Shown in pieces: positions 1 to 36,571 of a stretch of 36,571 bases of DNA. The stretch lies in the IMG/VR virus record IMGVR_UViG_3300027741_000010, positions 1 to 36,571 of that record, one strand, 5' to 3'. A model generated the notes under the pieces. That model worked only from the letters and a program-made list of their open reading frames with translations, was not told where the DNA came from and searched no databases. The translations under genes and the position numbers were made by a program. The DNA comes from a virus. Within the stretch, counting starts at the first letter, position 1; each line of letters begins with the position of its first letter.

Positions 1-127
1 ACCTATATCACAATAGGTACATCCAACGATGGAGCAAACTTGGTAACATCTAACGTGGCGTTGTCTAACGTCATTAACGGATATACTTACCAAGATATTA
101 CGCTTGTGGCTGCGACTGGTAACACCT
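1..127. repeat. Terminal direct repeat, left copy (circular assembly overlap)
   Basis: These 127 bases are identical to the last 127 bases of the window. A 127-base end overlap is what assemblers using k=127 leave on a circular contig. The repeat lies inside one open reading frame that stays in frame across the joint, which a genuine physical genome end would be unlikely to do. I read it as proof of circular completeness and not as a packaged T7-like terminal repeat. Confidence 0.9.
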
Positions 128-225
128 GCTATCAACCAAACGCCCTGTTTGTGAACGTGACGGCTAACGCTGTTGCAAACCACACATTCACTGTGTTTGT
201 TTATGGCGATGTTCGTAGCTTCTAA
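1..225 (+). CDS. C-terminal part of small virion protein (split by the circular joint)
   Basis: This is the end of the gene that starts at 36226. Joined across the overlap, it encodes 147 residues and stops at 223-225. The protein is rich in Asn, Ala, Val and Thr, has short alternating beta-type stretches, and shows no charged cluster, signal peptide or membrane segment. It lies two genes after the major capsid protein and before the adaptor protein, the usual place for a capsid decoration or head-stabilising protein. That role is inferred from position only; I do not recognise the family. Treat it as one gene with the piece at 36226-36571. Confidence 0.85.
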   Translation, partial: TYITIGTSNDGANLVTSNVALSNVINGYTYQDITLVAATGNTCYQPNALFVNVTANAVANHTFTVFVYGDVRSF

Positions 226-261
226 AAACTACTAGTAGTGACCCCTCTGGTAGAACGAGTA

Positions 262-289
262 CCCTCTCCCGTGTCGCAATGGGGGAGGG
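262..289 (+). other. Strong GC-rich hairpin between head and neck genes
   Basis: CCCTCTCCC (262-270) pairs with GGGGGAGGG (281-289), giving nine base pairs with one T-G wobble and a 10-base loop. No T-run follows, so it is not a classic intrinsic terminator. It lies in the 87-base gap between the capsid-decoration-like gene and the adaptor gene. It could slow transcription, protect the 3' end of the abundant capsid mRNA or mark a processing point. Confidence 0.5.
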
Positions 290-312
290 GAAAGCCTTGA
301 ATATGGTGTGGT

Positions 313-948
313 ATGACAACGCTTAACGATTACATATTTGTTACACGGCGTTTGTTGCACGATGCCAATGCTAACTTTTGGACTGACCAAGAGTTAACGA
401 TTGATATTAACGGCGCTCGTCAGCGTCTTGTGAGAGATACAGGCGCTTTACGCCGTCTCCAAACATCTACAGTCACACAGAATAAAGAAGTTTATGATTT
501 TTCTGGTTTGCCGCAAGGCGATCAGACAATGGATATTCTTACCATCAACTTGTACTGGGGCACAACTCGTGTTCCTTTGATGTACAAGCCTTGGACTCAG
601 TTCAATGCTGAATTGCGTTATTACCAATCTTACATTGGTCAACCTGTGGCTTTTAGTCTTTACGGGACTAATAGCTTTTACATTGGTCCGTTGCCTGACC
701 AAACATATACGATTGAGCTTGATACGGTTATCAGACCAATTGATATGGTTAACTTGACTGACGTTGAAACGATCAAAGATCCGTGGACTGAGCCTGTTCC
801 ATTTTACGCAGCTTACACAGCTAAGTTCAAAGAACAGAGCTATGGTGAGGCTGAGATCTTCCGTCAGCAATACATTCAGAAGTGCCAGAACCTGCTGGCT
901 ACTACGTTTACTCGTCGTATGCCGATGCCTTACTCACAGGCGTACTAA
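313..948 (+). CDS. Head-to-tail adaptor protein (SU10/P22 gp4-like)
   Basis: The 211-residue protein opens with a helical segment typical of short-tailed phage adaptors: an LNDYI..TRRLLHD start, then an 'FW.DQELT..IN.AR..LVRDTGALR' pattern at about residues 20-47. A beta-rich middle and a C-terminal helical part with aromatic residues follow. Such proteins form the ring under the portal, onto which the nozzle assembles. Position fits: it follows the capsid genes, and its stop overlaps the start of the large nozzle-like protein (TAATG at 946-950), suggesting coupled translation. The family call rests on remembered motif patterns, not a search. The Shine-Dalgarno sequence is weak; the nearest purine run is about 20 bases upstream, within the GC-rich hairpin. 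Confidence 0.75.
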   Translation: MTTLNDYIFVTRRLLHDANANFWTDQELTIDINGARQRLVRDTGALRRLQTSTVTQNKEVYDFSGLPQGDQTMDILTINLYWGTTRVPLMYKPWTQFNAELRYYQSYIGQPVAFSLYGTNSFYIGPLPDQTYTIELDTVIRPIDMVNLTDVETIKDPWTEPVPFYAAYTAKFKEQSYGEAEIFRQQYIQKCQNLLATTFTRRMPMPYSQAY

Positions 949-3278
949 TGGCACAGAGTCCTGAGCAAAAGAAAAACTATAATGTTACCAAGTCTTTTAA
1001 GGCTTTAAACACTAAAGCCAACAGGACTGCTATTGATGAAAACGAGTTTAGCTGGATAGAAAACATTCAGCCTATTGGTTTTGGTAACCTTAAAGTTATT
1101 GGTAATACTGAAACACAGAACGCTATTTCTCCAAATTCAGCTACAGCAACTTGGATAAATAACTTCGGTGTTATTATACCTTGGACTAATGATTCCAGTA
1201 ACATTGTTGATTGGGTTCAAGATGGCGTTGTTCCGTTGGTTTTTGCTAATACCATTAGTGGCATATCTACTGTTGTTGGGTTGAACAGCGTTAATGTTAA
1301 TAATTACGATTATTTAATTAACAATAACGCTGATGGATCTATGCAATCCTACAAGATTGCAAACATAACATTGACGACAATAGCCACAGCAGGGACGTTT
1401 AGTTCGTCTGGTGTGCGTGTAAAGCAGTGGAAAAATGATCGTGCCATCATACTTGACCCTAATAATGGTTACTCTACTTACGATGGTGCTAATCTCATTA
1501 CTGTTGGTTCTATTGGAGGGATTGGTATAACCAGCCCTGGTAATGGTTACACAGAAGCTCCAAAAGTAACAATTTCTGCTCCAGATCAAGCAAATGGCAT
1601 ACAAGCCACCGCTGTAGCGGCTATTTCTAACGCTGCTGGCACTGTTTTGTCTGTTTTGGTTACAGCTAACGGTTCAGGCTATACAACACCTCCAACTGTT
1701 ACATTTGCTGCCCCTGCAAGCCAATTTGGCGTTCAAGCACAGGGTTCTGCGTCTATTCAAGGCGGTAATGTCGTTGTTATATCCGTGACCAACCCAGGTT
1801 CAGGGTATACTTCAGCGCCTAACATAACCATTTCAGGCGGTGGCGGAGCTGGTGCAAACGCGACAGCTATCCTTGGTTCCGGCTTGGTAACATCTATCTC
1901 TTTGACCGAGGCTGGATCTGGCTATGTGTCTACGCCTACCGTGACTATCTCCGGTGGTGGAGGCAACAATGCCACAGCAGTTGCTGGCTTCTTGTCCTTT
2001 GCCAAAGGAACTATGGGAATATTGCTGACTGCTGGTGGTACGAGTTACGCATCGGCTCCGACTGTAAATATCTCTGGTGGCGGTGGTTCTAGCGCTAATG
2101 CTGTTGCGATTGTTAATGGTGGTGCTGTTACTCAGGTTGTTGTGACTAACCCTGGCATTGGGTATACCAGCAACCCTACGGTTACCTTTAGCGGTGGCGG
2201 TGGAACTGGCGCATCGGCTAAGGGTATAGCGACTGTTGACGGCAACGTAGACATAGCATCGTTCTCAGGTCGTGTCTGGATTGCTCAGGGTCGTACGGTA
2301 TTCTACAGCGCGGCTGGCAGTTATAATGATTTTGTGAGCGTGTCTGCGGGTAACATCAACCTGCAAGACGATACGTTACACAGCGTAGTGACGGCTTTGG
2401 TTTCAGCCAATAATTTCCTGTATGTGTTTGGCGAAAGCTCGGTCAACGTGTTCTCGGACGTTCGGGTTAGCGCTACGGGTGCTACCCTGTTTACTAATAC
2501 TAACGTCTCAGCATCGGTTGGATCTAAGAAGATTGATGCTATTTTTCCGTTCTTTCGGTCCTTGTTGTTTGCCAACGACTATGGGGTTTATGCCCTCGTC
2601 GGTGCTACAACCAGCAAATTATCCGACGCTTTGGACGGAATTTACCCGTATTTGGACCTAACTCAGCCTGTAACGGGCGGTCAGGTGCTTTTGAACAACA
2701 TTTTGTGCGCTGCATTTAATGTTTACTACAATGACCCTGCAAATGGACCAAGATGGATTCAATTGGTCTTCTTTGACAAGAAATGGTTTATTACCAGTCA
2801 GGGTACATTGAAATACGTTAATAGCGTTGTCTCTGGAGGTTACATTAACCTCTATGGAACCAACGGCACTAACCTTGTTAAGTTATACACAGACGAAAAT
2901 TCTAACATTTCCAGCATGTTACAGAGCGCATTGAACCCGATGGGAGATGTGATCCGTGACAAGCAGGCGTTGAAGTTTGGTGTTGAGGCTACGACGACGG
3001 GTGGATCTCAGATAGATGTGACCGTTGATAGTGAGTATGCTTCGTCGCCTGTGTATAGTTTTAACAATGTCGGCGACTGGGTAAACGATTTTAACATTGT
3101 TATACCTTGGACAAACAATAACAATGCGACCATACCTTGGACCCGAACTGGGTACTTTTTATACAAATCTGATAGCCAACAGTATGGAAAATATCTCGGA
3201 CTTACTGTAACATCACAAAGTCCAGGCATAACGTACAACACACTTGAGCACGAATACGAATATAGAGCGAGGTTCTAA
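948..3278 (+). CDS. Tail nozzle/hub protein with internal Gly-rich beta repeats
   Basis: I start this 776-residue protein at 948, where ATG overlaps the previous stop; a longer in-frame version from 882 would overlap the adaptor by 67 bases. The N-terminal part has the pattern 'NRTAIDENEFSWIENIQPIGFGNLKVIG' in broken form, typical of podovirus nozzle or tail-tube-B-like proteins. The C-terminal half (about residues 440-776) carries the beta-propeller-like 'GRVWIA.GRTVFYSA...YNDF' and 'DDTLHSVVTAL....NFLYVFGE' patterns of the same group. Between them, about residues 190-425 hold six roughly 40-residue repeats of a GSGYTSAPTVTISGGGG type. The protein would close the tail below the adaptor. The repeat block looks like an insertion in an otherwise recognisable nozzle. 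Confidence 0.75.
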   Translation: MAQSPEQKKNYNVTKSFKALNTKANRTAIDENEFSWIENIQPIGFGNLKVIGNTETQNAISPNSATATWINNFGVIIPWTNDSSNIVDWVQDGVVPLVFANTISGISTVVGLNSVNVNNYDYLINNNADGSMQSYKIANITLTTIATAGTFSSSGVRVKQWKNDRAIILDPNNGYSTYDGANLITVGSIGGIGITSPGNGYTEAPKVTISAPDQANGIQATAVAAISNAAGTVLSVLVTANGSGYTTPPTVTFAAPASQFGVQAQGSASIQGGNVVVISVTNPGSGYTSAPNITISGGGGAGANATAILGSGLVTSISLTEAGSGYVSTPTVTISGGGGNNATAVAGFLSFAKGTMGILLTAGGTSYASAPTVNISGGGGSSANAVAIVNGGAVTQVVVTNPGIGYTSNPTVTFSGGGGTGASAKGIATVDGNVDIASFSGRVWIAQGRTVFYSAAGSYNDFVSVSAGNINLQDDTLHSVVTALVSANNFLYVFGESSVNVFSDVRVSATGATLFTNTNVSASVGSKKIDAIFPFFRSLLFANDYGVYALVGATTSKLSDALDGIYPYLDLTQPVTGGQVLLNNILCAAFNVYYNDPANGPRWIQLVFFDKKWFITSQGTLKYVNSVVSGGYINLYGTNGTNLVKLYTDENSNISSMLQSALNPMGDVIRDKQALKFGVEATTTGGSQIDVTVDSEYASSPVYSFNNVGDWVNDFNIVIPWTNNNNATIPWTRTGYFLYKSDSQQYGKYLGLTVTSQSPGITYNTLEHEYEYRARF
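1530..2215 (+). repeat. Six approximate tandem repeats inside the nozzle gene
   Basis: Copies of a unit encoding G.GYTS.PTVTISGGGG recur near 1535, 1670, 1797, 1914, 2037 and 2155, spaced 117-135 bases (about 40 codons). The first two copies have A-P in place of the Gly tract; the last four keep 'GGTGGCGG'-like DNA. Copy number could vary by recombination between the near-identical Gly tracts. The encoded motif is common in phage tail and surface beta-domains. Confidence 0.8.
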
Positions 3279-4162
3279 TGGGTACTTTCCCGATCACAGT
3301 TCCTTATACGTTTGCTACGGCAACGTCTCCTATCCCGTTGAACAAGCTGGACACGGATTTTACGACGCTTGTTACCGCAGTTAACGGTATCAGCAGCGGA
3401 ACTTACCCTCTTGCATCGCCTGCTATTCAGGGTGGCACAATGAGTGGAACCATCACCCTTTCCGGTACGATTACCGGATCTGCTGGTGCTGTTAACCCTG
3501 GCACTGTGTCTACAACAGGGTCTATAACTGCTGGCACAACAATCTCTGCGTCTGGCACAATTACTAGCAGCTCTACAGTTCAGGGTACGGCTGTTACGGC
3601 CACTACTGGCAATATTACCGCTACGGCTGGCGATGTCGTTGCTGGTGGAAAAGTTAAAGCTGGCGGTTCTTATCCTTTGCTAGAATCGGTTGGTAGTTAC
3701 ACAAACCTTAATTTTAGTTCTACGACTGGTATTAGCTACAATGGTTCAGGGCAGATAAATTTTTCTGTCACAGGAACTCCAGAACTTGCATTAACTACTT
3801 CTGCATTTACTGTGTCTTCTGGCATAACATGCTACAACCAAAGCGGGTCATGGGTAGCAAGTTCAGATAAAAATTTAAAAACAAATATCAAAACAAAAGA
3901 TTTTAAAGAATCAACTAAAAAAATCATGTCTCTTAATCCTGTTGATTTTGAATGGAAAAAAGACAACAGAAAAGATGCAGGTTTTATAGCTCAAGAATAT
4001 GAGCAGGTTTATCCAAATTCTGTAGTAGAATATACGGATGAAGATACGCATGAAGTATATAAAGCCATCGGTATAAACCGAGACTTCTATGCCGATCTGG
4101 TTGCGACCATTCAGGAACTGCGAACAGAGCTTGATGCCCTTAAAGCCAAGGTAGGTGCATAA
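3278..4162 (+). CDS. Tail fibre/spike with C-terminal S74 intramolecular chaperone
   Basis: This 294-residue protein has a short N-terminal attachment part ('TVPYTFATATSPIPLNKLD', residues 8-26) and a Ser/Thr/Gly-rich beta-helical middle (about 50-130). Its C-terminal peptidase S74 domain spans about residues 193-290. The signature SDKNLKTNI is visible (Ser196, Lys201), followed by 'LNPVDFEWK', 'AGFIAQE' and a C-terminal coiled coil. In this family the domain trimerises the fibre and then cuts itself off beside the Ser, using a Ser-Lys dyad. The start overlaps the nozzle stop (TAATG). DNA from about 3660 to 4060 is much richer in A and T than the flanking sequence, so the tip and chaperone may have come from another source. 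Confidence 0.85.
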   Translation: MGTFPITVPYTFATATSPIPLNKLDTDFTTLVTAVNGISSGTYPLASPAIQGGTMSGTITLSGTITGSAGAVNPGTVSTTGSITAGTTISASGTITSSSTVQGTAVTATTGNITATAGDVVAGGKVKAGGSYPLLESVGSYTNLNFSSTTGISYNGSGQINFSVTGTPELALTTSAFTVSSGITCYNQSGSWVASSDKNLKTNIKTKDFKESTKKIMSLNPVDFEWKKDNRKDAGFIAQEYEQVYPNSVVEYTDEDTHEVYKAIGINRDFYADLVATIQELRTELDALKAKVGA

Positions 4163-4491
4163 TGGGTATTCAAGCCTTTACACCTATGGGAAATACGGTG
4201 ACGTTTACGGCAAACGTAGCCGCACCCACGCCCGTTCAGTGCTTATCCACAACTATTGGTGGTACGCAATACCGTGTCATTAACAGTGGCACTGTCATTG
4301 TTTTCCTTGGTTTTGGTGACACCTCAACCCAAGCTGCTGGTAATGCTTCGGTAATCACAACGACTGGTCGAGCCTTTCCTTTGCTCCCAGGTACTGACGA
4401 AATTCTGACATTTAACGCCAATCAGTATTTTACAGGCATTACGGTTAGCGGATCTGCTAACGTGTATGTGACTCCAGGGGATGGCATGTAA
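4162..4491 (+). CDS. Small beta-rich virion protein
   Basis: The 109-residue product starts on the overlapping TAATG after the S74 fibre gene and ends directly on the next start. It is Val/Thr/Gly-rich, without membrane segments, and closes with 'YVTPGDGM'. The 118-residue protein at 16378-16734 has a comparable layout, including a final 'YFTLGEGI', so the two may be distant paralogues of a small beta-sandwich family. Position among the fibres suggests a structural or fibre-associated role. I cannot name the family. Confidence 0.7.
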   Translation: MGIQAFTPMGNTVTFTANVAAPTPVQCLSTTIGGTQYRVINSGTVIVFLGFGDTSTQAAGNASVITTTGRAFPLLPGTDEILTFNANQYFTGITVSGSANVYVTPGDGM

Positions 4492-4703
4492 TGTTAAAGA
4501 CTGTTGCGATAACTGGAGGCGGTGGTGGAGGTGGCTCAGGCAACATCACCATTCAAGTTAATGGGGACAATATTGGTTCCCAGAGCAACATCAATTTTGT
4601 GACTGGCACAAATGTTAATATCACTGGAACGAATGACACCACAAATTCTGCTATCGTTTTGACTGTAGCTGGTGGCGTGTCATACCCTTGGTTTGTATCG
4701 TGA
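4491..4703 (+). CDS. Small Gly-rich protein in fibre cluster
   Basis: The 70-residue product begins 'MLKTVAIT' followed by a run of seven Gly, then a beta-rich NITIQVNG..IGSQ segment and a hydrophobic end (VSYPWFVS). The start codon overlaps the preceding stop, and the stop lies just before the next gene's ribosome site. The repeated 'NFVTGTNVNITGTNDT' pattern is the kind seen in fibre shafts. It could be a detached fibre segment or an adaptor between fibre parts. No named family recognised. Confidence 0.6.
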   Translation: MLKTVAITGGGGGGGSGNITIQVNGDNIGSQSNINFVTGTNVNITGTNDTTNSAIVLTVAGGVSYPWFVS

Positions 4704-4710
4704 GGCAACA

Positions 4711-6603
4711 ATGTTAGTTTTAGACAGCACAGCAAAATCAATTACAGCAAAGTTGGCAGCTGCTCCAGCGACAAACCAGCCAACATTTGTTGCTACTTAC
4801 GCTGACAACACGGGCACAACTTTTACAGAAGGTGCTAGTGACGGAACGCTAAACGGTACGACTGCTGTAACTATCGTTGCTGCGCCTGCCGCAAGCACTC
4901 GGCGTGTTATCAAAACAATCATCATTGAAAATACAGACACGGCAGCAGTTGCATTGACCGTTACTTACGTCAACGTGACTGGTAAAAATATTGCTAACGT
5001 AACGCTGAACCCAGGCGACAGCTATACTTTAGACGGTACATTTGATAACACTGGTAGCTTTAAGACCTTGCTCCTTGGTGGCACTCCAGGGTCTGGTACA
5101 GTGCAAACGGTTGGATCTGGCACAGGTTTGACTGGTGGTCCCATTACAACCTCTGGTACTCTTGCGATTGCAAGCACTGGTGTGTCTGCTGGTACATATG
5201 GAACAAACAACCAGATTCCGCAGTTTGTTATCAACGCTCAGGGTCAAGTTACTAGCGCTTCTTTGGTAAGTGTTAACGCTGTTAGCCTTGTTACAGGTCA
5301 AATTTCTACTGCACCTTCAAATGCTACTGATATTGTTAACAAATCTTATGTTGATAACTTTATTAATGGTTTACGCTTTCAAGTTGCTACTCAATACGCA
5401 ACTACAGCAGCTTTGACGGTTACTTATTCTAACGGTACTGCTGGCGTTGGCGCTACTTTGACCAATGCTGGCACTCAAGCTGCATTTACTTTGGACGGAT
5501 CGGGTACTGGATCTTATCCTGCAATTGCTGTTGGAACCCGTATTCTTGTCAAAAACCAAACAGATCAAACTCAAAACGGTGCATATACCGTAACGACACT
5601 AGGTACAGTGTCCACCAACTGGGTTTTGACTCGTGCAACTGATTACGATCAAAGCGCTGAAATTCAAGCTGGTGATTTCTTCTACAATCAATACGGCACC
5701 ACAAATAACAACACCCAGTGGTCTCAGCAGACGGCTGCGCCTGTCACATTGGGCACAAGCAACATAACATTTATCCAGTTTGGTGGTGGCGCAACTTATA
5801 CCGCTGGTACTGGTCTTACATTATCCGGTGGTTCATTTAGCATATCAAATACTGCTGTAACAGCAGGCACTTATGGCACTGCATCAACGTATAAAACCAT
5901 TACGGTTAATGCTCAGGGTCAATTGACAAATGTTACTACTGCTAACATTTCTATTGACGCCTCTCAAATTGCAACTGGCACATTGACTGCAAGCCGTGGC
6001 GGTACTGGTTACAGCACATACACAGCCAATACAGCTCTTTATGCAAACGGTACAAGTACTTTGGTTGCGGGTACTTTGCCAGCCACAGTGGGTGGTACTG
6101 GTGTAACATCCTATGCTGTTGGTGATATTCTTTACGCTTCAACGCCAACAACTTTAGCACGTCTGCCAGCCGTTGCTGCGGGTAACGTATTGATTTCTAC
6201 TGGTGTTGCTTCGGCTCCTACTTGGGGTCCAGTAAACGTATCTGCGTTAGGAACAACTACTGGTACAGGGTCTTTTGTATTAAACAACAGCCCCATTCTG
6301 ATTACGCCTAACTTGGGTACGCCTAGCAACCTGACGCTTACAAACGCTACTGGTTTGCCTTTGGCAACAGGTGTTTCAGGAACTCTTCCTCCTATAAATG
6401 GTGGTACAGGTTTAACAAACTTAGGCACAAATGCTGTTATTCTTGGTAACGGCACAGGTATTGTTAAACTTGTCTCACCTGGAACAAATGGGAACGTGTT
6501 GACATCAAACGGCACTGCATGGATTAGCCAAGTTGCTTCCGGCGGTGGCGGCGGTGTAAGCAACGGTAAATCAATTATTCTTTCTATGATCTTTGGAGGC
6601 TAA
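4711..6603 (+). CDS. Long tail fibre protein with collagen-like/beta repeats
   Basis: I choose ATG 4711, preceded by GAGG, giving 630 residues; an in-frame GTG at 4672 would overlap the previous gene. Residues about 1-130 form a beta domain ('RVIKTIIIENTD...NVTLNPGDSYTLDG'). Repeating fibre-shaft motifs follow: 'SGTGLTGGPITTSGTL', two copies of a V.NAQGQ(V/L)T. motif, then several 'GGTG' turns (SRGGTGYS, VGGTGVTS, NGGTGLTN). The C-terminus has 'GTNGNVLTSNGTAW', widespread in phage and prophage fibres, and ends in a poly-Gly stretch. It most likely forms a trimeric receptor-binding or shaft fibre. No lyase or hydrolase motif is visible. Confidence 0.8.
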   Translation: MLVLDSTAKSITAKLAAAPATNQPTFVATYADNTGTTFTEGASDGTLNGTTAVTIVAAPAASTRRVIKTIIIENTDTAAVALTVTYVNVTGKNIANVTLNPGDSYTLDGTFDNTGSFKTLLLGGTPGSGTVQTVGSGTGLTGGPITTSGTLAIASTGVSAGTYGTNNQIPQFVINAQGQVTSASLVSVNAVSLVTGQISTAPSNATDIVNKSYVDNFINGLRFQVATQYATTAALTVTYSNGTAGVGATLTNAGTQAAFTLDGSGTGSYPAIAVGTRILVKNQTDQTQNGAYTVTTLGTVSTNWVLTRATDYDQSAEIQAGDFFYNQYGTTNNNTQWSQQTAAPVTLGTSNITFIQFGGGATYTAGTGLTLSGGSFSISNTAVTAGTYGTASTYKTITVNAQGQLTNVTTANISIDASQIATGTLTASRGGTGYSTYTANTALYANGTSTLVAGTLPATVGGTGVTSYAVGDILYASTPTTLARLPAVAAGNVLISTGVASAPTWGPVNVSALGTTTGTGSFVLNNSPILITPNLGTPSNLTLTNATGLPLATGVSGTLPPINGGTGLTNLGTNAVILGNGTGIVKLVSPGTNGNVLTSNGTAWISQVASGGGGGVSNGKSIILSMIFGG

Positions 6604-6604
6604 A

Positions 6605-6958
6605 ATGACTGCTCCTAATTTAGCAAACGTATCATCTATTCTTGCTAACACAGCGGTAGTATCTGCGGGTGCTACAGCTACGACTATTGTTACAAACCCT
6701 GCTGCAAGTAACTCTGTTTATAAGATTGAAGGTCTTTATTGCTCAAATAACGATCCCGCATCATCTTATAACATCACGATTGATCTTTATCGCAGCAGCA
6801 CAGCTTACAATGTAGCAACCAATATTAGTGTTCCTACTGGTGCTACTTTGGATATTCTTTCCAAATCACTTTACCTTTTGGAAGGTGATACGCTTCGTGC
6901 AACTGGTAACACAGCAAGCAAGATCACTGTTACATGCTCTTATGAGGTTCTCAGCTAA
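6605..6958 (+). CDS. Small virion structural protein (fibre cluster)
   Basis: The 117-residue product starts at ATG 6605, preceded by GGAGG at five bases' distance inside the end of the previous gene. The sequence is beta-rich: a 'VSAGATATTIVTNPA' strand, a 'VYKIEGLYCSNNDP' strand, then 'TIDLYRSS' and a final 'KITVTCSYEVLS'. Proteins with this outline occur next to fibres in marine and freshwater short-tailed phages. It probably belongs to the neck or fibre assembly, but the exact role is unknown. The stop overlaps the next start. Confidence 0.7.
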   Translation: MTAPNLANVSSILANTAVVSAGATATTIVTNPAASNSVYKIEGLYCSNNDPASSYNITIDLYRSSTAYNVATNISVPTGATLDILSKSLYLLEGDTLRATGNTASKITVTCSYEVLS

Positions 6959-8562
6959 TGTCCAATCGTCGCAATGGCGGCATTATAGGGCCGCAAAACA
7001 GAACAATATATTATTCGGCCCCAGGTGTTTGGCATTTGGATGATGCACAAGAATCTGCTGGCGCTAAAAATTGGCCTGGTGGACCTTCTGTACCTGCGTC
7101 TCCATATACAATTACATATCTTGCTGTTGCTGGTGGTGGCGGTGGTGGATATAATGACGCTGGTGGCGGTGGTGCTGGCGGTTTGTTAACAAATTCATTC
7201 ACGGCTAATCCAGGAACCACTTATACTATTAATGTTGGTGGTGGGGGCAGTGGTTCTGCACAAACTGGAAACAACAGTTCCAACGGAGCTATTGGCTCTA
7301 ATACAACAATTTCAGGTGCTAATTTAAGTACTGTTACTACAATAGGTGGTGGCGGTGGCGCTGCATTAACAAATGCTGCCGTTACAGGTGGATCTGGTGG
7401 TGGTGGTAGTTCGTTGTATGCAGCAGCTTCTGGCACGTCATTGCAAGGTAATGCTGGTGGCGCGGGTGGCAACATCAGCTCTCAATATTACATTGGCGGT
7501 GGAGGCGGTGGAGCGGGTGCATCTGGCAGCAATGCTACATCAACTCCTGGTGCTGGTGGCGCAGGGACTGCTTCATCTATTACTGGTGCATCCGTAAGCT
7601 ATGCTGGAGGTGGCGGCGGTGGAGGCGATAACAGAATTACAACTGGGAGTTTTATTTTTAATGGAAACGGTAACTATATAACTTATCCTTATAATTCTTC
7701 TTATAATTTTGGAACAAATAATTTTACAATAGAATGTTGGTATTATCCAACTTCATTTCAAAATTATAGTGCTATTATTTGTCAAGACAACGGCGTAAAT
7801 GCAAATTGTAATTTTGACTTTTTTGTAAAGGCTGATGGTACTGTTCAGTTTTCAAGTTATATTGGAGCAACTGAAGTTAGGGTAACTAGTTCTGCATCAT
7901 TGTCTGCTAATACATGGAGCCATATAGCTCTTGTTCGCAATGGATCAGCTTTTAATGTTTATATAAATGGTACCTCTAGTGGAACTCCAGGTTCAAATTC
8001 AAGTTCATTAAATACTAATACTCTTGGTTACACTAGCGGTAGAGTAGAAAACACAGGTTCAAATTTAGGTATTTTAGGTTATGTCTCGAATTTGAGAGTT
8101 GTAAACGGTACGGCGGTTTACACAAGTAACTTTACAGCTCCCACATCTCCGTTGCCTGTCATTCCAAATACAGTTTTATTAACTTCTTTGGGTACGGGAT
8201 TTATAGATATTAGTACAATCAATGCTTCTCAAAGTGTAACAGGAAATGTGGTTAATACAACATCTAGTCCGTTTACCACTTTGACAAACAACATTACAGG
8301 CGCTTCTGGAGGCTCTGGAGGTGGTGGTAACGGCGGTGGTGGGGCTAACGGCAACGCTACAACTGGGTCCGCATACAGCGGTGGTGGCGGTGGTGGTGGT
8401 GCTGTTACAAGCAATATTGCTGCCGCTGGTGGTTCTGGTGTTGTTATTTTGTCAATGCCAACATCAAGTTATACCGGAGCTGTTACAGGAGCACCAACGG
8501 TAACAAATTCAGGGGCCAATACTATCGTTAAATTTACTGGCAACGGGACATATGTGGCGTAA
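6958..8562 (+). CDS. Glycine-rich fibre protein with inserted LamG-like lectin domain
   Basis: The 534-residue protein begins with a short head (residues 1-50). A glycine-rich domain (about 55-225, many GGGGGGG tracts) follows, then a laminin-G/concanavalin-like domain (about 228-400), and then a second glycine-rich part ending in the typical 'GGSGVVILSMP' closing motif and a final 'IVKFTGNGTYVA'. The lectin part shows 'GNYITYPYNSSYNFGTNNF', 'FTIECWYYP', 'WSHIALVRNG..FNVYINGT' and 'GYVSNLRVVNGTAVYT', all usual for LamG-like folds. Its DNA (about 7640-8270) is clearly AT-richer than the flanking Gly-rich DNA. A surface adhesin or receptor-binding role is likely. Confidence 0.8.
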   Translation: MSNRRNGGIIGPQNRTIYYSAPGVWHLDDAQESAGAKNWPGGPSVPASPYTITYLAVAGGGGGGYNDAGGGGAGGLLTNSFTANPGTTYTINVGGGGSGSAQTGNNSSNGAIGSNTTISGANLSTVTTIGGGGGAALTNAAVTGGSGGGGSSLYAAASGTSLQGNAGGAGGNISSQYYIGGGGGGAGASGSNATSTPGAGGAGTASSITGASVSYAGGGGGGGDNRITTGSFIFNGNGNYITYPYNSSYNFGTNNFTIECWYYPTSFQNYSAIICQDNGVNANCNFDFFVKADGTVQFSSYIGATEVRVTSSASLSANTWSHIALVRNGSAFNVYINGTSSGTPGSNSSSLNTNTLGYTSGRVENTGSNLGILGYVSNLRVVNGTAVYTSNFTAPTSPLPVIPNTVLLTSLGTGFIDISTINASQSVTGNVVNTTSSPFTTLTNNITGASGGSGGGGNGGGGANGNATTGSAYSGGGGGGGAVTSNIAAAGGSGVVILSMPTSSYTGAVTGAPTVTNSGANTIVKFTGNGTYVA

Positions 8563-8565
8563 AAC

Positions 8566-8952
8566 ATGGCACACTTTGCAAAGTTAGACGAAAATAATGT
8601 TGTGTTAGAAGTGCATGTTGTTTCAAACGATGTGGTAAACAACTTGCCATTTCCTAAGAGCGAGCCTTTGGGCGTTGCTTTTTTAGTGATGTGGTCAGGT
8701 GGTTATCCGTATTGGAAACAAACTTCGTATAACATGAACTTCAGAAAGCACTTTGCTGGCATTGGTTTTGTTTATGACGAAACTTATGATGCTTTTATTC
8801 CTCCCAAGCCGGAAGAAAATAGCATCTTGAATACAGAGACGTTTTTGTGGGAAACTCCTATTAAGGTAGCAACAGATCTTTCTTCTGTATCTTATGATTC
8901 TTTGAAAGCTAAAAGTATGAACGAATCAACGACTGAAAATACAGGTGCATGA
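8566..8952 (+). CDS. Conserved fibre-cluster protein ('MAHFAKLDENNVV' family)
   Basis: The 128-residue protein opens with MAHFAKLDENNVVLEVHVVS. It has 'GYPYWKQTSYNMNFRKHFAGIGFVYDETYDAFIPPKP' in pieces and ends with a variable charged tail. This is a widespread small protein in cyanophage-like and other aquatic phage genomes, always near fibre genes; its exact role has not been settled as far as I know. It may be a virion or host-attachment component. The last bases overlap the next start (ATGA). Confidence 0.75.
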   Translation: MAHFAKLDENNVVLEVHVVSNDVVNNLPFPKSEPLGVAFLVMWSGGYPYWKQTSYNMNFRKHFAGIGFVYDETYDAFIPPKPEENSILNTETFLWETPIKVATDLSSVSYDSLKAKSMNESTTENTGA

Positions 8953-9182
8953 TGAGTCAGGATACCATTAACCTTATCTTTACAGCTTTTGGTGCAGTCG
9001 CAGGTTGGCTGTTTAAGGTTATTTGGGATTCTGTTACGACGCTTCAACATGACATTAAAGAGATGGAAAGAGACTTGCATATTAACTATATTAGCAAGGA
9101 CGATTACAAAGACGACATTGCTGAGATTAAGGAAATCTTGAAACAAATATTTGCGAAACTAGACACAAAGGCGGATAAATAA
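8949..9182 (+). CDS. Small membrane-anchored coiled-coil protein
   Basis: The 77-residue protein has one N-terminal hydrophobic segment (about residues 6-26, 'INLIFTAFGAVAGWLFKVIW'). A helical heptad-like stretch rich in Asp, Glu and Lys (about 30-74) follows. This layout resembles XhlA/hemolysin-type small phage proteins and other membrane-tethered coiled coils. A lysis-accessory or membrane-ejection role is possible, but its place between fibre and ejection genes and not beside the holin makes this uncertain. The start overlaps the preceding stop; a second ATG follows directly at 8952. Confidence 0.7.
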   Translation: MMSQDTINLIFTAFGAVAGWLFKVIWDSVTTLQHDIKEMERDLHINYISKDDYKDDIAEIKEILKQIFAKLDTKADK

Positions 9183-9511
9183 TGGCTACGACATATACAT
9201 GGGAAGTTAAATTTATGTCCTGCTATCCCCAGTATGCGGGCCAGACCGACGTGGTGTTTACCGTTGGTTGGAACCTTTGGGGCGATAACGGTACAACAAA
9301 TACCTATATTCCTGGCACGACTCAGCTCACTTATACTGCTGGCTCTCCGTTTACTCCTTACAATCAGCTTACTCAAGAGCAAGTAATCGGCTGGATTACT
9401 AGCACTTTGGGTACTGAGGGTGTTGCAGCGCAAGAGGCATTGGTTGACGCTCGGATTCATGCGATTGAAAATCCTTCGAGCGTAACACCTCCTTTACCCT
9501 GGGCAGGTTAA
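9182..9511 (+). CDS. Conserved phage protein (DUF7936-like)
   Basis: The 109-residue protein contains the recognisable pattern 'TYTWEVKFMSCYPQYAGQTD', 'FTPYNQLTQEQVIGWI' and a final 'TPPLPWAG'. Such proteins are very common in tailed-phage genomes near fibre or neck genes. Function is not established; a small structural or assembly role is the usual guess. The family number is from memory and would need a profile search. It begins and ends on overlapping start-stop signals with both neighbours. Confidence 0.75.
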   Translation: MATTYTWEVKFMSCYPQYAGQTDVVFTVGWNLWGDNGTTNTYIPGTTQLTYTAGSPFTPYNQLTQEQVIGWITSTLGTEGVAAQEALVDARIHAIENPSSVTPPLPWAG

Positions 9512-9852
9512 TGAATTTTGAAACGCTTTCTCTTGTACAATTTGGTGACGTTGAGGGTTTGGACGTATTTTTGTTTGAAAACTCAACGCAGCATCAATTG
9601 TTTAGGGACACGTTTTTTGACCAAGGACTAGAGGTTCCGGCTTTTCCTCTGGCCCATGCCGACCCTGAGAATCTGGACGACTGGCTGTTAGCTCATCAGG
9701 TTGAGCATCAGTATTTTGCTAGTCAATTAGGATTATCTAATCCATTTAATATGCTTGACGCTGATTGGCGTAAAGAGGATGATTTTTACCAGTGGCTTGC
9801 GGAGCATGTGTTGGCTCACGCGCAGATTGCTGTCGCTTTGGGGTTAACGTAA
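9511..9852 (+). CDS. Hypothetical acidic protein before ejection genes
   Basis: The 113-residue product is acidic and aromatic, with His in regular helical positions ('AHQVEHQYFASQLG', 'LAEHVLAHAQIAVALG'). It looks all-helical with no membrane segment. It is translationally coupled on both sides (TAATG signals). Its place between the fibre block and the internal virion block suggests an assembly factor or minor virion protein. I do not recognise a family. Confidence 0.65.
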   Translation: MNFETLSLVQFGDVEGLDVFLFENSTQHQLFRDTFFDQGLEVPAFPLAHADPENLDDWLLAHQVEHQYFASQLGLSNPFNMLDADWRKEDDFYQWLAEHVLAHAQIAVALGLT

Positions 9853-10352
9853 TGGTCGCACCAGCTCAACCTACAATTGGTAAAGCGTCTAAAGACAAAG
9901 ACGTTATGGGTGCTATTCGTCAGAAAAAGACGGGTAAGCAGGCAGAAAATGTCAAATTGAACTCAGAACAAATCATTGAGGCTTCTATTAAAAAAGAAGC
10001 TCCAAATATGGATACACAAAAAGTCATGGCTGGTTTGGGAGCTATGGCAAAAAGAGGGATGATTAAGTTTGTCCAGATTGGTAATACGGTCTTTTCTTTG
10101 AGAGACGTATCGCCAGGCGTTGCTGAATGGCATACATTTACTGTCGAGCCTGTTCCAACTTTAATTAAGCGGTATCAGGCAGCCATGAATACTGCGAAGG
10201 AAATGGGTTATAAGAAACTTATGTCTTATTCTACTAGCCCAGCTTTTAACAAAATTGCTCAGGAAACTGGGTTGCCTGTTAAGATTTCTCAATCTCAACA
10301 AATGGTTAATGGTAAAATGGTTCCTGCTTACAAGTATGAGATTGATGTCTAA
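9852..10352 (+). CDS. Internal virion-type protein with GNAT-like fold pattern
   Basis: I start at ATG 9852, which overlaps the preceding stop (166 residues). Residues 1-70 are basic and helical. From about residue 75 the order 'VFSLRDVSPGVAEWHTF' - 'LIKRYQAAMNTAKEMGYKKLMSYS' - 'FNKIAQETGLPVKIS' - 'YKYEIDV' resembles the strand-helix-strand plan of GNAT-like proteins found in podovirus core modules. No clear acetyl-CoA loop (R/Q-x-x-G-x-G/A) is visible, so enzymatic activity is doubtful. It directly precedes the ejection proteins and probably joins the internal core or helps its assembly. Confidence 0.6.
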   Translation: MVAPAQPTIGKASKDKDVMGAIRQKKTGKQAENVKLNSEQIIEASIKKEAPNMDTQKVMAGLGAMAKRGMIKFVQIGNTVFSLRDVSPGVAEWHTFTVEPVPTLIKRYQAAMNTAKEMGYKKLMSYSTSPAFNKIAQETGLPVKISQSQQMVNGKMVPAYKYEIDV

Positions 10353-11158
10353 TGCCAGCAACAGCTCTTATTATTCCTGCCCTTGGATTCGCCGCTGAAG
10401 CAACAGGTGTTATTGCTGCTGGTGAAACTTTGGGCGGGGTTATAGGTGCTGAAATACTTGGTGGCACAGGTGGAACAATCATAGGTACAACAACTGTAGC
10501 TGATGTTGTGGGTGGGGCTGTGCTTGGTGCTGGTGTGAACGCTGCAACATCGGCTATTCAGGGCGGCGACGTTGGGCAGGGCTTCCTTACCGGACTTGTT
10601 ACTGGTGGGGCTGGATCTGTTATATCCGGTGCTGCTAGTAGTCTTGTTGGCCCAGAAGTTGCTGGATCTACCACTTTAGCCAAAGGTCTATCTGGTGCTT
10701 TGTCTGGTGCTGGAAAGGGTGCCTTGAGCGCTGCTTTGCAAGGTGGTGATGTCGGAATGGCTGCTCTTACGGGTGGTCTTGGCGGTGGCATTACGGGTGC
10801 TGCGACTGAAGGTTTAGGGCTTGGAAAATTTGAAAGTGGCTTGTTAGGTGGTGGCGTTAACTACGCATTAGGTCAGGCTTTTGCTCCAGATGCGCCTACT
10901 CGGAGAGCCATTTCTGCCGCTCCTGTGACGCCGACCACAGCGCCAACGATTACGGGGCAAACGTCTACACCGCAATCTAGCGCTCCTTTAGGCGGTGCAT
11001 TGCTTGCATCCCCCACTTTGGGTTATACTCCTGGCAGCAGTTTCTTGGGTGGCACTGACAGCAGCAAGCCCGCTCAAAATGTTTGGAACCAAGCATCCTT
11101 AAAAGAGGGTGCAAAAGTAGGACCAAGTAGCGATGGCTCGGAAGCACAATCTAGCTGA
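10352..11158 (+). CDS. Hydrophobic Gly/Ala-rich internal (ejection) protein
   Basis: The 268-residue product is dominated by Gly, Ala, Val and Leu across residues 1-180, with long glycine-zipper-like stretches ('GGTGGTIIGTTTVADVVGGAVLG', in register with similar segments). A Pro/Thr/Ser-rich tail (about 180-268) follows. Such membrane-active sequences are typical of podovirus proteins that leave the head and line the path across the host envelope. The sequence 'AALQGGDVG' recurs at about residues 66-76 and 127-136, pointing to internal duplication. The gene overlaps its downstream neighbour by 26 bases. Confidence 0.65.
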   Translation: MPATALIIPALGFAAEATGVIAAGETLGGVIGAEILGGTGGTIIGTTTVADVVGGAVLGAGVNAATSAIQGGDVGQGFLTGLVTGGAGSVISGAASSLVGPEVAGSTTLAKGLSGALSGAGKGALSAALQGGDVGMAALTGGLGGGITGAATEGLGLGKFESGLLGGGVNYALGQAFAPDAPTRRAISAAPVTPTTAPTITGQTSTPQSSAPLGGALLASPTLGYTPGSSFLGGTDSSKPAQNVWNQASLKEGAKVGPSSDGSEAQSS

Positions 11159-12308
11159 AGTATTACAGGGTGAAGCAGTCCCGCTGCGGAAACTTGCCAA
11201 GGTTTTGCAAGGAAAAGGCCGTCGTGGTGACACTATTTTGGCTCATATTTCCCCAAAAGAAGCCAAAAAGTTGAAAGAAATGGGCGGTTCAGGGACTATC
11301 AACCCTGAAACAGGGCTGCCTGAATTTGCTGAAGATTTTGGTGCTTACGATTATACGCCCGTTGATGTTCCGTATCAGGATTCTACAACTACAAATGTAT
11401 ATCCTCAACAATCTGGAACTGGCGTGTATATTGCTGAAAATGAAGGCCAAACTCAACTTGCCGAGCAGTTTACTGGTCAGGTCCAAGATCCAATACAGGG
11501 GTCTCAAGGTCAATTGTTGTTAAGCCAACAACAGCAGCCTTATCTTGATAATCTATATCAATCCGCATTTACTCCAGCGCCACAAACAATGACTGGGTTG
11601 CAACCAGGGTATTCTGATCGTCCGTTGCAAGACATTCAGGCTCAAATTCAAGCTGCTGCCGCTGGCGGGGGAACGCCATCTCCTGTTCTTGGACCTGAGC
11701 AAGGACCACCTGCTCCATCAAAGGACCAACAACAAAAACAAGAAGAAGAAAAAAGCACTTTAGATAAATTGTTATCTAGCAAAAATGCTCTTGGTTTGGG
11801 TATCCTTGGCGCTGGTGGTTTGATGGGGTATTTGAACCAACAGAAAGCTGCGGATCAGGCTAAAGCTGCTGCTGCTCAAATTCAAGCTGCTTATGCTCAG
11901 GCTGCACAATCCCAGAAAGATCTTGCCCAGCCTTTGATTGGTCCTGGCTATACTCAGCTTTCTCAGGCGTTACAGGGATCTTTGTCAGCCACTAACCAGC
12001 AAGCATTGCAAGCTGCTCAGGCTCGTGCGGCTCAGGCTTCTGCTCGTTCTGGTGGCGTTGGTGCCGTACAAACAGCGATACAAGAAGAAGCGTTCCGTCA
12101 GCAGTTGTTATTGCAACAGCAGCAGCAGGCATTAGCTTTATTGGCTCCTGGAAATGCTATGTTGCAGGCAGCTATTAACGCTCAATTGCAAGGTACAACA
12201 CAGAGCCTCAGCACTCGTCTGGGATTAGAGCAACAAGCTAACCAAGCCGCTATGGGCCTCTATGCTGCCCTTGGCAGTGCAGTCGGTGGCGGAATTTTAA
12301 AGAGTTAA
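11133..12308 (+). CDS. Internal virion protein, Ala/Gln-rich helical
   Basis: This 391-residue protein starts inside the end of the previous gene. Its N-terminal 70 residues are basic and include 'GDTILAHISPKEAKKLKEMGGSGTINPETGLPEF' in short segments, a signature often seen in podovirus internal and P22-like proteins. The middle is Gln/Pro-rich. Residues about 215-391 are strongly helical, Ala- and Gln-rich ('KAADQAKAAAAQIQAAYAQA', 'QQLLLQQQQQALALL'), with a glycine-containing C-terminal hydrophobic helix. This matches a DNA-ejection protein that forms part of the trans-envelope channel. No enzymatic motif is visible. Confidence 0.7.
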   Translation: MARKHNLAEVLQGEAVPLRKLAKVLQGKGRRGDTILAHISPKEAKKLKEMGGSGTINPETGLPEFAEDFGAYDYTPVDVPYQDSTTTNVYPQQSGTGVYIAENEGQTQLAEQFTGQVQDPIQGSQGQLLLSQQQQPYLDNLYQSAFTPAPQTMTGLQPGYSDRPLQDIQAQIQAAAAGGGTPSPVLGPEQGPPAPSKDQQQKQEEEKSTLDKLLSSKNALGLGILGAGGLMGYLNQQKAADQAKAAAAQIQAAYAQAAQSQKDLAQPLIGPGYTQLSQALQGSLSATNQQALQAAQARAAQASARSGGVGAVQTAIQEEAFRQQLLLQQQQQALALLAPGNAMLQAAINAQLQGTTQSLSTRLGLEQQANQAAMGLYAALGSAVGGGILKS

Positions 12309-12311
12309 GAC

Positions 12312-13808
12312 ATGGCAGATCCAATTCAAAGCGGCGTTGACAGCGATTATAAAGACTCAGTTGGTGGCGACGTTGGGTTGTCTAAAGAAACTCGCACGGC
12401 TTTGGGGACAGATATGTCTGACCCTATTTCTAAATATTTCAAACAAATGAAAGATTATACGTCTGAAGAACGTAAATCATCTCAACAAGCTCAAAAAGAT
12501 ATTGTTGAAATGAAATCAAAGATGGAGGGCGAAGCTCTCCGTCGAGAATACGATTTGGCCCAAAAACAAGCCGGACAGATGTCTGGTATTATAAGTGATT
12601 ACAGCAAACAGTTAATGGCTCCTGCTCCTAAGCGGGAAATTGATCCACAAACTAAAGAAGGTATGATGGGGTTAGCTGCTCTGTTGCCTGTTGCTGGTGC
12701 TTTTTTTGGTGGTAAGGGTTTGACCTCTGCTACTGGAGCTATGCAAGCGATGACTGGCTTGGTGAAAGGATACCAAGAAGGCAACAAAGAACGCATAGCT
12801 TTTGAGCAAAAGAAGTACGATGACGCTATGAAAGAGTTTGATCGTCATCAGCAACAAATCAGAGCTGCTTTTGATCTTGCTATTAAAGGAGCGCAAGTAA
12901 ACCAAACGGCTGCTCAGGCTAAACTTAAAATGGAATTGCAGGCGTTTAATGCGCCTATGTTGGCAGAATTGCTTGAAAAGCAGGGGATTGTTAAAACCTC
13001 TGAAGACAACATCAATATGTACAATAATTTCCTCAAACAGAGGATGTCGTACGACGAAAAAATACGAGTAGCAGAATTGCGAGCAGCGGGCACTGGGGGC
13101 AGAGGGTCTAATCAAAATGCTCGTTTTGCTGCTAACATGCAAGATGCCTTTGCTCAAGCTGCTGTTGACTTGGACAATGTTACCAAAATGCCTAAAGAAA
13201 CAATTTTAGGTGCATTTTCTGGTATGACTGGTCAATCAGGAAAAGGGTTAATTGACAGCTTGGCTAATTCATTTGCTAGAAAAATTACTCCTCAAGACGA
13301 AAGAATGTTCCAACAAATTATTTCTGGTTTGGAACTTAATATGTCTAAAGCTCTTGGTGGTGGTTATGCGTCATCAAGTGCAAAACATGTTGTCGATGCT
13401 TACAAGGCACAAGTTGCGGCTTCAGGAGATAGTCCTGCAAACAAAGCATTGTTCCTTGCTCGCATGAAACAGGAACTTAATGTTTTTTCGGATAATTATG
13501 AAACATATCCAGGCGCTACACCTGATATGATTGGCAAAGTTAAAAAATATCAAGACATAATTAACAAAGCTGTTCCGTTTGATGTTAAGGATGTTTTGGA
13601 AGCTGAAAATAAAGTTAAAGGAAGTTCTAAATCTTTTGTTCCTGGAGTTGAAAAAAAGAAATCTACTTCTTCAACAACAACTTTGCCACCCGCTTCTTTG
13701 TCTGATGAAAATCAAGCGGCAGTTAATTGGATAAAACAAAATCCAACTGACCCTCGCGCAGCCCGCATGAAAGAGATTTTGAAGAAAAAAGGTGTTGAGG
13801 TAGACTAA
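12312..13808 (+). CDS. Internal virion protein, coiled-coil rich
   Basis: The 498-residue protein contains a long charged helical part (about residues 40-100 and 150-260) around a hydrophobic stretch at about 117-150 ('EGMMGLAALLPVAGAFFGGKG'). A more globular C-terminal half follows, with a Ser/Thr-rich linker near 445-465. Size, helicity and position as the third of four consecutive large helical proteins fit the ejection protein set of short-tailed phages. No lytic transglycosylase or peptidase motif is visible. The stop overlaps the next start. Confidence 0.7.
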   Translation: MADPIQSGVDSDYKDSVGGDVGLSKETRTALGTDMSDPISKYFKQMKDYTSEERKSSQQAQKDIVEMKSKMEGEALRREYDLAQKQAGQMSGIISDYSKQLMAPAPKREIDPQTKEGMMGLAALLPVAGAFFGGKGLTSATGAMQAMTGLVKGYQEGNKERIAFEQKKYDDAMKEFDRHQQQIRAAFDLAIKGAQVNQTAAQAKLKMELQAFNAPMLAELLEKQGIVKTSEDNINMYNNFLKQRMSYDEKIRVAELRAAGTGGRGSNQNARFAANMQDAFAQAAVDLDNVTKMPKETILGAFSGMTGQSGKGLIDSLANSFARKITPQDERMFQQIISGLELNMSKALGGGYASSSAKHVVDAYKAQVAASGDSPANKALFLARMKQELNVFSDNYETYPGATPDMIGKVKKYQDIINKAVPFDVKDVLEAENKVKGSSKSFVPGVEKKKSTSSTTTLPPASLSDENQAAVNWIKQNPTDPRAARMKEILKKKGVEVD

Positions 13809-15748
13809 TGGAATTTAACCCTGACAGCTTTATAGAGCAAAACAAATCATTTGATCCTGATAAATTTATGCAGGAAAACAAATCATTTGATGCGGATTCT
13901 TTTCTTAAAGAAGAAGATAAACCCAAGATTGGTCGTTCTTATCCTCGGTTGACACCTGAAGCACAAAAGAAAGGTGCTGCTCAGGCTCTTGGCTTTGGCA
14001 CGAGCGTGTTGACTGGTGTGCCTGGGTTCGCTGGTGATATTGAATCTTTGGGTAGGACTGGCGCTGAATATGCTGGTTTTGATGTTTCTCCTGAAACTGT
14101 ATTGCCAACCACACAAGAACTGACAACCAAAGTTCTTGGTCCCCCTAAAGACGAGGGTGAAGCTGCTGCCCGTGAAGCTGGTGGTATGATTGCGCCTGTA
14201 GGAACGGTTCTTGGTTCTGTTTATAAAGTATTATCTGCTCCTGGCAAGTTAGAGAGAATTTTGCAGGAAACTGGAGAACTTGGTCGTAAAGCCACTTTGA
14301 CGGCTGAAGAAAGCGCAAAGCTGCAAGCCAACCAAAAACTGATTGAAGAAGCTCGCAAGCGTCAAGCATTGCGTACAGAGCTTGGCAAAGAAGAGCGCCG
14401 TGTGCCTGAAACATCTCAGTTACATGATGCTGCACGTTCTGAAACAAAATTAGCTGCTCCTGATACAGAGGCTAATTTAGCTAATAAGACAGACATTAAC
14501 TCTAAAGTCGGTAAGTTGGCTGAACAAAAGTTTGCTGAAGCGGAAACAAAACAAGCTGTTGAGGGCGGTGGCGCTTTTGAAAACTACAAGCAAGTTGCTT
14601 CTGAATTGCAGCAAGAAGATCCGTTTGGTTTATCTAAGCCAGGCAAAACTTTGCAGAAAAAACTTGATTCTATAATCTCGGGTGGATCTGGTGAGCTTCG
14701 TCAATACGGCGAAGGTATTATCAAAATTGCTAAAGACGTTCGGCGTGAACTGTTTGGTGCTAATGTATCTGACATTACACCTCAAGAAATTAAAGCTGTT
14801 GCAGATACATTGCCAAAATTTATGTCTGAAGCTGCAAAAAATATTCAGGCAAGAACAATCCTTGAATCAAAATTAACTCAACGCAGGCCTGTTGATTTTA
14901 ACATTGTTGACCAAAAAATCAGAGAACTTCGTGGTTTAGCTGCGAATAAAAACATTGAAGGTTTTACTGGTGTTCAAGCTGATCGCCTTAAAAACATAGC
15001 TAAAGAAGTTGAAGATGCTTTGAAGTCATGGGTAGGCGAAGACGTTTACCCAAGGGCTGCATATGCCGAAGCGTCTGAAGAACTTAATAAGTTTAAAGAA
15101 GAATTGAACAGAGTGGTTTCTCGCAAGCGCGGTCAATTTGAGGCCAGCACAGGAGAAATCGTGTCTGGTGGTAATGCCGCTGATCTTATATTTAAAGATC
15201 GCAAATCTGTTAACCTTGCCAAATCTTTGCTTGGTGAAACTGAAGTATCTTCGTTGGCTGAAAAATACGCTGCTAATGAATTGAACGGCAAAAGTGGCAA
15301 GCAGATTGCTGAATGGCTCAAAAGCCCTAGTAACGCTTTTGTTTACGAAGTTAAGGGTTTGCCAGAAAAATTGCAGCGTTACGGCGCAAGCATTGCTCGG
15401 CGTGAAGAAGAGGCAACTGCGTTAGAGGCTATGCGTAAACAGCAGCAGAAGGCCATCAAAGAGTCTGAGGGTGTTCGTGCAGCAACCAGAGGCACTCTGG
15501 CTGAGAAGCAGGATGTTATTGGCAAGATCAACAAAGCTCTTGAAAAACCAGAAGAACTGCCTGCCAAGTTTGGTAAATTGCGCGAAGACATGGAAAAGAT
15601 TGGCGTGTTTGCCAAAGAAGATCTGGACGCTTTGCAATCTCAGGTCGATCAAATTTCTAAGATTGTTGATCAGCGCAAAAAGAGAGAAGAGGCATCTCTT
15701 TTCGTTAATGCCCTGTTAAAGAAAATATTTACGTTGGGAATAAAATGA
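13808..15748 (+). CDS. Largest internal virion/ejection protein
   Basis: This 646-residue protein begins with three short repeats of an F(N/D)(P/A)D.F..(Q/E).(N/E) type (residues 3-35), probably a docking peptide. A hydrophobic Gly/Pro-rich region (about 55-150) follows, then very long charged helices (about 150-640) with high Glu, Lys and Ala content. This is the layout of the largest ejection proteins of podoviruses. I see no conserved lysozyme 'EGG' or transglycosylase 'ESxF' signature, so peptidoglycan cutting on entry would need another protein. The gene overlaps the next by four bases (ATGA). Confidence 0.7.
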   Translation: MEFNPDSFIEQNKSFDPDKFMQENKSFDADSFLKEEDKPKIGRSYPRLTPEAQKKGAAQALGFGTSVLTGVPGFAGDIESLGRTGAEYAGFDVSPETVLPTTQELTTKVLGPPKDEGEAAAREAGGMIAPVGTVLGSVYKVLSAPGKLERILQETGELGRKATLTAEESAKLQANQKLIEEARKRQALRTELGKEERRVPETSQLHDAARSETKLAAPDTEANLANKTDINSKVGKLAEQKFAEAETKQAVEGGGAFENYKQVASELQQEDPFGLSKPGKTLQKKLDSIISGGSGELRQYGEGIIKIAKDVRRELFGANVSDITPQEIKAVADTLPKFMSEAAKNIQARTILESKLTQRRPVDFNIVDQKIRELRGLAANKNIEGFTGVQADRLKNIAKEVEDALKSWVGEDVYPRAAYAEASEELNKFKEELNRVVSRKRGQFEASTGEIVSGGNAADLIFKDRKSVNLAKSLLGETEVSSLAEKYAANELNGKSGKQIAEWLKSPSNAFVYEVKGLPEKLQRYGASIARREEEATALEAMRKQQQKAIKESEGVRAATRGTLAEKQDVIGKINKALEKPEELPAKFGKLREDMEKIGVFAKEDLDALQSQVDQISKIVDQRKKREEASLFVNALLKKIFTLGIK

Positions 15749-15936
15749 GTAAGAAAAACAATGGCATAAACCCAGATCTTGAGAAAGCAGTTTCAGAACT
15801 GCTCAAGTCTATGAACACTTTGGACATAGATGAGAAACTCAAGATCATTGACCGAGCTATCAATCTTGAGAAACTGAAACAAAAAGTTTCTGAAGATGAA
15901 TGGGGTTCTGGCTTTAAGACAGATCCTGATGTATAA
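15745..15936 (+). CDS. Small helical protein after ejection genes
   Basis: The 63-residue product is charged and predicted helical ('LEKAVSELLKSMNTLDIDEKLKIIDRAI'), with no membrane segment. Its start overlaps the stop of the largest ejection protein (ATGA), so it is probably co-translated and may act as a cap or chaperone for it. The outline also resembles some small phage regulatory helices. No named family. Confidence 0.65.
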   Translation: MSKKNNGINPDLEKAVSELLKSMNTLDIDEKLKIIDRAINLEKLKQKVSEDEWGSGFKTDPDV

Positions 15937-15963
15937 CATCTATGTTTAACAGGGGTCATAAAC

Positions 15964-16200
15964 ATGGATGCAACAATTCTGACTATCATTCGCGTAGGTC
16001 TGTCGGTGCTCACCGGAAGACTTTTAACTCTACTAAGCCTTCTAATGGTGTTCATCCTGTCTTGCTGGGTCATGTACGACCCGTCTCCATTAAGGATGTA
16101 CGTCGCAGGGGGATTCGCTATACTGGTGTTCATCCCTTCGATTGCTAAGGAGACTAAAAATGAAAGACCGTCCCAACCACATCTCCCCGACAGTGAATGA
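15964..16200 (+). CDS. Small double-TM membrane protein (holin-like candidate)
   Basis: The 78-residue protein has two closely spaced hydrophobic segments (about residues 4-34 and 43-62) and a charged cytoplasmic-type C-terminus. It follows an AGGGGTC ribosome-site motif six bases before ATG. Small proteins of this shape recur in short-tailed phages upstream of lysis genes. It could be a second holin, an antiholin or a virion membrane component. A three-TM holin is encoded 1.4 kb downstream, so this one is not needed to explain lysis. It overlaps the following gene by 41 bases in another frame. Confidence 0.7.
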   Translation: MDATILTIIRVGLSVLTGRLLTLLSLLMVFILSCWVMYDPSPLRMYVAGGFAILVFIPSIAKETKNERPSQPHLPDSE

Positions 16201-16378
16201 GATCGCTGTACCTACTCGTCCCCAGAAGCCTCGTGACAGCTATGGTCAGGGCCGTGGTGGCGTGTTCCAGCCAGGTCGTGCGCCACAAGGTGGCTTTCAC
16301 CCTGTGTGGGACTTTGGACCTAATCCCACTGATGTGAAAAACAGCCCAGTGTCCAAGCCGGAGAAGGGGACAATCTAA
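16160..16378 (+). CDS. Small Pro/Gly-rich protein
   Basis: I choose ATG 16160, preceded by AAGGAG at 16146-16151, giving 72 residues. The product is rich in Pro, Gly, Arg and Gln ('GQGRGGVFQPGRAPQGGFHP') and looks unstructured. No membrane or catalytic motif is present. Its start is nested in the membrane-protein gene, suggesting coupled expression. Its role is unknown; it may be a minor virion component. Confidence 0.6.
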   Translation: MKDRPNHISPTVNEIAVPTRPQKPRDSYGQGRGGVFQPGRAPQGGFHPVWDFGPNPTDVKNSPVSKPEKGTI

Positions 16379-16734
16379 TGTCCATTACCTCTGCTTTTCA
16401 GGCTATGAGCAAGACGTACAAAGCCAACGCAACTACGTCTACTCAAACCCTCACAATCACTCCTGATTCGCCTTGCACCAAGCTGTGTGTGGCAAACCAT
16501 CAGCCAACTGGTAGCGGTGGTCAGCCTGTATATTTTAATTTAAGCACTTCTAATGCTTCGATTACTTGCACAGCTCCATCAAACGGATCTCCGCAGTCTT
16601 GCTTAGTGTCTGTGCCTGGCACTATCAAGGTGTTTCAGATCCCAGGTCAAGCATCCAATACAAATCCATTGTATGTAGCTTTTATTGGTGAAGCTGCATC
16701 TGAGTGCTACTTTACTCTTGGTGAGGGCATCTAA
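16378..16734 (+). CDS. Small beta-rich virion protein, possible paralogue of the gene at 4162
   Basis: The 118-residue protein is Ser/Thr-rich and beta-type, and ends 'YFTLGEGI'. It has four cysteines (in 'PCTKLC', 'ITC' and 'QSC') plus a late 'ECYF'. Overall order and ending parallel the 109-residue fibre-cluster protein at 4162-4491. A decoration or structural role is likely but not shown. Start and stop overlap with both neighbours. Confidence 0.65.
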   Translation: MSITSAFQAMSKTYKANATTSTQTLTITPDSPCTKLCVANHQPTGSGGQPVYFNLSTSNASITCTAPSNGSPQSCLVSVPGTIKVFQIPGQASNTNPLYVAFIGEAASECYFTLGEGI

Positions 16735-16961
16735 TGTCTGGACCTTCTCTTTCAGTTGGACGTGGTGAGAAACAGTCTGTAGCAGCTGGCGGTGGCCTGA
16801 CTGAAAAGGGTCGCAAGAAGTACAACCGTGCGACTGGCAGCAAGCTCAAGGCTCCGACGAAAGATACCAGTAACCCTCGTCACAAGTCATTCTGTGCTCG
16901 TTCTAAGAGCTGGAAAGGTGAGCGTGGCAAGGCTGCTCGTAGGCGTTGGGGATGTCGTTAA
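16734..16961 (+). CDS. Basic DUF6321-like phage protein
   Basis: The 75-residue protein has the pattern 'AGGGLTEKGRKKYNRATGS', then 'LKAPTKD', 'HKSFCARS' and a final 'ARRRWGC', which I recognise from a widespread family of small basic phage proteins (DUF6321, name from memory). The strong positive charge and conserved Cys suggest nucleic-acid binding or a compact metal-stabilised fold. Function is unknown. It is the last of a tightly overlapped run that began at 15745. Confidence 0.8.
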   Translation: MSGPSLSVGRGEKQSVAAGGGLTEKGRKKYNRATGSKLKAPTKDTSNPRHKSFCARSKSWKGERGKAARRRWGCR

Positions 16962-16980
16962 CTGCTAATAGGGGTCGAGA

Positions 16981-17640
16981 ATGAGTGTGACAGTTGTTAT
17001 CCCCACTATTGGGGCTAGTACCCTTTTTGATGCAGTCGATAGTGTACTGGATCAGGACTATGACACTGAGTGTATGGTTGTCATAGATGGCTTTGAATAC
17101 GAAGATAAGGTCTGGAATGAGATCTGGATGTTAGAAGAGCATCCAAGATGTCATGTAATGATTTTGCCTTACAACGTCGGTGCTAATGGTTTTTACGGAC
17201 ACAGGGTGTACGCAGCCATCGGTCACTTAGTAAACACAGATTATATCTGTTATTTAGATCAAGATAATTGGTTCGATGTTAATCATGTTAGTAGTCTTGT
17301 TAATGTTATTGACCGAAAAGGCCTTGATTGGGCTTACTCATATCGCAAGATCGTGGACAAACAGGGGAAACTGATCTGCAACGACAACTGCGAGAGCCTA
17401 GGTAAAACTACTCAGTTTGTTGATACCAACTGTTATATGGTGAGCCGTAAGGTTGCTGAGGCCATTGGGCATGTTTGGAATGGTGGCTGGGGTCGAGATC
17501 GTGTATTCTATGAGGTCGCCAGTAAGTATTTCCCAAACTTTGACGGATCTGGGTTATATACGGTAAACTATAGGCTTGACGGAAATCCTGACAGCGTGAA
17601 GGCTGAGTTTTTCCTTGAAGGTAACAAGAAGAGGGCGTAA
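16981..17640 (+). CDS. Family 2-type glycosyltransferase
   Basis: The 219-residue protein has the GT-A start 'TVVIPTIGASTLFDAVDSVL' (residues 4-23), a 'VVID' strand (33-36), the metal-binding DQD motif in 'CYLDQDNWF' (Asp93 and Asp95) and a late 'GGWGRDRVFY'. It is about the length of a bare GT2 catalytic domain and has no membrane anchor. The sugar donor and acceptor cannot be read from sequence. It follows an AGGGGTC motif four bases before ATG and sits directly before the holin, so it is expressed late. Late expression would suit modification of virion proteins or host surface glycan. Confidence 0.85.
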   Translation: MSVTVVIPTIGASTLFDAVDSVLDQDYDTECMVVIDGFEYEDKVWNEIWMLEEHPRCHVMILPYNVGANGFYGHRVYAAIGHLVNTDYICYLDQDNWFDVNHVSSLVNVIDRKGLDWAYSYRKIVDKQGKLICNDNCESLGKTTQFVDTNCYMVSRKVAEAIGHVWNGGWGRDRVFYEVASKYFPNFDGSGLYTVNYRLDGNPDSVKAEFFLEGNKKRA

Positions 17641-18029
17641 TGGCTTTTGGTATAGATGATGCTATTGCGGCTGGCTTAAAGGTTCTAGACAAGTTTGTTC
17701 CAGATCCTGAAGCAAAGGCGAAGGCTGAAGCTGAGTTACGTTCTTCTTTACAACAATGGGATAAGGCACAGACAGATGTTAATGCAGTGGAGGCTTCTAA
17801 CCCGAATCTATTCGTTGCTGGCTGGAGGCCTATGATTGGTTGGGTCTGTGCTTTGGCACTGGCCTATCAATATTTGGTTTGTCCTCTCGGTATGTGGATC
17901 GCTACCTCTTTACATTTGGCGGTAACAACGCCACCTAAGCTAGATGATAGTCTTTGGCAGCTCATGTTCGGTATGCTAGGCATGGGTGGTCTTAGGACTT
18001 TTGAAAAGCTAAAAGGGGTCACTAAATGA
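17640..18029 (+). CDS. Three-TM holin (GTA-type holin family)
   Basis: The 129-residue protein has a charged N-terminal helix (about 1-50) followed by the signature 'FVAGWRPMIGWVCALALAYQYLV' (first TM), a second hydrophobic stretch near 80-92, and 'LMFGMLGMGGLRTFEKLKG' near the C-terminus. This matches the 3TM holin family (PF11351 from memory), best known from alphaproteobacterial gene-transfer agents and phages. It opens the inner membrane so that the endolysin, encoded next with a four-base ATGA overlap, can reach the peptidoglycan. Confidence 0.88.
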   Translation: MAFGIDDAIAAGLKVLDKFVPDPEAKAKAEAELRSSLQQWDKAQTDVNAVEASNPNLFVAGWRPMIGWVCALALAYQYLVCPLGMWIATSLHLAVTTPPKLDDSLWQLMFGMLGMGGLRTFEKLKGVTK

Positions 18030-18541
18030 AAAATAACTTTGAACAGTGCTTGGAATTGGTGCTGCGGTCTGAAGGTGGGTTTGTTCAGAATCCTAAAGAT
18101 CCAGGCGGTGCTACCAATCTTGGCGTGACTAAAGCAACTTACGAGTCTTATGTAGGTCATGCAGTCACGGTTGATGACATCAAGGCATTGACACCTGATA
18201 CCGTTGCTCCGTTGTACAAAAAAATGTACTGGGACAAGGTGCACAGCGATAATATCGCTCTTGGTTTAGATTATGCTTTGTTTGACTTCGCTGTTAATTC
18301 AGGCCCACGTCAGGCTACCAAGTTTATTCAGAACATTGCCAGAGTTCCTGCTGATGGCATGATGGGTGATCGCACTGTGCAGCAGCTTGCAAATTTAGAT
18401 CCCAGTGATTGCATTACACGTTTGTGTTCAGAGCGTCTTCAGTTTTTAAAACAGCTCAACACCTGGGATACGTTTGGCAAAGGCTGGCAAAAGCGCGTCT
18501 CTGATGTACAAAAACGCGCTCTTGATATGGTTAACGCTTAA
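18026..18541 (+). CDS. Endolysin, glycoside hydrolase family 108
   Basis: The 171-residue protein has the family start 'LRSEGGFVQNPKDPGGATN' with the likely catalytic Glu16 in the SEGG motif. 'LGVTKATYE', 'MYWDKVHSD' and 'LDYALFDFAVNSGP' follow in the usual order. A peptidoglycan-binding-type C-terminal part starts at about residue 90 ('ADGMMGDRT'). It cleaves peptidoglycan glycan strands at lysis. It has no signal peptide, consistent with release through the holin encoded just upstream. It is the last gene of the late unit and faces the convergent early operon. Confidence 0.9.
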   Translation: MKNNFEQCLELVLRSEGGFVQNPKDPGGATNLGVTKATYESYVGHAVTVDDIKALTPDTVAPLYKKMYWDKVHSDNIALGLDYALFDFAVNSGPRQATKFIQNIARVPADGMMGDRTVQQLANLDPSDCITRLCSERLQFLKQLNTWDTFGKGWQKRVSDVQKRALDMVNA

Positions 18542-18565
18542 TCTTGCGTACTAAGTAATTATACG

Positions 18566-18636
18566 AGTGCAGGATGTGCTGCACTGAATACATGTTAGTG
18601 CTGGATAGAAGTAAAAACTTAAAGGTTTCTCTATCC
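18566..18636. terminator. Hairpin region between convergent late and early units
   Basis: Two hairpins fill the gap between endolysin and the convergent glycosyltransferase: AGTGCAG/CTGCACT (18566-18572 with 18579-18585), and GGATAGA/TCTATCC (18603-18609 with 18630-18636) enclosing AAGT/ACTT. No long T-run follows on either strand, so this is not a textbook intrinsic terminator. Position and paired symmetry make a bidirectional transcript end likely. Confidence 0.4.
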
Positions 18637-18637
18637 A

Positions 18638-19369
18638 TCACATCAACTTTCCATCAAAGGCATAAGTGCCGTGGTGAGACAATTGCACCCAAGGTGCTGC
18701 GTAAACCTTACCGCCATGCAAGCGCCACTGACGGCAGAAGTGATAATCCTCTGACAGCAAACGCTCTGTGCCAGGCTCAATGCTCTCTGTAAAGAACTGG
18801 TAAATACGTTCACGAGGAGCATCTACTTGAGAAAGATCCACTACGTCATTGATATAGCTAGGTGTTTTCTCAATTAACTCATCAAATACTACACGCCTGA
18901 TGAGCATAAAGCCAGTGCCACCTGCCCAGATCTCTAGAGGCTCACCCACTGGAACAGTGACACTGCCAGCATAGTCAATAAGGTTAAGTACCCAAGAGCC
19001 AGTATAATGCTTAAGATTGTTAGGGTCTTCTCCATTTTTAACCCCTTTGGCTACTTGCTGCCAGTTGATTTCTTTCTTCGGATAAATGCCACAAATGATC
19101 TCTTTGTCAGCGTCAATCATAGGTATGACTTGCTCGGCAAAGAACTGAATGTCCGAGTCAATGAAGAAGAGATAGTCCGCATCTGTCTTTAGGAACTGGT
19201 GGACAAGAGCATTACGTCCACGAGTGATAAGGCTTTCGTTCACAAGTACGCTAACCATTGCCTGATGCCCTGCCTGAGCAAAAACATTTTGCAGGTTAAG
19301 AATACTTGTCATGAACATTGCATTACAGTTACCGCCATAACAAGGTGTAGCAATAAATATTTTAGCCAT
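18638..19369 (-). CDS. GT-A fold glycosyltransferase
   Basis: The 243-residue protein begins 'KIFIATPCYGG' (residues 3-13), then 'LITRGRNALVHQFL' (48-60). The metal-binding motif DSD (Asp71 and Asp73) lies in 'YLFFIDSDIQF', followed by 'GTGFMLIRR' and the late 'SEDYHFCRQW', which would hold the catalytic base. This is the pattern of a phage glycosyltransferase group related to Anp1/GT-A enzymes. It is the last gene of the early - strand operon, overlapping the GcrA gene by eight bases. Acceptor unknown; early expression would suit a cell-wall, lipopolysaccharide or DNA target. Confidence 0.85.
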   Translation of the reverse strand: MAKIFIATPCYGGNCNAMFMTSILNLQNVFAQAGHQAMVSVLVNESLITRGRNALVHQFLKTDADYLFFIDSDIQFFAEQVIPMIDADKEIICGIYPKKEINWQQVAKGVKNGEDPNNLKHYTGSWVLNLIDYAGSVTVPVGEPLEIWAGGTGFMLIRRVVFDELIEKTPSYINDVVDLSQVDAPRERIYQFFTESIEPGTERLLSEDYHFCRQWRLHGGKVYAAPWVQLSHHGTYAFDGKLM

Positions 19370-19832
19370 GTCGTAGCTGACCCCTCATATCAAAAACAGG
19401 TTGTTTGTTATAAACTAGCGTAAAATGTTCAGGACACCAGCTTTTCCCAAACATTGTTCGTTTGCCGCAGACCCGTGTATTTTCACCTACTGGTTCCCCC
19501 TCGACCCACTTACACTGACGATTATTTGTATATACAAAAAGAACGCCAGTCGTTTGTTGAGGAGGCTTTACTTCTACAATAGGCTGCACAAACAGTTGCT
19601 TGACAGGTTTTGTTTCTATGACCTGTGGCTTGCGTGGCACTCTCTGTGCAGGCTTCTTAGGCCTGGAGTTCGATAGCCCAGCTCTGTGTATGTAACCTAT
19701 GATAGAGTTTTTAGTTCTATTTAACTTGATAGCAATATCAAGTATGGTTGCACCTTTCTCGTGCATTTCCAATAAAATTTTTCTGTGCTCATCAGGCCAG
19801 ATGGCAGAGGTGACAAACCTGCGCTTGTTCAT
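19362..19832 (-). CDS. gcrA-like: GcrA-type cell-cycle transcription regulator
   Basis: This 156-residue protein matches GcrA at both ends. An N-terminal helix-turn-helix spans about residues 12-55 ('WPDEHRKILLEMHEKGATI' then 'NSIIGYIHRAGLS'). The C-terminal motif shows CKW (Cys107), 'VCGK' (Cys122) and 'SWCPEH' (Cys133, His136), a probable zinc site and sigma-70-contact region. In alphaproteobacteria, GcrA binds RNA polymerase holoenzyme and acts at promoters with CcrM-methylated GANTC. I prefer ATG 19832 (TGATG overlap with the AT-hook gene); GTG 19835 would add one residue. The Pro/Lys-rich linker is typical. A phage copy could redirect host transcription or mimic host timing. Confidence 0.88.
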   Translation of the reverse strand: MNKRRFVTSAIWPDEHRKILLEMHEKGATILDIAIKLNRTKNSIIGYIHRAGLSNSRPKKPAQRVPRKPQVIETKPVKQLFVQPIVEVKPPQQTTGVLFVYTNNRQCKWVEGEPVGENTRVCGKRTMFGKSWCPEHFTLVYNKQPVFDMRGQLRHG

Positions 19833-20005
19833 CACAGCACCTTGCGTGGACGACCACGACCCCTCTTAACCACCTTTTCTTCCTTGGGTGGGCGACCTCT
19901 GCCGCGTGTAATTTTTGCTTCAACGGATGCTTTAAACATTACGTCAGAGATGTAACGCAAAAAGTTGGCAACCTTAATCAGTCGGTTCTGCTCTTCTAGT
20001 GTCAT
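19832..20005 (-). CDS. Small protein with two AT-hook motifs
   Basis: The 57-residue protein joins a helical N-terminal half (about 1-32, possible dimerisation helix) to a tail carrying two AT-hook-type motifs, RGRGRPPK (34-41) and RGRGRPRK (48-55). AT-hooks grip the minor groove of AT-rich DNA. The start ATG overlaps the upstream stop (ATGA) and the stop overlaps the GcrA start (TGATG), so it is translated in line with both. It may be a DNA-bridging or nucleoid-type protein that silences or organises DNA alongside GcrA. The family is not recognised, but the motifs are explicit. Confidence 0.75.
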   Translation of the reverse strand: MTLEEQNRLIKVANFLRYISDVMFKASVEAKITRGRGRPPKEEKVVKRGRGRPRKVL

Positions 20006-20199
20006 GTGACCCTCGCTATATGCTGCTTTAGTTGAATATGAGTTATTGCTTTTAACTTGGTTTGTATGTGTTTCGTTCTCTTGTGTTTCTTTTGTGCCTC
20101 TTTAAGTTGAAGGATTAAAACCTCTCGCTCAGATAGAGGGCGGGGCTTTCTCAAGTCCCTTATAAACCTTTGTATTTTTAGCTTGGCTTTCATAAACAT
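20002..20199 (-). CDS. Small basic helical protein
   Basis: The 65-residue product is strongly basic (many Lys, Arg and His), predicted helical, and starts MFMKAK (a second ATG follows at 20193). It overlaps the upstream resolvase gene by 71 bases, which is long, but its stop overlaps the ATG of the AT-hook gene (ATGA), the coupling seen throughout this operon. It may bind nucleic acid. No family recognised. Confidence 0.5.
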   Translation of the reverse strand: MFMKAKLKIQRFIRDLRKPRPLSEREVLILQLKEAQKKHKRTKHIQTKLKAITHIQLKQHIARVT

Positions 20200-20500
20200 T
20201 CATCAGCTCCCAAAAATCTGACAGACGCATGATGACAATCTCTTCTTCACGGTCTGCTTTAGCTATGACGATTGGTTTCTGTATGCCAGACGCAGCCACA
20301 ATGGCTTGATCTAGCCAGCCGTAGACACGCCCGATGGTGGCGTATCTTTTACATTCAATAAGCCAGCGAGCGAGGTTAATGTCCCCGCCGCTGTCACGAG
20401 TTTGGTTTAAGTTTCGAGCAGCGTCATAGCCCATGCGCTTGAGTTCATTGACTATATCGCGCTCGAACTGGTGACCCTTATTGCGTTGCATTTTACCCAT
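20129..20500 (-). CDS. PD-(D/E)xK nuclease, Hjc-like Holliday junction resolvase
   Basis: The 123-residue protein shows the compact resolvase layout. Glu13 lies in an N-terminal 'GHQFERDIVNEL' helix, then 'RNLNQTRDSGGDI' (Asp40), then 'LIECKR' (Glu49-x-Lys51). These residues form the metal site of the archaeal-type Hjc family. It would cut branched DNA produced by recombination or replication before packaging. Its neighbours encode an SSB-like protein, RecT and the YqaJ exonuclease, so the recombination set is complete. Start and upstream stop overlap (TAATG). Confidence 0.82.
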   Translation of the reverse strand: MGKMQRNKGHQFERDIVNELKRMGYDAARNLNQTRDSGGDINLARWLIECKRYATIGRVYGWLDQAIVAASGIQKPIVIAKADREEEIVIMRLSDFWELMNVYESQAKNTKVYKGLEKAPPSI

Positions 20501-20748
20501 TAAAAGGGAACCTCATTGTCATCACGGCTGACTGGGCGTGGATATTCTTGCTTTGCCTGACCGTCTGGCTTCCAAGTGTTGTGCTTAAGATTGATGCCTT
20601 TATAATCATTATGCCAAGCACTTAGCTTCACTTCTTCACCTGCCTTAACGTCTTCTAAAAGAATAACACCACCAGTAAAATCTGGGTGAGAGGGTGCTAA
20701 TTTCTTGTCGTTTACGCGCAGTGACCCGTAACCTGGTTTTTTAGCCAT
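20500..20748 (-). CDS. Putative single-stranded-DNA-binding protein with SSB-type acidic tip
   Basis: The 82-residue protein is small for an SSB. It is beta-rich with aromatic residues ('LSAWHNDYKGINLKHNTW') and ends 'SRDDNEVPF', very like the acidic DDxxPF tip through which bacterial SSB recruits recombination and replication proteins. Lying directly between RecT and the resolvase strengthens the reading. The OB fold itself cannot be proven by eye. It could also be a RecT accessory factor. Confidence 0.65.
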   Translation of the reverse strand: MAKKPGYGSLRVNDKKLAPSHPDFTGGVILLEDVKAGEEVKLSAWHNDYKGINLKHNTWKPDGQAKQEYPRPVSRDDNEVPF

Positions 20749-21485
20749 TACATTTTCTCCATAATATCTTTATTGACGCTAGATAGTTGCTTCAGGCGAT
20801 CAGTCTTCTCATCGTCTGTAAGTTTTTTAGAGTCCGAGATCCGCTCGGTCAGCTCCATGTAAGCATCGGGCCAACGGTCTTCTTCGACCCACATATGCAC
20901 CTTGCGATCACCGCTTCCGTCTGGGATGTAGAGAGGCAGCTTGCCAGTGTGATCTTCTTCAATCTCCTCAACCAGCTCCATGTGAGCGATCTGCACAGGT
21001 TCTTTGTAAGACTTGTCAAAGTCCATGACCTCCTCGACCGCATAGTGACCAAGGATGCAAGCAGGATAAACACGCCGCACACCTTCAGAGATGACCCGCG
21101 CAGCCAGCATAGCCCTAGGGTAATTCTTCCAGTTGTCCTTTTTGGCAAGCCCGATGTCGTGTGCCTGCTTAAGCGTCCATGCAAGCGTCAGAGTGCCACC
21201 AGCGGGGTGAGAGAACGTCATCTCCACCTTGTCATCAGTATAAGCACCATACTCAACCTTGCCACCAGCAAGCTGAAAGCGGGCAAGAATGGCCTGAGAC
21301 TTAAGCGCAGGACGACCCTGAATGATGTCGTATTCCTGCACAACCGTTGCTGGGTGCTTATTCTCTGCCTGAGCCACAGCCATGATAGCCATGACCTGAT
21401 CCTCAGACTTAAACCCATAAAACCCTGACTTAACAATGGCTTGCGCCATAGACTTCATGTCATTCATTGGAACCAAAGATGTCAT
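20748..21485 (-). CDS. recT: RecT-family single-strand annealing protein
   Basis: The 245-residue protein has the conserved RecT-like core: 'MAQAIVKSGFYGFKSEDQ' (residues 13-30), 'VMAIMAVAQAENKHPATVVQ', 'YDIIQGRPALKSQAILARFQ', 'GGKVEYG' and 'YPRAMLAARVISEGVRRVYP' (about 143-162). It anneals complementary single strands at the ends made by the paired 5'-3' exonuclease (YqaJ-type, 22126-23046). In phages this pair supports recombination-dependent replication, end repair and concatemer formation. A charged C-terminal tail (about 185-245) is probably for partner contact. AGGAAA precedes the ATG. Confidence 0.88.
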   Translation of the reverse strand: MTSLVPMNDMKSMAQAIVKSGFYGFKSEDQVMAIMAVAQAENKHPATVVQEYDIIQGRPALKSQAILARFQLAGGKVEYGAYTDDKVEMTFSHPAGGTLTLAWTLKQAHDIGLAKKDNWKNYPRAMLAARVISEGVRRVYPACILGHYAVEEVMDFDKSYKEPVQIAHMELVEEIEEDHTGKLPLYIPDGSGDRKVHMWVEEDRWPDAYMELTERISDSKKLTDDEKTDRLKQLSSVNKDIMEKM

Positions 21486-21487
21486 GG

Positions 21488-21715
21488 TTATTTCCTATTC
21501 ATTTTTACTAAATTGTAATTTTTGTTTCTGTTAATTCCTGTTTCTGTCCAAGATTGTAATTTCCACTTATTAGTGCTGACACAGTCTTTATAAATTTCCA
21601 AAGCACCATGAACTGAATATTTACCATGCCCATCAATCGCATAAATGCGAACCCAATGACCATCATCAGTTGTGTATCCACTTTCAAGATCAATTAGATG
21701 AGGTTTCTTCGGCAT
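21488..21715 (-). CDS. Hypothetical protein in recombination operon
   Basis: I choose ATG 21715 because GAGGAAG lies just upstream; an in-frame TTG at 21721 is less likely. The 75-residue product has a beta-rich middle ('GHWVRIYAIDGHGKYSVHGAL') and a basic tail. No known motif. It overlaps its upstream neighbour by 26 bases and ends two bases before the RecT start, so it belongs to the same transcript. Confidence 0.65.
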   Translation of the reverse strand: MPKKPHLIDLESGYTTDDGHWVRIYAIDGHGKYSVHGALEIYKDCVSTNKWKLQSWTETGINRNKNYNLVKMNRK

Positions 21716-21908
21716 CTTCAACTTCCTCTTTTGTTAACTCAATGTCGTAAACCTTTGAAATAAAATCCATAATGTCTTTCAAAGGGAATGTGGCTGCTGA
21801 TGACTGATTGCTGTTTGTTACAATCACAGTGATGGTGTCATCACCGTTGTCACAGAACGTCAGCATAGAATGTTTTTCATTAAATAACCGAACTTCTGTC
21901 TTCATCAT
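21690..21908 (-). CDS. Hypothetical acidic protein in recombination operon
   Basis: The 72-residue product starts with two Met codons (21908 and 21905), has a beta-hairpin-like 'NGDDTITVIVTNSN' and ends in an acidic 'KEEVEDAEETSSN' tail. Its start overlaps the upstream stop. It lies between a coiled-coil protein and another unknown gene in the exonuclease-RecT operon and may be an accessory or inhibitor protein. No family recognised. Confidence 0.65.
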   Translation of the reverse strand: MMKTEVRLFNEKHSMLTFCDNGDDTITVIVTNSNQSSAATFPLKDIMDFISKVYDIELTKEEVEDAEETSSN

Positions 21909-22129
21909 TTTTTTGCCCTTTTCCGGTTAGAGGATCTCAAATCGTTGATTTGAGTTTCAAGCAAATCTTTGTTGCGTTCGTATCGCTGGATAAGATCAGC
22001 TTGAACATCAATCCTTTTTTTCAATTCATGTATCTTTTCGTTCAGTTGTTTATTGATTTCTGCTGTAGCGATCATACGCCCCAAAAGAAAATCTGCTGTC
22101 TGAATTGGAACCTCTGTCATCTGTGTCAT
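21905..22129 (-). CDS. Small coiled-coil protein downstream of exonuclease
   Basis: The 74-residue protein is almost entirely helical with a heptad-like charged pattern from about residue 22 ('INKQLNEKIHELKKRIDVQ') to 65, and a basic end ('SSNRKRAKK'). The start overlaps the exonuclease stop by four bases (ATGA). Oligomerisation or nucleic-acid contact is plausible. Function unknown. Confidence 0.7.
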   Translation of the reverse strand: MTQMTEVPIQTADFLLGRMIATAEINKQLNEKIHELKKRIDVQADLIQRYERNKDLLETQINDLRSSNRKRAKK

Positions 22130-23046
22130 TTTACTAAAAACCTCCGTGATCCTGCAGTTTCATCCTTGTATTGCTCGTAAAGTTTAGGATTTTCCTGCTC
22201 AAAACGCTTGGCGTTGAACCGTTTGCTAGGCTTGGCTGTCTTCCATGTGACCAGAATATCACCAGCGACGTTGACCAGCTCTGCCTTGTCAGCCATGTAG
22301 GACATCAATCGAGCCTGAGCGATCTTTTCCTTGTTCTCAAGCTCTTTGATCCTGACCTTAATGTCCTTCAAGGCTTCGCAGTATTCCTCGATCACCTTGG
22401 TAGCAACGATGCTTGAGCCATCGTCCTTGCGATAGATGCTCTGAGCCTGCTCAACCGTCTCTGGGCTTGGCAGCTGACCTGTCTTGTGCATAGCCCACCA
22501 GCCAGCAGCGCGTTGGATGAAGTCTGCCTTCATCTCATCTGTAACATCAATGCGCCACCAACGGAACCGCTGACCACCGAACAGCACGGCAAAGTAAATG
22601 TGAGGCACGTCAAAAACTGTCGCCTCATGGATGCACTGCACAATGTCTTGCTCAGGCAGCTTCGTCCAGTGGTCGTCCATATCTGGGTATTTTTTGAACT
22701 GGTGATCGCCAAAGTTCTTAACCTCCAGCAGACCCTTGTCGCCTGTCCAGAAGTCACCATGTGCGCGAAGCCAAGGCTCGGTCGAGTGTGTGCCTGCTAC
22801 GTCAAGATCACGAACTGATATTCCAGTTGACTCTTCCCATAGCTTCCCGATTGCGCTTTCCAGAAATAACCCCATCTGCACCGCTTCGATGCCTGATAGA
22901 TTAGCGCGTTCTTTTTCGCCCCGCTTCTCCAGCAGCACGTCAAGGAGCTGACCCGAAACTGCTCGCCTCGAATCCGTTGCCCACCACGCACTTTGCCGTT
23001 CTTCTGGCGCAAAGCCTTCTCCGATAATATGTCCACCACTTGCCAT
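22126..23046 (-). CDS. YqaJ/lambda-exonuclease-like 5'-3' exonuclease
   Basis: The 306-residue protein carries the PD-(D/E)xK core of YqaJ-type recombinases: 'GLFLESAIGKLW' (Glu63), 'RAHGDFW' (Asp98) and 'LLEVKNF' (Glu108, Lys110), then 'IVQCIHEATVFDVPHIYFAVLFGG'. A C-terminal helical extension (about 215-306) follows, with basic residues. It resects duplex ends to expose 3' single strands for the RecT protein encoded four genes downstream. It lies two bases from the first gene of the operon, which reads from the strong promoter at 23290-23318. Confidence 0.85.
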   Translation of the reverse strand: MASGGHIIGEGFAPEERQSAWWATDSRRAVSGQLLDVLLEKRGEKERANLSGIEAVQMGLFLESAIGKLWEESTGISVRDLDVAGTHSTEPWLRAHGDFWTGDKGLLEVKNFGDHQFKKYPDMDDHWTKLPEQDIVQCIHEATVFDVPHIYFAVLFGGQRFRWWRIDVTDEMKADFIQRAAGWWAMHKTGQLPSPETVEQAQSIYRKDDGSSIVATKVIEEYCEALKDIKVRIKELENKEKIAQARLMSYMADKAELVNVAGDILVTWKTAKPSKRFNAKRFEQENPKLYEQYKDETAGSRRFLVK

Positions 23047-23047
23047 G

Positions 23048-23266
23048 TTATGCCTCTCCTACTGCTTTGCCGTTTTTAATATCAAAAGCGGCTGATTGAA
23101 TATCAACTTGCAGAAGGTGCAGACCATGCAGAGTATCAGCAAAAACCCCAACCACCTCACGAGGCAGCAAATGCGGATGTAACGCATAAAGCCCGTGCTT
23201 TGCTTGCTCTAGCACTGTGTGCATATTGCTCAAGTGCTGTAGATTTTGTTCAACTTCTTTTTTCAT
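23048..23266 (-). CDS. Small helical protein, first gene of recombination operon
   Basis: The 72-residue protein is helical and His/Leu-rich ('LSNMHTVLEQAKHGLYALHPHLLP'), with no membrane segment or catalytic motif. It is the promoter-proximal gene of the - strand operon, with an AGAGGGTC motif six bases before ATG. First position implies high and early expression. Function unknown. Confidence 0.7.
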   Translation of the reverse strand: MKKEVEQNLQHLSNMHTVLEQAKHGLYALHPHLLPREVVGVFADTLHGLHLLQVDIQSAAFDIKNGKAVGEA

Positions 23267-23289
23267 AGTAGCGACCCTCTAGGACTATC

Positions 23290-23318
23290 TTAATATATTA
23301 TATTATTAGACCTGTCAA
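23290..23318 (-). promoter_or_regulatory. Sigma-70 promoter of the leftward recombination operon
   Basis: On the - strand, a perfect TTGACA (23318-23313) is followed after 17 bases by TATTAA (23295-23290). A transcript would begin near 23283, a short leader before the ATG at 23266. The spacer is almost all A and T. It is the best match to a housekeeping promoter that I see in the window, in keeping with immediate-early use of host RNA polymerase. Confidence 0.75.
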
Positions 23319-23327
23319 CCAAGTTGA
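23315..23327. promoter_or_regulatory. Palindromic operator candidate between divergent promoters
   Basis: The sequence TCAAC-CAA-GTTGA is a perfect 5-3-5 palindrome. Its left half overlaps the -35 box of the leftward promoter and its right half overlaps the -35 box of the rightward one. A dimeric repressor here would block both. The adjacent rightward gene encodes a ribbon-helix-helix protein, the natural candidate binder. This is inference from position. Confidence 0.55.
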
Positions 23328-23352
23328 TAAATTATTTTACTTGTGCTAAAAA
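23324..23352 (+). promoter_or_regulatory. Rightward promoter for the RHH regulator
   Basis: TTGATA (23324-23329) and TAAAAA (23347-23352) are separated by 17 bases, with a TGTG just before the -10. The transcript would start near 23359, giving a leader of about 25 bases to ATG 23385, which has GGAG upstream. It is weaker than the opposing promoter by consensus match. Confidence 0.55.
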
Positions 23353-23384
23353 TTAGTCACCTTAACTTAAACATGGAGACTAAA

Positions 23385-23597
23385 ATGTCCGATCAACTTG
23401 TTAGAAAATCTATGCTTTTTCCTGAGACACTGTGGACTGAAATCGAGGATTTCCGTTTCGACAACCGCATCAAATCTGACGTTGAGGCTATTAGGCTTTT
23501 GATGAAAGCTGGCTTGCATTTTATTAAATTGCAGCAAGACGACCAGTTTGCACAAGCTGAGCAGGAAGCTGTGGAGCGTCTTAACGCACAGGGGTAA
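23385..23597 (+). CDS. Ribbon-helix-helix DNA-binding regulator
   Basis: I start at ATG 23385, preceded by GGAG; an in-frame TTG at 23343 lies within the promoter. The 70-residue protein has a short N-terminal strand (about 4-12, 'QLVRKSMLFP'), helix A ('ETLWTEIEDFRFDN') and helix B (about 31-45, 'DVEAIRLLMKAGLHF'), the Arc/MetJ-like plan, plus a Gln/Glu-rich helical tail. Such proteins bind short palindromes as dimers through the strand. The operator candidate lies about 60 bases upstream. It likely controls itself and the divergent recombination operon. Confidence 0.75.
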   Translation: MSDQLVRKSMLFPETLWTEIEDFRFDNRIKSDVEAIRLLMKAGLHFIKLQQDDQFAQAEQEAVERLNAQG

Positions 23598-23600
23598 GCC

Positions 23601-24185
23601 ATGCGGTGGTTCAGGCTTTACGATGACGTTCTGAACGATCCAAAGGTGCAGAGGCTGAGCGGTGAGACGTTCAAGCTCTGGATCAACCTGCTTTGCATCG
23701 CGAGCAAGCATGGTGGCGTTCTGCCTAGCCTTGACGATTTGGCTTTCCAACTACGTCTGCCAGCACTGGTTTGCAAAACTGAAATAGACACTTTGAAATC
23801 AGCTGGATTGATAGACGGAGACAAGAAGCTAAAGCCTCATGGTTGGGACAAAAGGCAATATAAATCAGACACTTCTACTGAACGAGTGAAGCGTTTCAGG
23901 GAACGCTGCAGAAACGCTCCAGAAACGGTGAATGAAACAGTGCCAGATACAGATACAGAAGCAGATACAGAAACAGAAACAAAACAGAGCATAATCTTTC
24001 CTTTGGATGGAACGATTGCTTATAGTCATTGGGCTGACAAGGTCAGGGCAACTGGCAAGAACATAGATCCAGACTTTGTGGCCTCTGGTTTTAGGAAATG
24101 GGCAAGGTCTAAGGATATTCAATTCGATGACAAGAACATCGAAAAGATATTCTTAAGCTTCCTTAAACACCAGAGAGCCTCATAA
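23601..24185 (+). CDS. Replication initiator / replisome-organizer-like protein
   Basis: The 194-residue protein opens with a winged-helix-type domain (about 1-85: 'MRWFRLYDDVLNDPKVQRLS', 'FKLWINLLCIASKHGGVLPS', 'LAFQLRLPALVC'). Then come 'DKRQYKSDTSTERVKRFRER', an acidic low-complexity linker DTDTEADTETETK (about 115-128) and a C-terminal domain ('FVASGFRKWARSKDIQFDD'). This is the layout of phage replisome organizers that bind the origin and hand a helicase-loading job to host proteins. It is the only replication gene I can see. AGGGGTAAGCC precedes the ATG. Confidence 0.75.
   Translation: MRWFRLYDDVLNDPKVQRLSGETFKLWINLLCIASKHGGVLPSLDDLAFQLRLPALVCKTEIDTLKSAGLIDGDKKLKPHGWDKRQYKSDTSTERVKRFRERCRNAPETVNETVPDTDTEADTETETKQSIIFPLDGTIAYSHWADKVRATGKNIDPDFVASGFRKWARSKDIQFDDKNIEKIFLSFLKHQRAS
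23944..23979 (+). repeat. Tandem hexamer repeat inside the initiator gene (possible origin element)
   Basis: Six consecutive hexamers read CAGATA, CAGATA, CAGAAG, CAGATA, CAGAAA, CAGAAA, encoding the acidic linker of the initiator. An AT-richer stretch follows. In lambda-like phages the origin lies in the middle of the initiator gene, with repeated binding sites and an AT-rich side. Here the repeat is short and may only reflect the low-complexity linker. Confidence 0.45.
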
Positions 24186-24250
24186 ACGCACAGAAACGGC
24201 TCTCCAGCGGCTTTCGTGGGGGTGGGGAGCTACTACCCTACCCGCGAGAC

Positions 24251-24281
24251 AAAAAAAGACCTCCAGAGCGGATCATGGAGG
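24251..24281 (-). terminator. Rho-independent terminator of the leftward small-gene cluster
   Basis: On the - strand, CCTCCA (24281-24276) pairs with TGGAGG (24265-24260) around a 10-base loop, and the run TTTTTTT follows (24257-24251). It lies after the last small gene of the 25867-24325 cluster and stops that transcript before it meets the convergent initiator gene. The surrounding 24186-24324 stretch holds no other convincing gene. Confidence 0.8.
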
Positions 24282-24324
24282 CCAAGTCAGGGAGGAAAAC
24301 ACCAGCAAGAGGCTGATCTGTTTG

Positions 24325-24438
24325 TTATACACCCATGCGCGACGTGCTGCAACCGCAAAGCGTGATGGATAACAGCATTGCCAAGCTTGAGTAAAAGATG
24401 AACAAGGCTATCCAGTCTCGAATGTCATCCTTATGCAT
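24325..24438 (-). CDS. Very small membrane or lipoprotein-like peptide
   Basis: The 37-residue ORF begins on an ATG overlapping the upstream stop, with AGAGGA a few bases before it. A charged start (MHKDDIRD) is followed by one hydrophobic span (about 9-30) ending LCGCST. That could be a membrane anchor or a weak lipobox with Cys30 as the modified residue. It might be an outer-membrane spanin-like or superinfection peptide. Support is the ribosome site, the operon position and the terminator just behind it. Confidence 0.5.
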   Translation of the reverse strand: MHKDDIRDWIALFIFYSSLAMLLSITLCGCSTSRMGV

Positions 24439-24784
24439 GATCATCCTCTGGTGGTGCGAGGGATTGCATCAGGTCGTGCTCGATCTTGGCGAGCGTCTCA
24501 TCCTCAACTTTGACCTGCTCAACTGTTCCAGACAAGAGACCGTAAAGTCCCATGATCTCTAGCATGTTATTGATATTGCTAGGCTTCACAGAAACCTTAG
24601 CCTCCAACAATGCCAAGTGCATCTGGATAGCCTCGGAAACCGAGACCACCCTGTTGAGCTTCAATGTCGCAATGCTGGCAGCTTTTTCCCACAGCACATC
24701 TTGCTTGCCGTAGTGATATTCACTTGTGCTTTGTGCATGTGAGACGTTTACGAGTGCTTCATCCAATGTCATTTTATCCCCCAT
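24431..24784 (-). CDS. Hypothetical helical protein
   Basis: The 117-residue protein is mostly helical with mixed charge ('MTLDEALVNVSHAQSTSEYH', 'LNRVVSVSEAIQMHLALLEAK') and an acidic C-terminus ending 'EDDHA'. No membrane or catalytic motif. Start and stop overlap with both neighbours, so it is part of the leftward small-gene transcript. No family recognised. Confidence 0.7.
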   Translation of the reverse strand: MGDKMTLDEALVNVSHAQSTSEYHYGKQDVLWEKAASIATLKLNRVVSVSEAIQMHLALLEAKVSVKPSNINNMLEIMGLYGLLSGTVEQVKVEDETLAKIEHDLMQSLAPPEDDHA

Positions 24785-25041
24785 TATGCTACTTGTGACG
24801 CTTGTTCAGACAGCATGATATGCGCTATTTGCTCATAATCAGCACATTGAACGAATTTCTGTGCATACACCTTCGCATGACCATCCTCTGTTGTCATATC
24901 CAACCAAGCTAGGACATAGCAGCGCAAGACCTCAGCAGTTTCCCCTATGGTGAGACCTTCCCACCCCATATCTGCTAAGCCAAGTCCCTCAATATGATCT
25001 GTATAAACCATATATGTTTCTATATTTGACCAACCGTTCAT
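24784..25041 (-). CDS. Hypothetical acidic protein
   Basis: I choose ATG 25041, preceded by the AGGGGTC ribosome-site motif, giving 85 residues. The upstream in-frame extension would run through the small gene at 25064-25228. The product is acidic, with Trp and Tyr residues and an amphipathic C-terminal helix ('YEQIAHIMLSEQASQ'). Function unknown; early anti-host proteins of this size are common in such clusters. Confidence 0.7.
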   Translation of the reverse strand: MNGWSNIETYMVYTDHIEGLGLADMGWEGLTIGETAEVLRCYVLAWLDMTTEDGHAKVYAQKFVQCADYEQIAHIMLSEQASQVA

Positions 25042-25063
25042 TGTAGTGACCCCTTCTCGATCG

Positions 25064-25228
25064 TTATATTGTTTGTTTCTTAATGCTATCATTAAGAGCA
25101 TATAAATATTCTAATATAGGAACAACTTTGTATTTATCTAAGTTGATCTTCTTGGTTAGCTTCTCGTTAAACGTCTCAAACACTGCCTTGCCTGTAGCTA
25201 TTTCAACAATTACCCATGATTTTGTCAT
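25064..25228 (-). CDS. Small basic-acidic mixed protein
   Basis: The 54-residue ORF starts MTKSWVIVEIATGKAVFETF, has a Lys-rich middle and ends KKQTI. AAGGGG lies a few bases before ATG. It fits between its neighbours without overlap, in line with the rest of the cluster. Its short beta-hairpin-like start resembles many small phage early proteins. No family recognised. Confidence 0.6.
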   Translation of the reverse strand: MTKSWVIVEIATGKAVFETFNEKLTKKINLDKYKVVPILEYLYALNDSIKKQTI

Positions 25229-25242
25229 TTTAATCCCCTTCT

Positions 25243-25440
25243 TTACGCCAGCAATTCTGCTGTGCGATAATTTGATAATTCTGATTTACGAACAAAACGA
25301 ATTAAACCGTTGTGATCGCCGTTTTTTTGAACAAAACTAACCCAAAGCCAATCTGGTGACCAAGAAAGGCGATCAACAATGATAACCATGATTTTACCAG
25401 TGTGCATTGCATAGTCAGCAACATTATATGTTTTTGTCAT
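25243..25440 (-). CDS. Hypothetical small beta protein
   Basis: The 65-residue protein is beta-rich ('GKIMVIIVDRLSWSPDWLWVSFVQ') with basic residues toward the end ('RFVRKSELSNYR'). A TATATAAT-like stretch and AGAGGG lie upstream on the - strand, so it may also have its own promoter in the 25441-25475 gap. Function unknown. Confidence 0.65.
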   Translation of the reverse strand: MTKTYNVADYAMHTGKIMVIIVDRLSWSPDWLWVSFVQKNGDHNGLIRFVRKSELSNYRTAELLA

Positions 25441-25473
25441 AACAGTGTTTTCCCTCTGTATATATTATATATA

Positions 25474-25572
25474 TTAACCAAAGACTACCATGCACCAGTA
25501 GCAAAGATAGCACCAGATGATGAGACCAAGCGTGGCGAAGAGACTGTCGAGGATGGTTTCTGTATGTTTCAT
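25474..25572 (-). CDS. Very small single-TM, Cys/Trp-rich membrane peptide
   Basis: The 32-residue ORF (MKHTETILDSLFATLG at its start) is hydrophobic from about residue 10 to the end, with three Cys, two Trp and two Tyr in the span, so it is a single membrane segment with an outward or inward tail of only a few residues. It begins just after the upstream gene's stop. Such minimal membrane peptides in early clusters can act in superinfection exclusion or membrane disturbance. Evidence is composition and position only. Confidence 0.45.
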   Translation of the reverse strand: MKHTETILDSLFATLGLIIWCYLCYWCMVVFG

Positions 25573-25573
25573 G

Positions 25574-25867
25574 TTATGCAGCCTCTACGTCATAAGCATC
25601 GACAAGAAACTGCTCAGCAGCCTCTTTTGTTGCAAAGACTGTCCACTCTGTGCAATCGAGATAGCCAGGCATTGACAAACGAGCACCATAGCCATCGACA
25701 ATGCTAGTTTCCCATACTTTGCCATCATAAAATGGTTGCACGTCAGAAACAGATGGTTGCATCGTGCGAAGATTAGGATTTGAGTAGACAACATCAAAAG
25801 GAACAAATGTGATGCCGTTTGTGCCGTCGATCTCGATCCAACGAGTATAAATGATTTGTGGTTGCAT
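25574..25867 (-). CDS. Hypothetical protein, first gene of leftward small-gene cluster
   Basis: The 97-residue protein is beta-rich with several Tyr and Trp ('IIYTRWIEIDGTNGITFVPF') and ends in 'EQFLVDAYDVEAA', a probable helix. AGGAG lies before the ATG, and a promoter with a palindromic spacer sits about 20-50 bases upstream. First position suggests strong early expression. No family recognised. Confidence 0.7.
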   Translation of the reverse strand: MQPQIIYTRWIEIDGTNGITFVPFDVVYSNPNLRTMQPSVSDVQPFYDGKVWETSIVDGYGARLSMPGYLDCTEWTVFATKEAAEQFLVDAYDVEAA

Positions 25868-25887
25868 AGTGTTCTCCTATATATTTA

Positions 25888-25917
25888 TATATATATGATC
25901 ATTATTGATCATGTCTA
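25888..25917 (-). promoter_or_regulatory. Promoter of leftward small-gene cluster with palindromic spacer
   Basis: On the - strand, TAGACA (25917-25912) and TATATA (25893-25888) are 18 bases apart. The spacer contains a 7-bp inverted repeat, ATGATCA-TTAT-TGATCAT (25895-25912), made of two TGATCA palindromes. A protein bound there would block RNA polymerase. The binder is unknown; the site differs from the TCAAC palindrome at 23315. Confidence 0.5.
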
Positions 25918-26273
25918 TAATCTATATCATTATATGATTATGATCAAGATAATATTATATAGGTAAGAATACTTATTTACATAATATGTGTGTTAAATAT
26001 ACCAGCAGGTTAATTCACAGAAGGTTTATGTGATTTACTCTCCCCGTGCGCCGTCAAATGTGAATTAGGGTCGCCCTGTGATGACCATGCTTAACATGGG
26101 CTTGGATGCTTTGAAGCCTCTAGATCCTGTTTTATATTAATATAAATACATGATGATTAGTGATGGTATGTGATGATATGATTATATACGGATAGGACGG
26201 CTAAACGGGATGCGTTGGGCCAAGGGGGGCGGTGTGGGCGTGCACCCCACCTTGTTCACCCCAAAAAAATTTC

Positions 26274-26302
26274 TTGGTTGTTTTTATTTAATCGGTTATA
26301 TG
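26274..26302 (+). promoter_or_regulatory. Promoter for the 26310 gene pair
   Basis: TTGGTT (26274-26279) and TATATG (26297-26302) are 17 bases apart. The predicted start of transcription (about 26308-26310) falls on or just before the ATG at 26310, and no ribosome site is visible there. The mRNA may therefore be leaderless. Confidence 0.45.
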
Positions 26303-26309
26303 GTGTTGT

Positions 26310-26540
26310 ATGGTTATACAGATTGATAAACATATTCCGGTTAACAAGTTTCTGAAGCGTGCGCGGAAGCATCAGTATCCATTTGCACAGATGGATCCTG
26401 GCGATTCGTTTTACGTTGAGGGTGATTTGGGTGTTTGCCAGACGGTTAGGACGCTGATGTGGCGTTTTACGAAGGAGACTGGCTGGAAGTTTGTGACCCG
26501 TCGGGATGAAGGTGGGTTGCGTGTTTGGAGGGTTAGTTGA
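26310..26540 (+). CDS. DUF7303-like phage protein
   Basis: The 76-residue protein has the pattern 'YPFAQMDPGDSFYV' (about 23-36), then 'RTLMWRFTKETGWKFVTRR' and a final 'GGLRVWRVS', which I associate with a small phage family (DUF7303, from memory). It is basic and may bind nucleic acid. No ribosome-binding sequence precedes ATG; see the promoter just upstream. Its stop overlaps the next start (TGATG). Confidence 0.7.
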   Translation: MVIQIDKHIPVNKFLKRARKHQYPFAQMDPGDSFYVEGDLGVCQTVRTLMWRFTKETGWKFVTRRDEGGLRVWRVS

Positions 26541-26761
26541 TGTTAGACTTTGACAAGCCGATAGATCGGAGGATCAATATCTTGACCTCTCAGATCTTTG
26601 AGATGATGTCGGGTGACGGTGCTGTGATTAGTATGGAGAGTTGCAAGCGTTTAGCTCAGAGCTGGGTGACTTGCGAGGACCGTGCTTATTACCGTGGTCG
26701 GCATAAGGAAGTTGAGAAGTTGCGTAGATTGATGGAAGACGTTTGGTCGGCTGAGGTGTGA
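26540..26761 (+). CDS. Hypothetical helical protein
   Basis: The 73-residue product starts at ATG 26540 within TGATG. It is mainly helical with mixed charge ('RRINILTSQIFEMMSGDGAV', 'KEVEKLRRLMEDVW') and has two Cys. It is the second gene of a two-gene + unit that ends at a hairpin directly on its stop codon. No family recognised. Confidence 0.65.
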   Translation: MLDFDKPIDRRINILTSQIFEMMSGDGAVISMESCKRLAQSWVTCEDRAYYRGRHKEVEKLRRLMEDVWSAEV

Positions 26762-26786
26762 GGGGGATTTCTCCCCCTTTAGTTTT
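26761..26786 (+). terminator. Intrinsic terminator of the 26310-26761 unit
   Basis: AGGGGGA (26761-26767) pairs perfectly with TCCCCCT (26772-26778) around a four-base TTTC loop, followed by a TT-A-G-TTTT tract. The first base of the stem is the last base of the stop codon. It separates the + unit from the convergent acidic-protein gene. Confidence 0.75.
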
Positions 26787-27027
26787 AGGCGTATTCTTCT
26801 TCCGACCAGTCGTCATCTTCGTCTTCATCGTCTTCCAGATCTTCATCTTCTGGGTCGATGTCGTCTTCATAGTCAATGAGATCATAGATTTCTGAGACGA
26901 GGAGGTATGCAGCGCCAAGACGCTCGATCAGTGACATTTCCATGAAGTCGGCTGATGGCTGGAAGGTTACTTCATCCACACCGTCGTCAGATTGCGAGAG
27001 AACAGCAGTACCAATTACGAGAGCCAT
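26785..27027 (-). CDS. Small protein with very acidic C-terminal tail
   Basis: The 80-residue protein has a short globular part (about 1-48) and a tail (about 52-80) in which most residues are Asp or Glu. AAGGAG stands seven bases before the ATG. Such acidic tails can mimic DNA and block restriction, nucleoid or polymerase proteins, or bind basic partners. No named family. It is a single-gene unit convergent with the 26310 pair. Confidence 0.7.
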   Translation of the reverse strand: MALVIGTAVLSQSDDGVDEVTFQPSADFMEMSLIERLGAAYLLVSEIYDLIDYEDDIDPEDEDLEDDEDEDDDWSEEEYA

Positions 27028-27085
27028 AGTAATCTCCTTTGGAGGGTTTGTAGACGGTTCCTAAGATATATTTATTATATGAATA

Positions 27086-28021
27086 TTAGAATACATATTT
27101 GTTACGGAAGGCTGGTCGGCCACGGATCATCTCGCAGAACTCTGGTGGCATGAGATTGTTTTCTTCGTCAAATGTTAGGAAAACGAAGCCAGCGCATTGC
27201 CTGTTTGGAGCACCTTCTGTGTATTCGAACTGCGGTCCCCACGGATCTGCTAACATTCCGCACTCGATACCATAATGCGAGCCACGACGGTTCCTGACGG
27301 CTGTGAGCTGGAGATGGTGGGTATGGGATGTGACAATGTTGATGCCTGAGTGCAGGGCGTTGTTCCATGCGGTGTGGATACCACCACGGAAGCGGTGCCG
27401 GATCTCGACTTCGTTGATGACGGCTGCCCAGCAAAATTCCCATTCTGGGAAACGGTCTTTGATGCGGCCTGCGTAGTCCTCTAGCTCTGGGGCTGCTGAG
27501 GCTAGATAGTTATCTACACGGATGTCGTGGTTGCCCATCGTCCAGATTTTATGTGCGGAGAGGGGGAGCATTTTAAGATGCTCTCTGACGGCTTCAACTT
27601 CTTGAGAGATCTTGGGTGCTTTGGAGCCGAGAGGTCTACCGTGACGGGAAACTCTAGCGCCGTCGAGAATGTCGCCGTTAAGGACGATGCAGTCTGGCTT
27701 GAGTTGCTTGGCTACCTTGGCAAAGGCTTTCCACATAATGGTTGGCTCGCCAGGCCAGATGTGGGCATCACCGCCAACAAGAACTGTTTTAATGTCTTTT
27801 TCTGGTGAGTAGATCGGTGGTACAACCCATTCAGTTGGTTCTAATTGTTGGTGTTTTTGATCGAATAGATGAGGGAAAAACTCTTTGGCTTTGCCAAGTT
27901 GCTGTCTGATTGTAGATCTTGGTATATTGAGTTGGAAGCCAGTGGCCCTTGCCGAGCCTGTTTTGTTGTAAACATTTATGACGTGAATGAGATGTTCATC
28001 AGGAACAGGTCTGGAAGACAT
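27086..28021 (-). CDS. Metallophosphoesterase with N-terminal helix-turn-helix
   Basis: I choose ATG 28021 (AAGGA upstream), giving 311 residues; an in-frame TTG at 28039 would extend it by six. Residues about 9-45 form a helix-turn-helix ('VINVYNKTGSARATG', 'IPRSTIRQQL'). From about 78 the calcineurin-like metal site is complete: 'GGDAHIW' (Asp85, His87), 'LNGDILDG' (Asp117), 'GNHD' (Asn164, His165), a later 'GGIH', and 'SHTHH'. It would hydrolyse a phosphodiester in DNA, RNA or a nucleotide. The HTH fusion suggests targeting to a DNA site. A promoter lies upstream (28052-28080). Confidence 0.82.
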   Translation of the reverse strand: MSSRPVPDEHLIHVINVYNKTGSARATGFQLNIPRSTIRQQLGKAKEFFPHLFDQKHQQLEPTEWVVPPIYSPEKDIKTVLVGGDAHIWPGEPTIMWKAFAKVAKQLKPDCIVLNGDILDGARVSRHGRPLGSKAPKISQEVEAVREHLKMLPLSAHKIWTMGNHDIRVDNYLASAAPELEDYAGRIKDRFPEWEFCWAAVINEVEIRHRFRGGIHTAWNNALHSGINIVTSHTHHLQLTAVRNRRGSHYGIECGMLADPWGPQFEYTEGAPNRQCAGFVFLTFDEENNLMPPEFCEMIRGRPAFRNKYVF

Positions 28022-28051
28022 TTTAAAATCCTTAGGCAATTAAGGGTTTGC

Positions 28052-28080
28052 AATATAAACTTTTTTTCTGTGTAGGTAAA
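28052..28080 (-). promoter_or_regulatory. Promoter for the HTH-phosphoesterase gene
   Basis: On the - strand, TTTACC (28080-28075) and TATATT (28057-28052) are separated by 17 bases, leaving a leader of about 25 bases to ATG 28021. The -35 is only a partial match. It stands back to back with the tRNA promoter. Confidence 0.5.
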
Positions 28081-28112
28081 ATGACACAAACTTTAATTTG
28101 TTAAATTATTTG

Positions 28113-28141
28113 TTGCATATTGTTGTTCTGATAGTTATTTA
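28113..28141 (+). promoter_or_regulatory. Promoter before tRNA-Arg and the late unit
   Basis: TTGCAT (28113-28118) and TATTTA (28136-28141) are 17 bases apart, placing the transcript start at about the first base of the tRNA (28150). It could serve the tRNA alone or also feed glycosyltransferase, terminase and the following late genes, since I see no terminator between them. Confidence 0.5.
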
Positions 28142-28149
28142 TATGTGAC

Positions 28150-28226
28150 GCGCTTGTAGCTCAACTGGATAGAGCGTCGGTCTACGAAACCGAAGGTTGG
28201 AGGTTCGAAACCTTCCAAGCGCACCA
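28150..28226 (+). tRNA. tRNA-Arg (anticodon ACG), CCA encoded
   Basis: The 77-base cloverleaf is complete. The acceptor stem GCGCTTG/CAAGCGC closes with encoded ACCA. A D-arm, an anticodon stem TCGGT/ACCGA with loop CTACGAA (anticodon ACG) and a T-arm with TTCGAAA follow. It reads CGU and, after A34-to-inosine editing by host TadA, CGC and CGA. CGT is the visible favourite Arg codon in the virion genes. No integrase accompanies it, so I see no sign of attachment-site use. Confidence 0.95.
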
Positions 28227-28240
28227 ATAGAGGGGTTCAC

Positions 28241-28897
28241 ATGAGAGTTCACACACTGGCTTGGCCTGACGTTGATACGAGGGTAATTAACGCACATGAG
28301 AGTGTAATTAAGCATTTTGGTCTGAGTGCTTGTTATTATCGGATTCACATGCCGCATGGCGCGTGGATGGACAAGGTTTGCAAAGATGAATTTGAGACGG
28401 GTGCGGAGGTTGTTTGTTTTCTGGAGATCGACTGCGTTCCGACCTGTGAGACAATTATGGCTAGGACGTATCGCTGGACGAAAGAGAATCGGGGGGTTCT
28501 TGGCATTGCTCAAAGTGCTAACCACCTTGATCCTCGTCACATTTATGCTGGCCCGCCTTTTCTTATGGTTCACCGTGATGCTTGGAAGAAAGTGGGCGTT
28601 ACCTTTTCTGAACAGCCTGATTCTGACACGGCACAATTCTTTACCAGAACTGCTGAGAAATTGGGTCTGCCTATTCGCTGCATATATCCTACTCACTACC
28701 TATATCCTGCCGATGAGGGACGATGGGCTTTGGGCAATTATGGATTTTTTGGGCGCGGCACTTACTATAGCGGTGGGGTGTTTCACATGTTTCAGGGTCG
28801 CACAAACAATGCGATCAATACTTTCGTAGACGTGTGTGATAAGATTGTCACAGGACATTTTTCCACTGGCGGCTGGTATGAAAGTGCAAAGCTATGA
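28241..28897 (+). CDS. Glycosyltransferase-like protein (nucleotide-sugar GT-A type)
   Basis: The 218-residue protein has an N-terminal alpha-beta start, a metal-site-type motif 'CFLEIDCVP' (Glu62, Asp64), a middle 'YAGPPFLMVHRDAWKKVG' that often shapes the acceptor pocket, and a late 'GGVFHMFQGR'. It resembles phage glycosyltransferases in which the DxD motif is relaxed to ExD. AGAGGGG precedes the ATG. The last bases overlap terminase (ATGA), so it is expressed with packaging genes. Substrate unknown. It is the third glycosyltransferase-like gene in this small genome. Confidence 0.7.
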   Translation: MRVHTLAWPDVDTRVINAHESVIKHFGLSACYYRIHMPHGAWMDKVCKDEFETGAEVVCFLEIDCVPTCETIMARTYRWTKENRGVLGIAQSANHLDPRHIYAGPPFLMVHRDAWKKVGVTFSEQPDSDTAQFFTRTAEKLGLPIRCIYPTHYLYPADEGRWALGNYGFFGRGTYYSGGVFHMFQGRTNNAINTFVDVCDKIVTGHFSTGGWYESAKL

Positions 28898-30684
28898 AGT
28901 TTGACCTTCAGGCGTTTTACAAGTTCTGCGCTGAGTTAAGTATTGAAACGAAAGAGCATGGCCTAAAGAAGATGGGCAATTTGCTCGGCACTCAGACCTA
29001 TGTGATGAACGAGATCGCGCAAGGTCTGGAAGAAGACAAGCACTTCTTTGTTATTTTGAAGGGGCGGCAACTTGGAATTACAACTATCTCTCTTGCTCTT
29101 GATCTGTACTGGCATTTTATACATCCTGGTCTTCAAGGAACTCTGACGACAGACACGGAAGAAAACCGTGACATGTTCCGGCAAACGCTTGCCATGTATA
29201 TGTCTGGCCTGCCCAAGCAGTATAAAATTCCTGAGATCACGCATAACCGTAACTCGTTGACGCTGAAGAACCGCAGCCGTTTGTTCTACCAAGTGGCAGG
29301 CTTGCGGGCCAAGGGGTCTTTGGGGCGCGGTAAAGCGATTACCTACCTTCACGGTACTGAGACTAGCTCGTGGGGCGACGAGGAAGGCTTGGCGTCGCTG
29401 CTGGCTTCCCTTGCCGAGACCAATCCTTTGCGCCTGTATATGTTTGAGAGTACAGCGCGTGGCTTCAACATGTTTCACGACATGTATGCGACTGCCAAGA
29501 AAGCTAGAACCCAGAAGGCAATTTTCTGCGGCTGGTGGCGAAACGAACTATATTCCGCAGATCCTGAAGGTTCCGTTTACAAAACCTACTGGGACGGCAA
29601 GCTATCTCCTGAAGAGAAAGAGTGGGTCAAGGAAATCAAGAAGCTCTACGGCGTTGAGATCAACTCGCGGCAGATTGCTTGGTGGCGCTGGAAGATGATC
29701 GAGGGCATCAAGGACGATGCGCTGATGTATCAAGAGTTCCCGCCGACAGAAGACTATGCCTTTATCATGACTGGCACTAACTTCTTCTCAAACAGCCGCT
29801 GCACGGAGGCTATGAAAGATGCGCGTAAGAAGCAGCCCGATTGTTACCGATATATGTTTGGAAACTACTTCCAAGATACGGAAGTCATCAAGTCTTCGGA
29901 GAAAGTCTGTACCCTCAAGGTTTGGGAAGAACCAATCGACACCGCCGTCTACGTCATTGGTGCAGATCCTGCATACGGTTCGTCAGACTGGGCAGATCGT
30001 TTTTGTATCCAGGTGTATCGTTGCTACGCTGACGGTCTGGACCAAGTGGCTGAATTTGCAACGTCCGAACTTAACACTTATCAGTTTGCATGGGTCATCG
30101 CTCACCTTGCTGGCGCGTACAAGAACTCCACTCTCAATCTGGAAGTTAACGGACCAGGACAAGCAGTCATCCAAGAACTCACAAACCTCAAGCGCCAAGC
30201 TACTGCCATCGGGTCGGTTCCCGAAACAAGCCAGATGGGCAAAGACTTAATGAACGTGCTCTCCAGCATGAAGAACTACATCTGGAGAAAGAACGATACC
30301 CTTGGCGGTCTGACCAACTCTATCGGCTGGGTGACAACTGGCCCGTCCAAAGAGCGCATGATGAACTACACGAAGGACTACTTTGAGCGCCGGATGATGA
30401 ACATCCACTCGACAGAACTCCTTGACGAGATGAAAACCATCGTCCGAAATAACGGGACGATTTCTGCCCCTGGTCGGGGCAAGGACGACCGAGTCATGGC
30501 AACGGCGTTAGCGGTCGTAGCTTTTGCCGAGCAAGTTCAGAATCAAATGATCGTGCGGCGCATCACAAGAGACATGGCCCATAAGATCCAAGACCGCACT
30601 CCTGAAGAGCTTTCTGTCTCCCGTAACGTATCAACCTATCTGCGGAATATCGGTTATGGACCCAAAGATCTTCCCCAAAGGTGA
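28894..30684 (+). CDS. terL: Terminase large subunit
   Basis: The 596-residue protein has an N-terminal ATPase with a Walker A variant KGRQLGITT (residues 56-64) and a Walker B-type strand 'AITYLHGTE' (about 148-156). A C-terminal RNase-H-like nuclease shows Asp358 in 'VIGADPAYGS', Glu417 in 'NLEVNGPG' and Asp531/Asp532 in 'GKDDRVMA'. It pumps and cuts phage DNA at the portal. It is coupled to the upstream glycosyltransferase (ATGA). No clear small terminase precedes it; the HTH protein that overlaps its 3' end is a candidate. Confidence 0.93.
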   Translation: MKFDLQAFYKFCAELSIETKEHGLKKMGNLLGTQTYVMNEIAQGLEEDKHFFVILKGRQLGITTISLALDLYWHFIHPGLQGTLTTDTEENRDMFRQTLAMYMSGLPKQYKIPEITHNRNSLTLKNRSRLFYQVAGLRAKGSLGRGKAITYLHGTETSSWGDEEGLASLLASLAETNPLRLYMFESTARGFNMFHDMYATAKKARTQKAIFCGWWRNELYSADPEGSVYKTYWDGKLSPEEKEWVKEIKKLYGVEINSRQIAWWRWKMIEGIKDDALMYQEFPPTEDYAFIMTGTNFFSNSRCTEAMKDARKKQPDCYRYMFGNYFQDTEVIKSSEKVCTLKVWEEPIDTAVYVIGADPAYGSSDWADRFCIQVYRCYADGLDQVAEFATSELNTYQFAWVIAHLAGAYKNSTLNLEVNGPGQAVIQELTNLKRQATAIGSVPETSQMGKDLMNVLSSMKNYIWRKNDTLGGLTNSIGWVTTGPSKERMMNYTKDYFERRMMNIHSTELLDEMKTIVRNNGTISAPGRGKDDRVMATALAVVAFAEQVQNQMIVRRITRDMAHKIQDRTPEELSVSRNVSTYLRNIGYGPKDLPQR

Positions 30685-31069
30685 ACTCTATCGCCTGATG
30701 GATCGGTTCCATAAAGATCCCAAGCGGGTGATCTCTTGGCACTTCTTGGCTGAAATGACGGGTTTATCCGAGGGCCATCTTAAAGATGTCTTTGTAAACA
30801 AGAAACATCCCCTGACAGAGATGATTCAGATCCGTGTTTCCTACGCTATGCGGCGTATTGAGGCTGGTGAAGTCGAAATTATGCGGAATAAAGACAATTC
30901 CCGCTTTATCCATTATAACAAAGAAAATAAGCCCAAAATCGTTAGAAATACGGGTTTGAGGGTTCAAAATGGGAAAATCAGGCTTAAATTGGGCCTGAAA
31001 AACGCCAATGACTATTCAGATGAAACTTTCGATGAGCAACTTAAAAGGGGTACAAAATGGCAGTCTTGA
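30656..31069 (+). CDS. HTH protein overlapping terminase (possible small terminase)
   Basis: The 137-residue protein carries a helix-turn-helix (about 25-65: 'VISWHFLAEMTGLSEGHLKD' and 'TEMIQIRVSYAMRRIEAGE'), then a basic, less ordered C-terminal part. It starts 29 bases inside the terminase gene. An HTH fold, basic tail and tight link with TerL suit a small terminase, which recognises phage DNA. But its order (after the large subunit) is unusual, and it might be a regulator of late genes instead. Confidence 0.65.
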   Translation: MDPKIFPKGELYRLMDRFHKDPKRVISWHFLAEMTGLSEGHLKDVFVNKKHPLTEMIQIRVSYAMRRIEAGEVEIMRNKDNSRFIHYNKENKPKIVRNTGLRVQNGKIRLKLGLKNANDYSDETFDEQLKRGTKWQS

Positions 31070-31545
31070 AGTCTTACAAGTGTGAAGAACATGGGTATTT
31101 TGATGCGTGGGAGCAGAAATGCGAGCATTGCGACGCAATTCCCAAGCAAGTGTTCATTAAGCCCTTCTCCATCAAGTCTGACCGGACCAAGCGGGCCGAC
31201 AGTTCCCTCAAGGGTTTGGCTAATCAGTTTGGCATGACCAACATCAAGTCTACCCGTGAAGGTGAGCACCAGTCAGGCTACTACACCCGCAAAAACAAGG
31301 AAGTTTCTAAGCAAGAACAAGAGTTTGTGGCCGAAACTGCCAAAGGTAAGGAAGCTGCCGAGGGCGGAGTAATGTGGGGCGGCGGCGGAAATTTAAGTAT
31401 GCCTTCCCTTATGAGCGGAAATGCGATAAAGTCCGTCCGTGGTGAACCAGTCGGGTTTAACGTCAAGGGCGAGAACTTTACCGGACCGAAGCCAAGTTCT
31501 GTTATTAACGACCATCAAGGGCTGAGTCTCAAGGACGCGAAATGA
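31057..31545 (+). CDS. Zinc-ribbon-start protein between terminase and portal
   Basis: The 162-residue protein begins with a short zinc-ribbon-like motif: Cys9 and His12 in 'YKCEEHGYF', then 'QKCEHC' (Cys22 and Cys25). A long flexible part with Lys, Glu, Gly and Ser follows. It may be a head-assembly or packaging accessory protein. AAAAGGGGTACAAA precedes the ATG, and the stop overlaps the portal start (ATGA). The family name is not recalled. Confidence 0.65.
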   Translation: MAVLKSYKCEEHGYFDAWEQKCEHCDAIPKQVFIKPFSIKSDRTKRADSSLKGLANQFGMTNIKSTREGEHQSGYYTRKNKEVSKQEQEFVAETAKGKEAAEGGVMWGGGGNLSMPSLMSGNAIKSVRGEPVGFNVKGENFTGPKPSSVINDHQGLSLKDAK

Positions 31546-33158
31546 GAATACCTGAGAATCATGGTGAGCGTGAGTTCTTCTACCTAGACTTGATTAACAA
31601 GTGCAAGGTATCGCTTGATGACCGCCGATCAGATTATGCTTCCTATCGCTCTTGGTATTTGTTCGGCGCGTCACCTGAAGATTCTCCGGCAGCTTACAAC
31701 AAGATTTATTCTCATATAGATCAATTGGTTAGCTTCCTTTATTCGTCAGAAACGACGCGCTTTAATATAGCACTAGGTGCGGCAGTTCATCCTGGCGAGC
31801 ACTCTAAGATTCCGGCTTTGAGCCAGCTCTTGCACGATGAATGGAATAACTCCAATGCCGATAAAGTGTTTACGGAAGCTCTTACTTGGTCGCTGTGTTA
31901 CGGCTCCTGCTTTGTAAAGCTGGTTGTCCGTGAGAAATCGATTTACCCTTACGTTCTGGACCCAGGCTCGATTGGCGTTTTGCGTGAAGACGTATCGACC
32001 CTTGATCGCCAGCAGGCAATCACCCACACATACTACATGACCAAGTCCGATTTGTTTGATCGGCTTTACTCGCATCCTAAGCGGCAGAGCATTGTTGATC
32101 GCGTTACTGCGGCACAATACACGCCGTCAATTATTCCTGAAGGAATCCAACGGCTTGTGACAAGCCAAGTGAATCCTGTCATGTACGGTAACGTCAATCT
32201 TAACCTGAGCGCACCTAACCGTTTCAAGGCCAAGATTGGCGAAGATACCATTGAAATGACCGATCTTTACATCTGGAATGATGAGATCAAAGATTATCAG
32301 ATTGTTACTCGTGCCGCTCCAGATGTAATCGTTTATGACCGTCCGCTTGAGCAGATGTTTATCCGTGGCGAACTGCCAATCATTCAGATCTGCCCGACTC
32401 CTCAATATGATTATTTCTGGGGACAACCTGAAGTTCAGAAACTGGTTGTGCTGCAAGATATGCGTAATCGCCGCATGTCTGAGATCCTTGACCTGCTGTC
32501 CAAGCAAGTCTCCCCGCCGACCGCTTTGACTGGTTTTTCTGGCATTATCGACGAAAAAGACTTTGCCCTAAACCGTGCTGGCGGCCTGTTTATGACAGAC
32601 ATGCCTCAAACTAAAGTTGAAAAGCTGGCTCCTAACATCCCGCAGGATCTTTATGCCCAGCTTAAAGAAATTGACTCTATGTTTGAAGAGGCTTCTGGTA
32701 TCAGCAACGTCCTGTCTGGGCGTGGCGAAAGTGGTGTGCGCTCTGCGGGTCACGCATCGCAATTAGCACGGTTGGGATCGAGCCGTGCAAAGAAACGGGC
32801 GCTCATGGTTGAAGACAGCCTTGAGAAGATGTCTACACTCTATCTCAAGCTACTTCAGGCTTACAACGACACTCACCTTACTGATTCTAATGATGTTAAG
32901 TTTATTCCTGAGCAGTTTACTCGTGATTATGTGGTAAAAGTCGACGCTCACTCGAATAGCCCGATCTTTATGGAAGATCTGCGTCAATTGGCCTTCAACC
33001 TGTTCAAAGCGCAAGCAATTGACAAAGAAAGCCTTATTGACTTGTTAGACCCACCTATGAAACAATTGCTCAAAGACCGTCTCAAAAAGATGGAATCCAA
33101 AGCGGCTGCCCAGCCTCCAGAGCAAAAGCAGCCTGCTAAACCGAAAGCAGTCGCGTAA
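31542..33158 (+). CDS. Portal protein
   Basis: The 538-residue protein has a helical N-terminus ('EREFFYLDLINKCKVSLDDR'), a 'YNKIYSHIDQLVSFLYSSETTRFN' wing segment, a beta stem region ('DLYIWNDEIKDYQIVTR'), 'PTPQYDYFWGQPEVQKLVVLQD' before the clip, and a long C-terminal crown helix. These features, its size and its place after terminase and before scaffold and capsid genes fit a podovirus portal. Twelve copies would form the DNA channel and dock terminase, then the adaptor. The tail is Ala/Gln/Pro/Lys-rich. TAATG joins it to the next small gene. Confidence 0.85.
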   Translation: MRIPENHGEREFFYLDLINKCKVSLDDRRSDYASYRSWYLFGASPEDSPAAYNKIYSHIDQLVSFLYSSETTRFNIALGAAVHPGEHSKIPALSQLLHDEWNNSNADKVFTEALTWSLCYGSCFVKLVVREKSIYPYVLDPGSIGVLREDVSTLDRQQAITHTYYMTKSDLFDRLYSHPKRQSIVDRVTAAQYTPSIIPEGIQRLVTSQVNPVMYGNVNLNLSAPNRFKAKIGEDTIEMTDLYIWNDEIKDYQIVTRAAPDVIVYDRPLEQMFIRGELPIIQICPTPQYDYFWGQPEVQKLVVLQDMRNRRMSEILDLLSKQVSPPTALTGFSGIIDEKDFALNRAGGLFMTDMPQTKVEKLAPNIPQDLYAQLKEIDSMFEEASGISNVLSGRGESGVRSAGHASQLARLGSSRAKKRALMVEDSLEKMSTLYLKLLQAYNDTHLTDSNDVKFIPEQFTRDYVVKVDAHSNSPIFMEDLRQLAFNLFKAQAIDKESLIDLLDPPMKQLLKDRLKKMESKAAAQPPEQKQPAKPKAVA

Positions 33159-33322
33159 TGGCAAAGTCACGTTTGACAAAACCAAGTAACCAGCCGAGGG
33201 CTAAACAGTCCTCATTGTCAAGAAGTGAAAAGCCTGCTAGTATTTCCTACAAGATTACCAACATTAAATCTATGAACCCCCGTAAGGCTCGTGGTTCTAG
33301 ATCCAAACTCAGGAGTTACTGA
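33158..33322 (+). CDS. Small very basic protein after portal
   Basis: The 54-residue protein (MAKSRLTKPSNQPRAKQSS start) has many Lys, Arg and Ser and ends 'ARGSRSKLRSY'; almost no acidic residues. Its ATG overlaps the portal stop, and its stop overlaps the next ATG (TGATG). Likely nucleic-acid or capsid-interior binding. No known family. Confidence 0.7.
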   Translation: MAKSRLTKPSNQPRAKQSSLSRSEKPASISYKITNIKSMNPRKARGSRSKLRSY

Positions 33323-33366
33323 TGTACAAGTCAGTGAAAAGGTCTAAGCGTCGTTCTCGTCGCTAA
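33322..33366 (+). CDS. Fourteen-residue Arg/Lys-rich peptide
   Basis: The ORF encodes MYKSVKRSKRRSRR (eight basic residues in 14). AGGAG lies six bases before the ATG, a better ribosome site than most genes here have, and the start overlaps the upstream stop. Translation is therefore likely despite the size. A protamine-like role in DNA or capsid binding is inference. Confidence 0.55.
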   Translation: MYKSVKRSKRRSRR

Positions 33367-33401
33367 TGACAATAATTGCAACTCAAACACAGGAGGCGTC
33401 C

Positions 33402-33434
33402 ATGCGTCGCAAGGGTCGTAAAGCAAAGCGCTAA
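33402..33434 (+). CDS. Ten-residue Arg/Lys-rich peptide
   Basis: The ORF encodes MRRKGRKAKR (seven basic residues in ten), with a perfect AGGAGG five bases before the ATG. An in-frame ATG at 33366, overlapping the previous stop, would add 12 residues; I prefer 33402 because of the strong ribosome site. It closes a run of three basic products after portal. Confidence 0.5.
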   Translation: MRRKGRKAKR

Positions 33435-33473
33435 CTAATACACGGGTCAGACCCGTTGTTAGCAATTTCCCCT

Positions 33474-33515
33474 GTGGGAGAGGGAAGTCCAAACATATTC
33501 TCCCACGATTTTTTT
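33474..33515 (+). terminator. Intrinsic-terminator-like hairpin before the capsid module
   Basis: GTGGGAGA (33474-33481) pairs perfectly with TCTCCCAC (33499-33506) around a 17-base loop, followed by GA and seven T (33509-33515). A second small hairpin, ACGGGT/ACCCGT, sits at about 33442-33456, and TTCCC upstream could pair with GGGAA within the loop as an alternative structure. It would reduce read-through from terminase and portal genes into scaffold and capsid. Confidence 0.7.
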
Positions 33516-33531
33516 ACTTTGGGATTTTGAG

Positions 33532-34017
33532 ATGGCAAATGAACAGGAATTGATGGCATTGATGTCGCAGGGACAACCAGGCCAAGACGGTGGCGCAATG
33601 GCACCTGGTGCTCCGTCACCTGATATTTCTACGCCTATGACCGATCCGATGTCTACACCGGAACCTAAAGCAGGTCAGAAAGAAGCAGCCATGATTAACG
33701 TATCAATGGCGCTGGACCTTATTGAACAAGCTCTTCCTGCTGTTGGCAGTGAAACCCCTGAAGGCAAGAAGTTGATGTCCGCATTGTCAGCGTTGACCGG
33801 ACTCCTTGGCCCAAAAAAGCAGAAGACAGGCGAACTTCAAAACGCCGAAATTTTGCAGCTACTTCAAAACCTCCCACAAGCTGGCGGTGGAACACCTGGC
33901 TCTCGAATGATTGCCGGATCTCCTCCGAATCTCGGTTTGATGGGGCAAACTCCTCCCCCAGCGCCTCCTGCCGGTCCTCCCACTCCCCCCGCAGGGGGCG
34001 CACCTATGACAATGTAA
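33532..34017 (+). CDS. Pro/Gly-rich protein before scaffold
   Basis: The 161-residue protein has a Gly/Pro/Met-rich start, a helical core (about 55-115: 'INVSMALDLIEQALPAVG', 'SALSALTGLL', 'NAEILQLLQNL') and a Pro/Gly-rich end ('PPPAPPAGPPTPP'). It lies just behind the terminator-like hairpin, in the capsid module. A head-assembly or minor capsid role is likely by position. No family recognised. Confidence 0.7.
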   Translation: MANEQELMALMSQGQPGQDGGAMAPGAPSPDISTPMTDPMSTPEPKAGQKEAAMINVSMALDLIEQALPAVGSETPEGKKLMSALSALTGLLGPKKQKTGELQNAEILQLLQNLPQAGGGTPGSRMIAGSPPNLGLMGQTPPPAPPAGPPTPPAGGAPMTM

Positions 34018-34027
34018 AGGATAAGCT

Positions 34028-34213
34028 ATGGATCTCTTTAAGCCTCGCGGCGTAGGGTCGCCTCGCAATCCGACCACTGACAAACAAAACAATGGTCAGA
34101 TTGTAAATACTCCTCGTTATGATCGTTTGGGTGGCCTTTCTGGTCCCGCAAAGATCGGTGCGAAAAACCAGTTCACCATTAAGCCTCCTGGCGATGGTAA
34201 AAAAGTAATCTAA
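34028..34213 (+). CDS. Small basic Gly/Pro-rich protein in capsid module
   Basis: The 61-residue protein is polar and basic with many Gly, Pro, Lys and Asn ('MDLFKPRGVGSPRNP' start), probably unstructured. AAGGAT precedes the ATG. Position between two assembly genes suggests a small capsid or scaffold partner. Function unknown. Confidence 0.6.
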   Translation: MDLFKPRGVGSPRNPTTDKQNNGQIVNTPRYDRLGGLSGPAKIGAKNQFTIKPPGDGKKVI

Positions 34214-34232
34214 TTTTATTAGGGGTCTAATC

Positions 34233-34775
34233 ATGTCATCTTTAGAAGATCTTTCACCTGAAGCCCGCGATGAGTTAGCTCTCATTGCCCGTCAGTTGGC
34301 TGAAAATCCTGCTACTCGTAATGATTTTCTGCGTATGACCAAGAAAGTCAAACCAGACATTACGATTGACACAATCGAGCTTGAAGACAAGTTTGAAGCC
34401 CGTCAACAGCAGAACAACGCTCGTATTGAAGAGTTGCAGGCCAAGTTGATGGAAAAGGAAGCTCTGGAAACGCTTGAAAAGCGTCGTCAGGCTTTGATTA
34501 AGTCAGGTAAGGCTCAGTCTGACGAAGACGTTGAGAAGATCGAGAAGATCATGCTCGAAAAGGGCATACAAAATCACGAGACCGCTGCGGACTATTGGCA
34601 GTGGATGAATAAAGCGTCCGAGCCAACTGGTCAGGCGTTTTACAATCCGAGCGTCCTGAACGAGGCAGCCCGCGACACGCTGTCAAAGTTCTGGAAGAAC
34701 CCACAACGTGCAGCTCGTGATGAAGCGGCTAGGGCGATGCAAGATCTCCGCAAGGGAACTCGTATCGGTCTTTGA
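34233..34775 (+). CDS. Scaffolding protein
   Basis: The 180-residue protein is helical, with a long charged coiled coil (about 45-110: 'FEARQQQNNARIEELQAKLM', 'KEALETLEKRRQALIK') and a C-terminal basic helix (about 140-180) that would contact the capsid protein. Composition, size and position directly before the major capsid gene fit a scaffold. AGGGGTC stands five bases before ATG, in the inverted repeat ATTAG-GGGT-CTAAT. No protease motif is present. Confidence 0.8.
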   Translation: MSSLEDLSPEARDELALIARQLAENPATRNDFLRMTKKVKPDITIDTIELEDKFEARQQQNNARIEELQAKLMEKEALETLEKRRQALIKSGKAQSDEDVEKIEKIMLEKGIQNHETAADYWQWMNKASEPTGQAFYNPSVLNEAARDTLSKFWKNPQRAARDEAARAMQDLRKGTRIGL

Positions 34776-34815
34776 ACTGAATTAGGGGTCTTAACAAACT
34801 AAGAGGTATATCTCG

Positions 34816-35826
34816 ATGGCTATTGGTGGTGGTATTATCCCAGCAGCAAGCTCGTCGCAGTTTACAGAATTAACGTACGTTACACGCCGTGCGTTTATTC
34901 CCAAGCTGGTGGTACAGCTTTACAACAGTACCCCGCTTATGGCTGCGTTGATTGCAAACTCTCAAACCGCAACGGGCGGTGTGTCGTCCGTTACAGTGCC
35001 TGTTCAGGGTGCTCAGTTCGTTAACGCTCAGTGGTCCGACTACAGCGGCTCGTTCGCTCAGCCGTCGGTTCAGCAGGGTGCTTACAACGCTGAATTTACT
35101 CTGAAGCTGATGATTGCTCCTGTTCCTTTCCTCGGAATGGAAGGCGCAGTTCAGCAGGACCATGCAATCATTCCGTTGATCGAAGCTCGTATGAACGACG
35201 CGACCAACGTGATGATGGACGCTATGGCCTACTCGCTGTACAACAACACAACCAACACTCAGCAGTTCACGGGTCTCCCCGCAGCTGTTGACAATGGTAC
35301 TGGTACAGCAACCTACGGCAACATCAACCGCTCCACCTACACCTGGTGGCAGTCTGGTCAGTATGCCGCTGGTTCGGTCAACCCGACCCGTCAGAACGTG
35401 CTTCAGTACATCTCCGGTACGGTGAAGAAGGGCGCAGAAGTGCCTTCATTCGGCGTTTGCGGCTTTGGTACTTGGACGCTCTTGGCTCAAGATTTCGTCG
35501 GTCAGGAACAGTACGTTATCACTCCTGGTAACGGCTTTGACGGCGATGCTAACGGCCCGCAGGCTGCCTTTAAGGCACTGATGGTTGCTGGCGTTCCGAT
35601 CTATCCTGATCCCTATTGCCCAGAAGGTACTCTGTATTTCCTGAATACAAACTACCTGAACCTCTACATTCATGAGGCTGGTCAGTTCGTATTCACTGGC
35701 TTTGAATCGACCCTTCCTAACTGGCAGGTTGGTTATGTTGGCGCAGTTCTGACGATTGCAGAACTTGTTTCCACCAAACCTAAGTCGATGACCAAAGTCA
35801 CTGGCTACAATTACTTGAACATTTAA
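34816..35826 (+). CDS. Major capsid protein (HK97 fold, SU10-like)
   Basis: The 336-residue protein has the HK97 pattern in order. An N-terminal 'FIPKLVVQLYNSTPLMAALI' helix is followed by 'VSSVTVPVQGAQF', the spine region ('EARMNDATNVMMDAMAYSLYN'), a large beta P-domain/A-domain middle, and the late 'APVPFLGMEG'-type and 'PTRQNVLQYI' strands. The end is 'VTGYNYLNI'. The length fits a short-tailed phage without a delta-domain. AAGAGG stands 9-10 bases before the ATG, and an AGGGGTC motif lies further upstream. Codon use looks strongly biased, as for an abundant protein. Confidence 0.88.
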   Translation: MAIGGGIIPAASSSQFTELTYVTRRAFIPKLVVQLYNSTPLMAALIANSQTATGGVSSVTVPVQGAQFVNAQWSDYSGSFAQPSVQQGAYNAEFTLKLMIAPVPFLGMEGAVQQDHAIIPLIEARMNDATNVMMDAMAYSLYNNTTNTQQFTGLPAAVDNGTGTATYGNINRSTYTWWQSGQYAAGSVNPTRQNVLQYISGTVKKGAEVPSFGVCGFGTWTLLAQDFVGQEQYVITPGNGFDGDANGPQAAFKALMVAGVPIYPDPYCPEGTLYFLNTNYLNLYIHEAGQFVFTGFESTLPNWQVGYVGAVLTIAELVSTKPKSMTKVTGYNYLNI

Positions 35827-35839
35827 GGGAGGATGACAG

Positions 35840-36214
35840 ATGTCTTTATCTTCAAACAAAATCCTTCTCGCTAATGCCTCTACCAACACTGCTGGTGCTT
35901 ATTTTGAAGTTGTAACGGTTTCAAGCGTAGGTATCGGCAACCTTACAGCAATGAACGCTGGCGTTTCTAGCGCTCAGTTTGTTCCTGCTGGTTGGTATAT
36001 CATTCCTGCTGGCACAACCAACGTAACTATTGAACTCAATACTTACGCTTCAAACGTCAACAACTGGGTTACATACCTCGCTTCCAACACTGCTGGCACA
36101 ATCATGTCAGACGGCTGGAACGTGCGTGCAAACGCTGTAACTGGTACTCAGACGTTGACATTGTACGGTGTGAACGACGGTCAGGCTGCAACTGGTCAAT
36201 ACAACAACAAATAA
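35840..36214 (+). CDS. Capsid decoration-like protein
   Basis: The 124-residue protein is beta-rich, Asn/Thr/Ala-rich and almost uncharged ('ILLANASTNTAGAYFEVVTV', 'TLTLYGVNDGQ'). It follows the capsid gene by 13 bases, with GGGAGG before the ATG. Position and composition suggest a head decoration or fibre-like surface protein. The next gene (36226) has a similar character. No named family. Confidence 0.7.
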   Translation: MSLSSNKILLANASTNTAGAYFEVVTVSSVGIGNLTAMNAGVSSAQFVPAGWYIIPAGTTNVTIELNTYASNVNNWVTYLASNTAGTIMSDGWNVRANAVTGTQTLTLYGVNDGQAATGQYNNK

Positions 36215-36225
36215 GGAGTTGTATT

Positions 36226-36571
36226 ATGGCTAATCCTGATGCTGTAGGCCAAAATACGCAGGATGCCTTTGGCAATTTTCGAATTGCCTTGGGTACAGCT
36301 CCTGCTAATGCGGTTGCTAATGCTGTCGTTGCACTGCCCATCCTCAGCGGTGGTATGCAGGGTTCTGGTAACGTAATCATTCGTCGTATTACGGTTGCCA
36401 GCAACTCAAATTCTGCTGGTGGAACGGTTCAATCTTTGGCTAACACCTATATCACAATAGGTACATCCAACGATGGAGCAAACTTGGTAACATCTAACGT
36501 GGCGTTGTCTAACGTCATTAACGGATATACTTACCAAGATATTACGCTTGTGGCTGCGACTGGTAACACCT
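36226..36571 (+). CDS. N-terminal part of small virion protein (continues at window start)
   Basis: The gene starts at ATG 36226 after AAGGAG and runs to the window end; across the 127-base overlap it continues to the stop at 225 (147 residues in total). The start MANPDAVGQNTQDAFGNF is followed by 'VIIRRITVASNS' and beta-type repeats. Together with the preceding decoration-like protein it probably covers or closes the head. Role inferred from place. Confidence 0.85.
   Translation, partial: MANPDAVGQNTQDAFGNFRIALGTAPANAVANAVVALPILSGGMQGSGNVIIRRITVASNSNSAGGTVQSLANTYITIGTSNDGANLVTSNVALSNVINGYTYQDITLVAATGNT
36445..36571. repeat. Terminal direct repeat, right copy (circular assembly overlap)
   Basis: Identical over 127 bases to positions 1-127. 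See the left copy for interpretation. Confidence 0.9.

Follow-up and report, generated by a model that had tools for sequence, protein, structure and literature searches.

Why should the pentanucleotide GANTC be so scarce in one block of genes of a freshwater phage? The window analyzed here is a whole phage record of 36,571 bases (IMGVR_UViG_3300027741_000010), in which packaging and structural genes flank a recombination/replication block (approximately 18.6–28 kb) on both sides. The GANTC-poor block, located at 18541–28021 and mostly on the minus strand, has the extent set by an earlier sequence-only reading, which called it the early half of the genome; it amounts to about a quarter of the 36.6-kb record. 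Among the genes, which were hand-picked from the list of open reading frames, the block contains those for a RecT-like annealing protein (20748–21485, minus strand; PHROGs, 3.8e-16), a RecE-like/YqaJ exonuclease (22126–23046, minus strand; PHROGs, 7.2e-50), and a replication initiation protein or DnaD-like loader (23601–24185, plus strand; PHROGs, 2.5e-16), in addition to a GcrA-like gene that is discussed below. A tRNA-Arg(ACG) predicted by ARAGORN (28150–28226, plus strand) lies between this block and the packaging genes, and the large subunit of the terminase (28894–30684, plus strand; PHROGs, 2.9e-14) is the basis of our family tree. The sequence-only reading had explained the shortage by selection acting on early DNA, directed against either methylation by CcrM or restriction of the HinfI type.

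GANTC counts and null models

Exact counting found five GANTC sites in 18541–28021, 19 in 28021–36571, and 30 in 1–18540, that is, 54 in total. The five early sites, all of them coding, are located at 19155–19159, 20830–20834, 22829–22833, 22970–22974, and 26403–26407, exactly where they had been read by eye, and there are none elsewhere in the block. The manual estimate of approximately 18 sites in 28021–36571 was also close, and GATC is indeed common, with 54, 44, and 66 sites in the three regions, respectively. From base composition, 36.1, 33.3, and 70.2 GANTC sites are expected in the same regions. The 35–40 early sites predicted by eye are therefore right on this null, which overstates the strength of the deficit; under a maximal Markov model, the early expectation is 19.1 for the five sites observed.

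In the genes, the comparison was based on a shuffle that preserves the protein, the codon usage/pool, and the junction dinucleotides (the codon+dinucleotide null). This shuffle replaced a plain synonymous one without junction dinucleotides, which inflates many palindromes. The composition null was dropped because the region at 28–36 kb appears depleted under it and yet is not under the codon+dinucleotide null. With the latter, the early genes have five GANTC sites vs. 15.8 expected (ratio 0.32, z = −4.0), the lowest z among 272 motifs. In other words, the early-block deficit survives a null that preserves both codons and dinucleotides. The right-hand late genes (28–36 kb) show no deficit (19 vs. 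20.0), so the half-of-expectation level earlier described for 28021–36571 was a composition effect, and the left-hand late genes (1–18.5 kb) have 30 sites vs. 35.4 expected. GAWTC, too, is at par in the late genes of the window (35 vs. 33.9). In a dinucleotide model, the observed/expected ratio of GANTC is 0.46 for the window overall, 0.13 for the early part, and 0.62 for the late part.

The early emphasis recurs in the phage family to which the window belongs. Under the Markov null, the early GANTC level is below the late one in all eight family genomes compared, and this contrast is the largest among 32 palindromes, with GGNCC next. Under the codon null, for which the gene calls were simple greedy open reading frames, the same holds in seven of the eight (pooled ratios 0.72 vs. 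0.87), and the effect is carried by the window and two relatives, G008 and G006. It should be mentioned that three of the eight genomes are close kin in the early block. Contrasts similar to that of GANTC are shown by GGNCC and CCNGG. When the same early genes were pooled from 15 close relatives, GANTC showed a mild deficit (61 vs. 100.1), and CCNGG (41 vs. 109.3) and GTAC (32 vs. 91.3) showed deeper ones; in the late genes of close relatives (14 loci, with one contig, L008 and L091, counted twice in the sum), 91 GANTC sites were found vs. 106.5 expected. A comparison of orthologous early genes with 16 relatives gave, as summed sites, 34 shared, 20 present in the window only, and 28 present in the relative only. 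Because similar numbers of sites have been kept, no recent purge is visible. We conclude that the early bias is real but modest, recurrent, and common to other words besides GANTC. Of the selection in early DNA that was proposed earlier, the early emphasis stands in this modest form, in which GGNCC and CCNGG have a share.

Could the early block be simply a chance trough? With 54 sites, some stretch of 9.5 kb must be poor, and the sequence-only reading would have picked that one. The correction for the emptiest 9.5 kb (1000 placements of 54 sites) leaves a p of just 0.034 for the early trough, and GTAC (4 vs. 10.9), GGCC (9 vs. 18.5), and CCNGG (6 vs. 14.0) fall below the codon+dinucleotide expectation there as well. 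The sequence-only reading had named an equal shortage of unrelated motifs, or a count close to the Markov expectation, as evidence against itself; these three words are likewise short, but the GANTC count itself is below the codon+dinucleotide expectation. Against chance, GANTC ranks first of 272 motifs in the early block, and the early-below-late order returns in seven or eight of the eight family genomes, depending on the null, although three of them are close kin in this block. We consider a chance trough fairly unlikely.

Palindrome avoidance and word loss among related phages

The shortage of GANTC belongs to a wide purge that has affected restriction-type short palindromes. In the early block, the mean z is −1.01 for palindromes and 0.07 for other motifs (codon+dinucleotide null). 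Under the same null, avoidance of palindromic words extends through the genes of the whole window (1–36571): 6-bp palindromes number 208 vs. 458.9 expected (ratio 0.45, z = −14.7), with ratios of 0.42 early and 0.46 late, whereas a near-palindrome control gave 1429 vs. 1346.6 (ratio 1.06). CCSGG is absent from the genes (0 vs. 13.0). Among the 6-bp palindromes, AACGTT (0 vs. 15.7) and AAGCTT (1 vs. 18.5) are at or near zero, whereas AGATCT (17 vs. 10.1) and GTTAAC (16 vs. 15.2) are untouched, which indicates that the avoidance is word-specific, concerning recognition words and not palindromes as such. GATC, for its part, exceeds its expectation in the window (157 vs. 132.6). As controls of the dinucleotide model, phage lambda showed no lost word of 4–5 bp, and T7 showed the loss of GATC (6 vs. 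152.6) and CCWGG (2 vs. 70.1).

From at least 599 terminase matches in IMG/VR, we took the best 80 as the relatives of the window; 74% of the window terminase is shared by two phages in GenBank. The terminase tree includes 48 of the 60 units that are 7 kb or longer, the window among them; six units have no terminase, and L016, L017, L038, L039, L058, and L100 were also left out, as their match extended beyond the stop. In-frame stops seen in 13 of 92 terminases proved to be merely tails beyond the true stop. The tree separates a window half from another half (support 90/91, drawn open), and the pooled GANTC ratio in the dinucleotide model is 0.31 in the window half (19 rows) and 0.79 in the other half (29 rows). 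Mann–Whitney p-values on these word ratios were set aside because they ignore relatedness.

Within the window half, GANTC is wholly lost in L044 (0 vs. 49) and L046 (0 vs. 55), and only its GAWTC subset is lost in G006 (0 vs. 77), L026 (0 vs. 28), and L011 (0 vs. 20). These last three retain GASTC (23 vs. 62, 9 vs. 26, and 5 vs. 12, respectively). In the other half, GATC, GGCC, ACGT, CCGG, CGCG, or CCWGG is lost, depending on the lineage, and in MW202753 and G007 several words are lost together; the complete losses outside the window half include GATC (0 vs. 96), GGCC (0 vs. 102), and ACGT (0 vs. 81) in MW202753. Complete, lineage-specific losses such as these are the pattern that restriction would produce. 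In the open-licence literature searched, we found no report of GAWTC-only loss in phages, and no phage family in which sister lineages differ so much in their sets of missing words.

Taken together, it seems probable that the GANTC shortage reflects avoidance of Type II restriction sites, superimposed on the GANTC scarcity of alphaproteobacteria. The hosts of the window lineage may have carried restriction enzymes that cut GANTC or its GAWTC subset, and phage copies that lost such sites through silent changes would have survived more often. The early block may be the lowest either because it lies in exchangeable modules that have gone through this history, or because the phage pays most for cuts there. 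Of the two forces named in the sequence-only reading, restriction-type selection is supported by the palindrome avoidance of the window and by the loss of GANTC, of GAWTC only, and of other Type II-like words in its relatives. Against avoidance, GANTC is only partly depleted in the window (0.46), where CCSGG is gone (0 vs. 30.6), whereas relatives show complete loss; the par level of GAWTC in the late genes, the mild early deficit pooled from relatives, and the similar site numbers in orthologous early genes also speak against it.

Hosts, CcrM, and GcrA

In 11 stretches of alphaproteobacterial chromosomes, the pooled GANTC ratio in the dinucleotide model is 0.47 (range, 0.12–0.90), and in nine gamma/betaproteobacterial stretches it is 0.81. 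When these values are set beside the 0.31 and 0.79 of the two halves of the family, the window half resembles the alphaproteobacteria in GANTC and the other half does not. Members of the GcrA family occur in 36 of 58 alphaproteobacterial genomes (one archaeal control genome matched too) and in none of 56 genomes of the gamma/beta class, which holds a betaproteobacterial MAG. Two other host clues were discarded: the best match of the window tRNA-Arg (88% alphaproteobacterial vs. 83% gamma/beta) is too weak a difference, and the bins of the family contigs (two beta, one alpha, and one Patescibacteria) are contradictory. The host of the window phage probably belongs to the Alphaproteobacteria, and the GANTC-poor half of the family may be linked to CcrM-bearing hosts only indirectly, through the matching GANTC levels of chromosomes.

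If so, the phage could have acquired host-like word usage without any restriction, by sharing the mutation, repair, and codon context of CcrM-bearing alphaproteobacteria. The window ratio of 0.46 equals the pooled alphaproteobacterial value, and one alphaproteobacterial stretch (0.12) is as low as the early block (0.13). Moreover, PMC3973325 reports GANTC under-representation in alphaproteobacterial orders and questions whether CcrM by itself can account for it. However, relatives in which GANTC, or GAWTC only, is wholly lost go further than the host levels, and the window is without CCSGG and many 6-bp palindromes, whereas the alphaproteobacterial stretches keep 6-bp palindromes at 0.79. Host-like usage as the sole cause is possible, but we find it doubtful.

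Another view would assign the shortage to CcrM/GcrA regulation, GANTC being excluded from the early block so that host CcrM methylation and GcrA either leave early transcription undisturbed or elicit a response from selected promoters only. The presence of a GcrA-family gene inside the early block, encoding a protein of 157 aa (19362–19835, minus strand), and the existence of the early bias are in its favor. This homologue scores 55.4 bits against the Pfam GcrA model, above the cut-off of 26.9; against the NCBIfam GcrA equivalog, it scores 48.7 bits and falls far short of the cut-off of 280. When it was used as an anchor, a search of the phage collection with a threshold of E 1e-3 gave no match. 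The family profile scans took in 50 of the 56 intended records, and in 43 of these 50, many of which are fragments, there was no GcrA match; the GANTC-poor G006 (36,490 bases) is among the 43. None of the 54 GANTC sites falls within the 2,763 non-coding bases of the window, even though these include the gaps before early operons, which leaves no GANTC as a candidate promoter site.

The middle base of the word provides a further argument. CcrM is blind to the middle base of GANTC, and the loss of GAWTC with GASTC spared, as in G006, L026, and L011, is thus not expected from a CcrM effect. A phage-borne CcrM-type methylase was also considered as a shield and rejected: PF01555 was found in one of the 50 records (G008) and not in the window, and the G008 protein is nearest to DpnA, scoring 52 vs. 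the CcrM cut-off of 830. A specific regulatory or promoter role of GANTC through CcrM/GcrA is not supported by these sequence data, and we judge this explanation very improbable. Against the regulatory side of the sequence-only reading stand the lack of non-coding sites, the sub-cut-off GcrA score, and the GAWTC-only loss in G006.

The CcrM mark could also have a part in defence. It may be speculated that some freshwater Alphaproteobacteria turn the mark into a defence by means of a stand-alone restriction enzyme, for GANTC in one lineage and for GAWTC in another, with the orphan methylase CcrM as the protecting partner, and that the word losses of the family record the resulting arms race. 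We regard this as quite unlikely; if it were true, one could deduce from the words missing in each phage which restriction enzymes its uncultured hosts carry.

Comparison with known systems

According to Rusinov et al. (2018; PMC6286503), prokaryotic viruses under-represent or wholly lose orthodox Type II words, the loss being complete or nearly so in roughly one viral genome in ten, and complete loss is more common in non-temperate dsDNA phages; GANTC is not mentioned in the main text of that paper. The family described here is alike in losing Type II words. It differs in that we only infer the enzyme and in that sister lineages differ from each other, including in the loss of GAWTC without GASTC. 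T7 (NC_001604) resembles the window in its very low level of 6-bp palindromes, with a ratio of 0.46 next to the 0.45 of the window, and in having lost short Type II words. Unlike the window, T7 is not short of GANTC (218 vs. 180.5), and it has lost GATC and CCWGG instead.

For GANTC itself, a likeness may be drawn to the pelagiphages. PMC9516812 describes how GANTC-poor and GANTC-normal pelagiphages separate along the phylogeny, their alphaproteobacterial host being one in which GANTC is methylated; its authors brought up the idea that the GANTC mark serves in defence. In the present family, too, GANTC density splits the phage phylogeny. These phages, which come from lakes and springs, seem to be a separate group, with GAWTC-only loss in the GANTC-poor half and the loss of other words in the other half. 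As for the chromosomes, PMC3973325 gives GANTC as at least 2-fold under-represented in all alphaproteobacterial orders except the Rickettsiales, that is, the same word with a deficit of similar size; in those chromosomes GANTC is enriched between genes, whereas the window has none there.

For the window alone, the finding is largely ordinary. More generally, the words that phages have lost preserve, like fossils, a record of restriction by their hosts. These sister phages, with terminases approximately 75–80% identical, have very different sets of missing palindromes, so that the family could help to deduce which enzymes are present in hosts that have not been grown. It could also show whether CcrM and restriction at GANTC occur together. 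The case of the window is a known kind of phenomenon, comparable to that of T7 and other viruses that avoid Type II words, and the family is an unusually clean example of it.

Word loss in the window and in relatives

Across the window (1-36571), CCSGG is absent, against 30.6 sites expected from a dinucleotide model and 13.0 from the codon null, which preserves the protein, codon pool and junction dinucleotides. This loss is cleaner than that of GANTC. Over the same span, GATC is in excess (157 sites observed versus 132.6 expected under the codon null).

The 35.6 kb relative MW202753 (sequences L001 and L119) has GATC, GGCC, ACGT, CASTG, CCWGG and CGWCG all at zero. In the 36.5 kb relative G006 (L115 and L116), GAWTC is at zero where 77 sites are expected, while 23 GASTC sites are kept.

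Genes within and beside the early block

In the close relative G008, a gene for a DpnA-like adenine methylase (L120, 4078-4806, minus strand) is flanked by early genes; the counterpart of this interval in the window is a 245-base gap (24186-24430). In the window, a tRNA-Arg(ACG) gene (28150-28226, plus strand) sits exactly where the early block gives way to the packaging genes.

An acidic protein

The window also encodes a strongly acidic protein of 80 residues with a D/E-rich tail (26785-27027, minus strand). This protein may be a DNA mimic; a Pfam search with it gave no match.

Follow-up and report, generated by a model that had tools for sequence, protein, structure and literature searches.

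This locus raises the question of whether a small phage encodes its own version of GcrA and, if so, to what use such a protein would be put. Host GcrA acts at GANTC sites methylated by CcrM (PMC3667746, PMC7403470), where it helps RNA polymerase to start transcription at methylated promoters (PMC7403470, PMC7987155). The window, by which we mean the whole stretch of DNA analysed, is a 36,571-base virus record from a small freshwater phage (~36 kb). An open reading frame on its minus strand (19362–19835) specifies 157 amino acids from a GTG codon or 156 amino acids from the ATG at 19832, and the original prediction described its product as GcrA, a master cell-cycle regulator. The gene and its domains are as follows.

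19362–19832, minus strand: gcrA-like gene, 156 amino acids from ATG, alternative GTG start at 19835 (PF07750, PDB sequence matches, conservation in seven other contigs).
19674–19796, minus strand: DNA-binding (HTH) domain, residues 13–53 in ATG numbering (AlphaFold, Foldseek, alignment).
19398–19538, minus strand: C-terminal domain, residues 99–145, with Cys107, Cys122, Cys133 and His136 (5yix_B sequence match, alignment).

The protein is laid out as an HTH (residues ~13–53), a Pro/Lys-rich linker (~54–98) and a C-terminal sigma-contact-like domain (~99–145). Caulobacter crescentus GcrA (7ye1, 7ye2, 5yix, 5yiu) likewise consists of an HTH, a linker and, as judged by sequence, a corresponding C-terminal Cys3His domain, shares the HTH fold, and matches the phage protein from end to end. 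The PF07750 (GcrA) profile matched with 55.4 bits (E 1.2e-14; gathering cut-off 26.9 bits), residues 13–145 aligning with positions 3–148 of 155, and a six-frame search of the whole record identified this reading frame as the single matching place. By phmmer, full-length Caulobacter GcrA (7ye1_G) was matched at an E of 3.7e-10 (query 13–147 on chain 3–156) and the sigma-interacting domain (5yix_B) was matched separately at an E of 6e-4; the DNA-binding domain alone (5yiu) gave a weak match (E 0.27). A profile built from the phage proteins recovered 7ye1, 5yix and 5yiu at 1.8e-17, 2.2e-6 and 1.9e-5, respectively, and hhalign gave a probability of 99.2% when the phage alignment was compared with Caulobacter GcrA. 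AlphaFold modelled the HTH confidently (pLDDT 81–89 for residues 11–50), and the best PDB match of the HTH model by Foldseek was the GcrA DNA-binding domain 5yiu (probability 1.00, TM 0.81 by target, rmsd 1.5, 33% identity). The C-terminal domain was poorly modelled with either 8 or 16 sequences, GcrA (7ye2) coming ninth in a PDB search with the second, 16-row model, so its predicted identity as the GcrA sigma-interacting domain rests on sequence. Cys107, Cys122, Cys133 and His136, invariant in 16 of 16 aligned phage proteins, possibly form a metal site. These data indicate that the window protein is a member of the GcrA family, strongly diverged yet intact. The family assignment of the original prediction is thus confirmed by the profile match, the end-to-end alignment and the DNA-binding fold; the Cys/Cys/Cys/His motif lies at exactly the residues it had named, and the profile search it had proposed as a check extended over both domains.

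There are also phage proteins of 81–93 amino acids (L174:1593–1874, L175:4010–4255 and L176:3989–4243) in which the Cys3His module known from the C-terminus of GcrA is followed by an extension and no HTH is present. Their matches to PF07750 are weak and below the cut-off, and the L175 protein had no match in annotated phages. They are candidates for a stand-alone sigma-binding module.

The divergence of the window protein from cellular GcrAs reaches both the recognition helix and the sigma-contact domain. It is approximately 31% identical to Caulobacter GcrA, and was compared with 31 cellular GcrAs, namely that of Caulobacter and the 30 that best matched the phage query, a sample biased towards query-like sequences. 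The phage protein keeps 16 of the 26 positions invariant in this sample, including Trp3, Asn34, Gly38, His41 and Arg42 (Caulobacter numbering) and all four residues of the Cys/Cys/Cys/His motif. The ten changed positions are Thr4, Trp15, Lys39 (Tyr/Phe), Leu43 (Ala/Ser), Arg48, Pro121, Phe130, Phe132, Tyr142 and Ala150. Lys39 corresponds to Tyr47 in the window protein, Leu43 to Ala51, and Arg48 to Ser56, just beyond the HTH domain; Pro121 is replaced by Val, Phe130 by Thr and Phe132 by Val, and the sigma-contact domain thus has both its WP and its FxF motif changed. Lys39, in the recognition helix, is Tyr or Phe throughout the close clade of phage proteins and in a more distant relative, G020 (which has Phe39, Ser43, Ile121 and Thr130 in Caulobacter numbering), whereas the GcrAs of phages phiCbK and Ssp-JY42 retain both Lys39 and Pro121. 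The DNA specificity of the window protein is therefore likely to be altered, the recognition-helix Lys that is invariant in the sampled cellular GcrAs being changed together with its neighbours. With only 16 of 26 invariant positions kept, both sigma contact and DNA contact may be weakened. The GcrA equivalog family NF050816 requires 280 bits, and the protein scored 48.7; for this reason and because of the ten changed residues it is not a GcrA equivalog, and the title of master cell-cycle regulator was an overstatement. A PHROGs search returned mostly HTH-type or unknown families, with no GcrA family among the matches.

The gene lies within a minus-strand operon that runs from a RecE/YqaJ-like exonuclease through small ORFs and recombination genes to gcrA and a glycosyltransferase; terminase, portal, capsid, tail and lysis genes are on the plus strand. 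In order of transcription, the neighbours of gcrA are as follows.

22126–23046, minus strand: RecE/YqaJ-type exonuclease (PF09588, 25.7 bits; phrog_434, E 7e-50).
20748–21485, minus strand: RecT-like annealing protein (PF03837, 20.2 bits, under its cut-off of 24; RecT-like at the homologous place in Gordonia phage GMA1).
20500–20748, minus strand: single-strand-binding-like protein (phrog_18154, E 1.8e-4).
20129–20500, minus strand: PDDEXK/RusA-like nuclease (PF24608, 33.1 bits; phrog_244, E 1e-21).
20002–20199, minus strand: 65-amino-acid ORF, common to G020 (56%).
19832–20005, minus strand: 57-amino-acid protein with two AT-hook-like RGRGRP motifs (PF02178, 21.3 bits).
18638–19369, minus strand: glycosyltransferase-like gene (phrog_34859 glycosyltransferase, E 4e-7; phrog_1574, E 1e-41).

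The stop codon of the AT-hook gene overlaps the gcrA ATG (TGATG), and the glycosyltransferase-like gene directly downstream overlaps the end of gcrA by 8 bases. Such overlaps of start and stop codons suggest that the genes of the operon are coupled, and the neighbouring recombination genes suggest that gcrA is probably expressed early. The glycosyltransferase-like gene has a copy (50–63% identical) in 12 of 12 other genomes compared; DNA alignable with the AT-hook gene was found only in a 99% relative (L006) and was missing in L003 and L007. Elsewhere in the window, a tRNA-Arg(acg) at 28150–28226 (plus strand) is shared with G020 and L028 and was found in none of the other near-complete relatives. 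An AT-rich non-coding stretch at 25868–26300, with several TGATCA-type inverted repeats and partly conserved in L007, is a possible origin or operator.

Close homologues of the gcrA-like gene are present in seven other IMG/VR contigs (68–99% identical), and a further set of IMG/VR contigs contains homologues of 26–30% identity. Pairwise dN/dS within the close clade was mostly 0.07–0.24 where defined, the exception being one near-identical pair; the gene is thus under purifying selection and the reading frame is no chance match. PF07750 matched 7 of 48 records searched, six of which had been fetched because of GcrA, the seventh being G020, found via its capsid. The G020 copy is 30% identical and occupies the same operon position, between the RecT/nuclease genes and the glycosyltransferase. 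GcrA (PF07750) was absent from the 11 other near-complete genomes compared, and GcrA-less relatives have other small ORFs in the slot, some of which resemble winged helix-turn-helix proteins by eye. Among these 11 are the nearest annotated genomes, the uncultured Manatee Spring phages MW202825 and MW202753 (terminase 74%, portal 64–70% and capsid 87% identical), which share the RecT, exonuclease and glycosyltransferase genes of the window but lack GcrA, have other small genes in its place, and show GANTC depletion that is absent or weak. gcrA is therefore accessory in this ~35 kb phage group, with a constant position in the operon; an IMG/VR capsid scan found at least 590 relatives of the group, and no isolate of it was found in the collection searched. 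In the tree, the close clade and G020 sit on a long branch (100/100), the attachment of which to the cellular GcrAs the tree does not settle.

Phage GcrA was reported in 2012 in phiCbK-like phages with a very similar hypothesis, phiCbK gp222 being proposed to act like GcrA and raise host replication and division genes during infection (PMC3556154). GcrA has also been described in two further cases, Agrobacterium phage Atu_ph08 (PMC6630229) and a phage genome associated with coral, which a CRISPR spacer ties to a Rhizobiales bin (PMC11309003). No functional test of any phage GcrA was found in the literature examined. The known proteins (phiCbK gp222 and those of other Caulobacter phages, Brevundimonas phages, Rhizobium RHph_X2_24, Phaeobacter MD18, Ssp-JY42 and Atu_ph08) resemble ours in being phage-encoded, and their sampled genomes are also GANTC-poor; the window differs in its genome of ~36 kb and in the long branch and residue changes described above. 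No match to the window protein was found among 50,697 annotated phage records at E < 0.01. The novelty is accordingly modest, the window protein being a new and unusual member of a kind already published.

The distribution of GANTC sites bears on which promoters the protein could serve. The window contains 54 GANTC sites, compared to 116 expected from a dinucleotide shuffle, 101 from an order-2 simulation and 77 from a synonymous codon shuffle (z −4.0). The depletion includes the region of gcrA and the recombination operon.

19160–28340, no strand: GANTC-depleted, probably early region (4 sites, 26.8 expected from local order-2 composition).

The sole GANTC in the listed intergenic gaps, at 26403, is inside a small ORF, and the GANTC sites upstream of other window genes sit within upstream coding sequence. 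These data argue against GANTC-driven phage promoters, and the earlier suggestion that the protein might drive phage promoters is not supported for this site. When 13 near-complete genomes of the group are ranked by the ratio of GANTC to the synonymous shuffle, the two that carry GcrA come lowest (0.70 and 0.74; others 0.78–1.12). The chance of this ranking is 1 in 78 if the genomes are independent, and they are related; the GcrA-less G025 follows closely (0.78, z −3.4). Known GcrA phages avoid GANTC more strongly than the window does, at 0.02–0.36 of expected in sampled stretches of three GcrA phages and a fourth with an N-terminal match. Because CCGG, GGCC, AACGTT and AAGCTT are depleted in the window as much as GANTC or more, restriction avoidance may explain part or all of the GANTC depletion. 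A PF01555 (N6_N4_Mtase, CcrM-type) profile search found no methyltransferase in the window or G020, ruling out a phage-encoded CcrM in the window.

Other sites show patterns of their own. The window has no AACGTT, of which 14.4 would be expected, no GACGTC (9.1 expected) and just two copies of AAGCTT (15.5 expected). CCSGG is also absent (23.5 expected) and CCWGG occurs 50 times; in the loci compared (the window, L011, L012 and L104–L123), CCSGG is likewise absent from G026, G034 and G040, and MW202753, G016, G028 and G032 have 0–1 CCWGG and many CCSGG. This split suggests that, within a single phage group, two alternative restriction specificities are being avoided. The GcrA-carrying relative G003 encodes a 242-amino-acid PF01555 DNA methyltransferase (L007:2734–3462, minus strand), nearest in the PDB to DpnA (4e-21) and more weakly similar to CcrM (8e-10).

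The original prediction also held that GcrA identifies the host group, and this stands as a probable class. Caulobacter GcrA is matched by 33 annotated phages: 30 have Caulobacter, Brevundimonas, Phaeobacter or Sinorhizobium as host, two carry a Synechococcus label and one is unassigned. Since phages with GcrA nearly all infect Alphaproteobacteria, the host is probably a freshwater alphaproteobacterium; nothing finer follows. Three other lines were discarded. Capsid relatives occur in four MAG contigs (Balneolaceae, two 'beta proteobacteria' and one alphaproteobacterium), two of which span about a whole phage genome, so the binning is no host evidence. The tRNA-Arg best matches Alphaproteobacteria at 88–89%, as against 84% for the class to which the beta bins belong, too weak a difference; and the best cellular GcrAs are 30–38% identical, with a tree lacking resolution. 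The Ssp-JY42 GcrA lies at L156:39370–39981 (minus strand), in a genome with GANTC at 0.33 of expected, and the true host of the Synechococcus-labelled phages may be an alphaproteobacterium in the culture.

We consider the best explanation, at a probability of about 0.5, to be a sigma-70 cofactor of the GcrA family, encoded by the phage, that redirects transcription in the host with an altered DNA specificity. The protein would be translated from the recombination operon, probably early; its C-terminal Cys3His domain would bind domain 2 of the host sigma-70 and its N-terminal HTH would bind DNA, shifting the choice of RNA polymerase among host promoters. A role in host transcription appears most likely because the sigma-contact motif and HTH fold are kept, the gene is under selection and the intergenic DNA is essentially free of GANTC, this last feature also being why action on host rather than phage promoters is preferred. 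A faithful mimic of host GcrA, acting at methylated GANTC promoters to raise replication and division genes during infection, is unlikely. It would account for the retention of the HTH fold and of W12, N42, G46, H49 and R50, a GANTC-poor genome would hold such a protein off the phage DNA, and it is the proposal made for phiCbK (PMC3556154); the loss of Lys39 in the whole clade and G020, when phiCbK and Ssp-JY42 keep it, the loss of P121, F130 and F132, and the failure at the equivalog cut-off all count against it.

An inhibitor that competes with host GcrA by occupying sigma-70 domain 2 without productive promoter binding, thereby weakening GcrA-dependent promoters, is less probable again. Across phages, conservation is highest in the Cys/Cys/Cys/His module, proteins with that module alone exist, and the candidate DNA-contact positions are changed, but the HTH has a confident fold and strong conservation in the clade, and a pure titrator would not need it. 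We give similarly low odds to the idea that the protein activates phage promoters at some non-GANTC site. The changed recognition helix would fit this role, as would the position of the gene in the recombination operon, in a phage that has conserved AT-rich stretches of non-coding DNA; few short intergenic gaps are available for such a site, and a search, not a rigorous one, found no candidate.

Returning to the sigma-70 cofactor with altered specificity, a tentative extension, which we regard as doubtful, is that the Tyr/Phe-for-Lys subfamily of phage GcrAs gave up recognition of methyl-GANTC for a new DNA specificity, and that carrier phages keep their early DNA free of GANTC, barring host GcrA/CcrM. 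Phage GcrA is known mainly from large phages of Caulobacter, and the window protein adds a compact group that is abundant in IMG/VR. With its sigma-contact motif kept and its recognition helix changed, it offers a natural variant with which to separate the two functions of GcrA, and the association between carrying GcrA and avoiding GANTC provides a link, open to test, between the composition of phage genomes and DNA methylation in the host.

Follow-up and report, generated by a model that had tools for sequence, protein, structure and literature searches.

The stretch analysed here (hereafter the window, i.e., its whole length) is an IMG/VR virus record of 36,571 bases, in which we studied a run of very small genes directly downstream of the portal protein gene. 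The portal gene (31542..33158, + strand; 538 aa), which is the constant upstream neighbour of these ORFs, matched the Pfam family SU10_portal (35.4 bits; cut-off 30) and portal/head-tail adaptor families in PHROG. Three ORFs for basic products of 54, 14 and 10 aa follow it on the same strand, at exactly the positions given in an earlier, sequence-only reading of this DNA. The first encodes a 54-aa protein (MAKSRLTKPSNQ...KLRSY; 33158..33322, +) and lacks a strong Shine-Dalgarno (SD) sequence; its start overlaps the portal stop (TAATG). Micro-ORF 1 (MYKSVKRSKRRSRR, 14 aa; 33322..33366, +), with the SD sequence AGGAG (33311..33315, +), overlaps the end of the 54-aa gene in turn (TGATG), and the coupling of these first two starts to the preceding stops had likewise been correctly recognised. 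Micro-ORF 2 (MRRKGRKAKR, 10 aa; 33402..33434, +) lies behind the SD sequence AGGAGG (33391..33396, +). An alternative, mechanical reading gives it 22 aa with a start at 33366; the start common to the relatives is the AGGAGG-led ATG at 33402.

The predicted SD pairing energy of micro-ORF 2 (-10.3 kcal/mol) ranks second among the 31 genes of the window, and that of micro-ORF 1 (-6.9 kcal/mol) is middling to good, which refines the earlier description of both ribosome sites as strong. The 54-aa gene has the weakest predicted pairing of all 31 genes (-1.3 kcal/mol), and its translation probably depends on coupling. Directly 3' of the micro-ORF 2 stop there is a hairpin (CTAATACACGGGTCAGACCCGTTGTTAG; 33435..33462, +; fold z-score of -2.63 for 33425-33535), followed by an H-type pseudoknot that we refer to as PK2 (33466..33506, +; S1 33466-33471/33482-33487, S2 33474-33481/33499-33506) and a run of seven U (33509..33515, +), which is terminator-like in the window's own subgroup. 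The terminator-like hairpin of the sequence-only reading is thus present, but as part of a larger structure with PK2 and the U-run; the minimum-free-energy fold of the window, in which pseudoknots are impossible, contains only the hairpin and the S2 helix. Next comes a gene for a 161-aa protein (33532..34017, +), which has no family match; it follows the array in most relatives, and other genes occupy this place in deep clades.

Two further genes of the window are mentioned here for their own sake. The major capsid protein (34816-35826) is about 87% identical to that of the GenBank relatives, and is far more conserved than the portal (64-70%). A strongly basic 75-aa protein (16734-16961, +) matches DUF6321 (Pfam, 56.5 bits), a domain that also occurs terminally in larger phage proteins to which no function is assigned.

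Distribution and architecture of the array

To place the micro-ORFs in context we collected loci by portal similarity from IMG/VR and MAG contigs, together with two GenBank relatives (42-99% portal identity), and counted 175 unique, independent loci, each with enough sequence downstream of the portal. All relatives are uncultured and belong to a large freshwater phage group. Just 3' of the portal, 171 of these loci have between one and three basic micro-ORFs, most of them 10-16 aa long; run on the reverse strand the same detector returned 0/175, and within the portal gene 1/175. Among the four misses, L073 has the array displaced by an inserted gene, L180 has a divergent and less basic 20-aa ORF (MYGKMPKPMKKPPMRDGKRS), and in L183 and L447 no micro-ORF was seen after the portal. 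We specifically looked for relatives lacking either the ORFs or their ribosome sites at this place, which would have contradicted the sequence-only reading, and the 171 loci have both. A wider set, which includes loci found by micro-ORF patterns and is therefore partly circular and given for scale only, contains the array in 318 of 322 loci; four of the five loci below 50% portal identity have it.

The micro-ORFs are also rare outside this position. On both strands of the window, micro-ORFs 1 and 2 are the only ATG ORFs of 8-16 codons with a strong SD sequence and at least 40% K/R (third-order Markov null: 0.0 per strand). Across 1.12 Mb of related loci (both strands), 120 of 123 such ORFs lie no more than 600 nt from a portal stop, and the remaining three are the displaced array of L073. 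T7, lambda, Mx8, Hydrogenobaculum phage 1, a TM7 phage and another Manatee Spring phage yielded three isolated weak matches and no array, and the matches listed in pattern scans of IMG/VR include a single short basic ORF of this kind in any other setting, which is a chance match. The counts in portal-fetched loci, the controls and the comparison phages rule out chance ORFs.

The composition of the array varies between clades. In the window's subgroup the order is portal, 54-aa gene, MYKSVKRSKRRSRR and M(A)RRKGRKAKR. A third ORF (MRRKGRKARR) is present in a sister subgroup, and the peptides of a large second group are MYKxxKRGRKTRR and others resembling MARKARKGRKSRK. Across relatives, counterparts of micro-ORF 2 include MRRKGRKARR, MARRKGRKAKR and MARKARKGRKSRK. 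Homologues of the 54-aa protein (51-57 aa, with DQPR and YR motifs) occur in most relatives, but deeper clades, whose portals are about 42-51% identical to that of the window, lack the 54-aa gene and keep the micro-ORFs. Since the protein is absent in L184 (MARKARKARKSRRKSKR), L448 (MRKGRKHSRKAGRKSKR, 17 aa) and L449 (MRKARKAGRKTRR and MARKARKAGRKGRK), it is the tiny ORFs, conserved and portal-linked in every clade examined, that form the conserved core, and not the set of three first proposed. Another deep locus, L451, encodes MRKAKRHSRKSKR and MARRKGRKGRK.

The gene downstream of the array also differs between clades (L184, L448-L451, L482) while adjacency to the portal is kept, which identifies the portal as the constant neighbour. 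In L448 the interval from the portal stop to the next gene comprises a TTGACA promoter-like sequence, a pseudoknot, an SD sequence, the 17-aa ORF and an intrinsic terminator; in L449 it comprises a promoter and two micro-ORFs, then a hairpin with a T-run terminator. By their sequence features, both arrays look like self-contained transcription units. Such stand-alone units need no downstream gene, and thus favour a product acting in trans.

Inserted genes have not destroyed the array in L073 and L123. Extra genes or sequence between the portal and an intact array were seen in L073 (2943-3802; an insert of 247-270 aa), L123, L169, L171 and L001 (portal stop +164 to +331; a 55-aa ORF).

In both GenBank relatives (MW202753 and MW202825) the micro-ORFs are present but unannotated, in line with the initial suggestion that relatives of these basic mini-proteins may have been overlooked. 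Antisense CDSs are instead called across the micro-ORF region, two in MW202753 and one in MW202825. Such antisense hypothetical CDSs in GenBank, which overlie the micro-ORF and pseudoknot region (L081 4740-5038; L082 6082-6342, minus strand), are likely miscalls.

Selection on the encoded peptides

We measured selection on 253 non-redundant arrays using nearest-neighbour pairs. Codon changes between nearest-neighbour micro-ORFs were mostly synonymous, with dN/dS-like ratios (which are approximate and do not derive from a full codon model) of 0.13-0.14 in the upstream micro-ORFs and 0.15-0.16 in the last (0.144 and 0.151 in the frame control run). When the same nucleotides were read in the two wrong frames, the ratios were 2.5-12. 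The spacing between SD and ATG was 5-8 nt in 481 of 498 cases, and ORF lengths hold while the last two ORFs are set apart by spacers of 40 distinct lengths (33-88 nt). Given these comparisons we regard it as certain that the two tiny ORFs are genuine protein-coding genes under strong selection, acting at the protein level.

R occurs 579 times and K 536 times in the unique peptides, followed by A, G, S, Y, T and H; R and K together account for 1115 of about 1770 non-start residues (i.e., about two thirds). D, E, L, F, W and P are absent, and hydrophobic residues are limited to Y, M, V and a single I. Exchanges between K and R are among the commonest replacements, which means that charge rather than codon identity is kept, and selection is thus for a short polycation. 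At the same time the exact peptide is very constant within subgroups (e.g., MRRKGRKARR). Each gene has 9-17 codons (22 in one case), the genes stand in tandem, and nothing points to a precursor. Some micro-proteins have a single cysteine owing to a recurrent Arg-to-Cys change close to the C-terminus (e.g., MYKKAKRGRKSCR and MRKTRKARKVCK), which could allow disulphide pairing.

Pseudoknots flanking the last micro-ORF

The last micro-ORF is preceded in the second group, and in many relatives, by an H-type pseudoknot that we refer to as PK1 (e.g., GAGG-uau-GGCUGACUU-CCUC-uuuu-AAGUUGGCC), the 3' strand of which ends 18-23 nt upstream of the AUG in 81 of 97 distinct cases. In an alignment of 36 sequences, 97.2% of cells were paired, a value biased upward by the choice of sequences that have the element, and 11 of 12 pairs had changed on both sides, a covariation much less subject to that bias. 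None of 500 shuffles reached the observed pairing, and sliding the partner by 1-3 columns reduced it to 37-60%. PK1 thus shows, at the level of the alignment, the two interleaved helices with compensatory changes that define an H-type pseudoknot. Its helices have been rewritten (e.g., GGCUGACUU to GUCCUGCUC) with the peptides keeping the same character. Searched over IMG/VR, the PK1 pattern gave 32 distinct occurrences, 30 of which run into a basic micro-ORF (one of the others leaves the contig just after ATGGCACGCATGAA and one is a chance match); PK1 is thus essentially exclusive to basic micro-ORFs. Sought before each micro-ORF of the window's subgroup, it was absent in the same form.

PK2, the second H-type pseudoknot, follows the last micro-ORF and scored highly in 215 of 241 arrays (mean score 30.2 vs. 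15.9 in shuffles; 81% exceed the null 95th percentile). This shuffle comparison is the support for PK2, as its geometry in a MAFFT alignment was too variable for a clean pair count. Among the copies S1 occurs as 63 different stems and S2 as 81, and the third loop is rich in A; L145 and L160 lack PK2 although their ORFs are kept. A TTGACA/T box lies 3' of PK2 in 161 of the 215, most often 2 nt on. With a U-tract in just 44 of the 215 copies, PK2 is not a simple intrinsic terminator. Nor does its placement resemble that of a frameshift signal, the distance from the stop being variable (about 11-49 nt) and a hairpin often intervening, and we rejected a role as a recoding stimulator. Rfam searches at the gathering score matched nothing but the tRNA in the window and five loci, and gave no match at E up to 10 for window positions 33100-33600 or at E up to 0.5 in six loci.

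Two other structures were observed in this region. An imperfect palindrome follows the TTGACA box and covers the expected -10 region in L182, L184, L448, L449 and the post-PK2 stretch of group B loci (e.g., TTTGTAAGTGGTTACAAA and GTTAGTGCTAAC), and may be where a late regulator of the phage acts as on an operator. In many loci, such as L032 and L065, small hairpins lie after or across the stop codons of individual micro-ORFs (TAATCCGTAAGGATTA; AAGCGCTAATTGGCGCTT).

Candidate functions and known systems

The reading that we tentatively favour, at somewhat below an even chance, is that the micro-ORFs are independent genes for abundant, trans-acting polycations which neutralise or condense phage DNA at packaging or are a component of the head. 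The micro-proteins would be made abundantly together with the packaging genes late in infection, and would bind nucleic acid non-specifically, much as viral protamines do; condensing DNA during packaging, or a place in the head, would be their most likely job. High output would be served by strong ribosome sites, common Arg and Lys codons, duplicated genes and, in relatives, the pseudoknot at the ribosome entry. By analogy with tisB and timP mRNAs PK1 may recruit ribosomes, or it may itself be a target of the peptides.

We favour DNA neutralisation because of the occurrence of the genes in 171 of 175 loci against the controls, the frame-specific selection, the retention of charge, the SD spacing, the portal linkage, the stand-alone units and PK1. 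The sole tRNA gene of the window (28150-28226, +) encodes tRNA-Arg with anticodon ACG, which should decode CGU, CGC and CGA, and we count in favour of the same reading, alongside this tRNA, that these three codons make up 87% of Arg codons in the micro-ORFs. Counted against it are L183 and L447, which do without the genes, and the sequence constancy within subgroups, which exceeds the needs of a non-specific protamine. Tailed phages generally package their DNA with metal ions and polyamines, and are not known to need a protamine. That this lineage encodes its own, in two or three tandem genes of 9-17 codons that would be among the smallest trans-acting genes, with a leader pseudoknot driving or feedback-controlling translation in many members, is rather less likely than not. 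Of the protamine-like or RNA/DNA-binding role suggested at the outset, the composition is borne out (no D or E, about two thirds K/R, K and R interchangeable), while binding, translation and presence in virions are predictions of that reading.

A polycation acting in trans could also do something else, for example as a cofactor of the portal, terminase or scaffold, by binding the ribosome or rRNA, or by acting on the host. The constant portal linkage speaks for such a role, and the composition resembles in kind that of highly basic ribosomal peptides, but nothing specific points to it and there is no family or structure match, making it somewhat doubtful. A membrane-active toxin in particular is at odds with the lack of hydrophobic residues beyond Y, M, V and the single I.

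Specific binding of the peptides to neighbouring RNAs is the main rival. Modelled on arginine-rich RNA-binding peptides, or on T4 gp32 acting on its mRNA pseudoknot, the peptides would bind PK1, PK2 or other RNA and would autoregulate their translation or control termination or antitermination between the packaging and capsid operons. The last micro-ORF is indeed flanked by conserved, strongly covarying pseudoknots, PK1 at a fixed distance from the AUG and PK2 at the boundary, ahead of a TTGACA box or U-run, and the constancy of the peptides within subgroups would suit a specific ligand. However, PK1 was not found in the window's subgroup and PK2 is absent from L145 and L160, which keep the ORFs; the peptides vary in length and register across groups (9-22 aa) with no matching RNA common to all; and the PK1 helices were rewritten while the peptide character stayed unchanged. 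We therefore consider RNA regulation doubtful.

A cis-acting leader peptide, where the act of translation rather than its product regulates the downstream gene, is unlikely. The ORFs are short, have strong ribosome sites, precede the capsid operon and have hairpins and pseudoknots next to them, as would be expected of leaders, but they come in two or three tandem copies, conserve amino acids and not codons (K and R exchange freely and synonymous codons drift), face different downstream genes in different clades and hence no single cis-linked target, and form stand-alone units with terminators in L448 and L449. It is scarcely credible that they are no genes at all but a conserved structured RNA that by accident can be read as basic ORFs: there are conserved RNA structures next to them, but synonymous substitution is frame-specific, SD spacing is constant and ORF lengths hold across variable spacers, and the wrong-frame ratios reject conserved non-coding RNA alone.

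Whichever reading is correct, the micro-ORFs represent a widespread, strongly selected gene class below the usual gene-calling size, at a fixed place in a large phage group, and the arrangement of a micro-ORF behind a leader pseudoknot provides a search rule for more such genes. Were the peptides packaged, tailed phages could neutralise packaged DNA with protein, contrary to the picture of ions and polyamines; were they to bind the pseudoknots, they would be minimal RNA regulators; and if their function were plain DNA condensation, the family would be a variant of viral protamines.

Adenovirus core protein mu, baculovirus p6.9 and the protamines are short Arg/Lys-rich polycations, and the micro-proteins resemble them in being very short and nearly all Arg, Lys and small residues without acidic ones. 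Like the viral examples they are encoded among virion and packaging genes, here directly after the portal. By contrast, the known polycations come from eukaryotes and eukaryotic viruses and either are longer or arise by cleavage of a precursor, whereas those described here are encoded by genes of 9-17 codons that occur in tandem in tailed phages. Protamine-like cases from baculoviruses and ascoviruses are discussed in two papers (PMC6669607, PMC6163548). Pfam and PDB searches, in which peptides this short can hardly score, gave no homology to a known protamine or core protein. Specifically, Pfam at E up to 10 had no match for the longest micro-ORF peptide, a joined pair or the 54-aa protein, PDB gave only chance matches for one long peptide, and PHROGs had no family for the 54-aa protein.

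Lambda N-type peptides offer another likeness, as Arg-rich phage peptides with structured RNA nearby. Lambda N, however, is a longer protein that uses a short N-terminal segment for binding and works early, whereas the micro-ORFs are complete genes of the late/packaging region, and a boxB-like element was not identified. The 7-codon gene of microcin C7, a modified antibiotic peptide, and the genes of bacterial leader peptides are comparable in size, but leader peptides work in cis, and selection does not maintain them as polycations. The global catalogue of phage small proteins reportedly assembled by Fremin et al. 2022 covers the same broad class as the micro-proteins; in the literature searched we found no phage peptides of this kind.

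The closest parallel to PK1 is found in tisB and timP, very small genes whose 5' leaders likewise contain a pseudoknot, on which 30S/S1 standby or translation depends (PMC11228461). These are type I toxins with antisense RNAs, and PK1 differs in directly preceding an SD sequence that lies outside it; the micro-proteins are not small hydrophobic toxins but polycations without L, F, W or P. Analogues thus exist for parts of the system, namely for the protamine-like peptides and for the pseudoknot leaders, but the combination fits no known kind, and neither do trans-acting genes of 9-17 codons with this distribution.
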